Below, piece by piece: positions 1 through 56,252 of a DNA stretch of 56,252 bases. The position numbers were made by a program, and so were the translations under genes. Source of the stretch: Halorubrum kocurii JCM 14978. Lineage in GTDB: Archaea > Halobacteriota > Halobacteria > Halobacteriales > Haloferacaceae. Location of the stretch: the NCBI RefSeq assembly GCF_000337355.1, contig NZ_AOJH01000101.1, positions 1 through 56,252 of the forward strand, read 5' to 3'. How positions within the stretch are numbered: the stretch's first letter is position 1; each line of letters begins with the position of its first letter. The notes beneath the pieces were generated by a model that had not been told where the DNA came from, did not search any database, and saw only the letters and a program-made list of their open reading frames with translations.

Positions 1-82
1 GGGATTTGAACCACGGTCGCTCGCTACGCTCGCTCTCTGATTCAAATCCCTCTCGGCGATTTCTCTCACTTCGTTCGAGAAA
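1..82. repeat. Nested inverted repeats beside the tRNA gene
   Basis: A perfect 10-nt inverted repeat (GGGATTTGAA at 1-10, TTCAAATCCC at 41-50) encloses GCTCGC-rich shorter repeats. The first arm matches the T-arm of the adjacent tRNA-Gly (GGGATTTGAAC at 93-103), so this may be a tRNA-derived fragment. A second short inverted repeat (ATTTCTC at 59-65, GAGAAAT at 77-83) lies just 3' of the tRNA on its strand and could act in termination or processing. The element may continue beyond the left edge of the window. Confidence 0.5.
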
Positions 83-153
83 TGCGCCGGCCGGGATTTG
101 AACCCGGGCCATGAGCTTGGAAGGCTCAGGTCCTACCACTAGACCACCGGCGC
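83..153 (-). tRNA. tRNA-Gly (anticodon TCC)
   Basis: On the minus strand a cloverleaf folds with acceptor stem GCGCCGG/CCGGCGC, discriminator A and a short D-arm. The anticodon stem is TGAGC/GCTCA, with loop CTTCCAA giving anticodon TCC. The T-arm is CCGGG-TTCAAAT-CCCGG. No intron is seen and CCA is not encoded. It reads glycine GGA/GGG codons. tRNA genes are common integration sites in archaea, which fits the repeat fragment directly downstream. Confidence 0.93.
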
Positions 154-316
154 GCGTTGGGCGTTCGTTACTGAACGCGTCTACACGTAGGCCGAACAGT
201 TCTGATAAACGTTCCGTGTTCTCGTCGCCGAGAACTGTCGTCGGATAACCAAAAGCGGTCGACGAAGGGCGGTCGACCGGTGTGAGACGCGAGACCGGAA
301 CTGTCGGAAAAAGCGG

Positions 317-916
317 TCAGACGATGGTGAACTGGTTGGTGACCGTGGTCGCGATATCGGTGGCCTCGCCGCCCTTGATGTGGACTTCGTACTCGTAGTC
401 GCCGGGGTCGGTGTCCTCGTCGGTGACGATCTTCGATCCCCACGTCGAGCGGTCCCACGCCTCGTGTGCGCCCTCCCAGTTGAGTTCGATCGGGCCGTAG
501 TCCGCGTCGGGGAACTCGACGACGACCGAGTCGATCGCCTCGGCGCCCAGTGGGTCGCCGGTCTCGGGGTCGAAGATACCGACGTGGAGGCCCACCTCCA
601 TCCCGGCCGAGAACCGCCCGAGACTGGCGCAGTCGTCGCCCGAATCGCCTCCGGACTCGTTCGTCGACCCGCCTTCGGACTCGTTCGTCGACCCGTTCGT
701 CGTGTTGCCAGTCGTTGTCGTCTCGTTGGTGACTGTCGGCCCCTCATCGGAGTCAACCCCGGGGTCAGTGATATACGTACAACCCGCGAGGCTGACCGAG
801 GCCCACGTGGCCGCGCTCGCCGCGACCAGACGGCGGCGCGTCACCGGCGAATCGGTCGCGTCCGACGACTCGGTGGAGGTGCTGTCGGTTCGTTCTGAAG
901 GCTGGTCTCGATTCAT
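317..916 (-). CDS. Tat lipoprotein with one copy of a haloarchaeal surface module
   Basis: A 199-residue protein. The ATG at 916 is chosen over longer readings because a TATA-like box lies about 28 nt upstream, giving a leaderless transcript. The N-terminus has a Tat motif (TRRRL, residues 26-30), a hydrophobic stretch and lipobox LAGC (Cys46), so it should be a membrane-anchored exported lipoprotein. A low-complexity Thr/Asn/Ser/Gly linker follows. The C-terminal ~100 residues (containing VGIFDPETGDPL) match the repeated module of the divergently transcribed neighbour. Function is unknown; a beta-sandwich fold is inferred from the alternating pattern. The pair probably arose by duplication. 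Confidence 0.75.
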   Translation of the reverse strand: MNRDQPSERTDSTSTESSDATDSPVTRRRLVAASAATWASVSLAGCTYITDPGVDSDEGPTVTNETTTTGNTTNGSTNESEGGSTNESGGDSGDDCASLGRFSAGMEVGLHVGIFDPETGDPLGAEAIDSVVVEFPDADYGPIELNWEGAHEAWDRSTWGSKIVTDEDTDPGDYEYEVHIKGGEATDIATTVTNQFTIV

Positions 917-939
917 ATTAGCTGGTATCCTCCGGACAG

Positions 940-949
940 CATATAAATC
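940..949 (-). promoter_or_regulatory. TATA-like box for the lipoprotein gene ending at 317
   Basis: Reads GATTTATATG on the minus strand, centred about 28 nt before the ATG at 916. That is the spacing expected for a leaderless haloarchaeal transcript. Confidence 0.6.
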
Positions 950-988
950 TAAAGACGGGTTATTAACTTCCAGTGAAGCGGGGTTCCA

Positions 989-998
989 TTTATATATT
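989..998 (+). promoter_or_regulatory. TATA-like box for the lipoprotein gene starting at 1019
   Basis: TTTATATATT is centred about 25 nt upstream of the ATG at 1019. This supports that ATG over the in-frame GTG at 1007. It is back-to-back with the minus-strand promoter, so the two lipoprotein genes share a compact 102-bp control region. Confidence 0.6.
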
Positions 999-1018
999 CC
1001 GGATGAGTGAGTCGAATC

Positions 1019-2008
1019 ATGGGGTCCGATGGACGGCAAGCTAGTAGAACAGATTCACAGCAAACAAGCGCCAGCGATTCGGGAACGGCGAGCACGACGC
1101 GTCGACGGCTGTTAGCCACCGGCGCGGCGACGTGGGCGACCGTCGGACTGGCCGGCTGTATGGGCGACGACGGCGACGACGGCGGCGACGGGTCCGACGG
1201 CGGATCCTCTGAAGCGCGGAACTACGTTGTCACCGCCGAGACCGGCGCCGGCTCCGAGGGCGTCCCCGAGAGCGCGGGATTCATCTCGTCGTGTTCCGCG
1301 AGTCGGTACTTCGTACCGGGGATGCAGGCGGTCTTCTACGTGGGCATCTTCGACCCCGAGACCGGTGACCAGCTCACCGACGAGGACCTCGAAAGCGTCG
1401 TCGTCAACGTCGATGGGCTCCAGAATGTCGAACTCGGTTGGGCCGGCGACGACGAGGAGAACCCGGCCGACGAGTGGGGCGGCTCGTTCGTCATTCCGGA
1501 GGACACAGAGGTCGGCTCGTATTCGTACACGGTCGAGGTATCCAACGGCGACGACAACTACCAGACCGTCGGTATCCTCGAAGACTCCTTCGAGGTCATC
1601 GAGCATTCGAACCCGACCAACTACGTCGTCACCACCGAGACGTGGTGGAACAACCAGGCTCCGGAGGAGTCGGTCGGCTTCGTCGAGTCCTGTGGCCCGG
1701 AACGGCAGTTCACCCAGGAGATGGACGTCACGTTCGTCATTGGCGTCTACGACGGCTCGAGCGGCGAGATCGTCGGGAGCGACACCCTCGACTCCGTGAC
1801 GATCGAGTCGACGGACGGCGCGTTCGACCCGATCGATATGTCGTGGAACGAAGGCGGCGAGGACTCCGAACCGCAGTGGTCCGGGACCCTCGACACCGCG
1901 GATCTGGCCCCCGAGACCTACGGCTACGAGGTCGTCGTCACCAACGGCGATGCGGACTACTACAACGTCGGCATCGCTTCGAACCAGTTCACGATCATCG
2001 AACTGTAG
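1019..2008 (+). CDS. Tat lipoprotein with two tandem copies of the same surface module
   Basis: A 329-residue protein with Tat motif TTRRRLL near residue 26 and lipobox LAGC (Cys47), followed by an Asp/Gly-rich linker. Two homologous modules follow, about residues 68-200 and 201-329. Each opens with NYVVT and a Cys in SC or CGP, and each carries a VGIFDPETG or IGVYDGSSG motif. The divergent neighbour at 317-916 has one copy of this module. The protein should be anchored outside the membrane. I do not recognise a named domain; ligand binding or a structural surface role is possible but unproven. Confidence 0.78.
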   Translation: MGSDGRQASRTDSQQTSASDSGTASTTRRRLLATGAATWATVGLAGCMGDDGDDGGDGSDGGSSEARNYVVTAETGAGSEGVPESAGFISSCSASRYFVPGMQAVFYVGIFDPETGDQLTDEDLESVVVNVDGLQNVELGWAGDDEENPADEWGGSFVIPEDTEVGSYSYTVEVSNGDDNYQTVGILEDSFEVIEHSNPTNYVVTTETWWNNQAPEESVGFVESCGPERQFTQEMDVTFVIGVYDGSSGEIVGSDTLDSVTIESTDGAFDPIDMSWNEGGEDSEPQWSGTLDTADLAPETYGYEVVVTNGDADYYNVGIASNQFTIIEL

Positions 2009-2054
2009 GGCCGCCGCGGTTCCGGGACCGATTTTTACACCGCACACACTGCCA

Positions 2055-2648
2055 ATGAACCACAACGACACACAGTCATCCGGCGGGAACACCGCCGCAC
2101 CAACGGACGCGGAGCCGATCGACACGGACGAACACGGCGAGGCCAGTGCGGAGACCGACACGGCGGGTGAGACCGACACCGAGGCCGCCGACGGGACGCT
2201 GACGTTTTCGGATTCGGTGGCCATCGAGACGACGCCCGAGGACCTCTGGTCGACGATCTCGGATCCGGTGACGCTGACCGAGTGCGTGCCGGGCGCGGAG
2301 TCGATCGAGCGCGTCTCCGAACGGAAGTACACTGTCGAGATCACGCGCGGGGTGAGCCACCTCACCGTCTCGCTATCGGGCGAGGCCGAGTTCGTCGAGA
2401 TGAATCCCCCCGACACCGTGGTGACGAGCGCCACCGCGTTCGATTCGAAGACGGGCAGCGACTTCGACATCCTGGCGGGGATGGAGATCCAACCGGCCGA
2501 CGATGGGGGCGCCGAACTGGCTTACTCCGCCGAGGTGTCGATCAGCGGCGGCGTCGGGACGATGAGCCCGCGGCTCCTCCGACCGATCGTCAACCGCGAC
2601 ATCAAGCGCTACTTCGAGAACGTCAAAACCGTCGTCGAAGGCGAGTAA
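2055..2648 (+). CDS. CoxG-like SRPBCC-fold protein
   Basis: A 197-residue protein. The first ~45 residues are an acidic Thr/Asp/Glu-rich tail. Residues ~48-197 match the CoxG/SRPBCC pattern: ETTPEDLWSTISDPVTLTEC, then a central PADDGGAELAYSAEVSISGG and a terminal amphipathic helix. CoxG proteins were first linked to carbon-monoxide dehydrogenase membrane attachment, but the family is broad and no CO dehydrogenase subunit is present here. A T-rich box at 2032-2038 gives a short or absent leader. The gene is cytoplasmic, follows the lipoprotein gene after 46 bp and precedes a flavin-reductase-like gene. Confidence 0.75.
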   Translation: MNHNDTQSSGGNTAAPTDAEPIDTDEHGEASAETDTAGETDTEAADGTLTFSDSVAIETTPEDLWSTISDPVTLTECVPGAESIERVSERKYTVEITRGVSHLTVSLSGEAEFVEMNPPDTVVTSATAFDSKTGSDFDILAGMEIQPADDGGAELAYSAEVSISGGVGTMSPRLLRPIVNRDIKRYFENVKTVVEGE

Positions 2649-2743
2649 GGGCTGCCCGGTGCGGTTCCGGTCCCGCTCGCCAGCGGTCAGCCGTCTCGCA
2701 CGACTCTACCCGCCGCCTGCCGCGTCAGAGCGTTTTTGCAGGT

Positions 2744-2752
2744 CATATATAG
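2744..2752 (+). promoter_or_regulatory. TATA-like box for the flavin reductase-like gene
   Basis: CATATATAG is centred about 28 nt upstream of the ATG at 2776. It supports that internal ATG and gives the gene its own promoter, separate from the CoxG-like gene. Confidence 0.55.
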
Positions 2753-2775
2753 GTGCGCAATCGAAAAGACACCCA

Positions 2776-3435
2776 ATGACAGCCGATCCCACCGACGTGT
2801 TCGACGAGATCTCCGAGTACGACTCGACCGCCCTATTTAAACCGAAGGTGGTGTCGTTGGTCGTCTCCAACAGCGAGGAGCGGGGCCCGAACCTCATGAC
2901 CGCCTCGTGGTGGATGCTCGCGGGGTACAACCCGTTCCGCTATCTGCTCGCAGTGAGCCACAAGACGCTGACTTACGAGCTCATCGAGGAGAGCGGGGAG
3001 TTCGTGCTGGCCGCGCCGTCGACGGGGATGATCGACGCACTGACGCTGTCGGGGATGGTCAGCGGGCGGGACATCGACAAGATCGAGCATCTCGACCTGG
3101 AAACGGTTCCCGGCCGGGACGTCGACGTGCCGCTGTTGGCCGACGCCACCGGTAACATCGAGTGTTCGGTGATGGAGTCGTTCGAGTTCATGGACTGCAC
3201 CTACTACTTCGGGGAGGTCGAGAACGCCTACGTCACCGCCGGCGGGATGGACGGTCGACTCCTGTCGCCGGACGCCGACGTGCTGGCCTACATGGGCAGC
3301 GACTGGGGCGAGGAGGAGACCAAGACCAAATACCGCTACTACGCCGACATCACCGCCGAGTCGATCAAGCGGTTCCCCGGCGACGGGGTCGTCGACTCGC
3401 TGCCGCCGGAGCTCCGCGAGCAGTACAGCGAGTAA
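2776..3435 (+). CDS. Flavin reductase-like FMN-binding split-barrel protein
   Basis: A 219-residue cytoplasmic protein. The pattern KPKVVSLVVSN, then NLMTASWWM, NPFRYLLAVSHKTLTYELI and a SGREFVL-like GEFVLAAPS segment is that of the DIM6/NTAB flavin-reductase (FMN-binding split barrel) family. These proteins reduce flavin with NAD(P)H or serve as flavoredoxins, often supplying monooxygenases. No monooxygenase is next to it. Its stop codon directly abuts the end of the convergent ABC permease gene, so the two share no spacer. A link to the transporter is plausible (sulfonate systems use flavin reductases) but not shown. Confidence 0.78.
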   Translation: MTADPTDVFDEISEYDSTALFKPKVVSLVVSNSEERGPNLMTASWWMLAGYNPFRYLLAVSHKTLTYELIEESGEFVLAAPSTGMIDALTLSGMVSGRDIDKIEHLDLETVPGRDVDVPLLADATGNIECSVMESFEFMDCTYYFGEVENAYVTAGGMDGRLLSPDADVLAYMGSDWGEEETKTKYRYYADITAESIKRFPGDGVVDSLPPELREQYSE

Positions 3436-4215
3436 CTACTCGGCTTCCCAGAAAGTCAGGCGGTCGCCAAGTGCGTCCACGCCGTAGATGAAAACGATTC
3501 CCAACAGGGTTATCATAACCAGCGCGGCGTACATCCGCTGAATGGTGAACAGACGCCAGGATCGCCAGATGAGATAGCCCAGTCCCGATTTCGCCGCGAG
3601 CATCTCTATGACAACGATAAGGTTGAAACCGACGCCGAGGCCGAGACTCAGGCCGGCGAAGATCTCCGAGAGCGACCCGGGAATCAGTACGTCGCGGTAC
3701 AGTGCCAGCGTCCCGGCACCGTTGTCGAGTGCTGCATCGATATAGGCGTCATCTATCTGTTGGACGCCGCCCATCGTGTTGACTGCTACCAGCAGGAATA
3801 TGGCGATGCTCATTGCCAACACCCGAACCGTCTCGGTCACGCCCAGCAGCGTGAACATGATGGGGACCAGCGCGATCTTCGGGATAGGGTAGAACAGACT
3901 CACGTACGGGTTCACGATGAGCCGAATCGGCCGCGACCACCCCATCCAGAGGCCGATCGCGATGCCACTCGTGGCACCTATCAAAAAGGCGAGCAGGATA
4001 CGGCGCAGACTAACCCAAGTGTGATACAATAGGGATCCCTCAATGAGCAACTGACCGGTTACGCCCACGACGACCGACGGCGGTGGAAAGAAGGTTGGAT
4101 TGAGGACCGCTAGTCGGGCGAACACTTCCCAGCACACCAACACCGCGAGGAGAGGGGCGATATGGAACCCGAGCCGCCGGGGCGAACTGTGTCGACGGCG
4201 GTGGGACTGGCTCAT
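3436..4215 (-). CDS. ABC transporter permease (SsuC/TauC-like)
   Basis: A 259-residue polytopic protein with about six membrane helices. The cytoplasmic EAA-type loop is visible at IPGSLSEIFAGLSLGLGVG. It belongs to the BPD_transp_1 family that includes the permeases of nitrate, sulfonate, taurine and thiamine-precursor importers. The ATG overlaps the stop of the ATPase gene as ATGA (4212-4215), indicating translational coupling. It is the last gene of a binding protein-ATPase-permease operon. The substrate cannot be read from sequence. Confidence 0.88.
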   Translation of the reverse strand: MSQSHRRRHSSPRRLGFHIAPLLAVLVCWEVFARLAVLNPTFFPPPSVVVGVTGQLLIEGSLLYHTWVSLRRILLAFLIGATSGIAIGLWMGWSRPIRLIVNPYVSLFYPIPKIALVPIMFTLLGVTETVRVLAMSIAIFLLVAVNTMGGVQQIDDAYIDAALDNGAGTLALYRDVLIPGSLSEIFAGLSLGLGVGFNLIVVIEMLAAKSGLGYLIWRSWRLFTIQRMYAALVMITLLGIVFIYGVDALGDRLTFWEAE

Positions 4216-5075
4216 CGATTGACGGACTGCTGGACTTCTTCGCTCAACAGTTCCCAGACTCGCTCCCGCAGCGTCGTGAACTCGTCGGTCGGTATCGATC
4301 CACGGGTTCGTGGTCGCGGCAGGTCGACGTCCAGCACCTCCTTGACGCTGCCGGGTCTGGCCGTCATAACCGCCAGTCGGTCACCCAGCGTTATTGCCTC
4401 CTCGATGTCGTGTGTGACGTAGACGACCGTCTTTTTGGTTTCACTCCATAGCGAGAGGAGTTCCGTCTGGAGGTTGCGTTTCGTCTGTGCGTCCAGCACG
4501 CCGAACGGTTCGTCCATCAGAAGAACTTCGGGGTCGTTCGCAAACGCGCGAGCGATGGCGACGCGCTGTTTCATCCCGCCAGATAGCTGATGTGGATAGG
4601 CGTCGGCAAAGTCCGCAAGATCAACTTTTTCCAGGTAGGTGCGGGCCTTCTCGTGGCGTCGCTGTTTCCCGACACCGTCCATCTTTAGCCCGAACGCGAC
4701 GTTATTGAGGACGGTCTTCCAGGGGAAGATGCCGTGTTCCTGAAAGACCATATTCGTGACGGAGCCACCGTCCGTGCGCGACGGTGAGATCTCGACCGTA
4801 CCGGTGTACTCGGAAACGAGTCCCGAAAGGATTCGGAGGAACGTCGACTTCCCGCAGCCCGAGGGACCAAGCAGGCAAAAAAACTCTTGATCGCCGACCG
4901 TCAGATCCACGTCTTTCAGAGCCTCGACCTCGTCTGACCGGGTAGTGTAGGTCTTCCCGACGCCGCGTGCGCGGATGCACGGCGATACGGTCGAAGACAC
5001 CTCCTGGACGGTCTCATCCATCCCTGCGGTCTTCGACTCCTGCCCATTGAACGCTTTCGGTGGGTCTCGATCCAT
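4212..5075 (-). CDS. ABC transporter ATP-binding protein (SsuB/TauB-like)
   Basis: A 287-residue ATPase from the ATG at 5075, preferred over an in-frame TTG at 5090; the ATG lies 15 nt after the upstream stop. Motifs are Walker A GPSGCGKST, a Q-loop in MVFQEHGIFPW, the signature LSGGMKQRVAIARA, Walker B VLLMDEPFGVLD and the switch His in VYVTHDIEEA. It powers import through the coupled permease. It is the only ATPase in this 7-kb cluster, although a second permease is encoded at 7953-8741. Confidence 0.9.
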   Translation of the reverse strand: MDRDPPKAFNGQESKTAGMDETVQEVSSTVSPCIRARGVGKTYTTRSDEVEALKDVDLTVGDQEFFCLLGPSGCGKSTFLRILSGLVSEYTGTVEISPSRTDGGSVTNMVFQEHGIFPWKTVLNNVAFGLKMDGVGKQRRHEKARTYLEKVDLADFADAYPHQLSGGMKQRVAIARAFANDPEVLLMDEPFGVLDAQTKRNLQTELLSLWSETKKTVVYVTHDIEEAITLGDRLAVMTARPGSVKEVLDVDLPRPRTRGSIPTDEFTTLRERVWELLSEEVQQSVNR

Positions 5076-5090
5076 AGTCAGTGGCGTCAA

Positions 5091-6350
5091 CTATTGGCAG
5101 CTAGTGTCGCTCGGGAAGTCGGGCAGCTGTGATATCTCGCCGATGGGCGTGTACTGCTGCGGCGCGTTCTCGCCCCACTGTTGGACCTGATCCGGTGAGG
5201 GAGTCGCTTCCGCCTCGGAGACGCGCCCGACCGAGTCGAGTGCGTCAGACAGCAGGGAGGTATCGAACAGTGTACTCCGGTCGACGGTTTCGTCAATGTA
5301 CCCCCGGCAGGCGTGGTACTCCTGTTGGCGCATCACATCGTCTTGGTTGACACGTCCGTTCTTGTTCGGGATTGCCGGGACCGAGGACTTGATCGCTTGC
5401 TTATTGATGTCGAACGCGTCGTTGATAATGGTCGCGACCTCGTCGTTCGGGTACGATCCCATCTCGTAGTACTTCCGGACGCCCTTAAGATAGCCTTCGA
5501 GCCACCGGACGGCGACGTCTGTTCGCTGCTCGATGAACGGCCCACCGAAGAAGTACGCGGCAATCTGCATCCGGGGGGCGACCGCCGACCCATACAGGAC
5601 GTGCCCGGCGTTGGCGTTGTTCGCTAGTGCCAGTCCCAGCGGATCCGGCACGATGCACACGTCCGTGTCGCCGGACATCATCGCCGACACCATGTTCGAG
5701 AACTGTATCTCGCTGACCTCCACGTCCGACCAACTCATGTCGTTTGCAGCAAGCACCCGACCGAGGATGTAGTCGAGTGAGCCGCCTTCGGCGTTGTGTG
5801 CAACCGACAGCGGCCCGTCGACTGCGTCGGCGATCTCCGGAAAGGTGGCGTCCTCCGTGTAGATATCCTCTCGTGCCCAAACTCGTGCTGCTCCCGGAAC
5901 GTTCGGGTAGTGCTGTGCCATGTCGGCCGCGATTCTGATGGGCACGTCCTGTGCGATGGAGTTAGCGATGCTGGCTCCGAACGACCCGGCTGCGACGTCA
6001 ATGTCGCCCGACGACAACTCCGGCGTCGCCAGCGGGACGCCGTTGATTCGCTCGCGTTCGACCTCGATGTTCCGATCCTCGAAGTATCCCTCTTCTTGGG
6101 CGATAAGCACCGGCACGACCGTTGCGATGGGAAGCGTCCCGAACGTCACAGTGTCGACACCGCCCGACCCTAGCGTTGACCCAAGACAGCCACCGAGCGC
6201 GGCGGCCGTCGTCGCTCCGGCGGCACCGAGGAACTTTCGGCGGGAGGGTACCGTGTCACGTTCGGTGCTCTGGTAGTTTGTCTCGTTCTGTTTCGACATC
6301 GATGACCGTCGGCCCGTTGCGTCGTCAGACGGCCGATCCGTGCGTTGCAT
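5091..6350 (-). CDS. ABC transporter substrate-binding protein (Tat lipoprotein, NMT1/SsuA-like)
   Basis: A 419-residue protein from the ATG at 6350, chosen because a TATA-like box is centred about 28 nt upstream; an ATG at 6299 is an alternative. The N-terminus has a Tat motif (SRRKFLG) and a lipobox ending in GGC, so it is exported folded and lipid-anchored. The mature part resembles NMT1/THI5/SsuA periplasmic binding proteins: VTFGTLPIATVVPVLIAQEE, then ELSSGDIDVAAGSFGASIAN. It delivers a small organic ligand to the permease. The C-terminal region (GENAPQQYTPIGEIS) is also typical. Confidence 0.85.
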   Translation of the reverse strand: MQRTDRPSDDATGRRSSMSKQNETNYQSTERDTVPSRRKFLGAAGATTAAALGGCLGSTLGSGGVDTVTFGTLPIATVVPVLIAQEEGYFEDRNIEVERERINGVPLATPELSSGDIDVAAGSFGASIANSIAQDVPIRIAADMAQHYPNVPGAARVWAREDIYTEDATFPEIADAVDGPLSVAHNAEGGSLDYILGRVLAANDMSWSDVEVSEIQFSNMVSAMMSGDTDVCIVPDPLGLALANNANAGHVLYGSAVAPRMQIAAYFFGGPFIEQRTDVAVRWLEGYLKGVRKYYEMGSYPNDEVATIINDAFDINKQAIKSSVPAIPNKNGRVNQDDVMRQQEYHACRGYIDETVDRSTLFDTSLLSDALDSVGRVSEAEATPSPDQVQQWGENAPQQYTPIGEISQLPDFPSDTSCQ

Positions 6351-6374
6351 GTGACACGTTCCTCTCTTTGACTT

Positions 6375-6383
6375 CTTAAAAGG
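6375..6383 (-). promoter_or_regulatory. TATA-like box of the ABC importer operon
   Basis: Reads CCTTTTAAG on the minus strand, about 28 nt upstream of the ATG at 6350. It favours a leaderless transcript starting at that codon. Confidence 0.5.
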
Positions 6384-6466
6384 AGGCCCTCTTTCTCGGT
6401 CATCGGATTCTGAGATAGTGGCAACCTCCAAAACAACTAATGAGGAATGTAATATGAGTTGATATT

Positions 6467-7921
6467 ATGGGGCGAAATACATCTTCTGAGGCGGAAGACA
6501 ACGAGTTACACCGCCGACAGACTGACCATCGAGGAACACTCGTTTTGAGCGACGAGAGTGGGTACGTCGGTGAGAAGCTCACCTTCCACGGTCGGAACTT
6601 CCCGACTGGTGAACAGTTCGACATCGAGTGGCGAACTGTCGAAGGGTCCTGGGGTGTTCTCGAGGCACACGAAATTGTCGGGCCACAGTTTCGCCCGCGG
6701 ACAGAAACGATTGCGACGGTTACCACCGACGCGGACGGGCGCTTCGACTACGAGTGGACGATACCGGAAGACTACGGCAGTTTCCACACCGTCTCGGTCT
6801 GTACGCAGGGCGGAACGACCGTCGATCAGGCCGAGTTCGAGATCTCGCCGTGGTTCGAACTCGACCGGACGAGTGCAGAACTCGGCGACTCATTTGTGGT
6901 CACGGGCTACGGACTGGGTCCCGGCGTGATGGTAAACAACTACCAGGTCGCGTGGGACAACACCACTGTCGGATTCCTGACGGGGGTCCAGAATCGTGGC
7001 ACGGCGACGGCCGAAATCCGCGCCGTCGGGCCGCCGGGCGAGCACATCCTGCAGATTTGGCGGGGATACCGCGGTATGCCGTTCCTTCAGAACAACACCC
7101 AATCTCCCTACGGGAAAGTCGCGGACGGGCGCAAGACGGCCTGGACTGTGGACGTGACCGAACCCGAGACGGAACCGCACACTGCCTGGGTCGATCCCAT
7201 GCCCGAGGAGCGCCCGCTCAGCACGCACTACCCCGAGTTAGACGAGGCGACAGAAGCCAATCTGTCTATCTCGCCGGAGTACGGCCAATCCGGAACGGAG
7301 GCGATTATCACCGGGACGGAGTTCGAGCCCCACACCGAGGTCGACCTCATCTGGTACCACCACAGCGGCCACGAACCGCAAGGCCCAGACAAACCGCCAC
7401 TGCCGACGATTACTGCAGAGCCGTGGCCGGACGTGTTGCCGACCGTCGAGACCGACGCGGACGGCCGCTTCCAGGTTGACGTGACGATTCCGAAAGACAT
7501 CGGATCGACGCGACCGATAACCGCCCGGGTCGGGGGACGTGATGTGGCAGTGACCGGCTTTATGATGCAGCCCTCGATCGAGACGTTCTCGCCGACCAGC
7601 GGTCCGATCGGAACCGAAATCGAAATCGAACTCACTGGCGTGGGCTGGACCCAGTACGAGATGTCACCGCTTTTCGTCTACGACAACGGCCCCCTGGGTT
7701 ATGCCTGCGGGCTCAGCGACAAGGAGGAAGGGACGACGATTCGGACCATCTTGCAGGCCTCGGGACAGCCGGGGTGGCACTTCATCGACGCCTACCCGAC
7801 GATTTTCCGGATGCAAGAAGAGGAGCCGGAGTTCGAACTGAACGCACACCTCTCGTACCTAGACAACCATCCGATGCGGCCGGTGCCGGCGTTCCACTTC
7901 GCGTTCGAAGTCACGGAGTAG
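6467..7921 (+). CDS. Four-domain IPT/TIG-like protein, paralogue 1 (unknown function)
   Basis: A 484-residue protein with no Tat, Sec or lipoprotein signal. It splits into four Ig-like units of about 110 residues, starting near GTLVLSDESGYVGE, WFELDRTSAELGD, ANLSISPEYGQSG and SIETFSPTSGPIGTEIEIEL. The last opening is a classic IPT/TIG start, and several units contain the turn TTDADGRF or TDADGRF. The closest relative in the window is the protein at 8764-10209, co-linear over its full length. The gene is divergent from the ABC importer operon (116-bp spacer). I know of no assigned function; extracellular-type domains without an export signal are odd. Confidence 0.8.
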   Translation: MGRNTSSEAEDNELHRRQTDHRGTLVLSDESGYVGEKLTFHGRNFPTGEQFDIEWRTVEGSWGVLEAHEIVGPQFRPRTETIATVTTDADGRFDYEWTIPEDYGSFHTVSVCTQGGTTVDQAEFEISPWFELDRTSAELGDSFVVTGYGLGPGVMVNNYQVAWDNTTVGFLTGVQNRGTATAEIRAVGPPGEHILQIWRGYRGMPFLQNNTQSPYGKVADGRKTAWTVDVTEPETEPHTAWVDPMPEERPLSTHYPELDEATEANLSISPEYGQSGTEAIITGTEFEPHTEVDLIWYHHSGHEPQGPDKPPLPTITAEPWPDVLPTVETDADGRFQVDVTIPKDIGSTRPITARVGGRDVAVTGFMMQPSIETFSPTSGPIGTEIEIELTGVGWTQYEMSPLFVYDNGPLGYACGLSDKEEGTTIRTILQASGQPGWHFIDAYPTIFRMQEEEPEFELNAHLSYLDNHPMRPVPAFHFAFEVTE

Positions 7922-7952
7922 GACCTCGCTGTGTTCTGCCTTTTTTGTTAAT

Positions 7953-8741
7953 TCACCGAGGAGTACTTTCTGCGGGCCGACCATCCTCATCGGGCGTCCA
8001 AGTAATGAGTCGTTCGCCGAGCCACCGGAGTCCATACGTGATAACGACGCCGATGACGGCGATAACGACCAGCGTCCCGTAGACGTCACCCAGTGAGTAC
8101 GTCTGATAGGACACCCAGAGGTAATATCCCAGGCCTCGCCCGCCGGCCAGCAATTCCGCCGAGATGACGATGAGCAGTGCCGTGTTCATCGCCAATCGGA
8201 GGCCGACGAAGATGGCCGGTAGAGATCCGGGGAGAAGTATCTCCCGAAAGATCGTGATTGAACTCGTGGCACCGTTGTCAGCCGCCACGTCGAAGTAGAT
8301 ATTCCGTATCTGCCGGGCACCGTTCATCGCGTTCCACAACACGACAAAAAAGCCGCCGAGTGCGGCCGTGAACACGAGCGCACTCCTGTCGGTGCTGAAC
8401 ACGAGCACCACTAGCGGGAGCAACGCGATAACCGGAATCGGATAGACCGCAGAGAACAGCGGTCCGAGTAGTGCCTTCGCGGTGTCGTTCCATCCCATGA
8501 TGACCCCGACGCTGACTCCGAATACGGTCGCCAGTACTGAGGCGAGGAGTGTCCGTTCAATGGTCGCCGAAACGTGGTTGAGAAACGACCGCTCGCCGAG
8601 TAATTCGAGCGTGCGCTGAAAAATGGTGGCTGGTGGCGGCAAGACTCCGGGATCTACCACTCCAAAGACGCCGACAGCGAGTTGCCAGGCGACTACTGCG
8701 GTGACGATCGAGAGCGTCTGATAGAGACGGTCGGTGTTCAT
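7953..8741 (-). CDS. Second ABC permease (SsuC-like), no ATPase of its own
   Basis: A 262-residue polytopic permease of the same BPD_transp_1 family as the one at 3436-4215, with EAA loop LPGSLPAIFVGLRLAMNTAL. It starts 22 nt after the stop of the IPT-like paralogue 2, so the two form an operon. No ATPase or binding protein lies beside it. The ATPase at 4212-5075 may serve both permeases, which could form a heterodimer, or there may be an unlinked partner. Confidence 0.86.
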   Translation of the reverse strand: MNTDRLYQTLSIVTAVVAWQLAVGVFGVVDPGVLPPPATIFQRTLELLGERSFLNHVSATIERTLLASVLATVFGVSVGVIMGWNDTAKALLGPLFSAVYPIPVIALLPLVVLVFSTDRSALVFTAALGGFFVVLWNAMNGARQIRNIYFDVAADNGATSSITIFREILLPGSLPAIFVGLRLAMNTALLIVISAELLAGGRGLGYYLWVSYQTYSLGDVYGTLVVIAVIGVVITYGLRWLGERLITWTPDEDGRPAESTPR

Positions 8742-8763
8742 CGAATATCCAGCGGGAGCGTGA

Positions 8764-10209
8764 CTACTCCTCGGTGATCTTAAACGCCATGTGGTAGGCC
8801 GGAAGCGGCCGGATCGGGTGGTTGTCGAGATACGACAGGTGCGGTCGGAGCTCGAACTCCGGCTCCTCTTCTTGCATCTCGAAGATCATCGGGACGGCGT
8901 CGATGAAGTGCCAGCCGGGCTCGCCGGTGGCCGGCAGTTCGAGCCGGACGGTCCCGCCGCCGTCGTCGTCGGTCAGGCCGCAGACGTAGCCCAGCGGCTT
9001 GTTGTCGTAGAGGAAGTACGGGGCGTTCTCGTACACCGGCCAGCCGACGCCGGAGAGCTCGATCTCGATCGTCGTCCCGACGGGGCCGCTAGTCGGCGTG
9101 AACGTCTCGATCGAGGGCTGCATCATGAAGCCGGTGACCGCGATCTCGCGGCCGCCGACCGCGGCCGTGATCGGCCGGGTGGAGCCCTCGGCCCTCGGGA
9201 TCGTGAACTCCGTCTGGAACGCACCGTCGTCGTCGGTCGTGACCGTCGGGAGCACGTCCGGCTTCGGCTCCGGCGTGATCGGGACCCCCTTGACGCGGTG
9301 GCCCTCGTGGCGGTACCAGATCAGGTTGACCTCCTCGTTCGCCGGGAAGTTCTCGCCGGTGATGAACGCCGAGGTACCGGGCTGCCCCGAGGACGGCGAG
9401 ATCGACAGCTCCGCGTCGGTCTCCTCGTCGATCTCCGGGTAGTGAATGCTGATCGGGCTCTCGTCGAGCTGCTCGTCGAGCCACGCCGTCCGCGGCTCGC
9501 CCTCGGGCTCGGTGACCTCGACGGTCCACTGCGACTGCCGCCCGTCGGCGACCGGGCCGTACGGCGACTGGGTGTTGTTCTGGAGGTACGGGACGCCGCG
9601 GTAGTTGCGCCACACCTGCACGACGTGTTTGCCCGGCGGGCCGGCCGCGCGGACGCGGGCGGTCGCGGTGCCGCGGTTCATCACGCCAGTCATGAAGCCC
9701 GCGTTGCCGTTGTCCCAGGCGACCTGGTAGTTGTTGGTGACCACGTTCGGCCCGATCCCGTAGCCGGTAATCGTGAAGAAGTCGCCGAGGGGGGCCTCGG
9801 TGTTCTCGAGTTCGAAGTGCGGGAGGATCGTGAACGTCGCCGTGGCGACCGTCGACTCACCGTCCACGACCTCGATCCGGTGTTCGCCGCCGTAGTCTTG
9901 GGCGACGGTCCACTCCTCGTCGAACGCGCCCGACCCGTCCGTCGTGACGGTGGCGACGGTCTCCGTCCGTGGGTGGTACTGCGGGCCAACAACCTCGTTC
10001 GCCTTGAGGACGCCCCAGCGGCCGTCGCTCGTCTTCCACTTGATCTCGTAGCGCTCGTTGGCCGGAAGGTTCCTGCCTTTAAACGTGATCGAGTCGCCGA
10101 CGTACCCCTCTTGATCGCTGACGACCAGCGTTCCCGAGGAGTCACTCCCCCGTCGGTGTCCCTGGAGGGTCTCTTCGAGGTCCGACGATATCGCTGAGTC
10201 CTTACTCAT
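8764..10209 (-). CDS. Four-domain IPT/TIG-like protein, paralogue 2 (unknown function)
   Basis: A 481-residue protein. The ATG at 10209 is preferred over the GTG at 10221 because TTTATTAAAT lies about 27 nt upstream. It is co-linear with the protein at 6467-7921 and shares long blocks such as PYLQNNTQSPYG, VTGFMMQPSIETF and YLDNHP. Again there are four Ig-like/IPT units, no signal peptide and no membrane helix. It is transcribed with the second permease. The conserved NNYQVAWDN and QNNTQSPYG segments in domain 2 are candidates for a functional site. The long antisense ORF over this gene is a GC-rich shadow. Confidence 0.8.
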   Translation of the reverse strand: MSKDSAISSDLEETLQGHRRGSDSSGTLVVSDQEGYVGDSITFKGRNLPANERYEIKWKTSDGRWGVLKANEVVGPQYHPRTETVATVTTDGSGAFDEEWTVAQDYGGEHRIEVVDGESTVATATFTILPHFELENTEAPLGDFFTITGYGIGPNVVTNNYQVAWDNGNAGFMTGVMNRGTATARVRAAGPPGKHVVQVWRNYRGVPYLQNNTQSPYGPVADGRQSQWTVEVTEPEGEPRTAWLDEQLDESPISIHYPEIDEETDAELSISPSSGQPGTSAFITGENFPANEEVNLIWYRHEGHRVKGVPITPEPKPDVLPTVTTDDDGAFQTEFTIPRAEGSTRPITAAVGGREIAVTGFMMQPSIETFTPTSGPVGTTIEIELSGVGWPVYENAPYFLYDNKPLGYVCGLTDDDGGGTVRLELPATGEPGWHFIDAVPMIFEMQEEEPEFELRPHLSYLDNHPIRPLPAYHMAFKITEE

Positions 10210-10230
10210 GTGTAATCCCACGACGGCGTT

Positions 10231-10240
10231 ATTTAATAAA
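10231..10240 (-). promoter_or_regulatory. TATA-like box for paralogue 2 and the second permease
   Basis: Reads TTTATTAAAT on the minus strand, about 27 nt upstream of the ATG at 10209. It fits a leaderless two-gene transcript. Confidence 0.6.
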
Positions 10241-10316
10241 CCTAGCCAGTCATTCCCAGCCGGTGGAACGCCGCAGTTTTCGGAGGATTCCTGAGGTCTG
10301 AAAAGAGAGGATCAAC

Positions 10317-10324
10317 CTTATTGA
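10317..10324 (+). promoter_or_regulatory. TATA-like box for the DoxX gene
   Basis: CTTATTGA is centred about 27 nt before the ATG at 10347. It is divergent from the promoter of the IPT-permease operon. Confidence 0.4.
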
Positions 10325-10346
10325 GTAGGGTGCAGACGACACTCGT

Positions 10347-10871
10347 ATGTCGCCGAAAAATGCATCAGCCAAGCTGTTCGGCCGCGAAGTCGAGTTTACG
10401 TACTCGGAGACGTGGATAGCGTACGCTCTGTTCACGCTGCGGCTGATGATGGGATGGGTGTTCTTCTACGCGGGAATCGTGAAGGTCATCGACCCGAACT
10501 GGAGTGCTAGACCGTTCCTGCTCAACGTCGACCAGGCGAACCCGCTGGTCGACGTGTGGGTGGCGATGGCCGACTGGGTCTGGTTGCTGACCCCGCTCAA
10601 TCAGGTCGGGCTGACGCTCGTCGGGATCGCGCTCCTCGTCGGGGCGTTCGTACGGCTGAGCGCGTTCTTCGGAGCGATGATGATGCTGTTCTACTGGGCG
10701 TCGGCCTACCCCTTCCCGGACGCGATCTTCATTGATTTCCACCTGATCTACGCGTTCCTGCTGTTCGCGCTGGGCGCGGCGGGAGCCGGTCGCATCCTCG
10801 GGCTGGACCAGTGGATCGAAGAGCTCGACATCGTCAAGAACAACCCGCGGCTCACCATACTGCTCGGCTAG
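10347..10871 (+). CDS. DoxX/DoxD-family membrane protein
   Basis: A 174-residue protein with four predicted membrane helices. The motif LRLMMGWVFFYAGIVKVIDP is typical of the DoxX/DoxD family. Family members include subunits of thiosulfate:quinone oxidoreductase and many uncharacterised membrane redox proteins. It is divergent from the IPT-like/permease operon (137-bp spacer) and may belong to the same functional group. A sulfur-compound theme (SsuABC-like importer, flavin reductase, DoxX) is suggestive but unproven. Confidence 0.75.
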   Translation: MSPKNASAKLFGREVEFTYSETWIAYALFTLRLMMGWVFFYAGIVKVIDPNWSARPFLLNVDQANPLVDVWVAMADWVWLLTPLNQVGLTLVGIALLVGAFVRLSAFFGAMMMLFYWASAYPFPDAIFIDFHLIYAFLLFALGAAGAGRILGLDQWIEELDIVKNNPRLTILLG

Positions 10872-10961
10872 GTCGCGTCGGAAACCTGTTTCGAGCTGAT
10901 TGGCCGCCGATCCCTCGGAATCGGCACGAGACGGATCCGGCCGTCGCGGAAGGCGGCGCGG

Positions 10962-13893
10962 CTACTCTTCAGCGTTCCTGTCGGACGCCCCGTCGTGTCT
11001 TCCCGTTTGGTCTGTCTGGTTCGTCTCGTCTGTCAGGTCCGTTTCGCCTGTTTCGTCCGCCTCGTCAGTCTCGCGAGCGACGCCGCCGTCGGCGCTCACC
11101 GACGAGTCCGAGCCGCTTGCTTCCTCCGTACCGAAGGTGAACGCGGAGCCCTCCGACTCCGGTTCGTGCTCGACTTCCGAGGGGCTCTCGCCATCAGCTT
11201 CGGCCTCGGAACCGGTCACGGTCTCGCGTCCGGCGGCGACACTCATGTCGCCACCCTGTGTCGTCTCCGTGTCGTCGACGTCGAACGCGTCGGTCATGCG
11301 GCGCAGGTCGCGTGCGCGTTCAGTCAGGTCGTGCGCCTGCTCGGAGACCTCACGGAGCGTCGCGGCCTGCTCCTCGGCCGTCGAGGCGACGGTCGTCGCC
11401 TCCGCGGTCGTCTGCTGGCTCACGCCGGCCAGGTCGTCGACGGCGCCGGTGACCTCGCTGACGGACGACGCCTGCGCATCCATCGCGCCGGAGATCTCCT
11501 GGACCCCGTCGTCGGCCTCGGTCACGCGCTCGGCGACCGCCTCCAGCGCGTCCTCGGCCTGCTCGACGGTGTCGACCCCGTCGCCGACGCCCTCGCGGAT
11601 CGCGGCCATCTCGGCGACGCTCTCGTCGGTGCGCTCGCGGAGGCCTGAGATTAGCGCCTCGACCTCGGCCGCCGACTCCTGCGTCTCCTCCGCGAGCGAC
11701 TTCACCTCCTCGGCGACGACCGCGAACCCGGAGCCGGCCTCGCCCGCCCGGGCGGCCTCGATCGAGGCGTTCAGCGCGAGCAGGTTCGTCTGGTCGGCGA
11801 TCTCCGAGATCGCCTCGACGATCTCGTCGACCTCCTCCATCTCGGCCTCCAGCCGCTCGACGGTCTCCGCGGCCGACTCCGACCGCTCCTCGATCGCGTG
11901 CAGCTCGTCGACCGCGTCCCCGGTCGCCTCGCGCCCGCGCTCGGTGAGGTCGCTCGCCTCCTGTGAGGTCGTCGCCACCTGCTCAGCGGAGGCGGCCACC
12001 TCTTCGACGGTCGCGGACATGTCCTCCATCTCACCGGCGACGTCGCCGAGCTGACGGCTCTGGCGCTCCGCCCCCGCCGAGATCTCGTCGACCGCGTCGC
12101 TCGTCTCGCGGCCCGCCTCGGCGACCTCGTCGGTGCCGTCGGTGACCGCCTCGCTCTTCTCGGCGACCTCGGCCGCGAACGCGTCCACCTCGGCGATCGT
12201 CGCTTCAAGCTCGTCCATCGCGTCGTTGAACCCGTCGGCGATCTCGCGGAGCGCCTCGGGGTCGTCGGGTTCGGCGTCGAGCCGAGCGGTGAGGTCGCCG
12301 TCGGCGCACTCCTCCATCGTCGCGCCGAAGGCCGCCGCGCGTTCCTCGAGCGTCCGCGCGAACGCCTCGCTTTCGGCCTTCGCCGCCTCCGCACGCTCCC
12401 GTTGGGTCTCGGCCGTTTCGATCTCCTCGCGCAGCGAGTCGCGCATGGTCGAGAACGATCCGTAGAGGTCGCCGAACTCGTCCCGCCGGCTCGACGCGAG
12501 GTCCACGTCGAGGTTGCCGGCCTCCAGCTCCCGCGCGCGCTTTCCGAGCCGGTTGAGCTCGACGACGGTCCCGCGGCCGAGCGTCGCGCCGAGCAGCCCG
12601 AGCCCGACGACAGCGACCCCGACGATGAGCAGGAGGTTCCGACCGATCATCCCGGAGAGCGCGTACGCCTCCGAGAGGGGAACGTGGACCGCGACCGACC
12701 AGTCCTCGGACGGGACCGGCGCGTACGCGACGAAGTACTCGGTCCCCTCGGTGAACTCGAACGCCGCCGACCCGACGTGACCAACGGGGCGCTCGCCGTC
12801 GAACAGGGCGGTCCGCATCCCCTCGTCGTACTGCTCACCGGTGACTCCCTCTCGGTCGCCGGCGACGACCGTCCCGTCGGTCTGCACGACCGTCGTGAAC
12901 GCGCCGTCGGTCGGTTGGCGGAAGTCCGACACGACCGGGGCCAGGGTGACCTCCATGACGAGTTGACATCCTCCCCGCGCTGAAGCGCGAGGATTCCTTC
13001 GTGGGACAGCACGCCGGTCGTGTGTCCCCGAAGGCACCCTGACCGAGACCACCGGGGTCTCGGCTGTGGTTTGTGAGTAGTGCGTCAGGCCTCCGAAGGG
13101 AGGCGTGGTGTGCTTGGGTATCTGCTTACACCTCACAGGCCGTGCCATCGACCTGACTCACCCGCGAAGAGCGAGTAGAACATCCGACGCAGGGTTGCTT
13201 TTTATTGACGGAGACCCCAATCCAACTCCAATTTTCGTCTGATGTGCTTACGGTACGATACACTGTCAATCGTTATAAAACTCGTGTTTAGTGTCTCTGT
13301 TGTCGGATTCATCCCCGCGCTAAAGCGCGAGGCTTTCTCCTCGATTTTCCGTAATTCCGCATCGGCGTCAGGCCGACGTACGCGACCCGCTGTTGGCCGT
13401 CGACCGCGTACGTCGGCGTGGTGTAGACCTGATCGCCGTACAGGAGATTGTCGTCGAACCACTCCTGACCGGTGACGGCGGCACCGGCCTCGGAGCCGTC
13501 TTGACTCGACGCGAGCACGGTACCCGCCTCGCGGTCGACGTGATGGAGGGCGATCACCCCCTCGGTCGTCCGCGACTGGTGCGAACTGAGGTACCGGCTC
13601 GTCACGTCGGGGTCCTTCGAGAACGCCTCGTTGTCCGCGATGTCGCTCACCATCGAGCGACGGGCGCTGGTCCACCCGTCGAGCGTGATCCCGTCTAACT
13701 CCGCGACGGCGGTGTAGTCTTCTTGTGCAGTGGCCTCGAGCTGATCGGTCGTCTCCGCGTAGGTGATCGCCCCCACTGAGCCGATAGCCGCGATCACCAC
13801 CAACACGACGACCGCGAACTTCGCGAGGTAGCTTCGAGTGACCACGTCGGGAGCTAGCCGACGCAAAAGCCGATCCAGGCGAGCGGAACTCAT
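10962..13893 (-). pseudogene. Chemotaxis transducer (MCP) gene split by a 388-bp insertion
   Basis: The N-terminal part (13893 down to 13351, 181 codons) has a membrane helix near residues 24-46 and the start of a dCache-type sensor. The C-terminal part (12962 down to 10962, 666 codons plus stop) has the rest of the sensor, a second membrane helix, HAMP, and a methyl-accepting signalling domain with the hairpin tip [20 protein letters not shown]. Removing 12963-13350 joins the halves in frame (TPMRNY to LVMEV), giving 847 residues. As it stands, translation stops 13 codons into the insertion. The 3' part could in theory be expressed from an internal start but would lack half the sensor. Confidence 0.88.
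12963..13350 (-). mobile_element. Non-autonomous IS200/IS605-type element (PATE-like) in the transducer gene
   Basis: A 388-bp sequence bounded by subterminal palindromes. At the left end (13350 side, minus strand) CCTCGCGC-TTTA-GCGCGGGG is preceded by AATCGAGGAGAAAG. At the right end CCTCGCGC-TTCA-GCGCGGGG is followed by AGGATGTCAA. The left end directly follows TTAC on the minus strand and there is no target duplication, as expected for IS608-type single-strand transposition. No TnpA or TnpB gene is present inside. The right-end region is GC-rich and structured, like the region that carries TnpB guide RNA in full elements. Such elements are known in haloarchaea as PATEs. Confidence 0.85.
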
Positions 13894-13940
13894 TACATCG
13901 ACGCGGTCGTCAGGATCTCTTTAATCCACCTCCGTCGAAA

Positions 13941-14603
13941 TCACCCGTGATAATCAGGCTGGCGGGCGGTGACGGTCGCGTAGCAGTTCCCGCTCGATAC
14001 GTCGACATCGACGGGATCGAGGGAGCTATCAGCGATGTCGGCCTCGAACTCCTCGGGCGAGTAGATGTGATAGTACCGCGGCACCGTCTCGCCGCCCGGG
14101 AGCGTCCAGTCGACCGTCGTGTCGAACCCCTCCGCTCGGTCGAACCGGTCGTGGGCCGTGCTCCACGCGCTCACCAGCGCGGTCCCGCCCGGCGCGAGGA
14201 CGCGGGCCAGCTCGTCGAGGCTCCGAGTTCGGGCCTCGCGCGACGGGAGGTGATGGATGGTCGCGACGTACACCGCGAGCCCGACCGCGTCCGTCGCGAT
14301 CGGCAGGCTCGCGGCGTCGCCGTGGACGAACGACGTGGTGCCGTGATACCCCCGTTCACGGGCCCGGGCGACCGCCTCGCGGAGGAGCTCGCGGCTGAGG
14401 TCGACGCCGACGACCGCGTCCGCCCGCTCGGCGAGCGCCTCCGCGTGCCGCCCGTTGCCGCAGCCGACGTCGAGCGCGCGCGTCGCGGTGCGGCCGTCGA
14501 GGAACGCCTCCACCTCCGGCCACGCGTACTCCCTCGTCTTCGAGAAGTGCGCGGCGATCCGGTCGTACGTCGACCGCGGATCGCCGGCGGACTGAGGGTC
14601 CAT
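13941..14603 (-). CDS. Class I SAM methyltransferase, Trm9/ABH8-like
   Basis: A 220-residue cytoplasmic enzyme. SAM-binding motif I is ALDVGCGNGRHAEAL; motif II/III regions are VVGVDLS and FVHGDAASLP. The N-terminal pattern YDRIAAHFSKTREYAWPEV closely resembles the opening of eukaryotic Trm9/ABH8, which methylate wobble-uridine carboxymethyl groups in tRNA. The tRNA role in archaea is inference. It lies just upstream of the interrupted transducer on the same strand (47-bp gap) and is probably independent. Confidence 0.78.
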   Translation of the reverse strand: MDPQSAGDPRSTYDRIAAHFSKTREYAWPEVEAFLDGRTATRALDVGCGNGRHAEALAERADAVVGVDLSRELLREAVARARERGYHGTTSFVHGDAASLPIATDAVGLAVYVATIHHLPSREARTRSLDELARVLAPGGTALVSAWSTAHDRFDRAEGFDTTVDWTLPGGETVPRYYHIYSPEEFEADIADSSLDPVDVDVSSGNCYATVTARQPDYHG

Positions 14604-14689
14604 ACCGAGCGGTCGGCCCGGACCGATTTAGCTCCGGTGGCCCGCGTCGGGCGAGGGCGATCGCGGCTTCGGTACCGCCCGGACGCGAC

Positions 14690-16828
14690 TCACACCAGGC
14701 CGATGACGAGGAACGCAGCGAGCGTCAACGCGAGCAGGACGACGACGTGTTTCACGCCGTCTCGGACCGAGCCCTCGCCGAGCTGCCCGGCGACGAGCCC
14801 GGAGCAGACCGCCTGTATCGCGGCCGCGTGGAAGAACAGCTGCTCGTAGGCGGTCGCGTCGATGTCCCCGAGCCCGTCCGTGATCCCCGAGGGACCGCCC
14901 GGCGCGCCCGGGAGGTCGCCGGCCCCTGCCCCCGCCCCCGAGATCGCCGCCTCCTCGATCGCGGGGATGAACGACACCGACAGCGAGGCGATGATCCCGA
15001 GGAACACGAGGAAGGAGATGTAGATCACGATGAGGTACGTCACCATCACCTGTCGGCGCTCCCGGCGGAGCGACCACGTCGCGCGCGCCTCGTCGGCCGC
15101 GATTCGGAGGACCGGCCCGACGTCGCCGCTGGCGCGCATCGCGTTCGTGATCAGCGCGACCGCCCGAGAGGTCATCGGCGACCGGACCCGCCGCTCCAGC
15201 CGGCGGAGCGCGGTGCCCACGTCGGCGCCCCAGTCGATGTCGCGGCGGGTGCGTCGCAGATCCTCGGTCAGCGCCTCCAGGTTCGAGTCCGCGACGCGGC
15301 GGACGCTCCCGACCACGGAGGTGCCCGCCTCGTTGACGCTGGCGAGCCGGTCGAGGAAGTCGGGGACCGCCGACTCGATCCGCCGGACCCGGCGCTTGCG
15401 CGCCTCGTAGACGACGGCGTAGCTCGCGAGCACGAGCGCGGTCGCGGCGGCGATCGGCCGCTCGACCTGCGCGACCATCTCGGTCGGGGACCCGAGGGTG
15501 ACGGGGAAGGCGAACACGAGGAGGCCGACGACCCCGATCGGAACGGAGAGCAGGAACACCGCGCCGGGCGCGTCGAGCACGCTCTCGACCGGCGACGCGG
15601 CCCACCGCCGCAGCGTTCGGATCCGGTCGTACGCGCGGAGGCGCTCGCGGCTCGCCGCCCAGCGGTCCCCCACCGGTGAGCCGCTCGCCACGCCGCCGTC
15701 GGGCTGCGGGCTCCCCTCGACCCCGGCGTTTGCGCTCCTCGCTTCGACCCCGCCCTGGATCGCCTCCGAGAGGTCGACGGCTTCGGTGCCGCCGACCCCC
15801 TGCGTGACGCTGTCGACGTACACTACGAACCCGAACGTCGCCAGCGGCACTCCGAGGTAGACCACGACGCGCAACAGGGGAAGGGTGTCCTCCAGCACGA
15901 GCCCGATCACGACGAGGATGGTGATGAAAAACAGCGGGCCGGCCACTAGGGCGGTGACGTACGCCTCCGCGAACGTCGAGAGCAGCTCGAGGTACCGCTG
16001 TTGTTTCGCCTCGGCCTCCTCCTGGTACAGCTCGTACTGGTCGCTGAGGAACGCCGAGACCGGTTGCCCGGTGCCGAGTACTGACGCGAGGTTCTCGGCG
16101 AAGTCGGCGAGGTCGTCGCTCGGTGTGCGCCGGGAGGTGCGTTGGAGCGCGGTCAGCGCGTCGGTGCCGAAGGCGTTCATGTCGCGAACGGCGACCGACA
16201 GCTCCGTCGCCGCCTCGCCGTACACCGCCTCGTTCTCCGCGAGGGTGTCCATCACGCGCGGGAACGGCATCCCCGACCGCGAGAGCGCGTACATGAACGC
16301 GACGGTGCGCGGGAGGGTGGCGTCGATCTCCGCGCCCCGGGCGTGGGCGCGCTGGTCGAGCAGCTCCCACCGCCCGTAGTACATCCCGACCGCGAGCGCC
16401 GACCCGAGCGTCGCCGACGCCAGCGTCAACAGCAGGAACAGCTCGGCGAGCCCGAGCTCCGTGAGTCGGGTCACGCCGGCGACGAACCCCAGCGACGCGG
16501 GGAGCGCCTCCCGCAGGGCCGCCTCGCTCACTTCGAGCGCCGACAGCAGTCCGGCTGCGGCGTACACGCCGATCACGCTGCCGGCAACGCCGAGCACCCC
16601 CGCGTACAGGAGCGTCTTGGCGGCGTACGTCCGGTGGGTCCCGGCGATGTGGGCCGCGCGCATCAGGTCGCGCTGGCGCCGGCGCCGCGGGCCGTCCACG
16701 CCGACGTAATCCCCGAAGAGCGACAGCGCGACCCGGGTGACGACCAGGTCGGCCCCGTCGTCGACCGCGGGCAGCAGCAGCGCCAGGCAACACCCGACCG
16801 CGGCGAGGAGGGGGAGGGACGCGATCAT
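14690..16828 (-). CDS. pilC: Type IV pilus membrane platform protein (T2SF/PilC-like, FlaJ family)
   Basis: A 712-residue polytopic membrane protein, about twice a single T2SF unit, with two T2SSF-like regions and hydrophobic clusters at both ends and in the middle. It forms the inner-membrane platform on which the ATPase drives pilus assembly. Its ATG overlaps the stop of the ATPase gene as ATGA (16825-16828), indicating translational coupling. No pilin gene is seen next to it, although haloarchaeal pilins can be unlinked. The symbol is by family analogy; several paralogues usually exist per genome. Confidence 0.82.
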   Translation of the reverse strand: MIASLPLLAAVGCCLALLLPAVDDGADLVVTRVALSLFGDYVGVDGPRRRRQRDLMRAAHIAGTHRTYAAKTLLYAGVLGVAGSVIGVYAAAGLLSALEVSEAALREALPASLGFVAGVTRLTELGLAELFLLLTLASATLGSALAVGMYYGRWELLDQRAHARGAEIDATLPRTVAFMYALSRSGMPFPRVMDTLAENEAVYGEAATELSVAVRDMNAFGTDALTALQRTSRRTPSDDLADFAENLASVLGTGQPVSAFLSDQYELYQEEAEAKQQRYLELLSTFAEAYVTALVAGPLFFITILVVIGLVLEDTLPLLRVVVYLGVPLATFGFVVYVDSVTQGVGGTEAVDLSEAIQGGVEARSANAGVEGSPQPDGGVASGSPVGDRWAASRERLRAYDRIRTLRRWAASPVESVLDAPGAVFLLSVPIGVVGLLVFAFPVTLGSPTEMVAQVERPIAAATALVLASYAVVYEARKRRVRRIESAVPDFLDRLASVNEAGTSVVGSVRRVADSNLEALTEDLRRTRRDIDWGADVGTALRRLERRVRSPMTSRAVALITNAMRASGDVGPVLRIAADEARATWSLRRERRQVMVTYLIVIYISFLVFLGIIASLSVSFIPAIEEAAISGAGAGAGDLPGAPGGPSGITDGLGDIDATAYEQLFFHAAAIQAVCSGLVAGQLGEGSVRDGVKHVVVLLALTLAAFLVIGLV

Positions 16829-18627
16829 CCGTCGCCGGCGTCTCCGACCGGTCCCGAGGGTTTGGTCGTGCCGTTGTTCTGCTCGCCGCCCGTGCCGTTG
16901 TTTTGCTCGCCGCCCGTGCCGTTGTTCTGCCCGCCGCCCGTGCCGTTGTTCTGCCCGCCGCCCGTGCCGTTGTTCTGCCCGCCGCCCGTGCCGTTGTTCT
17001 GCTCGTCGGCCGCGCCGTCGCTGCGCTCTTCGAGCCGGTCCATCACGCGCTCGGGGTCGGCGTAGTACTCGTTGACGAGGGCGGTGAACGCCCGGTAGTC
17101 GGTGACGCCGAGCCCGCGGAGCAGTTCGAGGAAGCGCTCGCGGCGCCGGATCTCGCGGAGCAGCTCGGACCGGGACCAGCCGCGCTCGTCGGCGATCTCC
17201 TCCATGAGCGACGAATCGCTCCGGCTGAACTCGTCGGTCTCGGCGTCCCAGTTGAACGCCGACGAGTAGTCGAGCTCCCCGGTGCGCTGGTCGATGCCGC
17301 CGATCTCGCCGATCGTCTTCGCGCGTCGGACGCGCTGGTCGCCCGAGCGGGTCAGCGTCTGGATCGACAGCATGTCGAGCGACTGGACCATCGCGCGCGG
17401 CACGTTGATCGGCTCGTTCTCAAGCCGGTTTATCACCGTCTCGATCGAGTCCGCGTGCATCGTCGAGAAGGTGGTGTGACCCGTGTTCATCGCTTGGAAC
17501 AGGGTGATCGCCTCCTCGCCGCGGACCTCCCCGACCACGATGTACTCGGGGCGGTGGCGCAGCGCGGAGCGCAGCAGGTCGTACATGTCGATGTCGGCGC
17601 CCTCGTAGCGGCGCTCCCGGGTGACCGACGAGAGCCAGTTGTCGTGGTAGAGGGAGAGCTCGCGGGTGTCCTCGATGGTGAGCACCTTCGCGCGCGGCGG
17701 GACGAACATCGACACCGCGTTCATCGAGGTGGTCTTCCCGGAGGCGGTGCCGCCCGCGAAGATGAGGCTCTTGTTGTGCTCGATACAGAGCCAGAAGTAC
17801 GCCATCTGCTCGATCGAGAAGGTACCGTACTCCACGAGGTCGATCGGCGTGAACGGGTCCTCGGCGTACTGGCGGATGGTGAACGCGGAGCCGCGCGGCG
17901 TCACCTCCTCGCCGAGCGCGAGCTCCGCGCGGGAGCCGTCCGGCAGCGTCGTCTCCACGATCGGGTCGCCGACGGAGACGTGCCGCCCGGACTGCTGGGC
18001 GAGGCGGATCACGTAGTTGTCGAGCGCGGACTTCCCGAACGAGACGTTCGTCTCGATGTCCGTGTAGTCGTCGTGGTAGACGAAGATCGGGAGGTCGTAG
18101 CCGTCACAGGAGATGTCCTCGATGTGGCGGTCGTTGAGGAGGGGGTCGACCTTCCCGTAGCCGCGGAAGTCGCGGTAGAGGTAGTACGCGAGCGCGTGGA
18201 ACGTGTCCATCCCGACGTCGACGCCGTACCCCTCCAACAGCCCCTTGAGCTCCGTCCGGAGGGTGTCCTCGTCGGTCCGGCCGGTGCCCTCGCGGTAGAG
18301 GAGCGGGTCCCGGATGTCGTCGACGACGCGGTCGAGGAGGTCGCGCTCGAACCGGTCGAGCTCCGGCTCGACCGCGTAGTACCGGTGCTCGCTCTCGGCG
18401 TCGTCGTAGGTGATCACGACGTACGCGTACGGGGCGTTCACCCAGTACCGGTCGACCTCGCGCTCGCCGTCGGGGGCCGCGAAGGCGGCGAGCGGGCCGT
18501 CGGCGTCCGGCCTGAAGGGTCGGACGTCGATGTCGGAGCCCCGCAACACCTCCCACGTCCGCGAGAGCCGCCGCCGGAGGGCCTCGATGCGGTCCCCGGC
18601 GTCGTCCTCGCGCGCGTCACTCGCCAT
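16825..18627 (-). CDS. pilB: Type IV pilus assembly ATPase (PilB/VirB11-GspE family)
   Basis: A 600-residue protein from the ATG at 18627, preferred over an upstream in-frame start. Walker A is FAGGTASGKTTS (near residue 295), the Walker B region is EYIVVGEVRGEEA, and MNTGHTTFSTMHAD is the conserved His-box. It hydrolyses ATP to extend pili and is coupled to the membrane platform gene downstream. The C-terminus carries six near-identical eight-residue repeats of the type GQNNGTGG, which the catalytic core does not need. A TTTTAAA-like box lies at about 18659-18667. Confidence 0.88.
   Translation of the reverse strand: MASDAREDDAGDRIEALRRRLSRTWEVLRGSDIDVRPFRPDADGPLAAFAAPDGEREVDRYWVNAPYAYVVITYDDAESEHRYYAVEPELDRFERDLLDRVVDDIRDPLLYREGTGRTDEDTLRTELKGLLEGYGVDVGMDTFHALAYYLYRDFRGYGKVDPLLNDRHIEDISCDGYDLPIFVYHDDYTDIETNVSFGKSALDNYVIRLAQQSGRHVSVGDPIVETTLPDGSRAELALGEEVTPRGSAFTIRQYAEDPFTPIDLVEYGTFSIEQMAYFWLCIEHNKSLIFAGGTASGKTTSMNAVSMFVPPRAKVLTIEDTRELSLYHDNWLSSVTRERRYEGADIDMYDLLRSALRHRPEYIVVGEVRGEEAITLFQAMNTGHTTFSTMHADSIETVINRLENEPINVPRAMVQSLDMLSIQTLTRSGDQRVRRAKTIGEIGGIDQRTGELDYSSAFNWDAETDEFSRSDSSLMEEIADERGWSRSELLREIRRRERFLELLRGLGVTDYRAFTALVNEYYADPERVMDRLEERSDGAADEQNNGTGGGQNNGTGGGQNNGTGGGQNNGTGGEQNNGTGGEQNNGTTKPSGPVGDAGDG
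16868..17011. repeat. Six tandem 24-bp repeats in the pilus ATPase C-terminus
   Basis: Six head-to-tail 24-bp copies, beginning GTGCCGTTGTTCTG on the plus strand, differ by only a few bases; the last copy is diverged at its end. They encode repeats of QNNGT plus GGG or GGE near the C-terminus. Near identity implies recent slippage or unequal recombination, so the copy number may vary between strains. Confidence 0.93.
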
Positions 18628-18829
18628 CGTCGTTACGGAGCCGTATGCGCCGTGGCCGTTTAAAATCCCCCCGGCAATTATCAGCGGCGACATCGGGCCC
18701 GGCGCTGGGCGGGCCTCGTCGGGTCGGATCCGTCGCCCAGATCCGTCGTCGACCCCGCGCCTCGCGCTGCTCGGCGGGGGATCCGCCCGTTACGTTCATA
18801 CGGGACGACCGCAAAGTACGAGTCAGGAA

Positions 18830-19288
18830 ATGCGGCGTGACTACTTCGAACTGACCGTCGAGGGCGTCGACGATGCCGACCGGCAGGCGACGCCGTCGGT
18901 CCGCATCGACTTCCACGGGCCGGACGGCCTGCTCCGCGACCGGCTCTCGGAGACCGACGGCGATCTCCTCGACGCCGACGACGTCGACGTGGCGTTCCGG
19001 CTTCGAGAGCCGCTCTCGAGCGCCGACGACCCGGAGGGCGTGGTCGGCGTGACGAACCGCTACACCGGGGACTTCGTCCTCGAACTCAACGAGACGGCGA
19101 CGGACGTACTCCCCTTCATCCACGCCGCGCGCGACTCGGCGGGCGACGAGGACGCGCACTACCGGGTCGAGATCGAGGTCGACGGCGAGCGACTCGTCAC
19201 CTACGACAAGGACACCTTCCTCGTGTACGACCACGAGGGGAACCTCCTCCGCAACGAGAGCCTGATCCCGTCCGGCGTCGAGTTGTGA
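18830..19288 (+). CDS. DUF5793-like conserved haloarchaeal protein
   Basis: A 152-residue acidic cytoplasmic protein that opens MRRDYFELTVEGVD. It has alternating beta-type segments (PSVRIDFHGP, VAFRLREPL, DFVLELNETATDVLPFI) and ends with TYDKDTFLVYDHEGNLLR. I recognise it as a haloarchaeal family, probably DUF5793, without known function. It is divergent from the pilus operon with a 202-bp spacer. The ATG at 18830 is preferred because the upstream extension of the frame overlaps the pilus ATPase. Confidence 0.7.
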   Translation: MRRDYFELTVEGVDDADRQATPSVRIDFHGPDGLLRDRLSETDGDLLDADDVDVAFRLREPLSSADDPEGVVGVTNRYTGDFVLELNETATDVLPFIHAARDSAGDEDAHYRVEIEVDGERLVTYDKDTFLVYDHEGNLLRNESLIPSGVEL

Positions 19289-19765
19289 CTGGATGCCGCT
19301 TATAACTTCGCTCCGACACTAACGAAAAAAGCTGAATCGGTAACACGAGTCGTCGTTCGAAAACGACGGCCCCTACGCGATGCTCTGCTTTGCGCGGTCA
19401 GTGAACTACGACTGAAATCGCGAACTTTCTCCCTCTTTTTTGTAAGAAGTGTTCGCTTCGTGCGGCGAGGCACGTTCGTCGCTAGCCCCCAACCCGAACT
19501 CTCGGGATGAATGTGGCGACGATAGGTTCTGGGCGCCGGAGATACGCCCACAACGCGGCTCGCCGACGCCTAGAACCCTCACGGCCCGCATCCCGATCGA
19601 CGGTGTCGGGCAGCAGACCCTGAGCCGTACCCCATAGTCCTGTTATGATGTGATTAGCTTTCTCCTGTTCTGATGAACTCCGGCGTGTTCGAGTGAGACG
19701 ACGTATGAGTAGACTGTCGACAGGCCACCTATGAGCTTCCACTCTGAACTCACCGGGAGAACACC
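19289..19765. other. 477-bp spacer at the left edge of the glycan island
   Basis: No convincing gene. Short ORFs exist on both strands but lack start signals and family resemblance. The region marks the switch from conserved genes to the accessory glycan cluster. It may hold decayed mobile-element sequence, but I see no end that I can define. Confidence 0.4.
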
Positions 19766-21265
19766 GTGAAGGATCGTCTCCGTGCCCTCTTAGGGAAAGT
19801 CATCCCAAGCGGATCATTGCTCGATCGCACTGTCCAGAGCGGGATCTGGGCTGGCGGGATCAAGTTCTCGAGTCGGTTCCTACAGATCCTGATGTTGATC
19901 GTTCTCGCACGACTTCTCGCGCCCCGGCAGTTTGGGCTCGTCGGGATCGCACTGATCTCGTTGAGCGCGACGCGAAATTTCTCGAACATTGGACTAAAAA
20001 CGGCGCTCATCCAACACAAGTCTGCGAACGTCGATAACTACCTGGATACAGCCTGGTGTCTCGAGGCCGCTCGGGGTGCTGTGATATTCGGGGTACTCTT
20101 CATCTTCGCCCCTCTCATTGCGGGGGTTTTCGACGAGCCGTCCGCGACGCCGCTGATCCGGGTTATCGGGGTCGGGCCTCTCCTATTCGGACTTCGGAAC
20201 CCCGGAATCATCTACTTCCGGAAGGACCTCGAGTTTCACAAGGAGTTCGTTTATAATGTCAGCGGCGGGTTCGTCCAGTTTTTTGTCGGCGTCGGCTATG
20301 CCCTCGTCTCGCCGACCGTCTGGGCGCTCGTGTTCGCGTACGCGTCGGCAGACGTCTTCCGGTTCGGACTCTCGTACCTCGTCCACGATTACCGTCCCTG
20401 GCCGTCGTTCGATATCTCGATCGCGAAAGAACTGATCGACTACGGGAAGTGGATCACGGCCTCCTCGGTCCTCTACTTTCTGTATAAGGAGGGTGACGAC
20501 GCCTTCGTCGGCTGGTTCATCTCCGCGACCGCGCTCGGGTTCTACCAGTACGCGTACCGGATCGCGGACACGCCCTCCTCGGAGGTTTCGGAGGTTTTCG
20601 CCAGCGTCAGCTTCCCCGCGTATTCTAAACTCCAGGACAGTCCCTCGGAACTCCGTCAGGCGCTACTCGCGACGACGCGACTTACGGGGTTCGTCACAAT
20701 TCCGATGTCCCTCGGTATCGCACTCGTCGCTCCGAGCTTCGTTCCGGTCGTCCTCGGACCCGAGTGGACGCGGATGATCCGCCCGATGCAGTTGCTGGCG
20801 CTGTACGGACTGTTCCACTCCATCACACGGAACTTCGGGTCCGTGTTTAAAGCACTCGATCGCCCGGACATTATCGCAAAAGTTAGTGCCCTCCGAGTCG
20901 TCTGTATTGCTCTGCTGATCTGGCCGGCAGCCGAGCGCTTCGGTATCGAAGGCGTCGCACTCGTCGTCGTCGGCGTGTACGCGTTCCCGATGCTGCCGCT
21001 CGACGTGTACCTCATCTCACAGCTCACCGAGACAGACCCGATGGCGTTCGCCAGGGAGTGGTTCTACCCGGTCGTCGCTGCCGGCAGTATGTTCGGCGGC
21101 CTCTGGCAGGTACGCAAGATGTTCGAGGTGAGTCCGCTCGTCGAACTCATCGCCTTGATTCCCGCCGGCGTAATTGTCTACACGGTGCTCTGTTTCTTGT
21201 TAGCGCGGTACTCGCGGTGGCAGATCGAGGGTGATATTCGGTCGATTGTCGGAAGTCTCGGGTGA
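19766..21265 (+). CDS. Polysaccharide flippase (Wzx/PST family)
   Basis: A 499-residue polytopic protein with 12-14 hydrophobic helices. The opening (TVQSGIWAGGIKFSSRFLQI, then LARLLAPRQFGLVGIALI) is typical of the polysaccharide transporter/MATE-like flippases (WzxC and RfbX types). It moves lipid-linked glycan across the membrane for surface polysaccharide or S-layer glycosylation. It starts with GTG, with GGGAGA six bases upstream as a weak ribosome-binding site. It is the first gene of the accessory glycan island. Confidence 0.87.
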   Translation: MKDRLRALLGKVIPSGSLLDRTVQSGIWAGGIKFSSRFLQILMLIVLARLLAPRQFGLVGIALISLSATRNFSNIGLKTALIQHKSANVDNYLDTAWCLEAARGAVIFGVLFIFAPLIAGVFDEPSATPLIRVIGVGPLLFGLRNPGIIYFRKDLEFHKEFVYNVSGGFVQFFVGVGYALVSPTVWALVFAYASADVFRFGLSYLVHDYRPWPSFDISIAKELIDYGKWITASSVLYFLYKEGDDAFVGWFISATALGFYQYAYRIADTPSSEVSEVFASVSFPAYSKLQDSPSELRQALLATTRLTGFVTIPMSLGIALVAPSFVPVVLGPEWTRMIRPMQLLALYGLFHSITRNFGSVFKALDRPDIIAKVSALRVVCIALLIWPAAERFGIEGVALVVVGVYAFPMLPLDVYLISQLTETDPMAFAREWFYPVVAAGSMFGGLWQVRKMFEVSPLVELIALIPAGVIVYTVLCFLLARYSRWQIEGDIRSIVGSLG

Positions 21266-21342
21266 GCCACTACCCTTCTCGTTCACGGTGTCTTTTCGCT
21301 GGTCTACGGCCGCTCGAATGATCCGGGGAACTCCGTTCCGCG

Positions 21343-21564
21343 CTATCGCCGTTCGCTTCGTTGAGGTCTCGTCAGACGAGGTCTGACGACGTGGAGACTG
21401 TGCGTCTCCACTATGGCTTTCGCGTGGGCTCTCGTTTGGCCATCGCTGGTAGGATCGTAATCGTCGTTCAAATTCACCGTCCCACGATTCAAGCGCACGT
21501 TTACGGTCCGCCTCCGCCTGACGACGTTTGCTAGGTACAATTCATCCGGGTGTTCCCGTCGCTC
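21343..21564 (-). pseudogene. C-terminal remnant of IS200/IS605-family TnpB
   Basis: An open minus-strand frame of about 74 codons follows an in-frame stop. It contains VNVRLNRGTVNLNDDY and PTSDGQ. This matches the tail of haloarchaeal TnpB (OrfB, IS1341-type) proteins, which typically end VRLNSGTLN-N-Y-P-DGQ. The zinc finger and RuvC catalytic parts are gone. Identification rests on recalled family pattern, not alignment. It indicates a decayed transposon at the start of the glycan island. Confidence 0.5.
21369..21411 (-). repeat. Two adjacent hairpins at the end of the TnpB relic
   Basis: Hairpin 1 is TCGTCAGAC-GAG-GTCTGACGA, a perfect 9-bp stem. Hairpin 2 is GTGGAGAC-TGTGC-GTCTCCAC, a perfect 8-bp stem. 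They overlap the 3' end of the TnpB remnant, the position where IS200/IS605 elements encode guide (omega/reRNA) scaffold. Whether any RNA is still made is unknown. Confidence 0.55.
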
Positions 21565-21771
21565 GCTCGGCTACGATCAAATCCCATCAGATATTATGTT
21601 TGATATAACAATACGTGGAACACGCCTGTTCGGTAGTATGAGGCCGAAACGATTCCAGGTGCCGATCGGAGGTGCATCTGATAATTGCCAGGATTGCGTA
21701 TCTCGTGTCTTTGACGCGATATCACTGCTCGTCTCAGCAGTTGTTACCAACCAAACGACGATCGAGTCGGT

Positions 21772-22695
21772 GTGATCTCGAACAAACAAAGCGTGACGCT
21801 GACACCCGAATCGGCAGACGGGTCAGATGATGCCTCAACCGTGATACCGCCCATCGGGCTCGGAACCTCCCGAACCGGTGGTTACGAGTGTTTTAACGCC
21901 GTCGGGGAGGCACTCGAGATCGGCTACCGTCACGTCGACACGACGATGGCGTACGAGAACGAGGCCGCCGTCGGCCGCGCGATCGAAGTCTCGACGGTCG
22001 ACAGAGACGACGCCTTCGTCACGACCAAACTGAAGGGGTATCCCGAGTTCTTGGACCGCGAACGGCTGATCGAGGCGGTCGAGGGAATGCTTCAGCGGCT
22101 CGGGATGGATCGGATCGATCTCGTCCTGATCCACTGGTGGCACCCCAGCGGGGATATGGGGGATGTGTTCGGAGCGCTCTCCGAACTCGTGAAGGCCGGG
22201 AAGATCGACTATATCGGCGTGAGCAACTTCTCGATCGAGCAACTCCAGCGGGCGATGGACGCATCCGAAGTCCGGATAACGACCAACCAGGTCCAGTATA
22301 ATCCCTACTTCCATCAGGACGAGCTGCTCTCGTTCTGTCGCGAGAACAACGTGTTGCTGACAGCGTACAGCCCGCTTGCTGAGGGTCTCGCTGCCGAGGA
22401 TGAAACTCTCTCACAGATCGGTGACCAGTACGGGAAGTCGGCTGCCCAGGTCGCCATCCGGTGGCTCGTCCAGCAAGACGGCGTGGTCACGATCCCGAAG
22501 ACGGTGAGACCTGACCGACTCCGGGAGAATCTCGACGTGTTCGACTTCGAGCTCACAAACGCCCAGATGGACCGGATCCACGACCTCGAGGGGCCGCTCT
22601 GGTTCAGACTAAACCATGATCGGGGCGCTATTACTCGTTTCCGGAGCAGAATCGGTCAGTATGTGCCAAAACGGATCCGAGACGCAATCTCGTAA
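21772..22695 (+). CDS. Aldo/keto reductase
   Basis: A 307-residue NADPH-dependent oxidoreductase of the AKR superfamily. The catalytic tetrad is visible: Asp56 and Tyr61 (HVDTTMAY), Lys86 (VTTKLKG) and His121 (LVLIHWW). GVSNFSIEQL, NQVQYNPY and the cofactor-binding IPKTVRPDRLREN are all present. It starts with GTG; no earlier start is evident and the next in-frame ATG falls inside the active-site region. It may reduce a sugar or aldehyde in the surrounding glycan pathway; the substrate cannot be deduced. Confidence 0.9.
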   Translation: MISNKQSVTLTPESADGSDDASTVIPPIGLGTSRTGGYECFNAVGEALEIGYRHVDTTMAYENEAAVGRAIEVSTVDRDDAFVTTKLKGYPEFLDRERLIEAVEGMLQRLGMDRIDLVLIHWWHPSGDMGDVFGALSELVKAGKIDYIGVSNFSIEQLQRAMDASEVRITTNQVQYNPYFHQDELLSFCRENNVLLTAYSPLAEGLAAEDETLSQIGDQYGKSAAQVAIRWLVQQDGVVTIPKTVRPDRLRENLDVFDFELTNAQMDRIHDLEGPLWFRLNHDRGAITRFRSRIGQYVPKRIRDAIS

Positions 22696-22755
22696 CGGGA
22701 CGGTCTATCCGTTCCGACTCATCCGTGGTGAAGTCAGCGTTCGATCGAGCGTCGT

Positions 22756-24117
22756 TCACTCCAGGTAGCCGAGATCCTCCAACTGCGACTCGATGCCTCG
22801 CGAGAGCTTTTCCGGATCCGACTTAGCCTCGTTTCCTCGCTCCGAGAGTTTCTCTACTCGACTCTCCATCGCCTCCGAGAACCGGTTCCGGAGCGGCTCC
22901 CGGTCTCCTGAGAGCGGTTCCCCGTCTGGGCCGAACAGGTAGTCTCTGCCGTCCTCGGCCCTGACGTATCGGTGCTCGCTATCGGTGAGGATCCGCCACT
23001 GGGTGGTCGGCTCGCTGGTCCGTCCGGTGTGCGGGACGTAGTCCTCGACGAGGGTGCCCTCCTCGCTGCACAACGCCTCCCTCGGCGGCAGTTCAGGATC
23101 GGTGACAAGATCGAAGATTCCGGTCAGACTCGCGGGGTCTGACACTCGCTCCGGGGAGTCCTGTTCGGGTCGTTTGACGATGAGCGGGACATCGGTGTTG
23201 ACCTCTCGTGTGGAGTGTGGCGGCGTCCCGTCACGGTCGAGGTCCCCGAGGTTCTTCCCATGATCAGAGGTTATCACCACGAGCGCGTCGTCGTACCTTC
23301 CGGTCTCTTTCAGTACCGACAGCAACTGATCGAGCTTTCGGTCCTGGTACCGGAGACTCGCGTCGTAGAACTCGAGAACGCGTTCGCGTCGCTCCGGCGG
23401 TAGGTCGCTCCGGCCGAGGACGTACGCCAGGAGTTTTGTGTTCAACAGCCGTGGCTCGATCGGTCCCGGCGGCGAGAGGTCGAGATCCTGGAAGGCGTCT
23501 TTCGGAGGAAAGTACGGGCTGTGTGCCTCCATCAGGTTCAGGAAAGTGAACGCCGGCGGTTCGTCGCGGGCGGTCGCTCGTAGCCACCTGCTCGCGCGAT
23601 TAACGAGATTCGAGGTGAACAGGGGCCGTTTCAGCAGGAACACGGGCTGGCGGGCGGCCTGCGCGAGCAGCCCGTGTGCCGCCGAGTACAGTCGGTCCCG
23701 CATCGTCGAGATGTCGGTGTCTCCGTCGACTCCGATCTCGAGATCCCACTCGACGTACTCGTCGAATCCTCTATCGATCTTGGACAGCGAGCCGACCCAT
23801 GGATTATTTGAAAACCCGGCCGTCCGGTAGCCGTCGGCCGAAAGCCGCTCTGTGAGCGTCTCGATCGACTCCGGGAGCCGCAACGACCGGTCGGAGAAGC
23901 CGTTCGTGATGCCGTGCTCGCTCGGCAGCAGGCCAGTGAACATTGAACAGTGCGAGGGTAACGTCCAGGGCGCCGCAGTGTACGCGCTTTCGAACAGCGT
24001 TGCCTCCTCCGCGAGCCGATCGAGGGTCGGGGTCGTCTTACGCTCATGCCCGTATGCGGAGACGCGGTCCCGACGAACCGAGTCGAGAATGACGAACAAG
24101 ATGTCGGGGTTGCTCAT
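22756..24117 (-). CDS. Alkaline-phosphatase-superfamily enzyme (sulfatase-like, Thr at nucleophile site)
   Basis: A 453-residue protein from the ATG at 24117. Metal ligands are visible in DILFVILDSVRRDR (Asp12) and TSDHGKNLGD. The nucleophile motif reads APWTLPSHCS, with Thr52 where true sulfatases have Cys/Ser in C/S-x-P-x-R. Thr at this site is known in phosphoglycerol and phosphoethanolamine transferases, so it may transfer or remove a phospho- or sulfo-group on the glycan rather than be a formylglycine sulfatase. No signal peptide is seen. It is convergent with the aldo/keto reductase. Its end (LEDLGYLE) resembles that of the protein at 48126-49100. Confidence 0.82.
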   Translation of the reverse strand: MSNPDILFVILDSVRRDRVSAYGHERKTTPTLDRLAEEATLFESAYTAAPWTLPSHCSMFTGLLPSEHGITNGFSDRSLRLPESIETLTERLSADGYRTAGFSNNPWVGSLSKIDRGFDEYVEWDLEIGVDGDTDISTMRDRLYSAAHGLLAQAARQPVFLLKRPLFTSNLVNRASRWLRATARDEPPAFTFLNLMEAHSPYFPPKDAFQDLDLSPPGPIEPRLLNTKLLAYVLGRSDLPPERRERVLEFYDASLRYQDRKLDQLLSVLKETGRYDDALVVITSDHGKNLGDLDRDGTPPHSTREVNTDVPLIVKRPEQDSPERVSDPASLTGIFDLVTDPELPPREALCSEEGTLVEDYVPHTGRTSEPTTQWRILTDSEHRYVRAEDGRDYLFGPDGEPLSGDREPLRNRFSEAMESRVEKLSERGNEAKSDPEKLSRGIESQLEDLGYLE

Positions 24118-24724
24118 ATGCGCTCGGAGTCTCGGTGTTGGCTTCGTTATGGACTCGTTGAACCCTATTACCAACAATATATCTCGCGCTCCTCAACGAT
24201 CAAGGTCGACTATATTCGCCGTATCTCAGGGGTCTAGACACATCTGTGTACGACCGAACCCCTGTCTGATAACGGGTCAGACACGGTTTATTTCTGTCCA
24301 CTATCGGACGAGATTCGTTTGACAAAGTCCCAGACGAACCTAGCATCCGTCATCGCTGTAGGTGATTTGAATTCTTCTTGTGATGGTGCGTAACAGATCG
24401 GGCGCTTTGGGCGGGCGTTGGGTTCTCTCCAGAACACACACGTCGAAGACGTGCTGTGCTATCGGGCCTGCAGCCGCTCAACGGGGCTCGTTTTGCGAAC
24501 GACTGTTCGGTCGGCTCGAAGCGCCGATTTCGAGGGTTAATACGAAATTAACTCCAATTACTGCTCACAAAGCCCTTCGCCCTGAAACCCTCGCGGACGG
24601 GATCTGAAAACATGAAAGTAGTAGACTGTCATACTATAATTCATGTGTAGATATGAAATTCATATAATAATGAACACGTCGGTAACAATACCGTTATATA
24701 GGTTAAGATCTGATTAATAATTGC
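24118..24724. other. 607-bp spacer with a possible gene fragment and a promoter
   Basis: No intact gene. On the minus strand a frame of about 54 codons (roughly 24288-24452, ending SSDSGQK, containing TDARFVWDFVKRI) reads like the C-terminus of a lost protein, but no start is present and I cannot name it. The right end is AT-rich and carries the promoter of the beta-helix gene at 24725, with TTATATA at about 24694-24700. Confidence 0.4.
24667..24724 (+). promoter_or_regulatory. Upstream block shared with the gene at 49526
   Basis: This 58-bp block ends at the start codon and is similar, at the same spacing, to 49468-49525. Twenty of the first 25 positions match, beginning ATAATGAACACG here and ATGATGAACATG there; similarity then drops. 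A TATA-like TTATATA lies about 28 nt before the ATG. Conservation ahead of two beta-helix genes 25 kb apart suggests a common promoter or regulator site. Confidence 0.55.
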
Positions 24725-27700
24725 ATGGCACGCAAGCTGGCAAGCGAAGACGTCGATAGCGACAGCTCAAGCGAAAGAAAAGAACCAAACGAAGATGGCG
24801 GCGATTCCGACGTCGCTGGAGGATTACTGAACAGACGTGACTACGTGAAGCTGAGTGCGGCGACGGCAGGTGCGGTTCTCGGTGCATCGGGACTTACTTC
24901 AGCCGCCGAAGAACGGGGCGATATCCAGTTCGATCGCGTCGTGGACGCGGTCGATGACCTCGGAATGGATCCAACCGGTAACGTCTCAATAGACGGGGCG
25001 CTGAACGATGCTCACGAGACCGGGACACTCATCGAGTTCCCTCCCGGCGAGTATAGGATCGAGACGGAAGCTGTGATATCCGGATCAACGAGCCGGTGGG
25101 GGATCCGGGGAACCGGGGACAGCCATGAGGATGTCACGTTCCGCTTCCCAAACGCAGACAACTCCTACTGGTTCGTCCATCAGCACGGAGGGGAGGACGT
25201 TCTACTGGACAACTTCACACTCGACACCGACGATAAGCTGATAGCGATCAGAATTCGTACAAACGATGGCGGGCTTATCCGTGACGTTGAGTGGTCCGGG
25301 TACCTCCCCGAGCGTGACGGCTGGCCGGGACAACTTCTCGATCCGGGCTGTCGGGATACCGACGGTGTCAACCGAGTCGTGCGAACGGTCATGGGGCGAG
25401 ACGGCTCGTTCATCCACGGACACAGCTGGGCGACGGGTAGAACGGGTATCACCGGGATCCGATTTTATCCGCACAGCGACGCCCACGGTGACCGACATGC
25501 GGGCGAAACCATCCTCGAGGACATCGAGATGCATCAACTCAGCAGCAACGGTGTCCGTAGTACCCACCCGACGGGGGTCGTGACTGTGAGAGGTGGATTT
25601 TTCAAGAACTGCCACCTCGCACACCTCCGCATCCACGCGGGAGATCATCCCACGAAACAGTCCTCCGTCACCGGGACGACTATGGTGATCGATCACGACG
25701 ATCATCTCCCGATGGGTGACGGGGAGTGGAACGAGCACGGATGTAACGCTGTGATGCTTGACTCGACGAGTAAGAGCTACTCACAGGCGATCTACGAGGA
25801 TTGTGACATCATCTGTCGAAATGTGGAACCGACCGATGGATGGGGATTGATACGGTGTAACAACAGCGGATCCTCCAGTCCGGGTGGCGGCGCCTTCCGG
25901 AACTGCCGAATCACTAACGATACCGAACTGCAAACCATTTGGATCGACGAACGAGAGGACAACGTGGATGCGCCGCGTCACTGGCTGTTCGAGAACTGTG
26001 AGATCACGGTCACGGCGTCGGACCAGTACAGGGAGGCGGCATTCGTCCTTCGGGACGATTGGGATGGGTCTGTGATCCGGAACTGTGTCATTCACGCTCC
26101 CAATGGAGATGTCGACGGAGTATTCATCGAGAATTGCGACGATGTCACGATCGAGGATACTACGATCGACGTGTCCGGTCGAGCAACCGTGTTCGAGAAC
26201 GCGGACGTTACGACCACCAACGTGAGTCACGCGGTCTCCGAGGGCACTGATTCAACCGGTGACGACGAAGGTGGCTTCGAGGAGGATCCGAGTCTGCTGC
26301 GCGTCATCGCGGACGAGGATGCCGACGCGTTCGAGTACAGTTTCACCGTCGACGGGCGAGTGGAACATATTGTCGACGGCGACTACCCCTCGAACCCAGA
26401 TGCGTCCGCGCCGGACACGATCCACGAGAACGACGACGGTAGCTACACCGTCGAGGGCGTCGTCGCCGGCTACACCGGTGACAGTACGCGCTGGGGCGGC
26501 GACTCCTACCGGTTCACCGGTGACTTCTCTGCGTTCAGTCTCAACGGTGTCGCCGCCGTTACGATCGACGGCGAAACTGTGGATCCTGCCCGGCTCGTCA
26601 GCGGGTCGGACGATGAGACGAGTGACGGAACTGGTGACGATACCACAAGTGACGACGGATCTGAAAATATTCTCCGCGTCATCGCGGACGAGGATGCCGA
26701 CGCGTTCGAGTACAGTTTCACCGTCGACGGGCGAGTGGAACATATCGTCGACGGCGACTACCCCTCGAACCCAGATGCGTCCGCGCCGGACACGATCCGC
26801 GAGAACGACGACGGTAGCTACACCGTCGAGGGCGTCGTCGCCGGCTACACCGGTGACAGTACGCGCTGGGGCGGCGACTCCTACCGGTTCACCGGAGAAC
26901 TCATCGAGTTCTCGAAGGCAGGGCCTGCGGAGGTCGTCGTGAACGGCGACGTAATCGATCCCGACGAGTACACCATCCAAGAGAGTCGAACGCTGCGCGT
27001 CATCGCAGACGAAGATGCCGACGCGTTCGAGTACAGTTTCACCGTCGACGGCCGGGTGGAACATATCGTCGACGGCGACTACCCCTCGAACCCTGACGTC
27101 TCTGCGCCGGACACGATCCGCGAGAACGACGACGGTAGCTACACCGTCGAGGGCGTCGTCGCCGGCTACACCGGTGACAGCACGCGCTGGGGCGGCGACT
27201 CCTACCGAATCACCGGAGCCATCGTCTCGATGCGGCTACAGGGACAGGCAGACGTTCTCCTCGAGGGAGAGGTTGTCGATCCCGACGACTACGGGCTGCC
27301 GAATCGGCTCACGATCATCGGCTCCGGTTCGACCTCGACCTACGACTTCACGGTCGACGGGGAGTTGAGGAAAGACCCCAACGGATCTCTGGATGGGGAG
27401 TTAGAAATGTCAGGATCCTCTGCAGAGGGGAGCGTTGTAAATGGTGTCGACAGCTTCCGGTTCGAGGGTGACATCACCCACTTCCAATTCGAGGGCGAAG
27501 CCGGCGTGTATCTCGACGATCAGCAAGTCGAACCGACCCTGCTTCAGACGGAAGAGGATCCGACTCTCCAGAGCTGGATTGTGGTTGAGGGAGTCGGGCA
27601 CGTGACAGAATACGCGTTCAGCGTCTCGGGCCACGTGCGAAAATCCCCCGACTTGGGCCCGGTCGAAACTGACGACGTAATTAAAGGAAACGCGATCGAG

Positions 27701-27799
27701 GGCGTAGCTGACACCGAGACTGACGGGTACCGCTTCAGCGGCGATCTCGAATCCTTGGAAATACGGGGTACCGCGGACCTCCGGTTCAACGAGAACTGA
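24725..27799 (+). CDS. Tat-exported right-handed beta-helix protein with five C-terminal modules
   Basis: A 1024-residue protein. An acidic leader (MARKLA) precedes Tat motif NRRDYVKLSAA and a hydrophobic core, without a lipobox. Residues ~70-510 form a parallel beta-helix of the pectate-lyase-like type, with repeated ENCDDVTIEDT-style rungs. Five ~75-residue modules follow from about residue 526: three nearly identical (RVIADEDADAFEYSFTVDGR) and two diverged (LTIIGSGSTSTYDFTVDGEL and later). The modules look like carbohydrate- or surface-binding beta-sandwiches. The helix core is closely related to the next gene's product. Binding or cleaving the glycan made by this island is a reasonable inference. 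Confidence 0.82.
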   Translation: MARKLASEDVDSDSSSERKEPNEDGGDSDVAGGLLNRRDYVKLSAATAGAVLGASGLTSAAEERGDIQFDRVVDAVDDLGMDPTGNVSIDGALNDAHETGTLIEFPPGEYRIETEAVISGSTSRWGIRGTGDSHEDVTFRFPNADNSYWFVHQHGGEDVLLDNFTLDTDDKLIAIRIRTNDGGLIRDVEWSGYLPERDGWPGQLLDPGCRDTDGVNRVVRTVMGRDGSFIHGHSWATGRTGITGIRFYPHSDAHGDRHAGETILEDIEMHQLSSNGVRSTHPTGVVTVRGGFFKNCHLAHLRIHAGDHPTKQSSVTGTTMVIDHDDHLPMGDGEWNEHGCNAVMLDSTSKSYSQAIYEDCDIICRNVEPTDGWGLIRCNNSGSSSPGGGAFRNCRITNDTELQTIWIDEREDNVDAPRHWLFENCEITVTASDQYREAAFVLRDDWDGSVIRNCVIHAPNGDVDGVFIENCDDVTIEDTTIDVSGRATVFENADVTTTNVSHAVSEGTDSTGDDEGGFEEDPSLLRVIADEDADAFEYSFTVDGRVEHIVDGDYPSNPDASAPDTIHENDDGSYTVEGVVAGYTGDSTRWGGDSYRFTGDFSAFSLNGVAAVTIDGETVDPARLVSGSDDETSDGTGDDTTSDDGSENILRVIADEDADAFEYSFTVDGRVEHIVDGDYPSNPDASAPDTIRENDDGSYTVEGVVAGYTGDSTRWGGDSYRFTGELIEFSKAGPAEVVVNGDVIDPDEYTIQESRTLRVIADEDADAFEYSFTVDGRVEHIVDGDYPSNPDVSAPDTIRENDDGSYTVEGVVAGYTGDSTRWGGDSYRITGAIVSMRLQGQADVLLEGEVVDPDDYGLPNRLTIIGSGSTSTYDFTVDGELRKDPNGSLDGELEMSGSSAEGSVVNGVDSFRFEGDITHFQFEGEAGVYLDDQQVEPTLLQTEEDPTLQSWIVVEGVGHVTEYAFSVSGHVRKSPDLGPVETDDVIKGNAIEGVADTETDGYRFSGDLESLEIRGTADLRFNEN
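26300..27216. repeat. Three near-identical 221-bp coding repeats
   Basis: Copies lie at 26300-26520, 26675-26895 and 26996-27216. Copies 1 and 2 differ at two positions; copy 3 differs from copy 2 at about a dozen. The linkers between them are unrelated in length and sequence. Such identity, including at silent sites, shows recent duplication or ongoing gene conversion inside the beta-helix gene. Confidence 0.92.
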
Positions 27800-28133
27800 G
27801 ACGTTACTCCGTCTCGGAATACGATCCCGCATGCTCGGTTCCGACTCCCTCTCGGAATCGGCGTGACCTACTTTGCGGTCGTCGGACATATCGCGTCAAA
27901 ACTGGAACGTGACTTCTCCCACAACAGAAGTCGTGGGCTTTCTCCTCGTTCTCGTGTAATCGGAGCGTTCGTCTTATTAGACACTGTATAATTATGACTT
28001 AGGTTCGGTTCTACCCGATCAGTGTTGCCTCCATCACAGTTCAACTACGCGAGCTGTACATTTTTGATAACGGATCAGAAACGATGGGCCAGGAAGCGGC
28101 CCGGCGATAGCGCCGCCTCTGATGGTATGTAAA
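27800..28133. other. 334-bp spacer with an IS200/IS605 end relic
   Basis: No gene. It holds the solo transposon end listed at 27911-27959. A T-rich stretch near 28059-28065 could be part of the promoter of the following lipoprotein gene. Confidence 0.4.
27911..27959 (-). mobile_element. Solo left end of an IS200/IS605-type element
   Basis: On the minus strand TTAC is followed by ACGAGAACGAGGAGAAAG and a palindrome (CCCACGAC-TTCTGTT-GTGGGAG). The TTAC-x-GAGGAGAAAG-hairpin layout is the same as at the left end of the element in the transducer gene (13350 side). No matching right end or transposase gene is nearby, so this is a relic. Confidence 0.6.
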
Positions 28134-29621
28134 ATGAACCGTCGGCAGTATCTTTCGGCGGCTTCACTCGCCGGTTCCGGGTTACTCGCCGGATGTGGCG
28201 GTTCGGGAAGTCGGGAGCCGGCTTCCGATCCGAGACGGGAGGGTGAGTCGGACCGTGAGGACGACGATGTGGAAGACTACGGGATTGAGTTCGATCGAAT
28301 TCAGAATGCCGTCGAGGATCTCGGGATGGATCCGACAGGGGAGGACCCTATTGACGATGCAATCCAGCGCGCCTATCAGCAGGGGACCCTGATACGGTTT
28401 CCTCCGGGAGAGTACACGGTGTCGGAATCTGCCGTCATCGACGGTAACCTCTCGCGTTTCGGAATTCAGGGAATAGGAGACAATCACGGGGATGTTGTCT
28501 TCCACTTTCCCAATGCCGAGAACAGTTACTGGTTCGTTCATCAGAACGGGGGGAAAGACGTCCTACTAGACAACTTTACGATCGATAGTCACGAGAAGTA
28601 CGTTGGGGTCAGGTGCCGCACGCAAGGCGGATCGCTGATACAGGACGTCGAATGGCGCGGGTTTCTCCCCGAGAAGACCACCCAATTGGGCCAACTTCTC
28701 GATCCCGGTTGCCTTTCGGTCGACGGTGTAAACACGGTTAGACGAGTGATTATCGGCCGAGACGGAGCACACGTCTCCGGTCACTACACGATAACTGGTG
28801 TCCACTCGATGACCGGGATCCGGTTCTATGGAACCGGTACCCGTTCTGGGGCGATGGGTCACGTCGGTGAGACCATCCTCGAGGATGTCGAGATTCATCA
28901 AATCGGCTCGAACGGCGTCCGTCATACACACGGCGATGGCGTAGTGACGGTCCGAAACGGTCTTTTCAAGAACTGTCATCTCTCCTCGCTCCGTATTCAC
29001 AACGGGAACCACCCGTCGAAGGACTCGAGCGTAACCGGTGCGACCGTCGTCATCGATCACGAGAATGCGGGACCCATTGGCACCGGTGAGTGGTCGAAGC
29101 ACGGGAGCAATGGCATCATGCTCGACTCCACTGGCCACGGTTACTCACAACCTACCTACGAGAACTGCGACATCGTGTGTCGTTCGATCCTTTCGGATGG
29201 CGGGTGGGGGTTGATCCGGGTGACGAACACCGGACGCTCTAATCCTGGCGGCGCCGTATTCAAGAACTGCCGAATAATCAATGAGACAAAGCTTCAAACA
29301 GTTCGAGTCGATCCCCGAAAACCGGATGCAAGCCCTCCACAGGGAATCACATTCAACGGCGTTGGAATCTACCTATCGGGAGATTCACAGCCACAGGGGG
29401 CGATTGTCTCGATTAGTGACGACTGGGACGATTCGCTCATTACCAAGAGCGTAATTTACGCATCTGACGGCGCTGTCGATGGAGTCCGCGTTCGAAACTG
29501 TGAGAATGTTACCATTGAAGACACGACAATTAGTACCCCTGGACAACTGATTACCGGAGACGTCGCTCAAGTCGTCACCGAGGGGATCTCCTCAGAGGCC
29601 CCAGAGGACCTCCCGTTCTGA
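28134..29621 (+). CDS. Tat lipoprotein, right-handed beta-helix (paralogue of 24725-27799)
   Basis: A 495-residue protein from the ATG at 28134; an ATG four codons earlier is also possible. The signal is MNRRQYLSAASL with lipobox LAGC, so it is membrane-anchored, unlike its neighbour. After an acidic linker the beta-helix core is clearly homologous to that of the upstream gene: DLGMDPTG, FPPGEYTV, FPNAENSYWFVHQNGG and DNFTIDS all have counterparts. The C-terminal binding modules are absent. The pair looks like a duplication with different anchoring. An enzymatic role (lyase or hydrolase) cannot be confirmed. Confidence 0.82.
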   Translation: MNRRQYLSAASLAGSGLLAGCGGSGSREPASDPRREGESDREDDDVEDYGIEFDRIQNAVEDLGMDPTGEDPIDDAIQRAYQQGTLIRFPPGEYTVSESAVIDGNLSRFGIQGIGDNHGDVVFHFPNAENSYWFVHQNGGKDVLLDNFTIDSHEKYVGVRCRTQGGSLIQDVEWRGFLPEKTTQLGQLLDPGCLSVDGVNTVRRVIIGRDGAHVSGHYTITGVHSMTGIRFYGTGTRSGAMGHVGETILEDVEIHQIGSNGVRHTHGDGVVTVRNGLFKNCHLSSLRIHNGNHPSKDSSVTGATVVIDHENAGPIGTGEWSKHGSNGIMLDSTGHGYSQPTYENCDIVCRSILSDGGWGLIRVTNTGRSNPGGAVFKNCRIINETKLQTVRVDPRKPDASPPQGITFNGVGIYLSGDSQPQGAIVSISDDWDDSLITKSVIYASDGAVDGVRVRNCENVTIEDTTISTPGQLITGDVAQVVTEGISSEAPEDLPF

Positions 29622-29837
29622 GGCGGGTTCTGTTGTTTCGTTCCGACAAGCGCGTCCCGTGTTAACTATGGCCTTTCTTTATATCTCTGTAGGAGCACAA
29701 ACGCGACCCCAAAGAACTGACCTGCGTTTTAGATGCCGTTCCGGTGAATTAGACTAAATCCAGCAGGGTCGGGGGTTCGGTGGGACCAATTTCGGAAGAC
29801 GTTGGAGGGCGATGTCCGGCTATTCTCCCGCCACTAA

Positions 29838-30902
29838 TCAAATAGTAACTTCCTCGTAGACTGCCGTGATTCGTTCTGCAGCTGTCGCCCACGCATATTC
29901 ATCACAGACAAGGGAACGGTTCTTTCGCCCCATTCGTTCGGCTGCTGAGTCTTTCTCGACGAGTGAACCGATAGCGTCTGCGAGGGCGGCCGAGTCACCC
30001 GGATCGACGAGCGTTCCTCCGTCGTCGTCGATTACTTCCGGGATGCTCCCGACGGTTGTCGAGACGACTGCGTTGCCTCCTGCCATCGCTTCCAACATTG
30101 CGATCGGTAACCCCTCCGCATGGGACGGAAGAACAAATACGTCACCAGTCGAGAGCAATCGACGCTTCTCACGTTCTGTGACGAATCCGTGGTACGTGGC
30201 GTGTTCGTGGCGGGCTGTAAGCGTCTCAACTGACTCCTTCAGGGGTCCGGAACCGGCTATCGCCAGCTCGAAGTCGAGCGATCTATCCGACGCCAGCTCG
30301 TCCACAGCCTCGATCAACTCCCGGACACCCTTCCGTTGTATGAGCGACGAGACGAATGTCACTCGCGTTGGATCGTGACTATATTCGGGATCGAATCGGT
30401 TTGGGTCGACTGCGTTTGGAACAACCCTGATCTTGCGCCCTGGAACTCGGCTTTCGAACACCTGTCGCCAGTAGTCAGAGAGCACGATAATCCGATCACA
30501 CCGCTTGAACACGGCGGACTGGACTATACGAACGATCCGAGAATCTGTCTCGAGAAACGCATCGAAAGACGATCCGTGGACGTGAAAGACGATCGGCCGG
30601 CGCCAGAGCGACGCGACCACGAAAACGTAGAACGCCGCTCGGTAAAACGAGAACGCGTACGACGAGTGAACGTGAACGAGATCGGGTCGCCGCCGAACCG
30701 GAAAACGGACCGCAGCGACAATCGACATGACGATCGAAGTCAGTAGCCACCTGATACCCTCCCCGTTCGGATCAGATCGCATATCGTACGTTTCCGTCGC
30801 GATCTCGTCCGGAAGGTGTACCATTAGATTCTCGATGTAGTGGTGAATCCCGCCACCGCCGAACGTTCCCACGAGAAGAATGTCGGTGTCGAATTCTGTC
30901 AT
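29838..30902 (-). CDS. Glycosyltransferase family 4
   Basis: A 354-residue GT-B enzyme. The N-terminal domain begins DILLVGTFGGGGIHHYIENL (glycine loop). The C-terminal domain has IRVVPNAVDPNRFDP, FVSSLIQRKGVRELIEA and the nucleotide-sugar site PSHAEGLPIAMLEAMAGG with the two conserved Glu. It adds a sugar to a lipid-linked glycan at the cytoplasmic face. It is divergent from the GT2 gene across a 275-bp spacer that must hold both promoters. Confidence 0.9.
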   Translation of the reverse strand: MTEFDTDILLVGTFGGGGIHHYIENLMVHLPDEIATETYDMRSDPNGEGIRWLLTSIVMSIVAAVRFPVRRRPDLVHVHSSYAFSFYRAAFYVFVVASLWRRPIVFHVHGSSFDAFLETDSRIVRIVQSAVFKRCDRIIVLSDYWRQVFESRVPGRKIRVVPNAVDPNRFDPEYSHDPTRVTFVSSLIQRKGVRELIEAVDELASDRSLDFELAIAGSGPLKESVETLTARHEHATYHGFVTEREKRRLLSTGDVFVLPSHAEGLPIAMLEAMAGGNAVVSTTVGSIPEVIDDDGGTLVDPGDSAALADAIGSLVEKDSAAERMGRKNRSLVCDEYAWATAAERITAVYEEVTI

Positions 30903-31177
30903 TTGTGCCGCCCGACCTGGTGCGAGCGCTCTCCCTCCATAAGGTCGATCTCTTGTAGCCGACGTATCGTTAGTGCCCTCCTTCCGGTCGTAGCTGAACC
31001 GATGTCGGATGTTCTGTGCGGCCGGGTCATCTCGATGCGGATTCCCTCGTTGGGGTCTGAGCTTGCCAGCCTATTCACAGATTCGGGGTGGGAAATATGA
31101 TCGAAACGGTCGAAAGGATACTGTACATACCAAATTAGATGCTTAACTAAATCAGTTGCTGTCCAATCAGCGTCCGA

Positions 31178-32122
31178 ATGGTTGACTCGGTCAGCGTTGT
31201 TATTCCAACCTACGGACGTCCAAAGTTCCTCTGTGATGCCGTGCGTAGCGTCGCTGACCAGACGTACGCTCCGATCGAACTGATCGTTGTCGACGACTGT
31301 TCGCCCGAGCCGATCGAAGCGACAGTGAACGAGGTCGATACGGCTGGGCTCCGACGTACCGAAGTGATACGTCACAAGCAAAATATGGGCGCGAACGCCG
31401 CTCGGAACACCGGGATCGAAGCGGCGACCGGTGAGGTGATCGCGTTCCTGGACGACGACGACCGGTGGGGGCCGAGCGTCGTACGGAGGTACGTCGACGC
31501 GTTCGAATCGGGAGGACCGTCGGTAGGCGTCGTAACGGTCGGTGTTCGAACGGTCAACGAAAACGGAACGAAAATTGGGGAGTTCCGACCGACGATCGAG
31601 AGTGACGCGCTCGATGCCCTCTTGAGTGGAACTCGTGTCGGTTCGTTCTCTCGGTTCGCGGTTCGCTCGGACGTCATTGACAGTGCTGGTACGCCCGACG
31701 AGCGACTCCCATGCTGGCAGGACTGGGAGTGGCAGTTCCGACTCGCTTTTCACTGTGACTTTGGGGCGATCCCGGAGCCGATCGTCGTGCGAACCCGTGG
31801 CACCCACGATCAGATAACAGACACATTCGAAGAGCGACGAGAGATCGCGTATCCGTTCCTGTTGGATCGGCATCGTGAACGGATCCGAGCGGCGCGTGGC
31901 CCGCGTGCCGAACGCCGCTTCGTCGCGACCCTCTCGCAGTCGCTGGCATTCGCCGCTCTCGATACCGGCCGGTACCTCACAGGAGTCAGGTTACTACTTC
32001 GTACCTTGCGATACGACCCCTTCTCCTCGAAAGCGTATCTCTACCTGGTGGTTGCCTGCGGTGGTCCGGTGACCTTCGGGACCGCTCGATGGGTCAAGCG
32101 GCGACTCAATGCGCTCCAGTAA
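31178..32122 (+). CDS. Glycosyltransferase family 2
   Basis: A 314-residue GT-A enzyme. Motifs are SVVIPTYGRPKFLCDAVRSV, ELIVVDDCSPEP, NAARNTGIEAATGEVIAFLD with the metal-binding DDD, and a later CWQDWEWQFRLA acceptor-side motif. A C-terminal helical segment could associate with the membrane. It transfers a sugar from a nucleotide donor in glycan assembly. It is convergent with the asparagine-synthase-like gene (12 bp apart). Confidence 0.9.
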   Translation: MVDSVSVVIPTYGRPKFLCDAVRSVADQTYAPIELIVVDDCSPEPIEATVNEVDTAGLRRTEVIRHKQNMGANAARNTGIEAATGEVIAFLDDDDRWGPSVVRRYVDAFESGGPSVGVVTVGVRTVNENGTKIGEFRPTIESDALDALLSGTRVGSFSRFAVRSDVIDSAGTPDERLPCWQDWEWQFRLAFHCDFGAIPEPIVVRTRGTHDQITDTFEERREIAYPFLLDRHRERIRAARGPRAERRFVATLSQSLAFAALDTGRYLTGVRLLLRTLRYDPFSSKAYLYLVVACGGPVTFGTARWVKRRLNALQ

Positions 32123-32134
32123 CTCAACAGTAGG

Positions 32135-33898
32135 TCACGCAGACTCCTGGCCGAGAATCCGTCTGTAAAAGAGTTCGACGGTTGTAACTGCCGATATATA
32201 CACAATATGATCGTCGTCGCCTTGAAGATGTGCCCGTCGCGCCTCGAGGATCGGTTCAGCGTTGAACAGCTCACGCTCGACGGCCCCGTACAGGAGCTCG
32301 TCCAGGTACTCCCGGAAGCAGTCGTTCTCGCGGTACCATTCTCCCACGGTGCTTCCCGAGAGGAGACGTTGGACGGCGTTTTTGACCACGAACCCAGCAC
32401 CGTGAGCCGCGTGTGGGTACGACGGCGGGAGCTGTGTCGCCCCGTAGGGAATCTCGTTTAGCGCACCGTCCAGTTCCCGCATCAGTTCCAACTTCATCCG
32501 AGAGGGTACGTGCGGGATACGTCCGCCCGTAAGCGGGATCGATCCTCGGCGCAGGGATTGGGGAAAGACGCCGACCAGATCGAGAAGCCCCTTCGAGCTG
32601 ATCGGGACACGAGTTCCCACCCTCGCTCGGGCAACTTTGTTGCTACCGCTGAAGTGTTTTCGAGAATTGTACACGAGGTGGGTTACCTCTCTGATCTGCT
32701 CGTCACTACCGGTTTGATCGACGGCCCGGACCTCATTTATGAACGTATCTTTCGGTTCTACATCACCCGAAAGTGTTTCTTTCACTAGCTTCGGATCGAC
32801 TCTCGTATGGAGTTCGCTCAAAACATCTGCCGGGTGATCGGCACGACCGAGGTGGTTCTTCCCGACCTTTTCACCTGTGACGAGTGGCGGCCCCTCGTAC
32901 AGTACCATCGGATTCGTTGCGTCGATCTCGAAGACGTGTGAGAGATGGATGAGCGTGTTCCATCCGAGCTGGCCGTCCGTGATCTCGATCAGTTCCGGTA
33001 ACCGCTCGGCCAGTGTCTCGGGTGTGAATCCGACGATGTCGTGTTCGACGCCGAGCGTGTCGGCGACGGAGTTTGCAATATCGATATCGTCGAGGAACGG
33101 ATCGAATTTTGGATCCATCGCCCGATCGTACGTGTACGTTCGATACTCGGTACCTGCTCGCTCTAGCGCCGCAACAAGAATCCGACTGTCCAGTCCGCCG
33201 GACAACCAGACGCCCGGCGTCCCAGGAACGGTCTCAAGCGACGCACTAACGGCATCGGCGTATGCGCCTGCGGTCTCCTCGACGTAGCCGGCCTCCGGAC
33301 GAGAGTCGAACAGAAACGACCAGTACCGCCGAACACTCCGTTCCCCCTTCTCTGCGAGGACGTAGGTCGCGGGCCTGAGTGATTTCACATCTTCGAGAAG
33401 CGTTCGGTCGCCCCAGATGTGTATCATCGTCAGCAGGTCCGAAACGGACTGTTCGTCGACAGTCGGATCCTCGATCGCGGTCAGCACGGAACTTAACTCG
33501 GAGCCGAACACGAACGGTGGATCGCGTGTATAGTACACTGAACGAGTTCCCAACTTGTCGGTGGCGAGGACGAACCGATTCGCGTCCCGATCTAGGCACG
33601 CGAGCGCGAATGACCCATCCAGCATCGGGATAATTCGCTCTGGGTTATCGAGAATTCGCTGGATCAGGTCCCTCGTGAAACTCTCCGGAGTGCCGAACAG
33701 CGCTCCGTACAGTACGCCGACGACATCCCCTCCGTCAACCAATTCGTATCCGCCCGGATCACGTTCACCGTGGTGAACCATTCCGAGCGTCGGATCCGCA
33801 CAAAGGACTTCCTCGTCGTGGAACGACCGGCGGTACGTCCCGGCTATCATCTCGTTCGGAGGTGGCGCATTCTCGTCTCCGCCGAATAGTCCCGGCAC
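32135..33898 (-). CDS. Asparagine synthase-like protein lacking the glutaminase Cys
   Basis: A 587-residue protein resembling AsnB: an N-terminal Ntn-glutaminase-like domain (residues ~1-200) and a C-terminal ATP-pyrophosphatase domain with PP-loop SGGLDSR (233-239). It begins M-P-G-L-F-G, so the catalytic Cys2 of glutaminase domains is replaced by Pro; ammonia would have to come from elsewhere. It starts with GTG at 33898, with AT-rich TATA-like sequence at 33921-33942. In glycan clusters such proteins may amidate sugar acids or use another nitrogen donor. True asparagine synthesis is less likely. Confidence 0.82.
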   Translation of the reverse strand: MPGLFGGDENAPPPNEMIAGTYRRSFHDEEVLCADPTLGMVHHGERDPGGYELVDGGDVVGVLYGALFGTPESFTRDLIQRILDNPERIIPMLDGSFALACLDRDANRFVLATDKLGTRSVYYTRDPPFVFGSELSSVLTAIEDPTVDEQSVSDLLTMIHIWGDRTLLEDVKSLRPATYVLAEKGERSVRRYWSFLFDSRPEAGYVEETAGAYADAVSASLETVPGTPGVWLSGGLDSRILVAALERAGTEYRTYTYDRAMDPKFDPFLDDIDIANSVADTLGVEHDIVGFTPETLAERLPELIEITDGQLGWNTLIHLSHVFEIDATNPMVLYEGPPLVTGEKVGKNHLGRADHPADVLSELHTRVDPKLVKETLSGDVEPKDTFINEVRAVDQTGSDEQIREVTHLVYNSRKHFSGSNKVARARVGTRVPISSKGLLDLVGVFPQSLRRGSIPLTGGRIPHVPSRMKLELMRELDGALNEIPYGATQLPPSYPHAAHGAGFVVKNAVQRLLSGSTVGEWYRENDCFREYLDELLYGAVERELFNAEPILEARRAHLQGDDDHIVYISAVTTVELFYRRILGQESA

Positions 33899-34098
33899 AC
33901 TCCCTCGTCGGAGACAGCGGGATATTGTTATGAATTATATATCCAACCAATCGGTTGAGTACGGTGGATGCCGCGTGCAGATCCTACGACCGATCGGGAC
34001 AGTTACGATTGATTTCGCGTCTACCCCCTGATTCGTGCGAGTAAGCACATGTCGCGAATCTATGCGCTCAATTCGAACATAGATAAATAGACGGATTA

Positions 34099-35241
34099 TT
34101 ATTTATCGACGTATATAGACAGCCTTTGTTCCTCTTCGAACGACGATGGGCTACGAACAATCATTTTTCCATGATTTCGTCTCGTGTTGAAGGGATTGAT
34201 GAGGAGGTCTCCGTCGGGCGTCGTGTCCAGAAACGCGTATGCGTTCGCGGTCGGAACCGCCGGAATCACTGTCCCGAGCGTGGCTGACCGCTCGACGGCA
34301 ACCAGCTGATGCCATCGCTTGAATCCGGACTGACGAGAGGCCGCGATCACCCGAACCGGTTTCGGCCCGATTCCGTTGGTTTCTGGACCGGTACTATCCG
34401 TTCCTGTGGTTGATGCCGTCGAGAACACTACCCACGTCGTTCTATCCGACTGGATTGTTTCGGCGTAGAATACTGGGGCGTCGACCGCACCAACCGGTTC
34501 CGGGGTGGGTTGGTCGACAAGTGGGTCGGCCGACTCGGAGGGAATATCGTCTCTCGAGAGCCGAAGGATATCGATTCGAGGAGCATACGAACAGTCCATT
34601 CCCCAGAGCACTGCATCCGGCGTGAACGCAAGATCGACGGCCCGCCAGGTCTGACAGCCACCACCAACGGGATGGTACTCGCCATCGATGAACCGTCCGA
34701 TCGTGCTTTCTTCGTTCGTATCTCCCGTCGCTCCCCAGAGTGAACCGGTGTAGGGATCGTGAAACAGGCCATGGAAGTGACGCACGTCGGAGTTGCTCAC
34801 GTACGTCGACCATCGTCGCCCATCATCACTGACAATAACTCTCGCCGTCTCGTCGCCGAGCGGATATTCGGCGAGGTAGACACGGTCTTCGTGCTGGCAG
34901 ACGGCAGTTGGAAGAACACCCATCGGCCCGGAGGATTCCGGTAACGTGTGAACCAGGCTCCACGACCGCCCCTGATCGACCGAGAAAAACAGTTCGTTCC
35001 CAATGGTCGCCAGCAGCCGACCGCCGCCGATCGGCCACAGGTTCGCCGTCGTGACGGATCCGATGATACGACTGAGCAGGCGGCCGATTGCGGGAGTATC
35101 GAAGAACCGTGCGACTACGTCGGATCCGGGTACCGACCCCACTCGTTCGAAGCCGCGACGCCGGCTCCATCTCCCGGCCGCCAGCCCTCGGGTGACGTGG
35201 ACGACACCGTCCTCGACGCCGCCGAGCTTCATACCCGGCAT
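34099..35241 (-). CDS. BNR/sialidase-like beta-propeller protein
   Basis: A 380-residue protein with repeated propeller blades. Asp-box-like turns are seen at SVDQGRSWSLV and SDDGRRWSTYV. No Tat, Sec or membrane signal is present. The ATG immediately follows the stop codon of the upstream membrane-protein gene (TAA-ATG), so the two are cotranslated; an ATG three codons later is an alternative. Arg residues of a sialidase active site cannot be assigned. It may bind or process a glycan intermediate; function unknown. Confidence 0.65.
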   Translation of the reverse strand: MPGMKLGGVEDGVVHVTRGLAAGRWSRRRGFERVGSVPGSDVVARFFDTPAIGRLLSRIIGSVTTANLWPIGGGRLLATIGNELFFSVDQGRSWSLVHTLPESSGPMGVLPTAVCQHEDRVYLAEYPLGDETARVIVSDDGRRWSTYVSNSDVRHFHGLFHDPYTGSLWGATGDTNEESTIGRFIDGEYHPVGGGCQTWRAVDLAFTPDAVLWGMDCSYAPRIDILRLSRDDIPSESADPLVDQPTPEPVGAVDAPVFYAETIQSDRTTWVVFSTASTTGTDSTGPETNGIGPKPVRVIAASRQSGFKRWHQLVAVERSATLGTVIPAVPTANAYAFLDTTPDGDLLINPFNTRRNHGKMIVRSPSSFEEEQRLSIYVDK

Positions 35242-37128
35242 TTAGGCCTCGTCCTGCCCAGGGTCGTCTCCCGAACTTCTCGGTGTCACGTAGTACAAAT
35301 CGAACTCGCCGTTATCCTGTACGTGGTGAACTCCGGGATAACCACCGATCGATTCAAACGACCCCGCCGAGTACCGCAGCTCCCGATATGCGATCACCTC
35401 TCGGTCCACATCTGCCTGTGATACCGGGAGATATTGTGCTTCTGCTGTCCCTCCTGAAAGGAGGAGTCGGAGATCCTCTTCTCCGTATGTGGACTCACCG
35501 GTACTCACGTCAGGGCGGTCGTAGAGCACCGTTCCCGAGACCAGCGCGTCGAACTCCCGACCCGGGCCGTTCCGGATTCCGTTCCACTGGATGTCCTCGG
35601 CCCTGTAGTCTATTGCGGTCTCGTATCCGTCCATGTGCTGATCGCTTACGTGGTGTGAGCCGTTGTATATGTAGGGAGAAGCAAAAACGGTTGAGAGCGA
35701 TAGCGCGAGCGCGACAACGAGAAGGATGACAGCGACAGGTCTGGCCGCTTGCCGCCATCCCCCAGTCGGGATCAGCTCGCCGATGTGGTGAATCATAGCG
35801 GCCCCGAGGACGAGGGCGAACACCATCGCGAACCCGTAGTGCCTGAAGAACAGGTGTGAGACCGGACCCAAAAAGTGCGCCAAAAAGAATGGACCGAGAA
35901 CGAGTCCCACGTATCCGAAGTAAATGACAACTGACCGAGTGAGAGAGTCATCGTCCGTAGATGGGCCTTTCAGACCAGAATCTGTGAACTGACTCCAGAG
36001 AGAGAACACGACCGTCAGGAACGCTAACACGAGGTACACTGACGGTACTAAGAACAGCTTCACGAACAGTTCGAGTACTGTCGCTTCAACCGAGAGCGCC
36101 GATTGGTACCTGGCCTCTACCGACTCGCCGGCGCTACCAGTTCCGAGGATTACCTCTGACGTCGAGACTAGCACCCGTTCACCGACGATGAATACCATTT
36201 CGAATTGGAAAATCCAAGCCACCCAACAGAGGGTCATAAGAACGAATACGCCGTAGACCGGTCGAAGGTCCGTGAGAAACAGATTGAGTCGTTTTCGCAA
36301 CCCGTGTAACACTACCAGGGTACCCAGAAGGATAACGACGTTTAAGGCTAATTGAGGGTGCGTGAAAATGAGCGTGACCCCTAGCACCGAGAGCAAGACG
36401 TTCCACCTGCCAACGCGGTGGACGATCGAGTCGCCCCTTCTGCTGCTCTTGAGGTGTTTCACCAGCACGTACAGAAATACGGGAAAGAAAAATGTCGCCA
36501 TCGAATACGTGTGAAAGAACAGCCCGTTCGCGATCTGGTTGATCGGCAGCACGGTAAATCCGGAGAACGCAGCGATTACGCTCATCCGATTATTATCGAA
36601 TAGCGCCTTTACGATCAGGGGAATAAACAGCGCGTACAACACAAAATATAACGCGGCAAACAAGAGCATCCCTCGCTCAACGGGTACACCAATCGCGTCT
36701 GTCAGTAACACGGTCGTGCTGTGTCCTCCCGGGTAGAACACGTCTCCGAACCGCATATTCCCGGCCAGCATCTCTGCTGCCCAACCGAGATGGGTCATCG
36801 GATCTGCGCGGCCGTAAAATCGGTAGCTACGGATAACCGGTAACGATCCGATTGAGACGGTAGTCAACCAGCCAAGCCCCACCGCTAACCCTGCGAGTCT
36901 GTCGTGACACGACTCCAAAGTGACCACCGCTGCGGCGAGGAATCCGATAGAGACACCGATCCAAAACGGCACCGGAGTTGCTGCGTACATCGATACTTCG
37001 TACCCCGTCGCTGGCGTTTGCCACGCGACGATCGTGCCGATGGCGACGGCCATGAAGCCTATCGCAAGGAGCAGCCTGCGCCAGGAGCCGGCCGATCCTG
37101 AACTTGATGCTCCTTGACGATCGCTCAT
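35242..37128 (-). CDS. Large polytopic membrane protein, possible GT-C glycosyltransferase or polymerase
   Basis: A 628-residue protein from the ATG at 37128; the longer frame would need a TTG start. It has about 12 hydrophobic helices followed by a soluble ~120-residue tail ending HHVQDNGEFDLYYVTPRS. The first extracytoplasmic loop contains YGRADPMTHLGWAAEM, a D-x-x-x-H arrangement seen in lipid-phosphate-sugar-dependent GT-C enzymes. No dedicated Wzy polymerase is otherwise present in the island, so this is a candidate for that step. It is coupled to the downstream beta-propeller gene. Confidence 0.68.
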   Translation of the reverse strand: MSDRQGASSSGSAGSWRRLLLAIGFMAVAIGTIVAWQTPATGYEVSMYAATPVPFWIGVSIGFLAAAVVTLESCHDRLAGLAVGLGWLTTVSIGSLPVIRSYRFYGRADPMTHLGWAAEMLAGNMRFGDVFYPGGHSTTVLLTDAIGVPVERGMLLFAALYFVLYALFIPLIVKALFDNNRMSVIAAFSGFTVLPINQIANGLFFHTYSMATFFFPVFLYVLVKHLKSSRRGDSIVHRVGRWNVLLSVLGVTLIFTHPQLALNVVILLGTLVVLHGLRKRLNLFLTDLRPVYGVFVLMTLCWVAWIFQFEMVFIVGERVLVSTSEVILGTGSAGESVEARYQSALSVEATVLELFVKLFLVPSVYLVLAFLTVVFSLWSQFTDSGLKGPSTDDDSLTRSVVIYFGYVGLVLGPFFLAHFLGPVSHLFFRHYGFAMVFALVLGAAMIHHIGELIPTGGWRQAARPVAVILLVVALALSLSTVFASPYIYNGSHHVSDQHMDGYETAIDYRAEDIQWNGIRNGPGREFDALVSGTVLYDRPDVSTGESTYGEEDLRLLLSGGTAEAQYLPVSQADVDREVIAYRELRYSAGSFESIGGYPGVHHVQDNGEFDLYYVTPRSSGDDPGQDEA

Positions 37129-37266
37129 CGGTTGAACGAGAGGGTCGATAGAGATTGTTAGCAACGTCCTAACCCTCTCTAAAGGATGTTTGATGGAAAA
37201 TTCAACCGGCCGTCTGCTGGCAGGTTCAAGACCAGAATCAGTTTTCGGTGCGGTGATCGACCAAAG

Positions 37267-38664
37267 TTACTGTTGGTTGAGATTATCACCGCATTTGTGT
37301 GTTAGGAATGCCGACAGCGCCAAACACATCCATGCCTGGTTCCACCGAATGTACGGAGTTTTGTCGGTTACAAACCGTCCGACCCGACGGTAAAAGTATC
37401 CCTCGGAGTCGTACAGTCGATTCAGTGTCCACTCGAGGACGTTTCTGGCGAGGACAGCGTCTTTCGGATTGTCCCGAGATGTGAACGTGACGAGTGCCTG
37501 TGCCGCAGCGTGCACGTCATACGGCCGGGACTGGTCGTCCTCGAACTTCGGCGCTCCGTCGGCCTCGAAGTGGTTTTGGCGGTGGAACTGCATCCCCTTT
37601 TCGTACGCCTTTCGGACCGGGTCGCCGTCATCCCGCCCGTGAGCGTACCGGCTGAGGCTTTCGAGAATAAATCCCGTGTGGAAGTTGTCGTACCCCAAGT
37701 GCGAATCCGACGCCGGAACTGAGTAGTTCCACCCGCCCACGTCCGTCTGGGCGTCGATGACGAACGCAAACAGCTCCTGTGCGCGGTCGAGGAGTTTCTC
37801 GTCGCCGAGTCGCCGACCCACTCGCCAAATTAGGTCTGCCGCGAGTGCGTTCGCATTGATCGCCACGTACGAGTCGTACGGTGTGTACGTGAGCACCTCG
37901 TGCCCGTTGACTGACTCCGTTCCGATGTCCTCGAGAAGAAACGTAACCGCGTCGTGAGCCACCTCAAGCGACGGTTCGAAACCTGTCAGCTCGTGGTGCC
38001 GGAGAAACGGACGAGCACAGAACACGGTCACGACTCCGCACGGATGGGTCGCCGGGAGGAAGAACTTCGTCGAGTTCTGCCAGTCGAAGTTGTATCCCCA
38101 CGACGAGCGCCCGAACGCCGGCGACCGGTTGTCCGAAAGCCAGTCCAGCAGCCGTTCCGCCTCGGTGAGGGCGGCGACATCGTCCGTCCGTTCGTATTCG
38201 TTCAGGTACGCGCTGGCGAACAGGCCAATTCCCTTCGGATTCCGTCTCTCGGGGATACCGAGGTACGGTCTGAGATTCAGCGGGAACTTCTGGACGCCGT
38301 GAATCGACAACAGCCGGAGCAGCCAGTGTCGAGAAAGCGCCGACAGAATCGGACTGTTCAGACCATCGTACGGGTCGTACCCGGCATAGTCGCGCTCACG
38401 TGCCCACACGAGGGCGTTTCGACAGACGGCTGCCGTATCGTATCCCGCGACTACCGGGCCATCTTGAACGCCGAAATCGTCGCACTCAGACGTATCAACC
38501 GCGTTAGATACGTCAACTGCGAAGAAATCAGTGTCACTCTGGCTCTCGTTCGCTGATTCCCGAACGTCCCATTCCGGCGCAGTCGCCGCCTCGATCACGT
38601 TTGTCTTGGCTCCTGATCCTGCTCGCGATCGATCAGCGCCCTTGTCCGTCGCGTCCTGACCCAT
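37267..38664 (-). CDS. Alpha/alpha-toroid protein of a glycan cluster (six-hairpin-like)
   Basis: A 465-residue soluble protein. The first ~70 residues are a variable acidic stretch. The rest shows repeated paired helices with aromatic turns (SSWGYNFDWQNSTKFF, YDSYVAINANALAADLIW, VGGWNYSVPASDSHLGYDNF, YFYRRVGRF), as in (alpha/alpha)6 barrels such as six-hairpin glycosidases and epimerases. Related haloarchaeal proteins have often been misnamed as antibiotic-transporter permeases, but no membrane helices exist here. A sugar-processing role is inferred from fold and neighbours. Confidence 0.65.
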   Translation of the reverse strand: MGQDATDKGADRSRAGSGAKTNVIEAATAPEWDVRESANESQSDTDFFAVDVSNAVDTSECDDFGVQDGPVVAGYDTAAVCRNALVWARERDYAGYDPYDGLNSPILSALSRHWLLRLLSIHGVQKFPLNLRPYLGIPERRNPKGIGLFASAYLNEYERTDDVAALTEAERLLDWLSDNRSPAFGRSSWGYNFDWQNSTKFFLPATHPCGVVTVFCARPFLRHHELTGFEPSLEVAHDAVTFLLEDIGTESVNGHEVLTYTPYDSYVAINANALAADLIWRVGRRLGDEKLLDRAQELFAFVIDAQTDVGGWNYSVPASDSHLGYDNFHTGFILESLSRYAHGRDDGDPVRKAYEKGMQFHRQNHFEADGAPKFEDDQSRPYDVHAAAQALVTFTSRDNPKDAVLARNVLEWTLNRLYDSEGYFYRRVGRFVTDKTPYIRWNQAWMCLALSAFLTHKCGDNLNQQ

Positions 38665-38830
38665 TCATCCGTGTCTTGGATCGGGGTCAGTAAGTTATGA
38701 AGTAGTTTCCTCTGATCGCCTCACACCGAGGCCAATCGAGTCCTACGGAAACATTACGCGTCGGACACGGGTCTACGGGAGTATTCGCCGTATACCGTGG
38801 AGAAAACAACCGTGGGTGGGAGTACACCGC

Positions 38831-39934
38831 TCACTTCACTTGGCTCATATCTGGACGTTCGGCCGATCCCGGATCCGAGTCGAGCGTTGGGTTCTCGGGA
38901 TTCTCGATCAACGCCCGCACGAGTGAGGACACCTCTTTTCGAACTTGGAAGCATCGCTCCCGGTCCGGCATCCGGTCCGTTGTTCCGACCGCCATCAGAT
39001 ACGAGGAAATTTCGCCGGGGTCGCGGGAGTGAACGATCAGTCCATCCTCCACCATCGACCTGTCGACCGACAGCAGTGGTCCAGGGAAGAAAGATATCGC
39101 AGGCTTCCCCATACAGGCCGCCTCCCGTGCCATCGTTCCCGACCCGGTCAGGACGCCGTCGGAATGCCAGGCTAGCTGGAGGCCGTCAAGCGCACCGTCG
39201 GGGACGTACACACGGTCGTCCGGATACGGGTCTGCATGCGGACGATCTCCGGGCCTGCGTGGCAGGTACACGATGTTGGCTCCTGCCGCTGTGAGCGCCT
39301 CCAGCAGTTGGGGAACGAGCGACTCTTTCTCGTCGACGTAGGCCGCACCCAGCGCCTCGGGACGGAGTACAACATAGGTCTCGAAGGGTAGCCTTTCGGT
39401 GAACGACTCATCAGGATCGAAGCTCGCTACGTAGATATCCTCTTTGTAGCCGCTGTACGTGTGTATCCGGTCCGAATCTGCCCCCCATCGTGTCAGCTCC
39501 GAGATTTGGAACGCTGACGGGACGACGTGGTGAGTTGCAGCCGCCCTGAACCGACAGAACGCCCGCTCGACCAGCGGCGCGTCGACGTATGCAGTAATAT
39601 CGTTGTCAGTAAAATGGATCGACGGGGTCCCTCGTGCTCGCGATGCCAGCACACACATCGCATTTCGAGCAGACAACGAAACGTCTGCAGCGGGCGCCTG
39701 TAAGGTGACTTGGATGGTGCGAAGCGGAACGGCTGCGGTCCGTAGGGTGACGTTCTCGAAATCACGACCCAGCAGGTCAAAATCGAATCCTGCCTCGCGG
39801 GCGAGATCTGCGGTCTCCGTCTTCTTTCGGACGGTCGTTCGGAATCTGATGTCGCCCATATCGTCTAGTAGCCCCTCAAAAAGGAACGGATGTGACGGGC
39901 TTATCAGATCGAGCCACACGCTTGTTTCGGTCAT
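38831..39934 (-). CDS. DUF354-family protein (UDP-GlcNAc 2-epimerase-like fold)
   Basis: A 367-residue protein from the ATG at 39934. The frame stays open for 57 more codons upstream but only with a TTG start. The N-terminus VWLDLISPSHPFLFEGLLDD and the C-terminal DGVLTGSGTMAREAACMGKP with its glycine-rich nucleotide-sugar site identify DUF354, a GT-B-like family common in archaeal glycan clusters. It may be an epimerase or transferase. A strongly AT-rich block at 40139-40170 probably holds its promoter, implying a long leader. Confidence 0.8.
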   Translation of the reverse strand: MTETSVWLDLISPSHPFLFEGLLDDMGDIRFRTTVRKKTETADLAREAGFDFDLLGRDFENVTLRTAAVPLRTIQVTLQAPAADVSLSARNAMCVLASRARGTPSIHFTDNDITAYVDAPLVERAFCRFRAAATHHVVPSAFQISELTRWGADSDRIHTYSGYKEDIYVASFDPDESFTERLPFETYVVLRPEALGAAYVDEKESLVPQLLEALTAAGANIVYLPRRPGDRPHADPYPDDRVYVPDGALDGLQLAWHSDGVLTGSGTMAREAACMGKPAISFFPGPLLSVDRSMVEDGLIVHSRDPGEISSYLMAVGTTDRMPDRERCFQVRKEVSSLVRALIENPENPTLDSDPGSAERPDMSQVK

Positions 39935-40424
39935 CTTGGACTCCGTCTGCTGGAGATCCGTTCGTTCGTGCCGATAGGGAGGACGCTGTTGGCGGTCACC
40001 AATTCGGACAGACGCCACGCGTCTCGTTGGTCGCTCGAATACATAGTTCGTCTCGGTCGTGGTCTTCCGCGGGATGTGTTCCGACCCGAGACCTGCCTCG
40101 TTCAAACAATGATATGTACTTCGTTATAGACACTCAAGGTGAATATCTACATATTTAATTATATAAATGAACAGATAGTACACTACAAAACTGCCGTTCG
40201 ACGCTCTATTTAAGTGTCCAAAGCGAAGTCATTCCGAACAGCCTTCGGGAGCCACCTCGTCGCCGCGAACGAAACAACATCCGAAACGCCGACATGGTGA
40301 CCGCGGATGCGAAAAGCGTCCGCCCCTGTGCCGCCAGCCGAGTAACCATCACGACAACTCCGAATCCACTCCTACTCCACGACGGAAGTCCGAGAGACGG
40401 GATATCTAACGAGATCTTACTCGC
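39935..40424. other. 490-bp spacer with an AT-rich promoter block
   Basis: No convincing gene. The AT-rich stretch at 40139-40170 is the likely promoter of the DUF354 gene. Between 40209 and 40424 the minus strand stays open for 72 codons in frame with, and directly after, the DUF1616 stop codon. It has no start context or family resemblance that I trust. Confidence 0.4.
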
Positions 40425-41396
40425 TTAATCAGTATGTATCCAGACATGAACCGATCGGTACGCGGTTTCAGGTCCCGGGTCGGTCGGCGGTTCACCACGG
40501 TACAGGAAAAACCGCAATCGGACGTTTTCGCCCGTCATCAATCGCGTCACGCTGTGGTTCTGAATGATTGTCTCGCCTGACTCGACGGTCACCGCGAACT
40601 CGTCGGCATTCTCGACGGCTGTTACCGTTCCGTTTTGAACTCTCTCGAAGCGTACCGCTACAGAGTACTCTCTTGGTTCGCCCTCACTGTTCTCGATGAG
40701 AACCGCCATCTCAGCAGTCTCACCGATTGCAAGGTCTTCGGGGTAGCCATCGGTGACGAATTCGCCGTCCTGCTCGCTCCCGACCGCGAAATCAGTGAAC
40801 GTTGCACCTTGCTGTGGGATGGCGAACGCCACCCCGACGGCTCCGATGGCCAGCAGCACGCTGACCGCGAGTACGATATTGACCGTGGCGGCTCCAGTAG
40901 ACTCTTCCGTCGTCGACGTCACGCTCCTTTCGAACCACTCTCTGACCGGGACCTCGAACCGGTCACGTTCTAATAATTGCGACCGACGATATCTCCCGAT
41001 AATGGCCATAATAGCCGAAAAGACGGCTGTGACCGCGATTATCGGACCGACAACCTGCCCCAGCACAAGGTCGAAACCGAACGCGAACAGCGGAAGCAGT
41101 CCAGCACTTACCCCCACGGAAACCGCAGTACGCTCAACGAGGTCTAGCCGAGAAACCCCGTCATCTCCACGCTCCGAACTCAGCTCGTTCGTCGCCCGGG
41201 TGTCTTTGGTCGGTCCTCCCGGAAACAGTACCGTAGTAAGGGTGAATCCCGGTAGAAACAACAACACTGGTGCTAGGAAAACGATCCGGATCGAAGACGA
41301 GAGCTCGATCCACTGGAGGGGGACGACTGCCGCGGTGTAGGCGAGAATCGCGACGACGTCCCACGAGAGCATTCGCGTGGATGAATTATCCATCAT
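40425..41396 (-). CDS. DUF1616 membrane protein
   Basis: A 323-residue protein with four to five hydrophobic helices in the first 200 residues (LSWDVVAILAYTAAVVPLQW; LAPVLLFLPGFTLTTVLFPG). An extracytoplasmic domain follows with IGETAEMAVLIENSEGEPREYSVAV. This layout is characteristic of DUF1616, common in archaeal surface-glycan clusters and of unknown function. Two adjacent ATG codons open the frame; the first is used here. It follows the GT4 gene on the same strand after 230 bp. Confidence 0.85.
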   Translation of the reverse strand: MMDNSSTRMLSWDVVAILAYTAAVVPLQWIELSSSIRIVFLAPVLLFLPGFTLTTVLFPGGPTKDTRATNELSSERGDDGVSRLDLVERTAVSVGVSAGLLPLFAFGFDLVLGQVVGPIIAVTAVFSAIMAIIGRYRRSQLLERDRFEVPVREWFERSVTSTTEESTGAATVNIVLAVSVLLAIGAVGVAFAIPQQGATFTDFAVGSEQDGEFVTDGYPEDLAIGETAEMAVLIENSEGEPREYSVAVRFERVQNGTVTAVENADEFAVTVESGETIIQNHSVTRLMTGENVRLRFFLYRGEPPTDPGPETAYRSVHVWIHTD

Positions 41397-41626
41397 CTGT
41401 CATTTCTGTCGCTGTCGTCTCTCTCACCCCGTCCGTCTCGACGACCTCTCGTCTGACGGACCGCTTGACCAACCGATGTCGAAGCCGGATTCGGTCTCGT
41501 TGCGTGAGGTCAACGCTAGCTATACCTGTGACTGCCGCTTAGACGAACAGCGACTTCGTTAGGCGGTCCATTCACCCGCCCCCCGATTCGCAGTCGAGGA
41601 CGCTGATTCATGCCATTGGACGTCAC

Positions 41627-42739
41627 TCACCGAGACACTCGCGCTGCTTTCAGAGTGTACACGTACCGCGTCCGTTCGGCAATTCGGTCCCAGTCAAACT
41701 TTTCAGCCTCCTTCCCATTCCGCTGTCCCATCTCTCGCAGCCGCTCGCGATCGCCGATCGCCTTCCGGAGCGCGACCTGAAGCCCCCCGGGCGTTTCGGG
41801 GGCATATAGATAGCCGCCCTCGGATCCGATAAGTCCGGGGAGACACCCCATTGTCGGCGCCACGACAGCGCGACCGAACGTCATCGCCAACACTGCGCTG
41901 CCGGAGGTCAACACCGAGTCGAAGGGAAGTACCACCGCGTCCGTAGCGCGCATATACACCTGTATCTCGTCTTCGGGAACGTATTCGAGGACCGTGTGTA
42001 CCCGATTATCGTCGGCACTGGCCGCGCGCACGCGACTTTCTATTTCTTCGTTCCACGGATTCCCGACGACGAGGAGCCTGGCATCTCCGGAAACGCGTTT
42101 GAACGCCTCGATCAATCCGGGGACGTTCTTGTAGGGGCGTATCAGTCCGAAGAAGGCGACGACGGGGGTATCGAGAGAGAGATCAAGCCGCTCGCGGGCC
42201 GTCGACTGAGATACATCGTTCCCGTAGACATCCCCGAAGTTGCCGTGGGCGACGACGCGGATACGGTTCGAGACTCGTTCGGGAAGCCGGTACGTCTCCG
42301 CGACCAACGTGACCGCCGCTTCGCAGTGGACGATAAGTCTGTCAGTGAGCCACGCGACTGCGTGTCTGATCACGAGTTCGCTGCGCGGGGCGGTCCGTTC
42401 GTGATCGAGGAGATTGTGGACGGTCCAGACGATTCGAACCCCGAGTGCCCGTAACAGTACGAGTTCAAAGATGAGTCTCACACCGAGTAGCACAGCGACC
42501 ACAGCGGGGAACCGGCGATTGGTAATGACGAAACGGTGAAGCCAGTGGAGGTGGAGCACATCTGGTACCCCGTGACGGCGAACGCCTGCGAGAAGCGGAA
42601 ACGCCCAGCCCCCGCTCGCCGCTGAGACTTCGATATCGTGGGAGTCTAACGCATCGATCAGTTCGGACTGATACGGATTCGATTCCCTGTAGTCCGGACA
42701 CATTAGCACCGTGATCCGGCCGTCGTCGGAATTGGTCAT
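41627..42739 (-). CDS. Glycosyltransferase family 4 (beta-mannosyltransferase-like)
   Basis: A 370-residue GT-B enzyme from the ATG at 42739, preferred over a GTG two codons upstream. It contains HLHWLHRFV, IVWTVHNLLDHE, VVAFFGLIRPYKNVPGLIEA and SGSAVLAMTFGRAVVAP. The last motif replaces the usual E-x7-E and resembles the Alg1/GT33-type nucleotide-sugar site. It is cytoplasmic, possibly membrane-associated through its hydrophobic VVAVLLGVRLIFELVLL stretch. It acts in assembly of the lipid-linked glycan. Confidence 0.85.
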   Translation of the reverse strand: MTNSDDGRITVLMCPDYRESNPYQSELIDALDSHDIEVSAASGGWAFPLLAGVRRHGVPDVLHLHWLHRFVITNRRFPAVVAVLLGVRLIFELVLLRALGVRIVWTVHNLLDHERTAPRSELVIRHAVAWLTDRLIVHCEAAVTLVAETYRLPERVSNRIRVVAHGNFGDVYGNDVSQSTARERLDLSLDTPVVAFFGLIRPYKNVPGLIEAFKRVSGDARLLVVGNPWNEEIESRVRAASADDNRVHTVLEYVPEDEIQVYMRATDAVVLPFDSVLTSGSAVLAMTFGRAVVAPTMGCLPGLIGSEGGYLYAPETPGGLQVALRKAIGDRERLREMGQRNGKEAEKFDWDRIAERTRYVYTLKAARVSR

Positions 42740-42951
42740 CGCCACCGCCCGATAGCGTTCTTAGGCGTCATGCGAGCGATGAGGCACACCACGGACATTG
42801 TTATGGACTTTTGAACGGTCAGGCGGACGATTTCGCCGTCGTCCGGCGTGACGACACAGACGTGACGGGGGGTGGGATCTGAGTGGCACGGCCGAGCGAT
42901 GAGGTTCGTTAATGTACTCCTACTCTTACTCGGACAACTCGAAATTCTGGC

Positions 42952-44085
42952 ATGGAGTTCCGACACGAACGCATCGACGATGACCCTCCATGCGGTCGAC
43001 TCGGGTTCTGTCTCACGCCCGACCTCACCGGTAATGGGAGGCCAGACGTGCTCGTCGGCGGAATGGGTGCGAAAAAGCCGGTAAAGGTACTCGGCAAGCG
43101 GATAATACTCCGGCACTTACCAATCGTCGGAAGCGCGATCAAGCGGCTGGAGTCCAACGTGTTCTGGTACGAGAACCCCGGTTGGGAGCGACACGAGGTC
43201 GCACGGATCCCCGACCTCTCGGTCGGCGGGTCGATCGGTGATATCGACGGCGACGGGGCGCCCGAACTCGTTATCGGACAGAACGGCGGGACCGATCTCT
43301 ACTGGTTCGATATCCCGTCGAACCCGCGACGGACTTGGTCCCGTCACTTGATCACCGACGAGTTCCGAAAGTACCACGACACGGCGATCGCCGACATCGA
43401 TGACGACGGCGAACCGGAAGTCGTCATCCTCTCACAACAGAGCGAGACGGTCTGTTACTACGATATTCCCGAAGACCCCTCTGTCTCCCCCTGGCCCGAC
43501 GGTCACCGACACGTGATCGCCGAGGGGCTGAACGTCGAAGGGGTCGCCGTCACCGACCTCGACGGCGACGGGACCACCGAACTCGTCGCCGGGCCGAACG
43601 TGTTTCGGCGGAACGGGCCCGTGGACGACTGGGGCCGCGAACGTCTCGGTGATGACTGGCAGTGGACGCGGGTCGCTGTCGCGGACCTCGACGATGACGG
43701 GGACATAGAGGTAGTCGTAACTGAGGGAGACCTCCCGTATCAGGGGGATCGACGGGGGCGTGTCGGGGTGTTCGATCCGCCGGACTGGTCCGTGACGACA
43801 CTCGACGACGACCTGTACAATCCACACACGATCCAGATCGAGGACTTCGACGGAGACGGCCGACCCGACTTACTCGTCGCCGAGATGGGTCGGGAGGGCA
43901 AAGACGACCCGCGGATGTTCATTTACCGGAATACCGACGAGGGATTCGAGCGCGTCGAGATCGATCGCGGCGTCGCGACTCATGAAGCGAAGGCGGTCGA
44001 CATCACGGGCGACGGGTCGCTCGATATCGTCGGGAAGTCATACGATCCAGACTGTCACGTCGACGTCTGGTATCGGCAATATTAA
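42952..44085 (+). CDS. FG-GAP/VCBS beta-propeller protein without signal peptide
   Basis: A 377-residue protein with about seven FG-GAP-like blades. Each carries a calcium-loop motif of the type DIDGDGAPELVIG, DIDDDGEPEVVIL, DLDGDGTTELVAG, DLDDDGDIEVVVT or DFDGDGRPDLLVA. Such propellers are normally extracellular, yet no Tat or Sec signal precedes the ATG. It is divergent from the GT4 gene and convergent with the SAM hydrolase gene, at the right edge of the glycan island. It may recognise glycan; no catalytic motif was seen. Confidence 0.82.
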   Translation: MEFRHERIDDDPPCGRLGFCLTPDLTGNGRPDVLVGGMGAKKPVKVLGKRIILRHLPIVGSAIKRLESNVFWYENPGWERHEVARIPDLSVGGSIGDIDGDGAPELVIGQNGGTDLYWFDIPSNPRRTWSRHLITDEFRKYHDTAIADIDDDGEPEVVILSQQSETVCYYDIPEDPSVSPWPDGHRHVIAEGLNVEGVAVTDLDGDGTTELVAGPNVFRRNGPVDDWGRERLGDDWQWTRVAVADLDDDGDIEVVVTEGDLPYQGDRRGRVGVFDPPDWSVTTLDDDLYNPHTIQIEDFDGDGRPDLLVAEMGREGKDDPRMFIYRNTDEGFERVEIDRGVATHEAKAVDITGDGSLDIVGKSYDPDCHVDVWYRQY

Positions 44086-44096
44086 CAAACTCGATT

Positions 44097-44921
44097 CTAC
44101 ACGCTCACGTTGTCGGCGACGATCCGCACCGAGTCCCCGGGCCGGAGGTCGAACGCGCCGTCGCCGCGCCCGTCGTTCACGTCGCACTCGACGTAGCCGT
44201 GGCTCCCGACGGTGACGAGCCGATCGCCCTTATCCACCGCGCCGAACGTCTCGGCGACCGGCGTGAGCTCGTCGTTGATCCGGACCCAGTCGCGGCCGCG
44301 GATCAGCTCGCCCGGGACGTTCGTGACCACGTTGCCGAACCGATCGACCGCGAGCACCTCGCCCTCGACGGCGACCGGCTCGCCCGCGTCGTCGCGCTCG
44401 ACGGTCGGGTCCGGGAGGACGAGGTCGACCGGGTCCCCCGCCGGTGAGAGGTCGTCCATGGCGGCGAGCGTCTCGGCCACTCCCTCGGCGGTCGCCGTCG
44501 CCGGATCGTCGCCGAGGCCGTCTCGGATCCGGGCCGCGACCGGGGCGAACACGTCGCGGCCGTGGAACGTCTCGCTCGCGGGCTCGTCGGCGTCGACGAC
44601 GAACGGTTCGATCTCTCCCTCGTCCGCGAGCGCTCGGGCCGGCGGCATCGCGAGCCCGTTGTCGGGAGCGACCAGCACGTGCGAGCCGGCGCGGACGACG
44701 AGGGCGTCGCGGTCGGTGCCGACGCCCGGGTCGATAACCGCGCAGTGGACGGCCGGCGGAAACTCCGGGAGGACGAACCGGAGCCAGAAGGCGGCCGCGC
44801 GCGGGTCGCCGCGCGGGAGGTCGTGAGCGACGTCGATCAGCTCGGCGTCGGTGTGGCGCCGGATCACTCCCTTCATCGCGGCGGGGTACGGCGAACCGAA
44901 GTCTGAGGTGAGCGTGATCAC
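44097..44921 (-). CDS. SAM hydroxide adenosyltransferase (SAM hydrolase, DUF62)
   Basis: A 274-residue cytoplasmic enzyme. The N-terminus ITLTSDFGSPYPAAMKGVI carries the catalytic Asp, and HCAVIDPGVGTDRDALVVRA, VAPDNGL and the C-terminal DRFGNVVTN are further DUF62 motifs. It hydrolyses S-adenosylmethionine to adenosine and methionine. It starts with GTG. The upstream gene on the same strand is nadM, a conserved haloarchaeal neighbourhood that marks a return to core genes. Confidence 0.88.
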   Translation of the reverse strand: MITLTSDFGSPYPAAMKGVIRRHTDAELIDVAHDLPRGDPRAAAFWLRFVLPEFPPAVHCAVIDPGVGTDRDALVVRAGSHVLVAPDNGLAMPPARALADEGEIEPFVVDADEPASETFHGRDVFAPVAARIRDGLGDDPATATAEGVAETLAAMDDLSPAGDPVDLVLPDPTVERDDAGEPVAVEGEVLAVDRFGNVVTNVPGELIRGRDWVRINDELTPVAETFGAVDKGDRLVTVGSHGYVECDVNDGRGDGAFDLRPGDSVRIVADNVSV

Positions 44922-45071
44922 GCCCGATCAGCGGTGCGGCTGACTCTTAAAAGGCGGGTGGTGCGGCGAGCGGGGCGGTGAGAAGGCGTTGGTGAAGGCG
45001 TCGGCGACGAGCGTGGGTGCGGTGAGCGGGTCGGCGACGAGCGCGGACGCGACTCTCCGCGGCCAGCCCGG

Positions 45072-45602
45072 CTACGCGTCCGAGGGCGGCTCGGCGTTGG
45101 CGTCGGTCTCCGCGATCCGACGGATGCGCTCGACGCCGTCGATCTCCTCGATCACGTCGACGACGGTCTCGGGGACCAGTTCCTGCCAGTCGCGGCCGTG
45201 GATCATGCGCTCGCGAAGCTCCGTTCCCTCCAGCACGTCGCGCCGGAACATCGGCGACCCGCGGACCTCGACGCCGGCCTCCTCGAACAGCCGAACGACG
45301 AGGGGGTTGTTCGAGTACGCCACGTCGAACCGGGGGGTCATGCTCTGTACGTGACCCACCCAGACGGAGTTGCGGTCGAGGTCCTCGATGGGGACGACGT
45401 AGGTGGTGACGTCGAGCCCCTCGACGGCCTTCGTCACCATCATCACGCGCTCGCCGGCCGTGAACGGGTTCCGGGTGGTGTGGGAGTCGCCGGCCGAGCC
45501 GATCCCGAGGACGAGCTCGTCGACGTCGGCCGCGATCTCCTCGACCATATGTCGGTGGCCGTTGTGAAACGGCTGATACCGCCCGATGTAGAACCCGCGC
45601 AT
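45072..45602 (-). CDS. nadM: Nicotinamide-nucleotide adenylyltransferase
   Basis: A 176-residue enzyme that makes NAD from NMN and ATP. The nucleotidyltransferase motif FYIGRYQPFHNGHRH with HNGH is at the N-terminus, and the second ATP site appears as EGTELRERMIHG. The length fits archaeal NadM. It is divergent from the lonB gene; the two starts are 170 bp apart. Confidence 0.93.
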   Translation of the reverse strand: MRGFYIGRYQPFHNGHRHMVEEIAADVDELVLGIGSAGDSHTTRNPFTAGERVMMVTKAVEGLDVTTYVVPIEDLDRNSVWVGHVQSMTPRFDVAYSNNPLVVRLFEEAGVEVRGSPMFRRDVLEGTELRERMIHGRDWQELVPETVVDVIEEIDGVERIRRIAETDANAEPPSDA

Positions 45603-45772
45603 GGATACACGTAGCGAGAGCCTCGTTTATAAACCTCGTGGGAGCTGTCGACCGGAGATATCGGGGGCTTCGAGGGGTATCAGGCCCGTTTTCCCGATCT
45701 CCTACGGATCGTCCGCGGGGAGAAAGTATATCAGTTGCCGACCCTTCGTTTTTCATAGCGAAAACCGATTCT

Positions 45773-48055
45773 ATGAGCAACGAAAAGGACGCGAACGACC
45801 CGCCGACCGAGGACCCCGACGAGCCGGACGAGTCCGGCGCCGGGAGCCCGGACCCGACGGGGAACGGCGAGGACGCCCGCGACGGCGAGCGCGCGCCGGC
45901 GGACGAGGGCGCCGACGCGCCCGACGACGCCGACGACCCGGCCTCCGAGGAGGAGACGGTCGTCGACGAGCCCACCGAGCCCGACGAGGGCTGGGACGAC
46001 GGGATCGTCGTCGACGGACCCGAGTCGGACGGCGCCGAGACGGGCCGCGAGGAAGCGAACGGCGCCACCCCCGAGGGTGTCACCGAACCGAACGAGGGCG
46101 GCGGCATCGACGAGCTCGGCAGCTCCGTCGAGGTCGAGGGTGCCGAGATCGACGAGGACCCGGACGAGGACGACCTCCTCGGGGGACTCAAGATCGACAC
46201 CACCGCCGAGCTCGAGATCCCCGACCGGCTCGTCGACCAGGTCATCGGGCAGGAGCACGCCCGCGACGTGATCATCAAGGCGGCCAAGCAGCGCCGCCAC
46301 GTGATGATGATCGGTTCGCCCGGGACCGGGAAGTCGATGCTCGCGAAGGCGATGTCCGAGCTGCTCCCCAAAGAGGAGCTGCAAGACGTGTTGGTCTACC
46401 ACAACCCGGACGACGGCAACAAGCCGAAGGTCCGGACGGTCCCCGCCGGCAAGGGCGACCAGATCGTCGACGCGCACCGCGAGGAGGCGCGCAAGCGCAA
46501 CCAGATGCGGTCGCTGTTGATGTGGATCATCATCGCCGTCGTGCTGGGCTACGCGCTCATCATCGTCGGTCAGATCCTCGTCGGCATCATCGCCGCCGGG
46601 GTCGTCTACCTCGTCTTCCGCTACCTGAACCGCGGCTCGGACGCGATGATCCCGAACCTGCTGGTGAACAACGGCGACACGAAGACCGCGCCGTTCCGCG
46701 ACGCGACCGGCGCGCACGCCGGCGCGCTGCTCGGCGACGTCCGGCACGACCCGTTCCAGTCCGGCGGGATGGAGACGCCCAGCCACGACCGCGTCGAGGC
46801 CGGGGCCATCCACAAGGCGAACAAGGGCGTGCTGTTCATCGACGAGATCAACACGCTCGACATCCGCAGCCAGCAGCACCTCATGACGGCGATCCAGGAG
46901 GGCGAGTTCTCGATCACGGGCCAGTCCGAGCGCTCCTCGGGCGCGATGGTCCAGACCGAGCCCGTCCCGACCGACTTCGTCATGATCGCGGCGGGGAACC
47001 TCGACGCGATGGAGAACATGCACCCGGCGCTCCGGAGCCGCATCAAGGGGTACGGGTACGAAGTGTACATGGAGGACACCATCGAGGACACCCCGGAGAT
47101 GCGCCGGAAGTACGTCCGGTTCATCGCCCAGGAGGTCGCGAAGGACGGCCGTCTGCCCGAGTTCACGGCCGAGGCTGTCGAGGAGGTCATCCTCGAGGCC
47201 AAGCGCCGCTCCGGCCGGAAGGGCCACCTCACCCTCCTGTTCCGGAACCTCGGCGGGCTCGTCCGCGTCGCCGGCGACATCGCCCGCGGCGAGGACGCCG
47301 ACCTGACCACCCGCGACCACGTGCTGCAGGCGAAGGGGCGCTCGCGCTCCATCGAACAGCAGCTCGCGGACGACTTCATCGAGCGCCGGAAGGACTACGA
47401 GCTGCAGGTCTCCGACGGCTACGTCGTCGGCCGCGTCAACGGGCTCGCCGTGATGGGCGAGGACTCCGGGATCATGCTCCCGGTGATGGCCGAGGTCGCG
47501 CCCTCGCAGGGGCCCGGTGAAGTCATCGCCACGGGGCAGCTGAAGGAGATGGCCCAGGAGTCGGTGTCGAACGTCTCCGCCATCATCAAGAAGTTCTCCG
47601 ACGAGAACATCTCGGAGATGGACATCCACATCCAGTTCGTGCAGGCGGGCCAGCAGGGCGTCGACGGCGACTCCGCGTCCATCACGGTCGCGACCGCCGT
47701 CATAAGCGCGCTGGAGGACGTGGGCGTCGACCAGAGCCTCGCGATGACCGGCTCGCTGTCGGTGCGGGGCGACGTGCTCCCCGTCGGCGGCGTCACCCAC
47801 AAGATCGAGGCGGCCGCGAAGGCCGGCTGCACCCGGGTCATCATCCCGCAGGCGAACGAGCAGGACGTGATGATCGAAGACGAGTACGAGGACATGATCG
47901 AGGTCATCCCCGTCTCGCACATCAGCGAGGTCCTCGACATCGCCCTCGAGGGCGAGGCCGAGAAGGACTCGCTCGTCTCCCGGCTCAAGTCGATCACCGG
48001 CTCGGCACTGAAGGAGGGCGGCGTCTCCGGCCCCTCCAGTCCGAGCCCGCAGTAA
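45773..48055 (+). CDS. lon: Archaeal Lon protease (LonB), membrane-anchored
   Basis: A 760-residue protein from the ATG at 45773. An acidic tail (~120 residues) precedes the AAA+ ATPase domain with Walker A GSPGTGKS (near residue 181) and Walker B GVLFIDEIN. Two membrane helices are inserted between them (around residues 245-285), the hallmark of archaeal LonB. The C-terminal protease domain has a Ser-Lys dyad: Ser in VDGDSASITV and Lys in VTHKIEAAAKAG. It degrades membrane-associated and unfolded proteins and is essential in Haloferax. Confidence 0.94.
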   Translation: MSNEKDANDPPTEDPDEPDESGAGSPDPTGNGEDARDGERAPADEGADAPDDADDPASEEETVVDEPTEPDEGWDDGIVVDGPESDGAETGREEANGATPEGVTEPNEGGGIDELGSSVEVEGAEIDEDPDEDDLLGGLKIDTTAELEIPDRLVDQVIGQEHARDVIIKAAKQRRHVMMIGSPGTGKSMLAKAMSELLPKEELQDVLVYHNPDDGNKPKVRTVPAGKGDQIVDAHREEARKRNQMRSLLMWIIIAVVLGYALIIVGQILVGIIAAGVVYLVFRYLNRGSDAMIPNLLVNNGDTKTAPFRDATGAHAGALLGDVRHDPFQSGGMETPSHDRVEAGAIHKANKGVLFIDEINTLDIRSQQHLMTAIQEGEFSITGQSERSSGAMVQTEPVPTDFVMIAAGNLDAMENMHPALRSRIKGYGYEVYMEDTIEDTPEMRRKYVRFIAQEVAKDGRLPEFTAEAVEEVILEAKRRSGRKGHLTLLFRNLGGLVRVAGDIARGEDADLTTRDHVLQAKGRSRSIEQQLADDFIERRKDYELQVSDGYVVGRVNGLAVMGEDSGIMLPVMAEVAPSQGPGEVIATGQLKEMAQESVSNVSAIIKKFSDENISEMDIHIQFVQAGQQGVDGDSASITVATAVISALEDVGVDQSLAMTGSLSVRGDVLPVGGVTHKIEAAAKAGCTRVIIPQANEQDVMIEDEYEDMIEVIPVSHISEVLDIALEGEAEKDSLVSRLKSITGSALKEGGVSGPSSPSPQ

Positions 48056-48070
48056 CCCACCGCGTCCCGC

Positions 48071-48103
48071 TCGCGTCGACGGCGGACTGACCCGTCGACG
48101 CGA
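48071..48103. terminator. Hairpin between convergent genes
   Basis: A perfect 10-bp inverted repeat, TCGCGTCGAC and GTCGACGCGA, with a 13-nt loop sits between the end of lonB and the end of the convergent gene at 48126. It could terminate or stabilise both transcripts. Haloarchaeal terminators are usually T-tracts, so this is tentative. Confidence 0.4.
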
Positions 48104-48125
48104 GACGACTCCTCGGTCGCCGAGG

Positions 48126-49100
48126 TTAGACGTAGCCGAGGTTTTCGAGCCGCTCTTGGACGTCCACGTCGCCCTTTTGCCGGTCGACGTCTACCGTCGG
48201 GTCGCTCGTCCGTTCATCGGACGCGGTCGTGAGCGCCCACGGGACCTTCTTCAGATTCGGGTTGACCACGCCCTCGGGGTGGCCGTAGAGCCCCCACTCG
48301 CCGAACAGTTCGCCGTGGTCCGCGGTGATGGCCACGGTCTCGGCGTCGACGTTCTCGAGCAGCCGACCGACCGAGTCGAGCGCGAGCCGGAGGTTATCGA
48401 GGTAGAGCTCCCAGACGTCCTCTTCCGTCGCGTCTCCGTTCCGTATCGCATCCCAGGGCCGATCCTCGGCCGCCGTCACGGGGCGTTTCGAGGGGTACGC
48501 GGTCCCGATGTGCGGCCGATGCGGCTGGAAGTAGTGGACGATCATCCGCTCGAAGTCGGTGGTTCTGGCGGCGTGGATCGTGTGGTCCGTGACTAAGTCG
48601 GGCGGGAACGTGTCCGCGAACTCGTCGTAGTCGTGGCGGTGCAGTTGTCGGAGGAGCTTGAAATCCTCCTCGTCGACCACGTCCCAGTCGGTCCACTGGA
48701 CGGGGATCCGATACCCGGTCGGCGGCCGTTCCTCCTCACTGAACGCCCGTGGCGTGTTCGGGTTCGTCGAGACGTACACGGTCTCCGAGATCTCGTCCGC
48801 GTACTCCCGGTTGAACGTCTTGCAGAGCCACTCGTGCGACGAGCTCCCGACCGACCAGACCGACCCGACGTCCTCGATGAAGTCGAACTCCGGGGCGACC
48901 TCCCGCAGGGCGTCGACGCGACAGGCGTCGAGGACGATCAGCAGATCCCAGTCCAGGTCGTAAACATTCGTCCCGAACGGGTATCGGGACGTGAGCGAGA
49001 AGAAGACCCCGTTGTACGCACCGCCGACGAACTCTCGTATCCCTCCCTCCTCGGCATCGCTCGACAGGCACCGCAGCCAGGCCCTGAGATCCGTTTTCAT
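48126..49100 (-). CDS. Alkaline-phosphatase-superfamily (sulfatase-like) protein
   Basis: A 324-residue protein from the ATG at 49100. Metal-binding motifs are WDLLIVLDACRVDAL and AITADHGELFGEW. The nucleophile region reads SVGSSSHEWL, where Ser is the likely nucleophile. It is shorter than the enzyme at 22756-24117 but ends with a similar peptide (LENLGYV). No signal peptide is seen. It may modify phosphate or sulfate esters of surface glycans. It lies beside the beta-helix genes, 425 bp from the split-signal pair. Confidence 0.78.
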   Translation of the reverse strand: MKTDLRAWLRCLSSDAEEGGIREFVGGAYNGVFFSLTSRYPFGTNVYDLDWDLLIVLDACRVDALREVAPEFDFIEDVGSVWSVGSSSHEWLCKTFNREYADEISETVYVSTNPNTPRAFSEEERPPTGYRIPVQWTDWDVVDEEDFKLLRQLHRHDYDEFADTFPPDLVTDHTIHAARTTDFERMIVHYFQPHRPHIGTAYPSKRPVTAAEDRPWDAIRNGDATEEDVWELYLDNLRLALDSVGRLLENVDAETVAITADHGELFGEWGLYGHPEGVVNPNLKKVPWALTTASDERTSDPTVDVDRQKGDVDVQERLENLGYV

Positions 49101-49525
49101 GAACGAACCGCACGCCACCCATTGGAATAGTTATGACACCGATATCTCGGACGGCGACCGCCCGCGTCGCGACCGGTTCCGACTTTCTTCGGTAGCTCCG
49201 ACACACTGCGACGGATTTCGTCGCCCTCGATCGCTCTCGGCGGCGGTCGTAGTCTATTACACTCATTGACAGTACTCGGAGTTCGCTTCGCGAATCCGCG
49301 ACGCGAACGACAACGGACCCTGGGGTTTGAGCGGGTCGGGTCTCGGTTGGAAGGTCGGTAGGACGGTGTTATGCGGTTCTTAACGCCCCCGCAAACGCTC
49401 GCCTCGCTCCGGCGATACGGCGGGCCCGTGAGACGACGGTCCAGTTGGCCCGTTGAACAGTCATCGAATGATGAACATGTTTGTAACGATACACTTATCA
49501 CCGTTACTGGTCTGCTTCTATTCGC
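49101..49525. other. 425-bp spacer with a promoter conserved ahead of two beta-helix genes
   Basis: No gene. The last 58 bp (49468-49525) resemble 24667-24724 upstream of the other MARKLA-type gene, so the promoter of the beta-helix genes lies here. The centre is GC-rich with short inverted repeats (TTCGCTTCGCGAA near 49281). Confidence 0.45.
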
Positions 49526-49753
49526 ATGGCACGCAAGCTGGCACGCAACAGCGGCGCTGAGCGCAGCGGCCGTTCAAACGACGAATCAAGCGAAGAAAGC
49601 GGTAAATGGGTACTTAACAGACGGAACTGCGTGAAGCTCGGTGGCGTCTCTCTCGCCTCGCTTCTCGTCGGCGGCGCGTCGAGCGCCGTTTCGACCGGTT
49701 CCGCTGAAGAGGACCCCACCTACTGGACAAACTTTAGCAGCGGTGGGTTATGA
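49526..49753 (+). CDS. Detached Tat signal peptide ORF of the beta-helix gene
   Basis: A 75-residue ORF beginning MARKLA, as in the gene at 24725, with Tat motif NRRNCVKLGGVSLASLLVGG and an AAEED-like mature start. It ends by overlapping the start of the large beta-helix ORF as ATGA (49750-49753). In its homologues signal and helix are one protein, so this is either a one-base frameshift that removed the export signal or a coupled two-cistron arrangement. Confidence 0.65.
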   Translation: MARKLARNSGAERSGRSNDESSEESGKWVLNRRNCVKLGGVSLASLLVGGASSAVSTGSAEEDPTYWTNFSSGGL

Positions 49754-52518
49754 CTGTCTTAAACGTCCGTGATTTCGGTGCGGTCGGAGACGGAGCGACC
49801 GACGATACGCAGGCGATCCAGGACGCGATCGATCAGGCGGTCGACGGCGATACCGTCCTCATCCCAGAGACGACCGACCACTACCTGATGAGCGAGAACA
49901 GCCGCGGGAACGCGTTCTACATGGACGACACGGTCAGCGATATCACGATCACGGGCGAGGGCCCGGGGAGCTACCTGAAGCTCGACGACGTGAGAGACGA
50001 CTCCTACGTCAACATGTTCCGGTTCGACTGCAGGGGCGACCCGTTCGCGTTAGAGATCCGGAATCTCAAGATATCCACCAGCCTCGACGTCAACACCCGG
50101 ATCGGCCGCGAAGGCCACGCGGGTATTTATCTGGTTGCGGAGGGGCAGTACGACGCGGTCTCGGGCTTCGATTTCCGCTTCGAGGACATCCTGCTCGAGG
50201 ACATGGCGGGAGTCGGATTCGGGTTCTGGGGAGGTGTCGACACCGTCAAAGCGAACCGGATCACCGTCGACACGACCGACGATCAGCACGCGTTCCAACT
50301 CGGGTCCGCGACGACCTCTCACGACGAGTCCGACGTCGTGAACGAGTTCACGAGCCTCAAAGCGCTCGACGTCGGATCCCGCGACGCGACGATCGGGAAC
50401 GGTATCAGCGTGAACCGGAGTATCCTGGTCGAGGACTTCTACGTCGATACCGCCTACGCGGGGAACAAGTTCTCCGGTGGGGGCGGTGGATACGCGTACG
50501 TCCGGAACGGGACGTTCACCGGGGACTCAAACGCGAACTCGCTGTTCAGAGACTCCGTCAACAGGGGCGGAGCGTGGGGCGTCGAGCTGGATCAGATCGT
50601 CTTCCGCGACACCGATTCGACGGGCGGACTCCGGTGTGGCGGGAGAGACGAGCACGTCGGAACGTGGGACATCGGCGAACTGGAGTTCCAGAATCTCGAT
50701 CGGAACGACACGCGGAACGAGACCATCTACGTGACCGAAAACGCCGTCTTCGACGCCCAAACGATCCATATCGATACCGTTCCCCACAACGGCATCGCCC
50801 ACAACTCGGAGAACGCGGGCAGTCTGGACACGCTGAATCAGTGGGAGGTCGACGGGAGCCCGACCAACGACTTCGGTGGGGCGAACTTCAGCGTCGGGTC
50901 GGTCAACGAACAGGCCTCGCCCGGTCTCGACGTGCCGGCGGCAGACGAGGTCGGCGCGTGGAGCGCGGAGACCAGCACTGACGAGGAAGAGCCCGCGGAA
51001 GAGCCTGACGAAGAGGACACGCAAGAGGACACCGAAGAGAACGACTCGTTCGAGGAGTGGACGCCGCGGTGGGCGTCGAGCGTCGACGAGTGGGGCGTCG
51101 TCTCGGGCGACGGGTTCGACGGCGGACACGCCCTCCAGTACGAACACTCTGGAACCGACCCGGGGAGACACGCCATCTCGTGGGACGCCGTCGGCGAGCC
51201 GTCGGACGTCGAGGTCCTGGATAAGTTCCGCGTTCCGACGTTCAACGAGGCCGAGAGCTCCGGGTACCACGCCCGGGTTCACCTCCGGTCGTCGGTCCGG
51301 AACGGCAACGAGACCGGCTACTGGATCGAACTCGAGTCGCCCGCAGAGGGGTTCCGTCTCGCCAAATACAACGACGACGGAAGGCTGACCACGATGGAAC
51401 GCTTCGGGACGCCCGAGGAGGACACGTTCTTCTACCGGCGCTTCCGCGCCGAGGGCGACCGACTGCAAGCGAAGGTGTGGCCGGTGACGGAGCCCGAGCC
51501 GGCCGAGTGGACCGTCGAACACACCGACTCGGACCACACCGACGGGTGGGTCGGACTCGGGTCGTACGACGTCGACCCGGTCGAAACCGACGTGTTCAGC
51601 GCCGCCGTCGGCGGCGAAACAGCGGAGCTCTCTCCCGGCGGTGAGCCGACTGTCGCCTGGCAGTCTCCGACGGGCGGTCGACGTGTCGGCGGAACCGTTT
51701 CCGTACGGCTCTCGGCCGCGGACGGAACCGGTGCCCAAGAGGGCCTCACGGTCGAATACCGCGTCGGCGACGGCGCGTGGTCGGAAACGACCTACGACGC
51801 GGAGACGGGGACCTACGTTGGGCAGTGGGATTCGACGGCGACAGCCGACGGCGAGGTCGCCCTGGAGGCGCGCGTCACCGACGACGCTGGATCGACGGCC
51901 GCGTCGACGATCGACGTCATCGTCGACAACCGACCGGAGATCACGTCCCTGGTGGCGAACGAGGCGACCGTGGACGGGGCGACTCTCAACGGCGATCTCA
52001 CGTCGCTCGGCGGCTCGGACGAGGTGACGGTGTGGTTCGAGTACCGGCCCGCCGGCACCGACGGGTGGGACGTCGCGGGCGAACGGACGCTCTCGGAACC
52101 GGGGGAGTTCTCGCGCGTCGTCTCCGGGTTGGAAGCGGGTACCGAATACGAACACCGGGCCGTCGCACAGGGTGACGGCGGGCCCATCGACGGGGGTATC
52201 GTCCGGTTCGACACGCTCGCCGCCCCCGAGGCGTCCAGCGCGCCCTCGGTCGATCAGTTCGACGTGACCGATCAAAGCGACTCCGTGTGGACGCGGTTCG
52301 ACATCGACTGGACGGTCAGCGACGCGGAGAACGACCTCGACGCGGTCGTTACGACGCTGGAGTACGGCGGTCGAACGGTCGCGGCGCAGAGCACCCGCGT
52401 GAACGGCGACACGGCGAGTTACACGCACGTGTTGCGCGTCCGCGGGGACGTCGATACCGTCCGTCTCTGGGTGAACGACACCTCCAACGAGACGGCGAGC
52501 GAGTCGGTCGACGTGTAG
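49750..52518 (+). CDS. Multidomain beta-helix (pectate-lyase-like) protein without its own signal
   Basis: A 922-residue protein. It opens TVLNVRDFGAVGDGATDDTQ, the standard start of Pectate_lyase_3 beta-helices, then rungs to about residue 410. An acidic linker (EEPAEEPDEEDTQEDTEEND) is followed by a concanavalin-like domain (~430-620), an Ig-like Big domain (~630-735), an FN3-like domain (~735-830) and a final ~90-residue sandwich. The set suggests polysaccharide binding and cleavage outside the cell, but the Tat signal lies on the preceding ORF in another frame. The end is marked by direct repeats of GGTCACGTCGCCG. Confidence 0.82.
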   Translation: MTVLNVRDFGAVGDGATDDTQAIQDAIDQAVDGDTVLIPETTDHYLMSENSRGNAFYMDDTVSDITITGEGPGSYLKLDDVRDDSYVNMFRFDCRGDPFALEIRNLKISTSLDVNTRIGREGHAGIYLVAEGQYDAVSGFDFRFEDILLEDMAGVGFGFWGGVDTVKANRITVDTTDDQHAFQLGSATTSHDESDVVNEFTSLKALDVGSRDATIGNGISVNRSILVEDFYVDTAYAGNKFSGGGGGYAYVRNGTFTGDSNANSLFRDSVNRGGAWGVELDQIVFRDTDSTGGLRCGGRDEHVGTWDIGELEFQNLDRNDTRNETIYVTENAVFDAQTIHIDTVPHNGIAHNSENAGSLDTLNQWEVDGSPTNDFGGANFSVGSVNEQASPGLDVPAADEVGAWSAETSTDEEEPAEEPDEEDTQEDTEENDSFEEWTPRWASSVDEWGVVSGDGFDGGHALQYEHSGTDPGRHAISWDAVGEPSDVEVLDKFRVPTFNEAESSGYHARVHLRSSVRNGNETGYWIELESPAEGFRLAKYNDDGRLTTMERFGTPEEDTFFYRRFRAEGDRLQAKVWPVTEPEPAEWTVEHTDSDHTDGWVGLGSYDVDPVETDVFSAAVGGETAELSPGGEPTVAWQSPTGGRRVGGTVSVRLSAADGTGAQEGLTVEYRVGDGAWSETTYDAETGTYVGQWDSTATADGEVALEARVTDDAGSTAASTIDVIVDNRPEITSLVANEATVDGATLNGDLTSLGGSDEVTVWFEYRPAGTDGWDVAGERTLSEPGEFSRVVSGLEAGTEYEHRAVAQGDGGPIDGGIVRFDTLAAPEASSAPSVDQFDVTDQSDSVWTRFDIDWTVSDAENDLDAVVTTLEYGGRTVAAQSTRVNGDTASYTHVLRVRGDVDTVRLWVNDTSNETASESVDV

Positions 52519-52692
52519 GTCACGTCGCCGGTGACGTGGAGGTCACGTCGCCGCAGACGTGATCAGTCGCCCTCGTGGAGGTGACCGCCTGTTTTCGCCT
52601 CGGACGGCGCGGTCGGTGTTATCCACCGCTTCCGTCGTTCGCGCGTCGTTTGAAAGGTCCTAACTAAGCCCGGCGGTGGCTTTCATCTGGCA

Positions 52693-54048
52693 ATGGCATC
52701 ACGCCGTGCGTTCCTTTGCGCAGTTACAGCTGCCGGACTCGCAGGATGTGGTGGCCGCCTGAACGAGACGGAATTAGGAGACGATGATCAGGGAGCCGAC
52801 GGCGAAGCCGATCAGCAAACCGTCGGCGGGGACGGCGTCGTGAACGTCCGCGAGTTCGGGGCGTCCGGCGACGGGGACACGGACGATTCGGAGGCGATCA
52901 GAGACGCGCTCGACGCCGCGACCGACGGCGAGACGGTGTACTTCCCGGAGCCGGAGGAGGCGTACGTGCTCGCGCAGTCCGGTGAGGAGCCCGTCATCGA
53001 GATCAGCGGCGAGCGACACGCGGACGATCTCACCCTCGTCGGCGACGGGCAGGGGTCGGTGATCCGGGTCGCCGACGGGACGTCGAGGTCGTATAACCTG
53101 TTCCGCGTCGTCTCGCCCGACGACTTCTCTCTGACGTTTCGGAATCTCGTTCTCGACGGGAACAGACGCGGAGTCGGCGAGTTCAGCGGTCCCGGCGAGT
53201 GTCTGACGTTCCGGGATAACGCCGCGACCGGCTCCGGCGACATGCTCGTCGAGAACGTCGAGGTCAGGGACGCCTTGACGGTGGGAATCAACATCCAGTA
53301 CGGCGGCGTCACCTGTCGTCACGTCACGAGCCGGGACTGCGGAACCCACGGTATCGGGGTCGCGACGGGCTGGTCCGGCGTACACGACCCGTCTCCGCGC
53401 CTCGAACACTGTTACGTGGCGGATAACTCCCAGGGGCCGTACGGGACCGGGATCGACTTCTCGAACGGGAAGGGGATCGCCGAGGACGTCGTTATCGAGG
53501 GGACGCAGGGGAACGCCGGAACGAAGGTGTCCGTCGGCGCGATCGACGTCGAGTACCGACGCGTCCGGATCCGGAACAACCGGGGCGTCGTGTTCCAGAA
53601 CACGGGGGAACACGACGGGGCGTCCGTGACGTTCGAGGACGTCATCGGCGAGGACAACGACGGCCCCTTCCGGCTCTCCGATACGGCGCAGTACACGGTT
53701 CCGGAGGGGAGCCAACTCGTCATGCGTGACAACACGGTCGACGACCGCGGTCAGATATTCCTCACGGACGACGCGGTGCTCGAAGCGGAGGGCGACGTGT
53801 GTTCGAACCGGACGGACGGGTTCCCCGGTTTACACTCGAACACGGACGCGACCGGGAGTTACATCCGGAACTACGTCCATTCCGCGACCGGCGGTCGAGG
53901 GATCAGAGCGGCGGAGAATCTCACGATATTCAACGAGGACGAACGGATGGTAGCGGACATTCGCGGCGTGCCGCTCCCCGGCGACGTCGGCGCGTGGCGT
54001 CTCCCCGGGTTGTTGGAGGAGAGTCCTGGAGCAGCAGAAAACGAGTAG
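52693..54048 (+). CDS. Tat lipoprotein with pectate-lyase-like beta-helix
   Basis: A 451-residue protein. MASRRAFLCAVTAAGLAGCG gives a short Tat signal with lipobox LAGC, so it is exported and lipid-anchored. After an acidic linker, VVNVREFGASGDGDTDDSEAI starts a parallel beta-helix of the same family as the upstream gene, with NVEVRDALTVGI-type rungs. There are no extra C-terminal domains. The gap from the upstream gene is 174 bp. A catalytic site cannot be assigned from the sequence alone. Confidence 0.83.
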   Translation: MASRRAFLCAVTAAGLAGCGGRLNETELGDDDQGADGEADQQTVGGDGVVNVREFGASGDGDTDDSEAIRDALDAATDGETVYFPEPEEAYVLAQSGEEPVIEISGERHADDLTLVGDGQGSVIRVADGTSRSYNLFRVVSPDDFSLTFRNLVLDGNRRGVGEFSGPGECLTFRDNAATGSGDMLVENVEVRDALTVGINIQYGGVTCRHVTSRDCGTHGIGVATGWSGVHDPSPRLEHCYVADNSQGPYGTGIDFSNGKGIAEDVVIEGTQGNAGTKVSVGAIDVEYRRVRIRNNRGVVFQNTGEHDGASVTFEDVIGEDNDGPFRLSDTAQYTVPEGSQLVMRDNTVDDRGQIFLTDDAVLEAEGDVCSNRTDGFPGLHSNTDATGSYIRNYVHSATGGRGIRAAENLTIFNEDERMVADIRGVPLPGDVGAWRLPGLLEESPGAAENE

Positions 54049-54115
54049 ACCGACCGTTTCCGACCGGTGCCGCCTCTCCCGCCCCTTTTTAATCCGTCGG
54101 AGCCAACGCCGGACG

Positions 54116-54898
54116 ATGAGCGGGAAACCGACCGTCGGCGAGTACATGACCCGCGACGTCGAGACCGTGAGCCCCGACGAGACGGTGGGCGCCGTCGCGC
54201 GCCGGATGGCCGACAGCGACGGCCATAACGGGTTCCCCGTCACGCAGGGGCGGACCGTCGAGGGGTTCGTCTCGGCCGCCGACCTCCTGCTCGCCGACGA
54301 GGAGGCCCCCGTCTTCACCGTGATGTCTGACGACCTCATCGTGGCGCACCCGGACATGAAGGTGACCGACGCCGCCCGCGTCATCCTCCGGTCCGGGATC
54401 CAGCGGCTCCCGGTCGTCGACGACGCGGACAACCTCGTCGGCATCATCTCGAACACGGACGTGGTCCGCTCGCAGATCGAGCGCGCCACGCCGAGCAAGG
54501 TGGGCAAGCTGATGCGCACGCTCGAGCAGATCCACAACGTCGGGCTCTCCGAGGAGCGCCGCGAGGTGCGGCTGACCGACCTCACGCCGACGCAGGCCCG
54601 GGTGTACGCCGACGAGCTCGAGGGCCGACAGTACGAGCTGGAGCGCGGGCTGGCGGAGCCGCTCGTCGTCATCGACAACGGCGGCGAGCTCCACCTCGCC
54701 GACGGCCACCACCGCGTGATGGCGGCCCACGAGGCCGGGATCGACGAGATGGACGCGTACGTGATCGTCCCCGACCAGCCGGTCGACCTCGGGATGGCGA
54801 AGACCGCGAAAAACGAGGGGCTCGACGACATCACCGACATCGAGATCGTCGATTACGCCCGGCACCCGCTCGTCGAGACCACGAAGCGGCTCCAGTGA
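54116..54898 (+). CDS. CBS-pair protein with ParB-like nuclease/sulfiredoxin domain
   Basis: A 260-residue cytoplasmic protein. Two CBS motifs are seen (VGEYMTRDVETVSPDETVGA; VMSDDLIVAHPDMKVTDAAR) and probably bind an adenine nucleotide. The C-terminal half has the ParB/Srx pattern: PTQARVYADEL, then EPLVVIDNGGELHLADGHHR. It could be a nucleotide-regulated partition-like or phosphotransfer protein. It sits between the beta-helix genes and the NOP5 region and is a conserved haloarchaeal gene. Confidence 0.82.
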   Translation: MSGKPTVGEYMTRDVETVSPDETVGAVARRMADSDGHNGFPVTQGRTVEGFVSAADLLLADEEAPVFTVMSDDLIVAHPDMKVTDAARVILRSGIQRLPVVDDADNLVGIISNTDVVRSQIERATPSKVGKLMRTLEQIHNVGLSEERREVRLTDLTPTQARVYADELEGRQYELERGLAEPLVVIDNGGELHLADGHHRVMAAHEAGIDEMDAYVIVPDQPVDLGMAKTAKNEGLDDITDIEIVDYARHPLVETTKRLQ

Positions 54899-54965
54899 TC
54901 GCGCCGTCTCCTTCCGACCTCACACCGACGACAGGTTTTTCAGAGTTCGCAGCGAAGTGACGTGT

Positions 54966-55229
54966 ATGAAATCCCGAATTAAGGGCGCGCTGTCCCGGGC
55001 GAAGTACGCGGCCGTCGGGGCGGCGATCGGCGCCGCCGTCGGCGGATTAGTCAGCCGAAACGCGGCGAGCACCGGCGGCGCGCTGGGGGGGCTCGCGGGC
55101 GCGACGCTCGCGGACCTCCGAAGCGGCGCCGACGGCGTCTTCGCGGAGTTCCGGTCGGACTCGGACGACGCGGACGACGCCGAGGAGTCCGACGACGCGG
55201 GCGCGACGATCGAACTGACCGACGAGTAG
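54966..55229 (+). CDS. Small glycine-zipper protein
   Basis: An 87-residue protein from the ATG at 54966; a GTG three codons earlier is possible. The first two thirds is an Ala/Gly-rich amphipathic segment (VGAAIGAAVGGLVSRN, TGGALGGLAGATLADL) of the glycine-zipper type, able to sit in or on a membrane. An acidic Asp/Glu-rich tail follows. No family name is recognised. It is in line with the CBS-ParB and NOP5 genes. Confidence 0.65.
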   Translation: MKSRIKGALSRAKYAAVGAAIGAAVGGLVSRNAASTGGALGGLAGATLADLRSGADGVFAEFRSDSDDADDAEESDDAGATIELTDE

Positions 55230-55328
55230 TCGCCCCGCCGTCCCTGTTTCTCGCGACCGCTCTCGTTCCCAGTCGCGACGCCGGCGTTTCGGGAACGCCT
55301 ATACGACCGGACGGAGTAGCCACGGGCA

Positions 55329-56243
55329 ATGACCGACACCGACGACAGCGCGGGCTGGTTCGCGGGCGGCACGTCCGCCAGCGCCGAGGCCGCGGGCGAC
55401 GAGTCGGCGCTCCGCGCCCGGATCGCCGACGGCGAGGCCGACGCGCCACGCGACTGGCCGCACCTCGCGGTCGAGTCCGGCTTCGCCGACTCGCGAGCGG
55501 ACTACTACGACCGGCTCCACGAGGCGTCCGTCGCGGCGACCCGCGAGGCGGTCCGCGAGCGCGAGCGGGCCGACGACAAACAGCTCGTCCACGCGGTGCG
55601 CGCGATGGACGACTGCGAGCGCACCGCCAACGAGCTGGCCGAGCGCGCCGCGGAGTGGGCCGGGAGCCTCTTCGACGAGGCCGAGCCGGGGATCGAGGGC
55701 GCCCGCGCCGTGGCGGAGCGCGAGCCGGACGGCGAGCTGGAGCGGCGCGCCGTCTCGCTCTCGGCGCGCGTGGCCGACCTCGCCGCGGAGCGCGACGCGC
55801 TCGCCGAGACGATCGACCGGATCGCGCCGGCGGTGGCGCCGAACCTCGCCGAGATGGCCGGTCCGGAGCTCGCCGCGCGCCTGATCGCGCTCGCGGGCGG
55901 GCTGGAGTCGCTCGCGAAGAAGCCTTCCGGGACCGTGCAGGTGCTCGGCGCGGAGGACGCCCTGTTCGCGCACCTCTCCGGACGCGCGCCCTCCCCGAAA
56001 CACGGGATCATCTACACGCACGAGTACGTGCGGAACACCCGTCCCGAGGACCGTGGGTCGGCCTCGCGGGCGCTCGCGGGCAAGCTGACGCTCGCGGCCC
56101 GGGTGGACCACTACTCGGGCGAGCGCCGCGAGACGCTCCACGCGGAGCTCCGCGAGCGGATGGCGACGATCCGAGCACGTGCGGAGGAAGGGAAGGACGA
56201 CGACAGGAGCGGCGGCGACGCCGACGCGGAGGGCGACGTATGA
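55329..56243 (+). CDS. nop5: NOP5/NOP56-family rRNA methylation guide protein
   Basis: A 304-residue core protein of C/D-box small RNPs. The central coiled coil (residues ~90-170) is followed by the Nop domain with HGIIYTHEYVRNTRPEDRGS and SRALAGKLTLAARVDHYSG. It joins L7Ae, the guide RNA and fibrillarin to place 2'-O-methyl groups on rRNA and tRNA. It is shorter than some archaeal NOP5, with an acidic C-terminus. Its stop overlaps the next start (ATGA at 56240), which should be fibrillarin. Confidence 0.92.
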   Translation: MTDTDDSAGWFAGGTSASAEAAGDESALRARIADGEADAPRDWPHLAVESGFADSRADYYDRLHEASVAATREAVRERERADDKQLVHAVRAMDDCERTANELAERAAEWAGSLFDEAEPGIEGARAVAEREPDGELERRAVSLSARVADLAAERDALAETIDRIAPAVAPNLAEMAGPELAARLIALAGGLESLAKKPSGTVQVLGAEDALFAHLSGRAPSPKHGIIYTHEYVRNTRPEDRGSASRALAGKLTLAARVDHYSGERRETLHAELRERMATIRARAEEGKDDDRSGGDADAEGDV

Positions 56244-56252
56244 GCGAGCCCG
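56240..56252 (+). CDS. flpA: Start of fibrillarin gene (truncated by window end)
   Basis: Only the first four codons are present (M-S-E-P), overlapping the NOP5 stop as ATGA. The call rests on the conserved archaeal nop5-fibrillarin gene order, not on the protein sequence. Confidence 0.5.

Follow-up and report, generated by a model that had tools for sequence, protein, structure and literature searches.

A toroid-fold protein paired with DUF354 in archaeal and bacterial glycan loci: a putative cytoplasmic sugar-modifying enzyme

Reported intracellular editing of haloarchaeal glycans

The closest described systems come from haloarchaeal glycosylation. AglQ (HVO_1523), a soluble toroid-type (AGE/GH88-like) protein of a glycan cluster involved in Haloferax volcanii N-glycosylation, is reported to act on dolichol-linked glycan and has been proposed to be an isomerase (PMC3827465). 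In Halobacterium salinarum, the D-glucuronyl C5-epimerase Agl32 is described as acting on lipid-linked GlcA before export; it is predicted to form a single all-α domain, its best Foldseek matches are AGE epimerases and, according to the same paper, it is aglB-anchored (PMC13308652). Sulfatase-fold glycan sulfotransferases (VNG1056C and VNG1057C) have been reported from a haloarchaeal glycan cluster (PMC11980604), while the function of DUF354 was called obscure in a 2015 survey (PMC4520260).

The window analysed here is a stretch of 56,252 nucleotides from Halorubrum kocurii JCM 14978 (contig NZ_AOJH01000101.1, positions 1-56,252), in which a gene set at 34099-44085 includes an α/α-toroid protein, hereafter TOR. 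TOR is, like AglQ, a toroid-type protein of a haloarchaeal glycan cluster, and it resembles Agl32, with which it was compared by description only, in its AGE-like fold. The genomic setting differs, however, because AglQ belongs to an aglB cluster, whereas TOR was found outside it in the loci tested and is often paired with DUF354. The sole AglB of this genome is on contig C102, the window being contig C101. The TOR profile had no match in the aglB flanks of 20 genomes, nor in five Haloferax genomes, and hhalign of the 98 ORF clusters in those 20-genome flanks gave at most 2.5%, so that TOR was rejected as an aglB-cluster gene (Haloferax flanks added later were searched for AglQ only). A PF07221 search for Agl32 or AglQ gave no match adjoining AglB. 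AglQ itself, identified in L220 by 16/16 published residues, is not of the same family as TOR, since a phmmer search with it matched three ORFs and no TOR, and hhalign of the two gave just 54% over 95 columns, a weak local superfamily signal only.

The island and its genes

The gene set lies in an island with a GC content of ~0.55-0.61, compared with 0.64-0.73 in the DNA directly flanking it on both sides (Table 1), and a Halobellus plasmid is syntenic with most of 34099-44085. Every gene named in a preliminary description of this DNA was found at the position given there, and its toroid, propeller, DUF354 and DUF1616 assignments were borne out by AlphaFold2 models and fold searches (toroid, BNR) or by Pfam (the others).

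Table 1. Features of the low-GC island in the window
Feature	Position	Strand	Basis
MOP/Wzx-type flippase, beyond 34099-44085 but within the same low-GC island	19766..21265	+	
Aldo/keto reductase; syntenic in Halobellus plasmid	21772..22695	+	
Sulfatase-fold protein without signal; Thr at nucleophile position	22756..24177	-	
GT4 glycosyltransferase	29838..30902	-	
GT2 glycosyltransferase	31178..32122	+	
Asparagine-synthase-like protein	32135..33898	-	
Asp-box (BNR-like) β-propeller without signal, 380 aa	34099..35241	-	Model, fold search, profile match
GT-C-like protein (putative), multiple membrane spans	35242..37164	-	Hydrophobic-segment count
TOR, α/α-toroid protein without signal, 465 aa as longest ORF	37267..38664	-	AlphaFold2 model and fold search
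DUF354 protein (PF04007), GT-B-like (putative), usual partner of TOR subfamily A	38831..40105	-	Pfam
DUF1616 membrane protein (PF07760)	40425..41396	-	Pfam
GT4 glycosyltransferase	41627..42745	-	Pfam
FG-GAP (VCBS-type) propeller without signal	42952..44085	+	Pfam

Pfam support is strong for the DUF1616 protein (E 1.7e-74) and for the DUF354 protein (E 3.5e-24, 86 bits vs a gathering score of 22), and the FG-GAP protein is a propeller as judged from its match to FG-GAP_3 (5.6e-28). The BNR, GT-C-like and toroid proteins matched no Pfam family at E<=0.1. The model of the BNR protein (pLDDT 89, pTM 0.90) is a β-propeller with Foldseek matches to GH74, sortilin, sialidase and WD40 propellers; its profile matches GH74 chains (best E 1.2e-7), and it has the Asp-box β-propeller fold of BNR/sialidase type. 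The GT-C-like protein has ~11 hydrophobic segments by a simple Kyte-Doolittle count, and a search for a relative of solved structure gave none, so that its label is tentative. The same multi-span protein, the candidate Wzy, gave no family match.

According to the preliminary description, the gene set matched neither standard Wzx/Wzy nor AglB clusters. The absence of AglB from the window held, but the statement was not quite right for Wzx because a MOP/Wzx-type flippase (PF13440, 3.4e-77) sits in the same island, with further matches to NCBIfam PRK10459 (1.8e-61) and an O-glycosylation flippase family (7.2e-38), both under curated cut-offs. The sulfatase-fold protein parallels VNG1056C and VNG1057C as an alkaline-phosphatase-fold gene in a glycan cluster, and is here just a neighbour. 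Neither WecB nor a nucleotide-sugar dehydrogenase is present in the window island.

Fold and conserved residues of TOR

The AlphaFold2 model of TOR (pLDDT 87.5, pTM 0.85) is an α/α toroid, the best VIA match of which is cellobiose 2-epimerase 9l8i (Z 32.4, 342 aligned residues, 3.4 Å). Among the matches listed by VIA and Foldseek, the closest folds are AGE epimerases, GH76 and unsaturated-glucuronyl hydrolases, and the absence of GLCE structures from these best 50 carries no weight. TOR thus has the toroid fold of the AGE superfamily (cellobiose 2-epimerase and others, Z ~32), although with only ~11-15% identity. This does not fix its function because hydrolases and lyases have that fold too. 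Alignment A2, made of 80 of the 83 listed TOR rows and the window protein, revealed ten residues (G95, D100, Y260, W312, Y314, D326, H329, P381, D383 and W441) that are invariant in all 81 archaeal and bacterial members, a pattern that an enzyme would be expected to show; alignments A5 and A1 comprised 31/42 rows and 22/56 relatives, respectively, each with the window protein. In Halobellus, the annotated homologue is 52 codons shorter than the longest ORF in the window. RefSeq plasmid records name the family 'antibiotic ABC transporter permease' or 'hypothetical protein'.

TOR might be a cytoplasmic glycoside hydrolase or lyase rather than an epimerase, and would then trim or proof-read mis-assembled lipid-linked glycan, or recycle oligosaccharide. 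We regard this as rather unlikely, yet deserving serious attention. Weak Pfam matches in the family are mostly of this kind (GH88 in 45/81 relatives, Pec_lyase in 42, GH127 in 39 and GH76 in 23, vs C5-epim_C in 21 and AGE in four), and GH76 and GH105/88 structures reach Z 27-32 among the matches listed. However, the Pfam matches mostly fall on short stretches resembling generic helix-pair repeats, and the recurring neighbours of TOR, DUF354 and whole operons, look biosynthetic.

A further comparison is with heparan sulfate D-glucuronyl C5-epimerase (GLCE). The corresponding family, PF06662, matches 21/81 TOR relatives at E<=0.1, and one of ten scanned singly passes the gathering score (28.6 vs 23.3 bits), whereas the window TOR has no match at E<=0.1 and stays below the gathering score. 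In the best hhalign register with GLCE 6hzz, the invariant Y260 and the near-invariant N270 fall on Y500 and N510, a register with which Pfam placements agree in 3/5 cases and from which 2/5 are shifted. Its score (19.5) is not above the maximum of 40 shuffled controls (20.0), so that it was discarded as proof of homology, and the background estimated by regex for a motif like that of GLCE was post hoc. Moreover, TOR is devoid of the β-hairpin and β-sandwich domain of GLCE, which is eukaryotic and acts on polymer.

It is improbable that TOR has an AGE-like function, epimerising free or activated amino sugars at C2 to supply the pathway with ManNAc-type sugars. The AGE superfamily is the top structural match and WecB-type genes are often near TOR, but many of those clusters already possess WecB. 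In addition, the signature catalytic-His region of AGE enzymes is a 'PGH..EW' stretch, opposite which TOR has no histidine when its profile is aligned with that of haloarchaeal AGE proteins (hhalign probability 84.8%; moderate confidence, the AGE alignment being thin).

Genomic linkage, cellular location and a proposed pathway

A survey of co-occurring genes, suggested in the preliminary description, revealed that adjacency of TOR with DUF354 and with BNR recurs beyond chance. Among 79 TOR loci taken from the best 80 of 326, DUF354 lies within 3 kb in 42 (25 of them bacterial), while 37 have no strong DUF354 at that distance. DUF354 adjoins TOR in 19/19 haloarchaeal loci of subfamily A vs 3/20 other haloarchaeal loci. 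The counts from these haloarchaeal loci and from the 79 loci are not independent because the two sets share organisms (e.g. L035 and L076). Distance matrices of the two proteins are correlated (r 0.90 overall, 0.95 in bacteria and 0.61 in archaea). TOR has a patchy distribution, in 69/243 haloarchaeal genomes vs 155/243 for DUF354, which many genomes have without TOR. The BNR propeller is rarer (28/243) and occurs almost exclusively with TOR, which is present in 26/28 genomes with BNR (in 22 of them <=11 kb away) vs 43/215 without (Fisher p 2.6e-14). Bacterial loci of the TOR-DUF354 pair encode Bac_transf in 24/52 cases and WecB in 24/52, and these neighbourhoods are carrier-lipid glycan operons; archaeal TOR loci encode WecB in 22/39 and a nucleotide-sugar dehydrogenase in 22/39.

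The TOR set is not a random assemblage, since TOR-DUF354 proximity, correlated trees, BNR-TOR co-occurrence and synteny in Halobellus all speak against it. There is accordingly little chance that this is an ordinary variable glycan island whose genes are unrelated passengers brought together by horizontal transfer: its low GC, its syntenic plasmid copy and the patchy distribution would fit, but the specific TOR-DUF354 and TOR-BNR adjacencies are repeated across families, the former even across domains of life.

The missing export signals pointed out in the preliminary description stayed missing when upstream starts and relatives were allowed for. In a crude, home-made Tat/Sec test accepting every ATG, GTG or TTG start up to 120 aa upstream, only 1/129 TOR relatives, 2/23 BNR relatives (both distant bacterial ones, L117 and L150; 0/21 others) and 0/7 FG-GAP relatives were positive, vs 17/20 and 15/16 for the relatives of two exported β-helix neighbours. 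TOR, the haloarchaeal BNR protein and the FG-GAP protein thus appear cytoplasmic, as far as such signals can tell. Haloarchaeal Tat signals can be atypical, and L117 and L150 do carry a membrane segment at the N-terminus, but, given the β-helix controls, it is very unlikely that these proteins use an unrecognised route or uncalled starts to act outside the cell like most relatives of these folds.

Most likely, then, TOR is an enzyme that modifies sugars in the cytoplasm, perhaps in an epimerase-like manner, and acts with DUF354. In the model that we mildly favour, island genes would assemble a surface glycan on a carrier lipid, on the cytoplasmic side of the membrane, and the Wzx-type flippase would export it. 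TOR would edit one sugar of an intermediate linked to lipid (or to nucleotide) in the cytoplasm, most likely by epimerisation or isomerisation. DUF354 would be a GT-B-like partner supplying, adding or processing the edited sugar, the two forming a portable module that archaea and bacteria share. Haloarchaea would have added the Asp-box propeller to it as an extra cytoplasmic component, either accessory or enzymatic. Against this model speak the incomplete pairing of TOR with DUF354, the many genomes with DUF354 and no TOR, and the lack of WecB and a nucleotide-sugar dehydrogenase in the window island. The idea in the preliminary description that lipid-linked glycan is acted on within the cell is plausible, with AglQ and Agl32 as haloarchaeal precedents. 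A bolder version is doubtful, in which TOR would represent a new family of uronyl/hexosaminyl C5-epimerase-like enzymes that act in the cytoplasm at the level of the glycan and use a GLCE-like Tyr/Asn/Tyr/His site, TOR-DUF354 would edit lipid-linked glycans before export in archaea and bacteria, and haloarchaea would have a cytoplasmic assembly with both Asp-box and FG-GAP propellers.

The recurrence of the TOR-DUF354 pair in many archaeal and bacterial genomes hints at a step in surface-sugar synthesis that has yet to be described. It is rare for a sugar to be edited once it forms part of a lipid-linked chain. If confirmed, a widespread TOR family editing lipid-linked sugars in two domains of life would provide a way into numerous uncharacterised clusters for exopolysaccharides and S-layer glycans, as well as into the role of DUF354.

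The island and its contents

The genome (3.62 Mb, 105 contigs) carries at ~19.7-44.1 kb of the window an island whose GC content is below that of the directly flanking sequence on both sides. It encodes a MOP/Wzx-type flippase, an aldo/keto reductase, a sulfatase-fold protein, two β-helix proteins, two GT4, one GT2 and an asparagine-synthase-like protein, followed by the genes of interest, among them a 465-aa α/α-toroid protein (TOR). AglB of this genome is encoded on contig C102, not on the window contig, C101.

Features of the window, with one FG-GAP protein elsewhere in the genome
Feature	Position	Strand	Remark
~484-aa proteins, similar and facing	6467-7921; 8764-10221	+; -	ABC-transporter permease-like ORF between
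ATPase-like ORF	16825-18693	-	tandem QNNGTGG-type repeats at its end
Sulfatase-fold protein	22756-24177	-	motif TLPSHCSMFTG
β-helix proteins, related	24725-27799; 28122-29621	+; +	Tat/lipobox-like starts; three near-identical C-terminal repeats in the longer
Asparagine-synthase-like protein	32135-33898	-	N-terminus MPGLFGG, without Cys2; first Cys is residue 33
Asp-box (BNR) propeller, 380 aa	34099-35241	-
GT-C-like multi-span protein, 640 aa	35242-37164	-
TOR, 465 aa	37267-38664	-
DUF354	38831-40105	-
DUF1616	40425-41396	-
GT4	41627-42745	-
FG-GAP propeller	42952-44085	+
Second FG-GAP protein (contig C43; locus L034, ~9.5 kb)	60887-62266		54-56% identity; beside another GT2 gene

Glutamine amidotransferases require Cys2. 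In the sulfatase-fold protein, the position at which sulfatases have the formylglycine Cys or Ser is occupied by Thr, as in all seven homologues above 450 bits. Since it has no signal and there is a precedent in VNG1056C/VNG1057C (excerpts of PMC11980604), its function may be that of a transferase, not of a sulfatase.

The same order of FG-GAP, GT4, DUF1616, DUF354, TOR, multi-span protein and propeller is found on a Halobellus sp. DFY28 plasmid (locus L234, 12568-22631), with ~80-84% DNA identity in aligned pieces, which argues that the block has probably been exchanged between genera. The sulfatase and aldo/keto reductase also match, farther along this plasmid, and the region also encodes a nucleotide-sugar dehydrogenase, along with wecB. 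Much of the set recurs, differently ordered, on a Halobaculum plasmid.

Folds and export signals

Pfam assigns DUF354, DUF1616, GT4 and FG-GAP, and neither Pfam nor NCBIfam names a family for the 380-, 640- and 465-aa proteins. A TOR model, built with 80 relatives in the alignment, consists of paired helices, confident from ~residue 64 (residues 1-63 are of low confidence; the annotated start of the Halobellus homologue lies 52 codons later), with no predicted membrane span. AGE-superfamily epimerases rank top in Foldseek (5zhb, 1.2e-8), and VIA-align Z is 32.4 for 9l8i, 31.6 for GH76 (4v1r) and 27-28 for GH105/GH88. Many TOR relatives bear the RefSeq label 'antibiotic ABC transporter permease' (e.g. 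12067-13281 of plasmid L235). The 380-aa model is all-β and resembles propellers of several kinds; profile searches also match this protein to GH74 chains, and two Asp-box motifs are visible.

Ten residues (G95, D100, Y260, W312, Y314, D326, H329, P381, D383 and W441) are invariant in 81 TOR members, N270, R132, R440 and F424 each vary once, and H385 in two. Weak Pfam matches of these members (GH88 45, Pec_lyase 42, GH127 39, GH76 23, C5-epim_C 21, AGE 4) point to the toroid superfamily as a whole. The best hhalign register against GLCE places Y260 on Y500 and N270 on N510, but scores only 19.5, where the top one of 40 shuffles reached 20.0. Of five C5-epim_C placements, counted from the Pfam start within GLCE, three fit this register and two are off by a helix pair. 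The GLCE-like register is no more than a lead.

The preliminary description had seen two propellers and a toroid protein without export signals, in a set with DUF354, DUF1616 and a GT-C-like protein; models, fold searches, Pfam and a signal test bore this observation out. The Tat/Sec test, home-made, tried every start codon up to 120 residues upstream and replaced a stricter threshold that failed to catch most β-helix controls. It was positive in 1/129 TOR, 1/64 DUF354, 1/18 sulfatase-fold, 2/23 BNR (both distant bacterial relatives) and 0/7 FG-GAP proteins, while relatives of the two exported β-helix proteins scored in 17/20 and 15/16 cases. Absence of a recognisable signal, persisting with upstream starts allowed and across relatives, is therefore a conserved feature and not a mis-called start.

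A recurring TOR-DUF354 pair

TOR relatives occur in 69/243 genomes of the order, and in bacteria. DUF354 lies beside TOR (within ~1.5 kb) in 19/19 haloarchaeal loci of subfamily A, the usually paired TOR branch, vs only 3/20 other haloarchaeal TOR loci. In a wider search, the best 80 of 326 relatives gave 79 loci (by record title, 27 archaeal and 52 bacterial), 42 of which have a strong DUF354 (>250 bits) within 3 kb of TOR (17 archaeal, 25 bacterial). Several pairs share a strand and overlap or lie a few bases apart. TOR and DUF354 tree distances correlate (r 0.90 overall, 0.61 in archaea, 0.95 in bacteria), as highly in at most 4/2000 permutations. DUF354 as a whole is commoner (155/243 genomes), and therefore only one of its branches belongs to the pair.

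The propeller is present in 28/243 genomes, of which 26 have TOR, vs 43/215 propeller-less genomes (Fisher p 2.6e-14, uncorrected for species relatedness). In 22/28 genomes no more than 11 kb separate it from a TOR gene, and in seven it stands within 100 bases. Two TOR paralogues of different subfamilies stand ~5-13 kb apart in many genomes (L038, L040, L050 and other f5 and f14 genomes), the second directly adjoining the propeller in several.

The pair belongs to a long conserved operon in Chitinophagaceae-type loci, alongside GT4, GINT1_N, Gfo/Idh/MocA, WecB (Epimerase_2), a Bac_transf priming transferase and an acyltransferase; neighbours in Chloroflexota and Acidobacteria include asparagine synthase, aminotransferase and Bac_transf. 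Within the best 80 of 326 relatives, Bac_transf and WecB each occur in 24/52 bacterial loci, and WecB and nucleotide-sugar dehydrogenase in 7/27 and 11/27 archaeal ones. Each of the latter two is found in 22/39 archaeal TOR loci, compared with 0/69 and 15/69 aglB half-loci; neither gene is present in the island of the window. The shared theme would be carrier-lipid glycan assembly in the cytoplasm.

Precedents and a possible role

The literature searched, which did not include subscription papers, yielded no account of this gene set. Among the DUF354 matches listed, none concerned glycan clusters by title, and excerpts of a fold survey call its function obscure (PMC4520260); for DUF1616, HVO_2173 is given as a glycosylated membrane protein. 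TOR was absent from the aglB flanks tested, and a few genomes (e.g. G069, G053) have AglB and TOR within ~50 kb.

According to excerpts of PMC3827465, AglQ, a soluble protein of haloarchaea, was modelled on toroids of the AGE and glucuronyl-hydrolase kinds and is required for dolichol-linked glycan past the third sugar. Located via its 16 published residues, AglQ is not a TOR by sequence comparison. Agl32 is predicted to be all-α with AGE epimerases as best structural matches, and epimerises GlcA in a lipid-linked tetrasaccharide before export (excerpts of PMC13308652). With these precedents, the scenario of the preliminary description, action on lipid-linked glycan inside the cell, is already known in kind. 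That interpretation is partly supported: the proteins look cytoplasmic, the toroid's invariant residues resemble those of an enzyme, the set recurs, and AglQ and Agl32 are precedents. Most likely, TOR and DUF354 would perform a putative cytoplasmic editing step in surface-glycan assembly, to which the propellers would be haloarchaeal additions.
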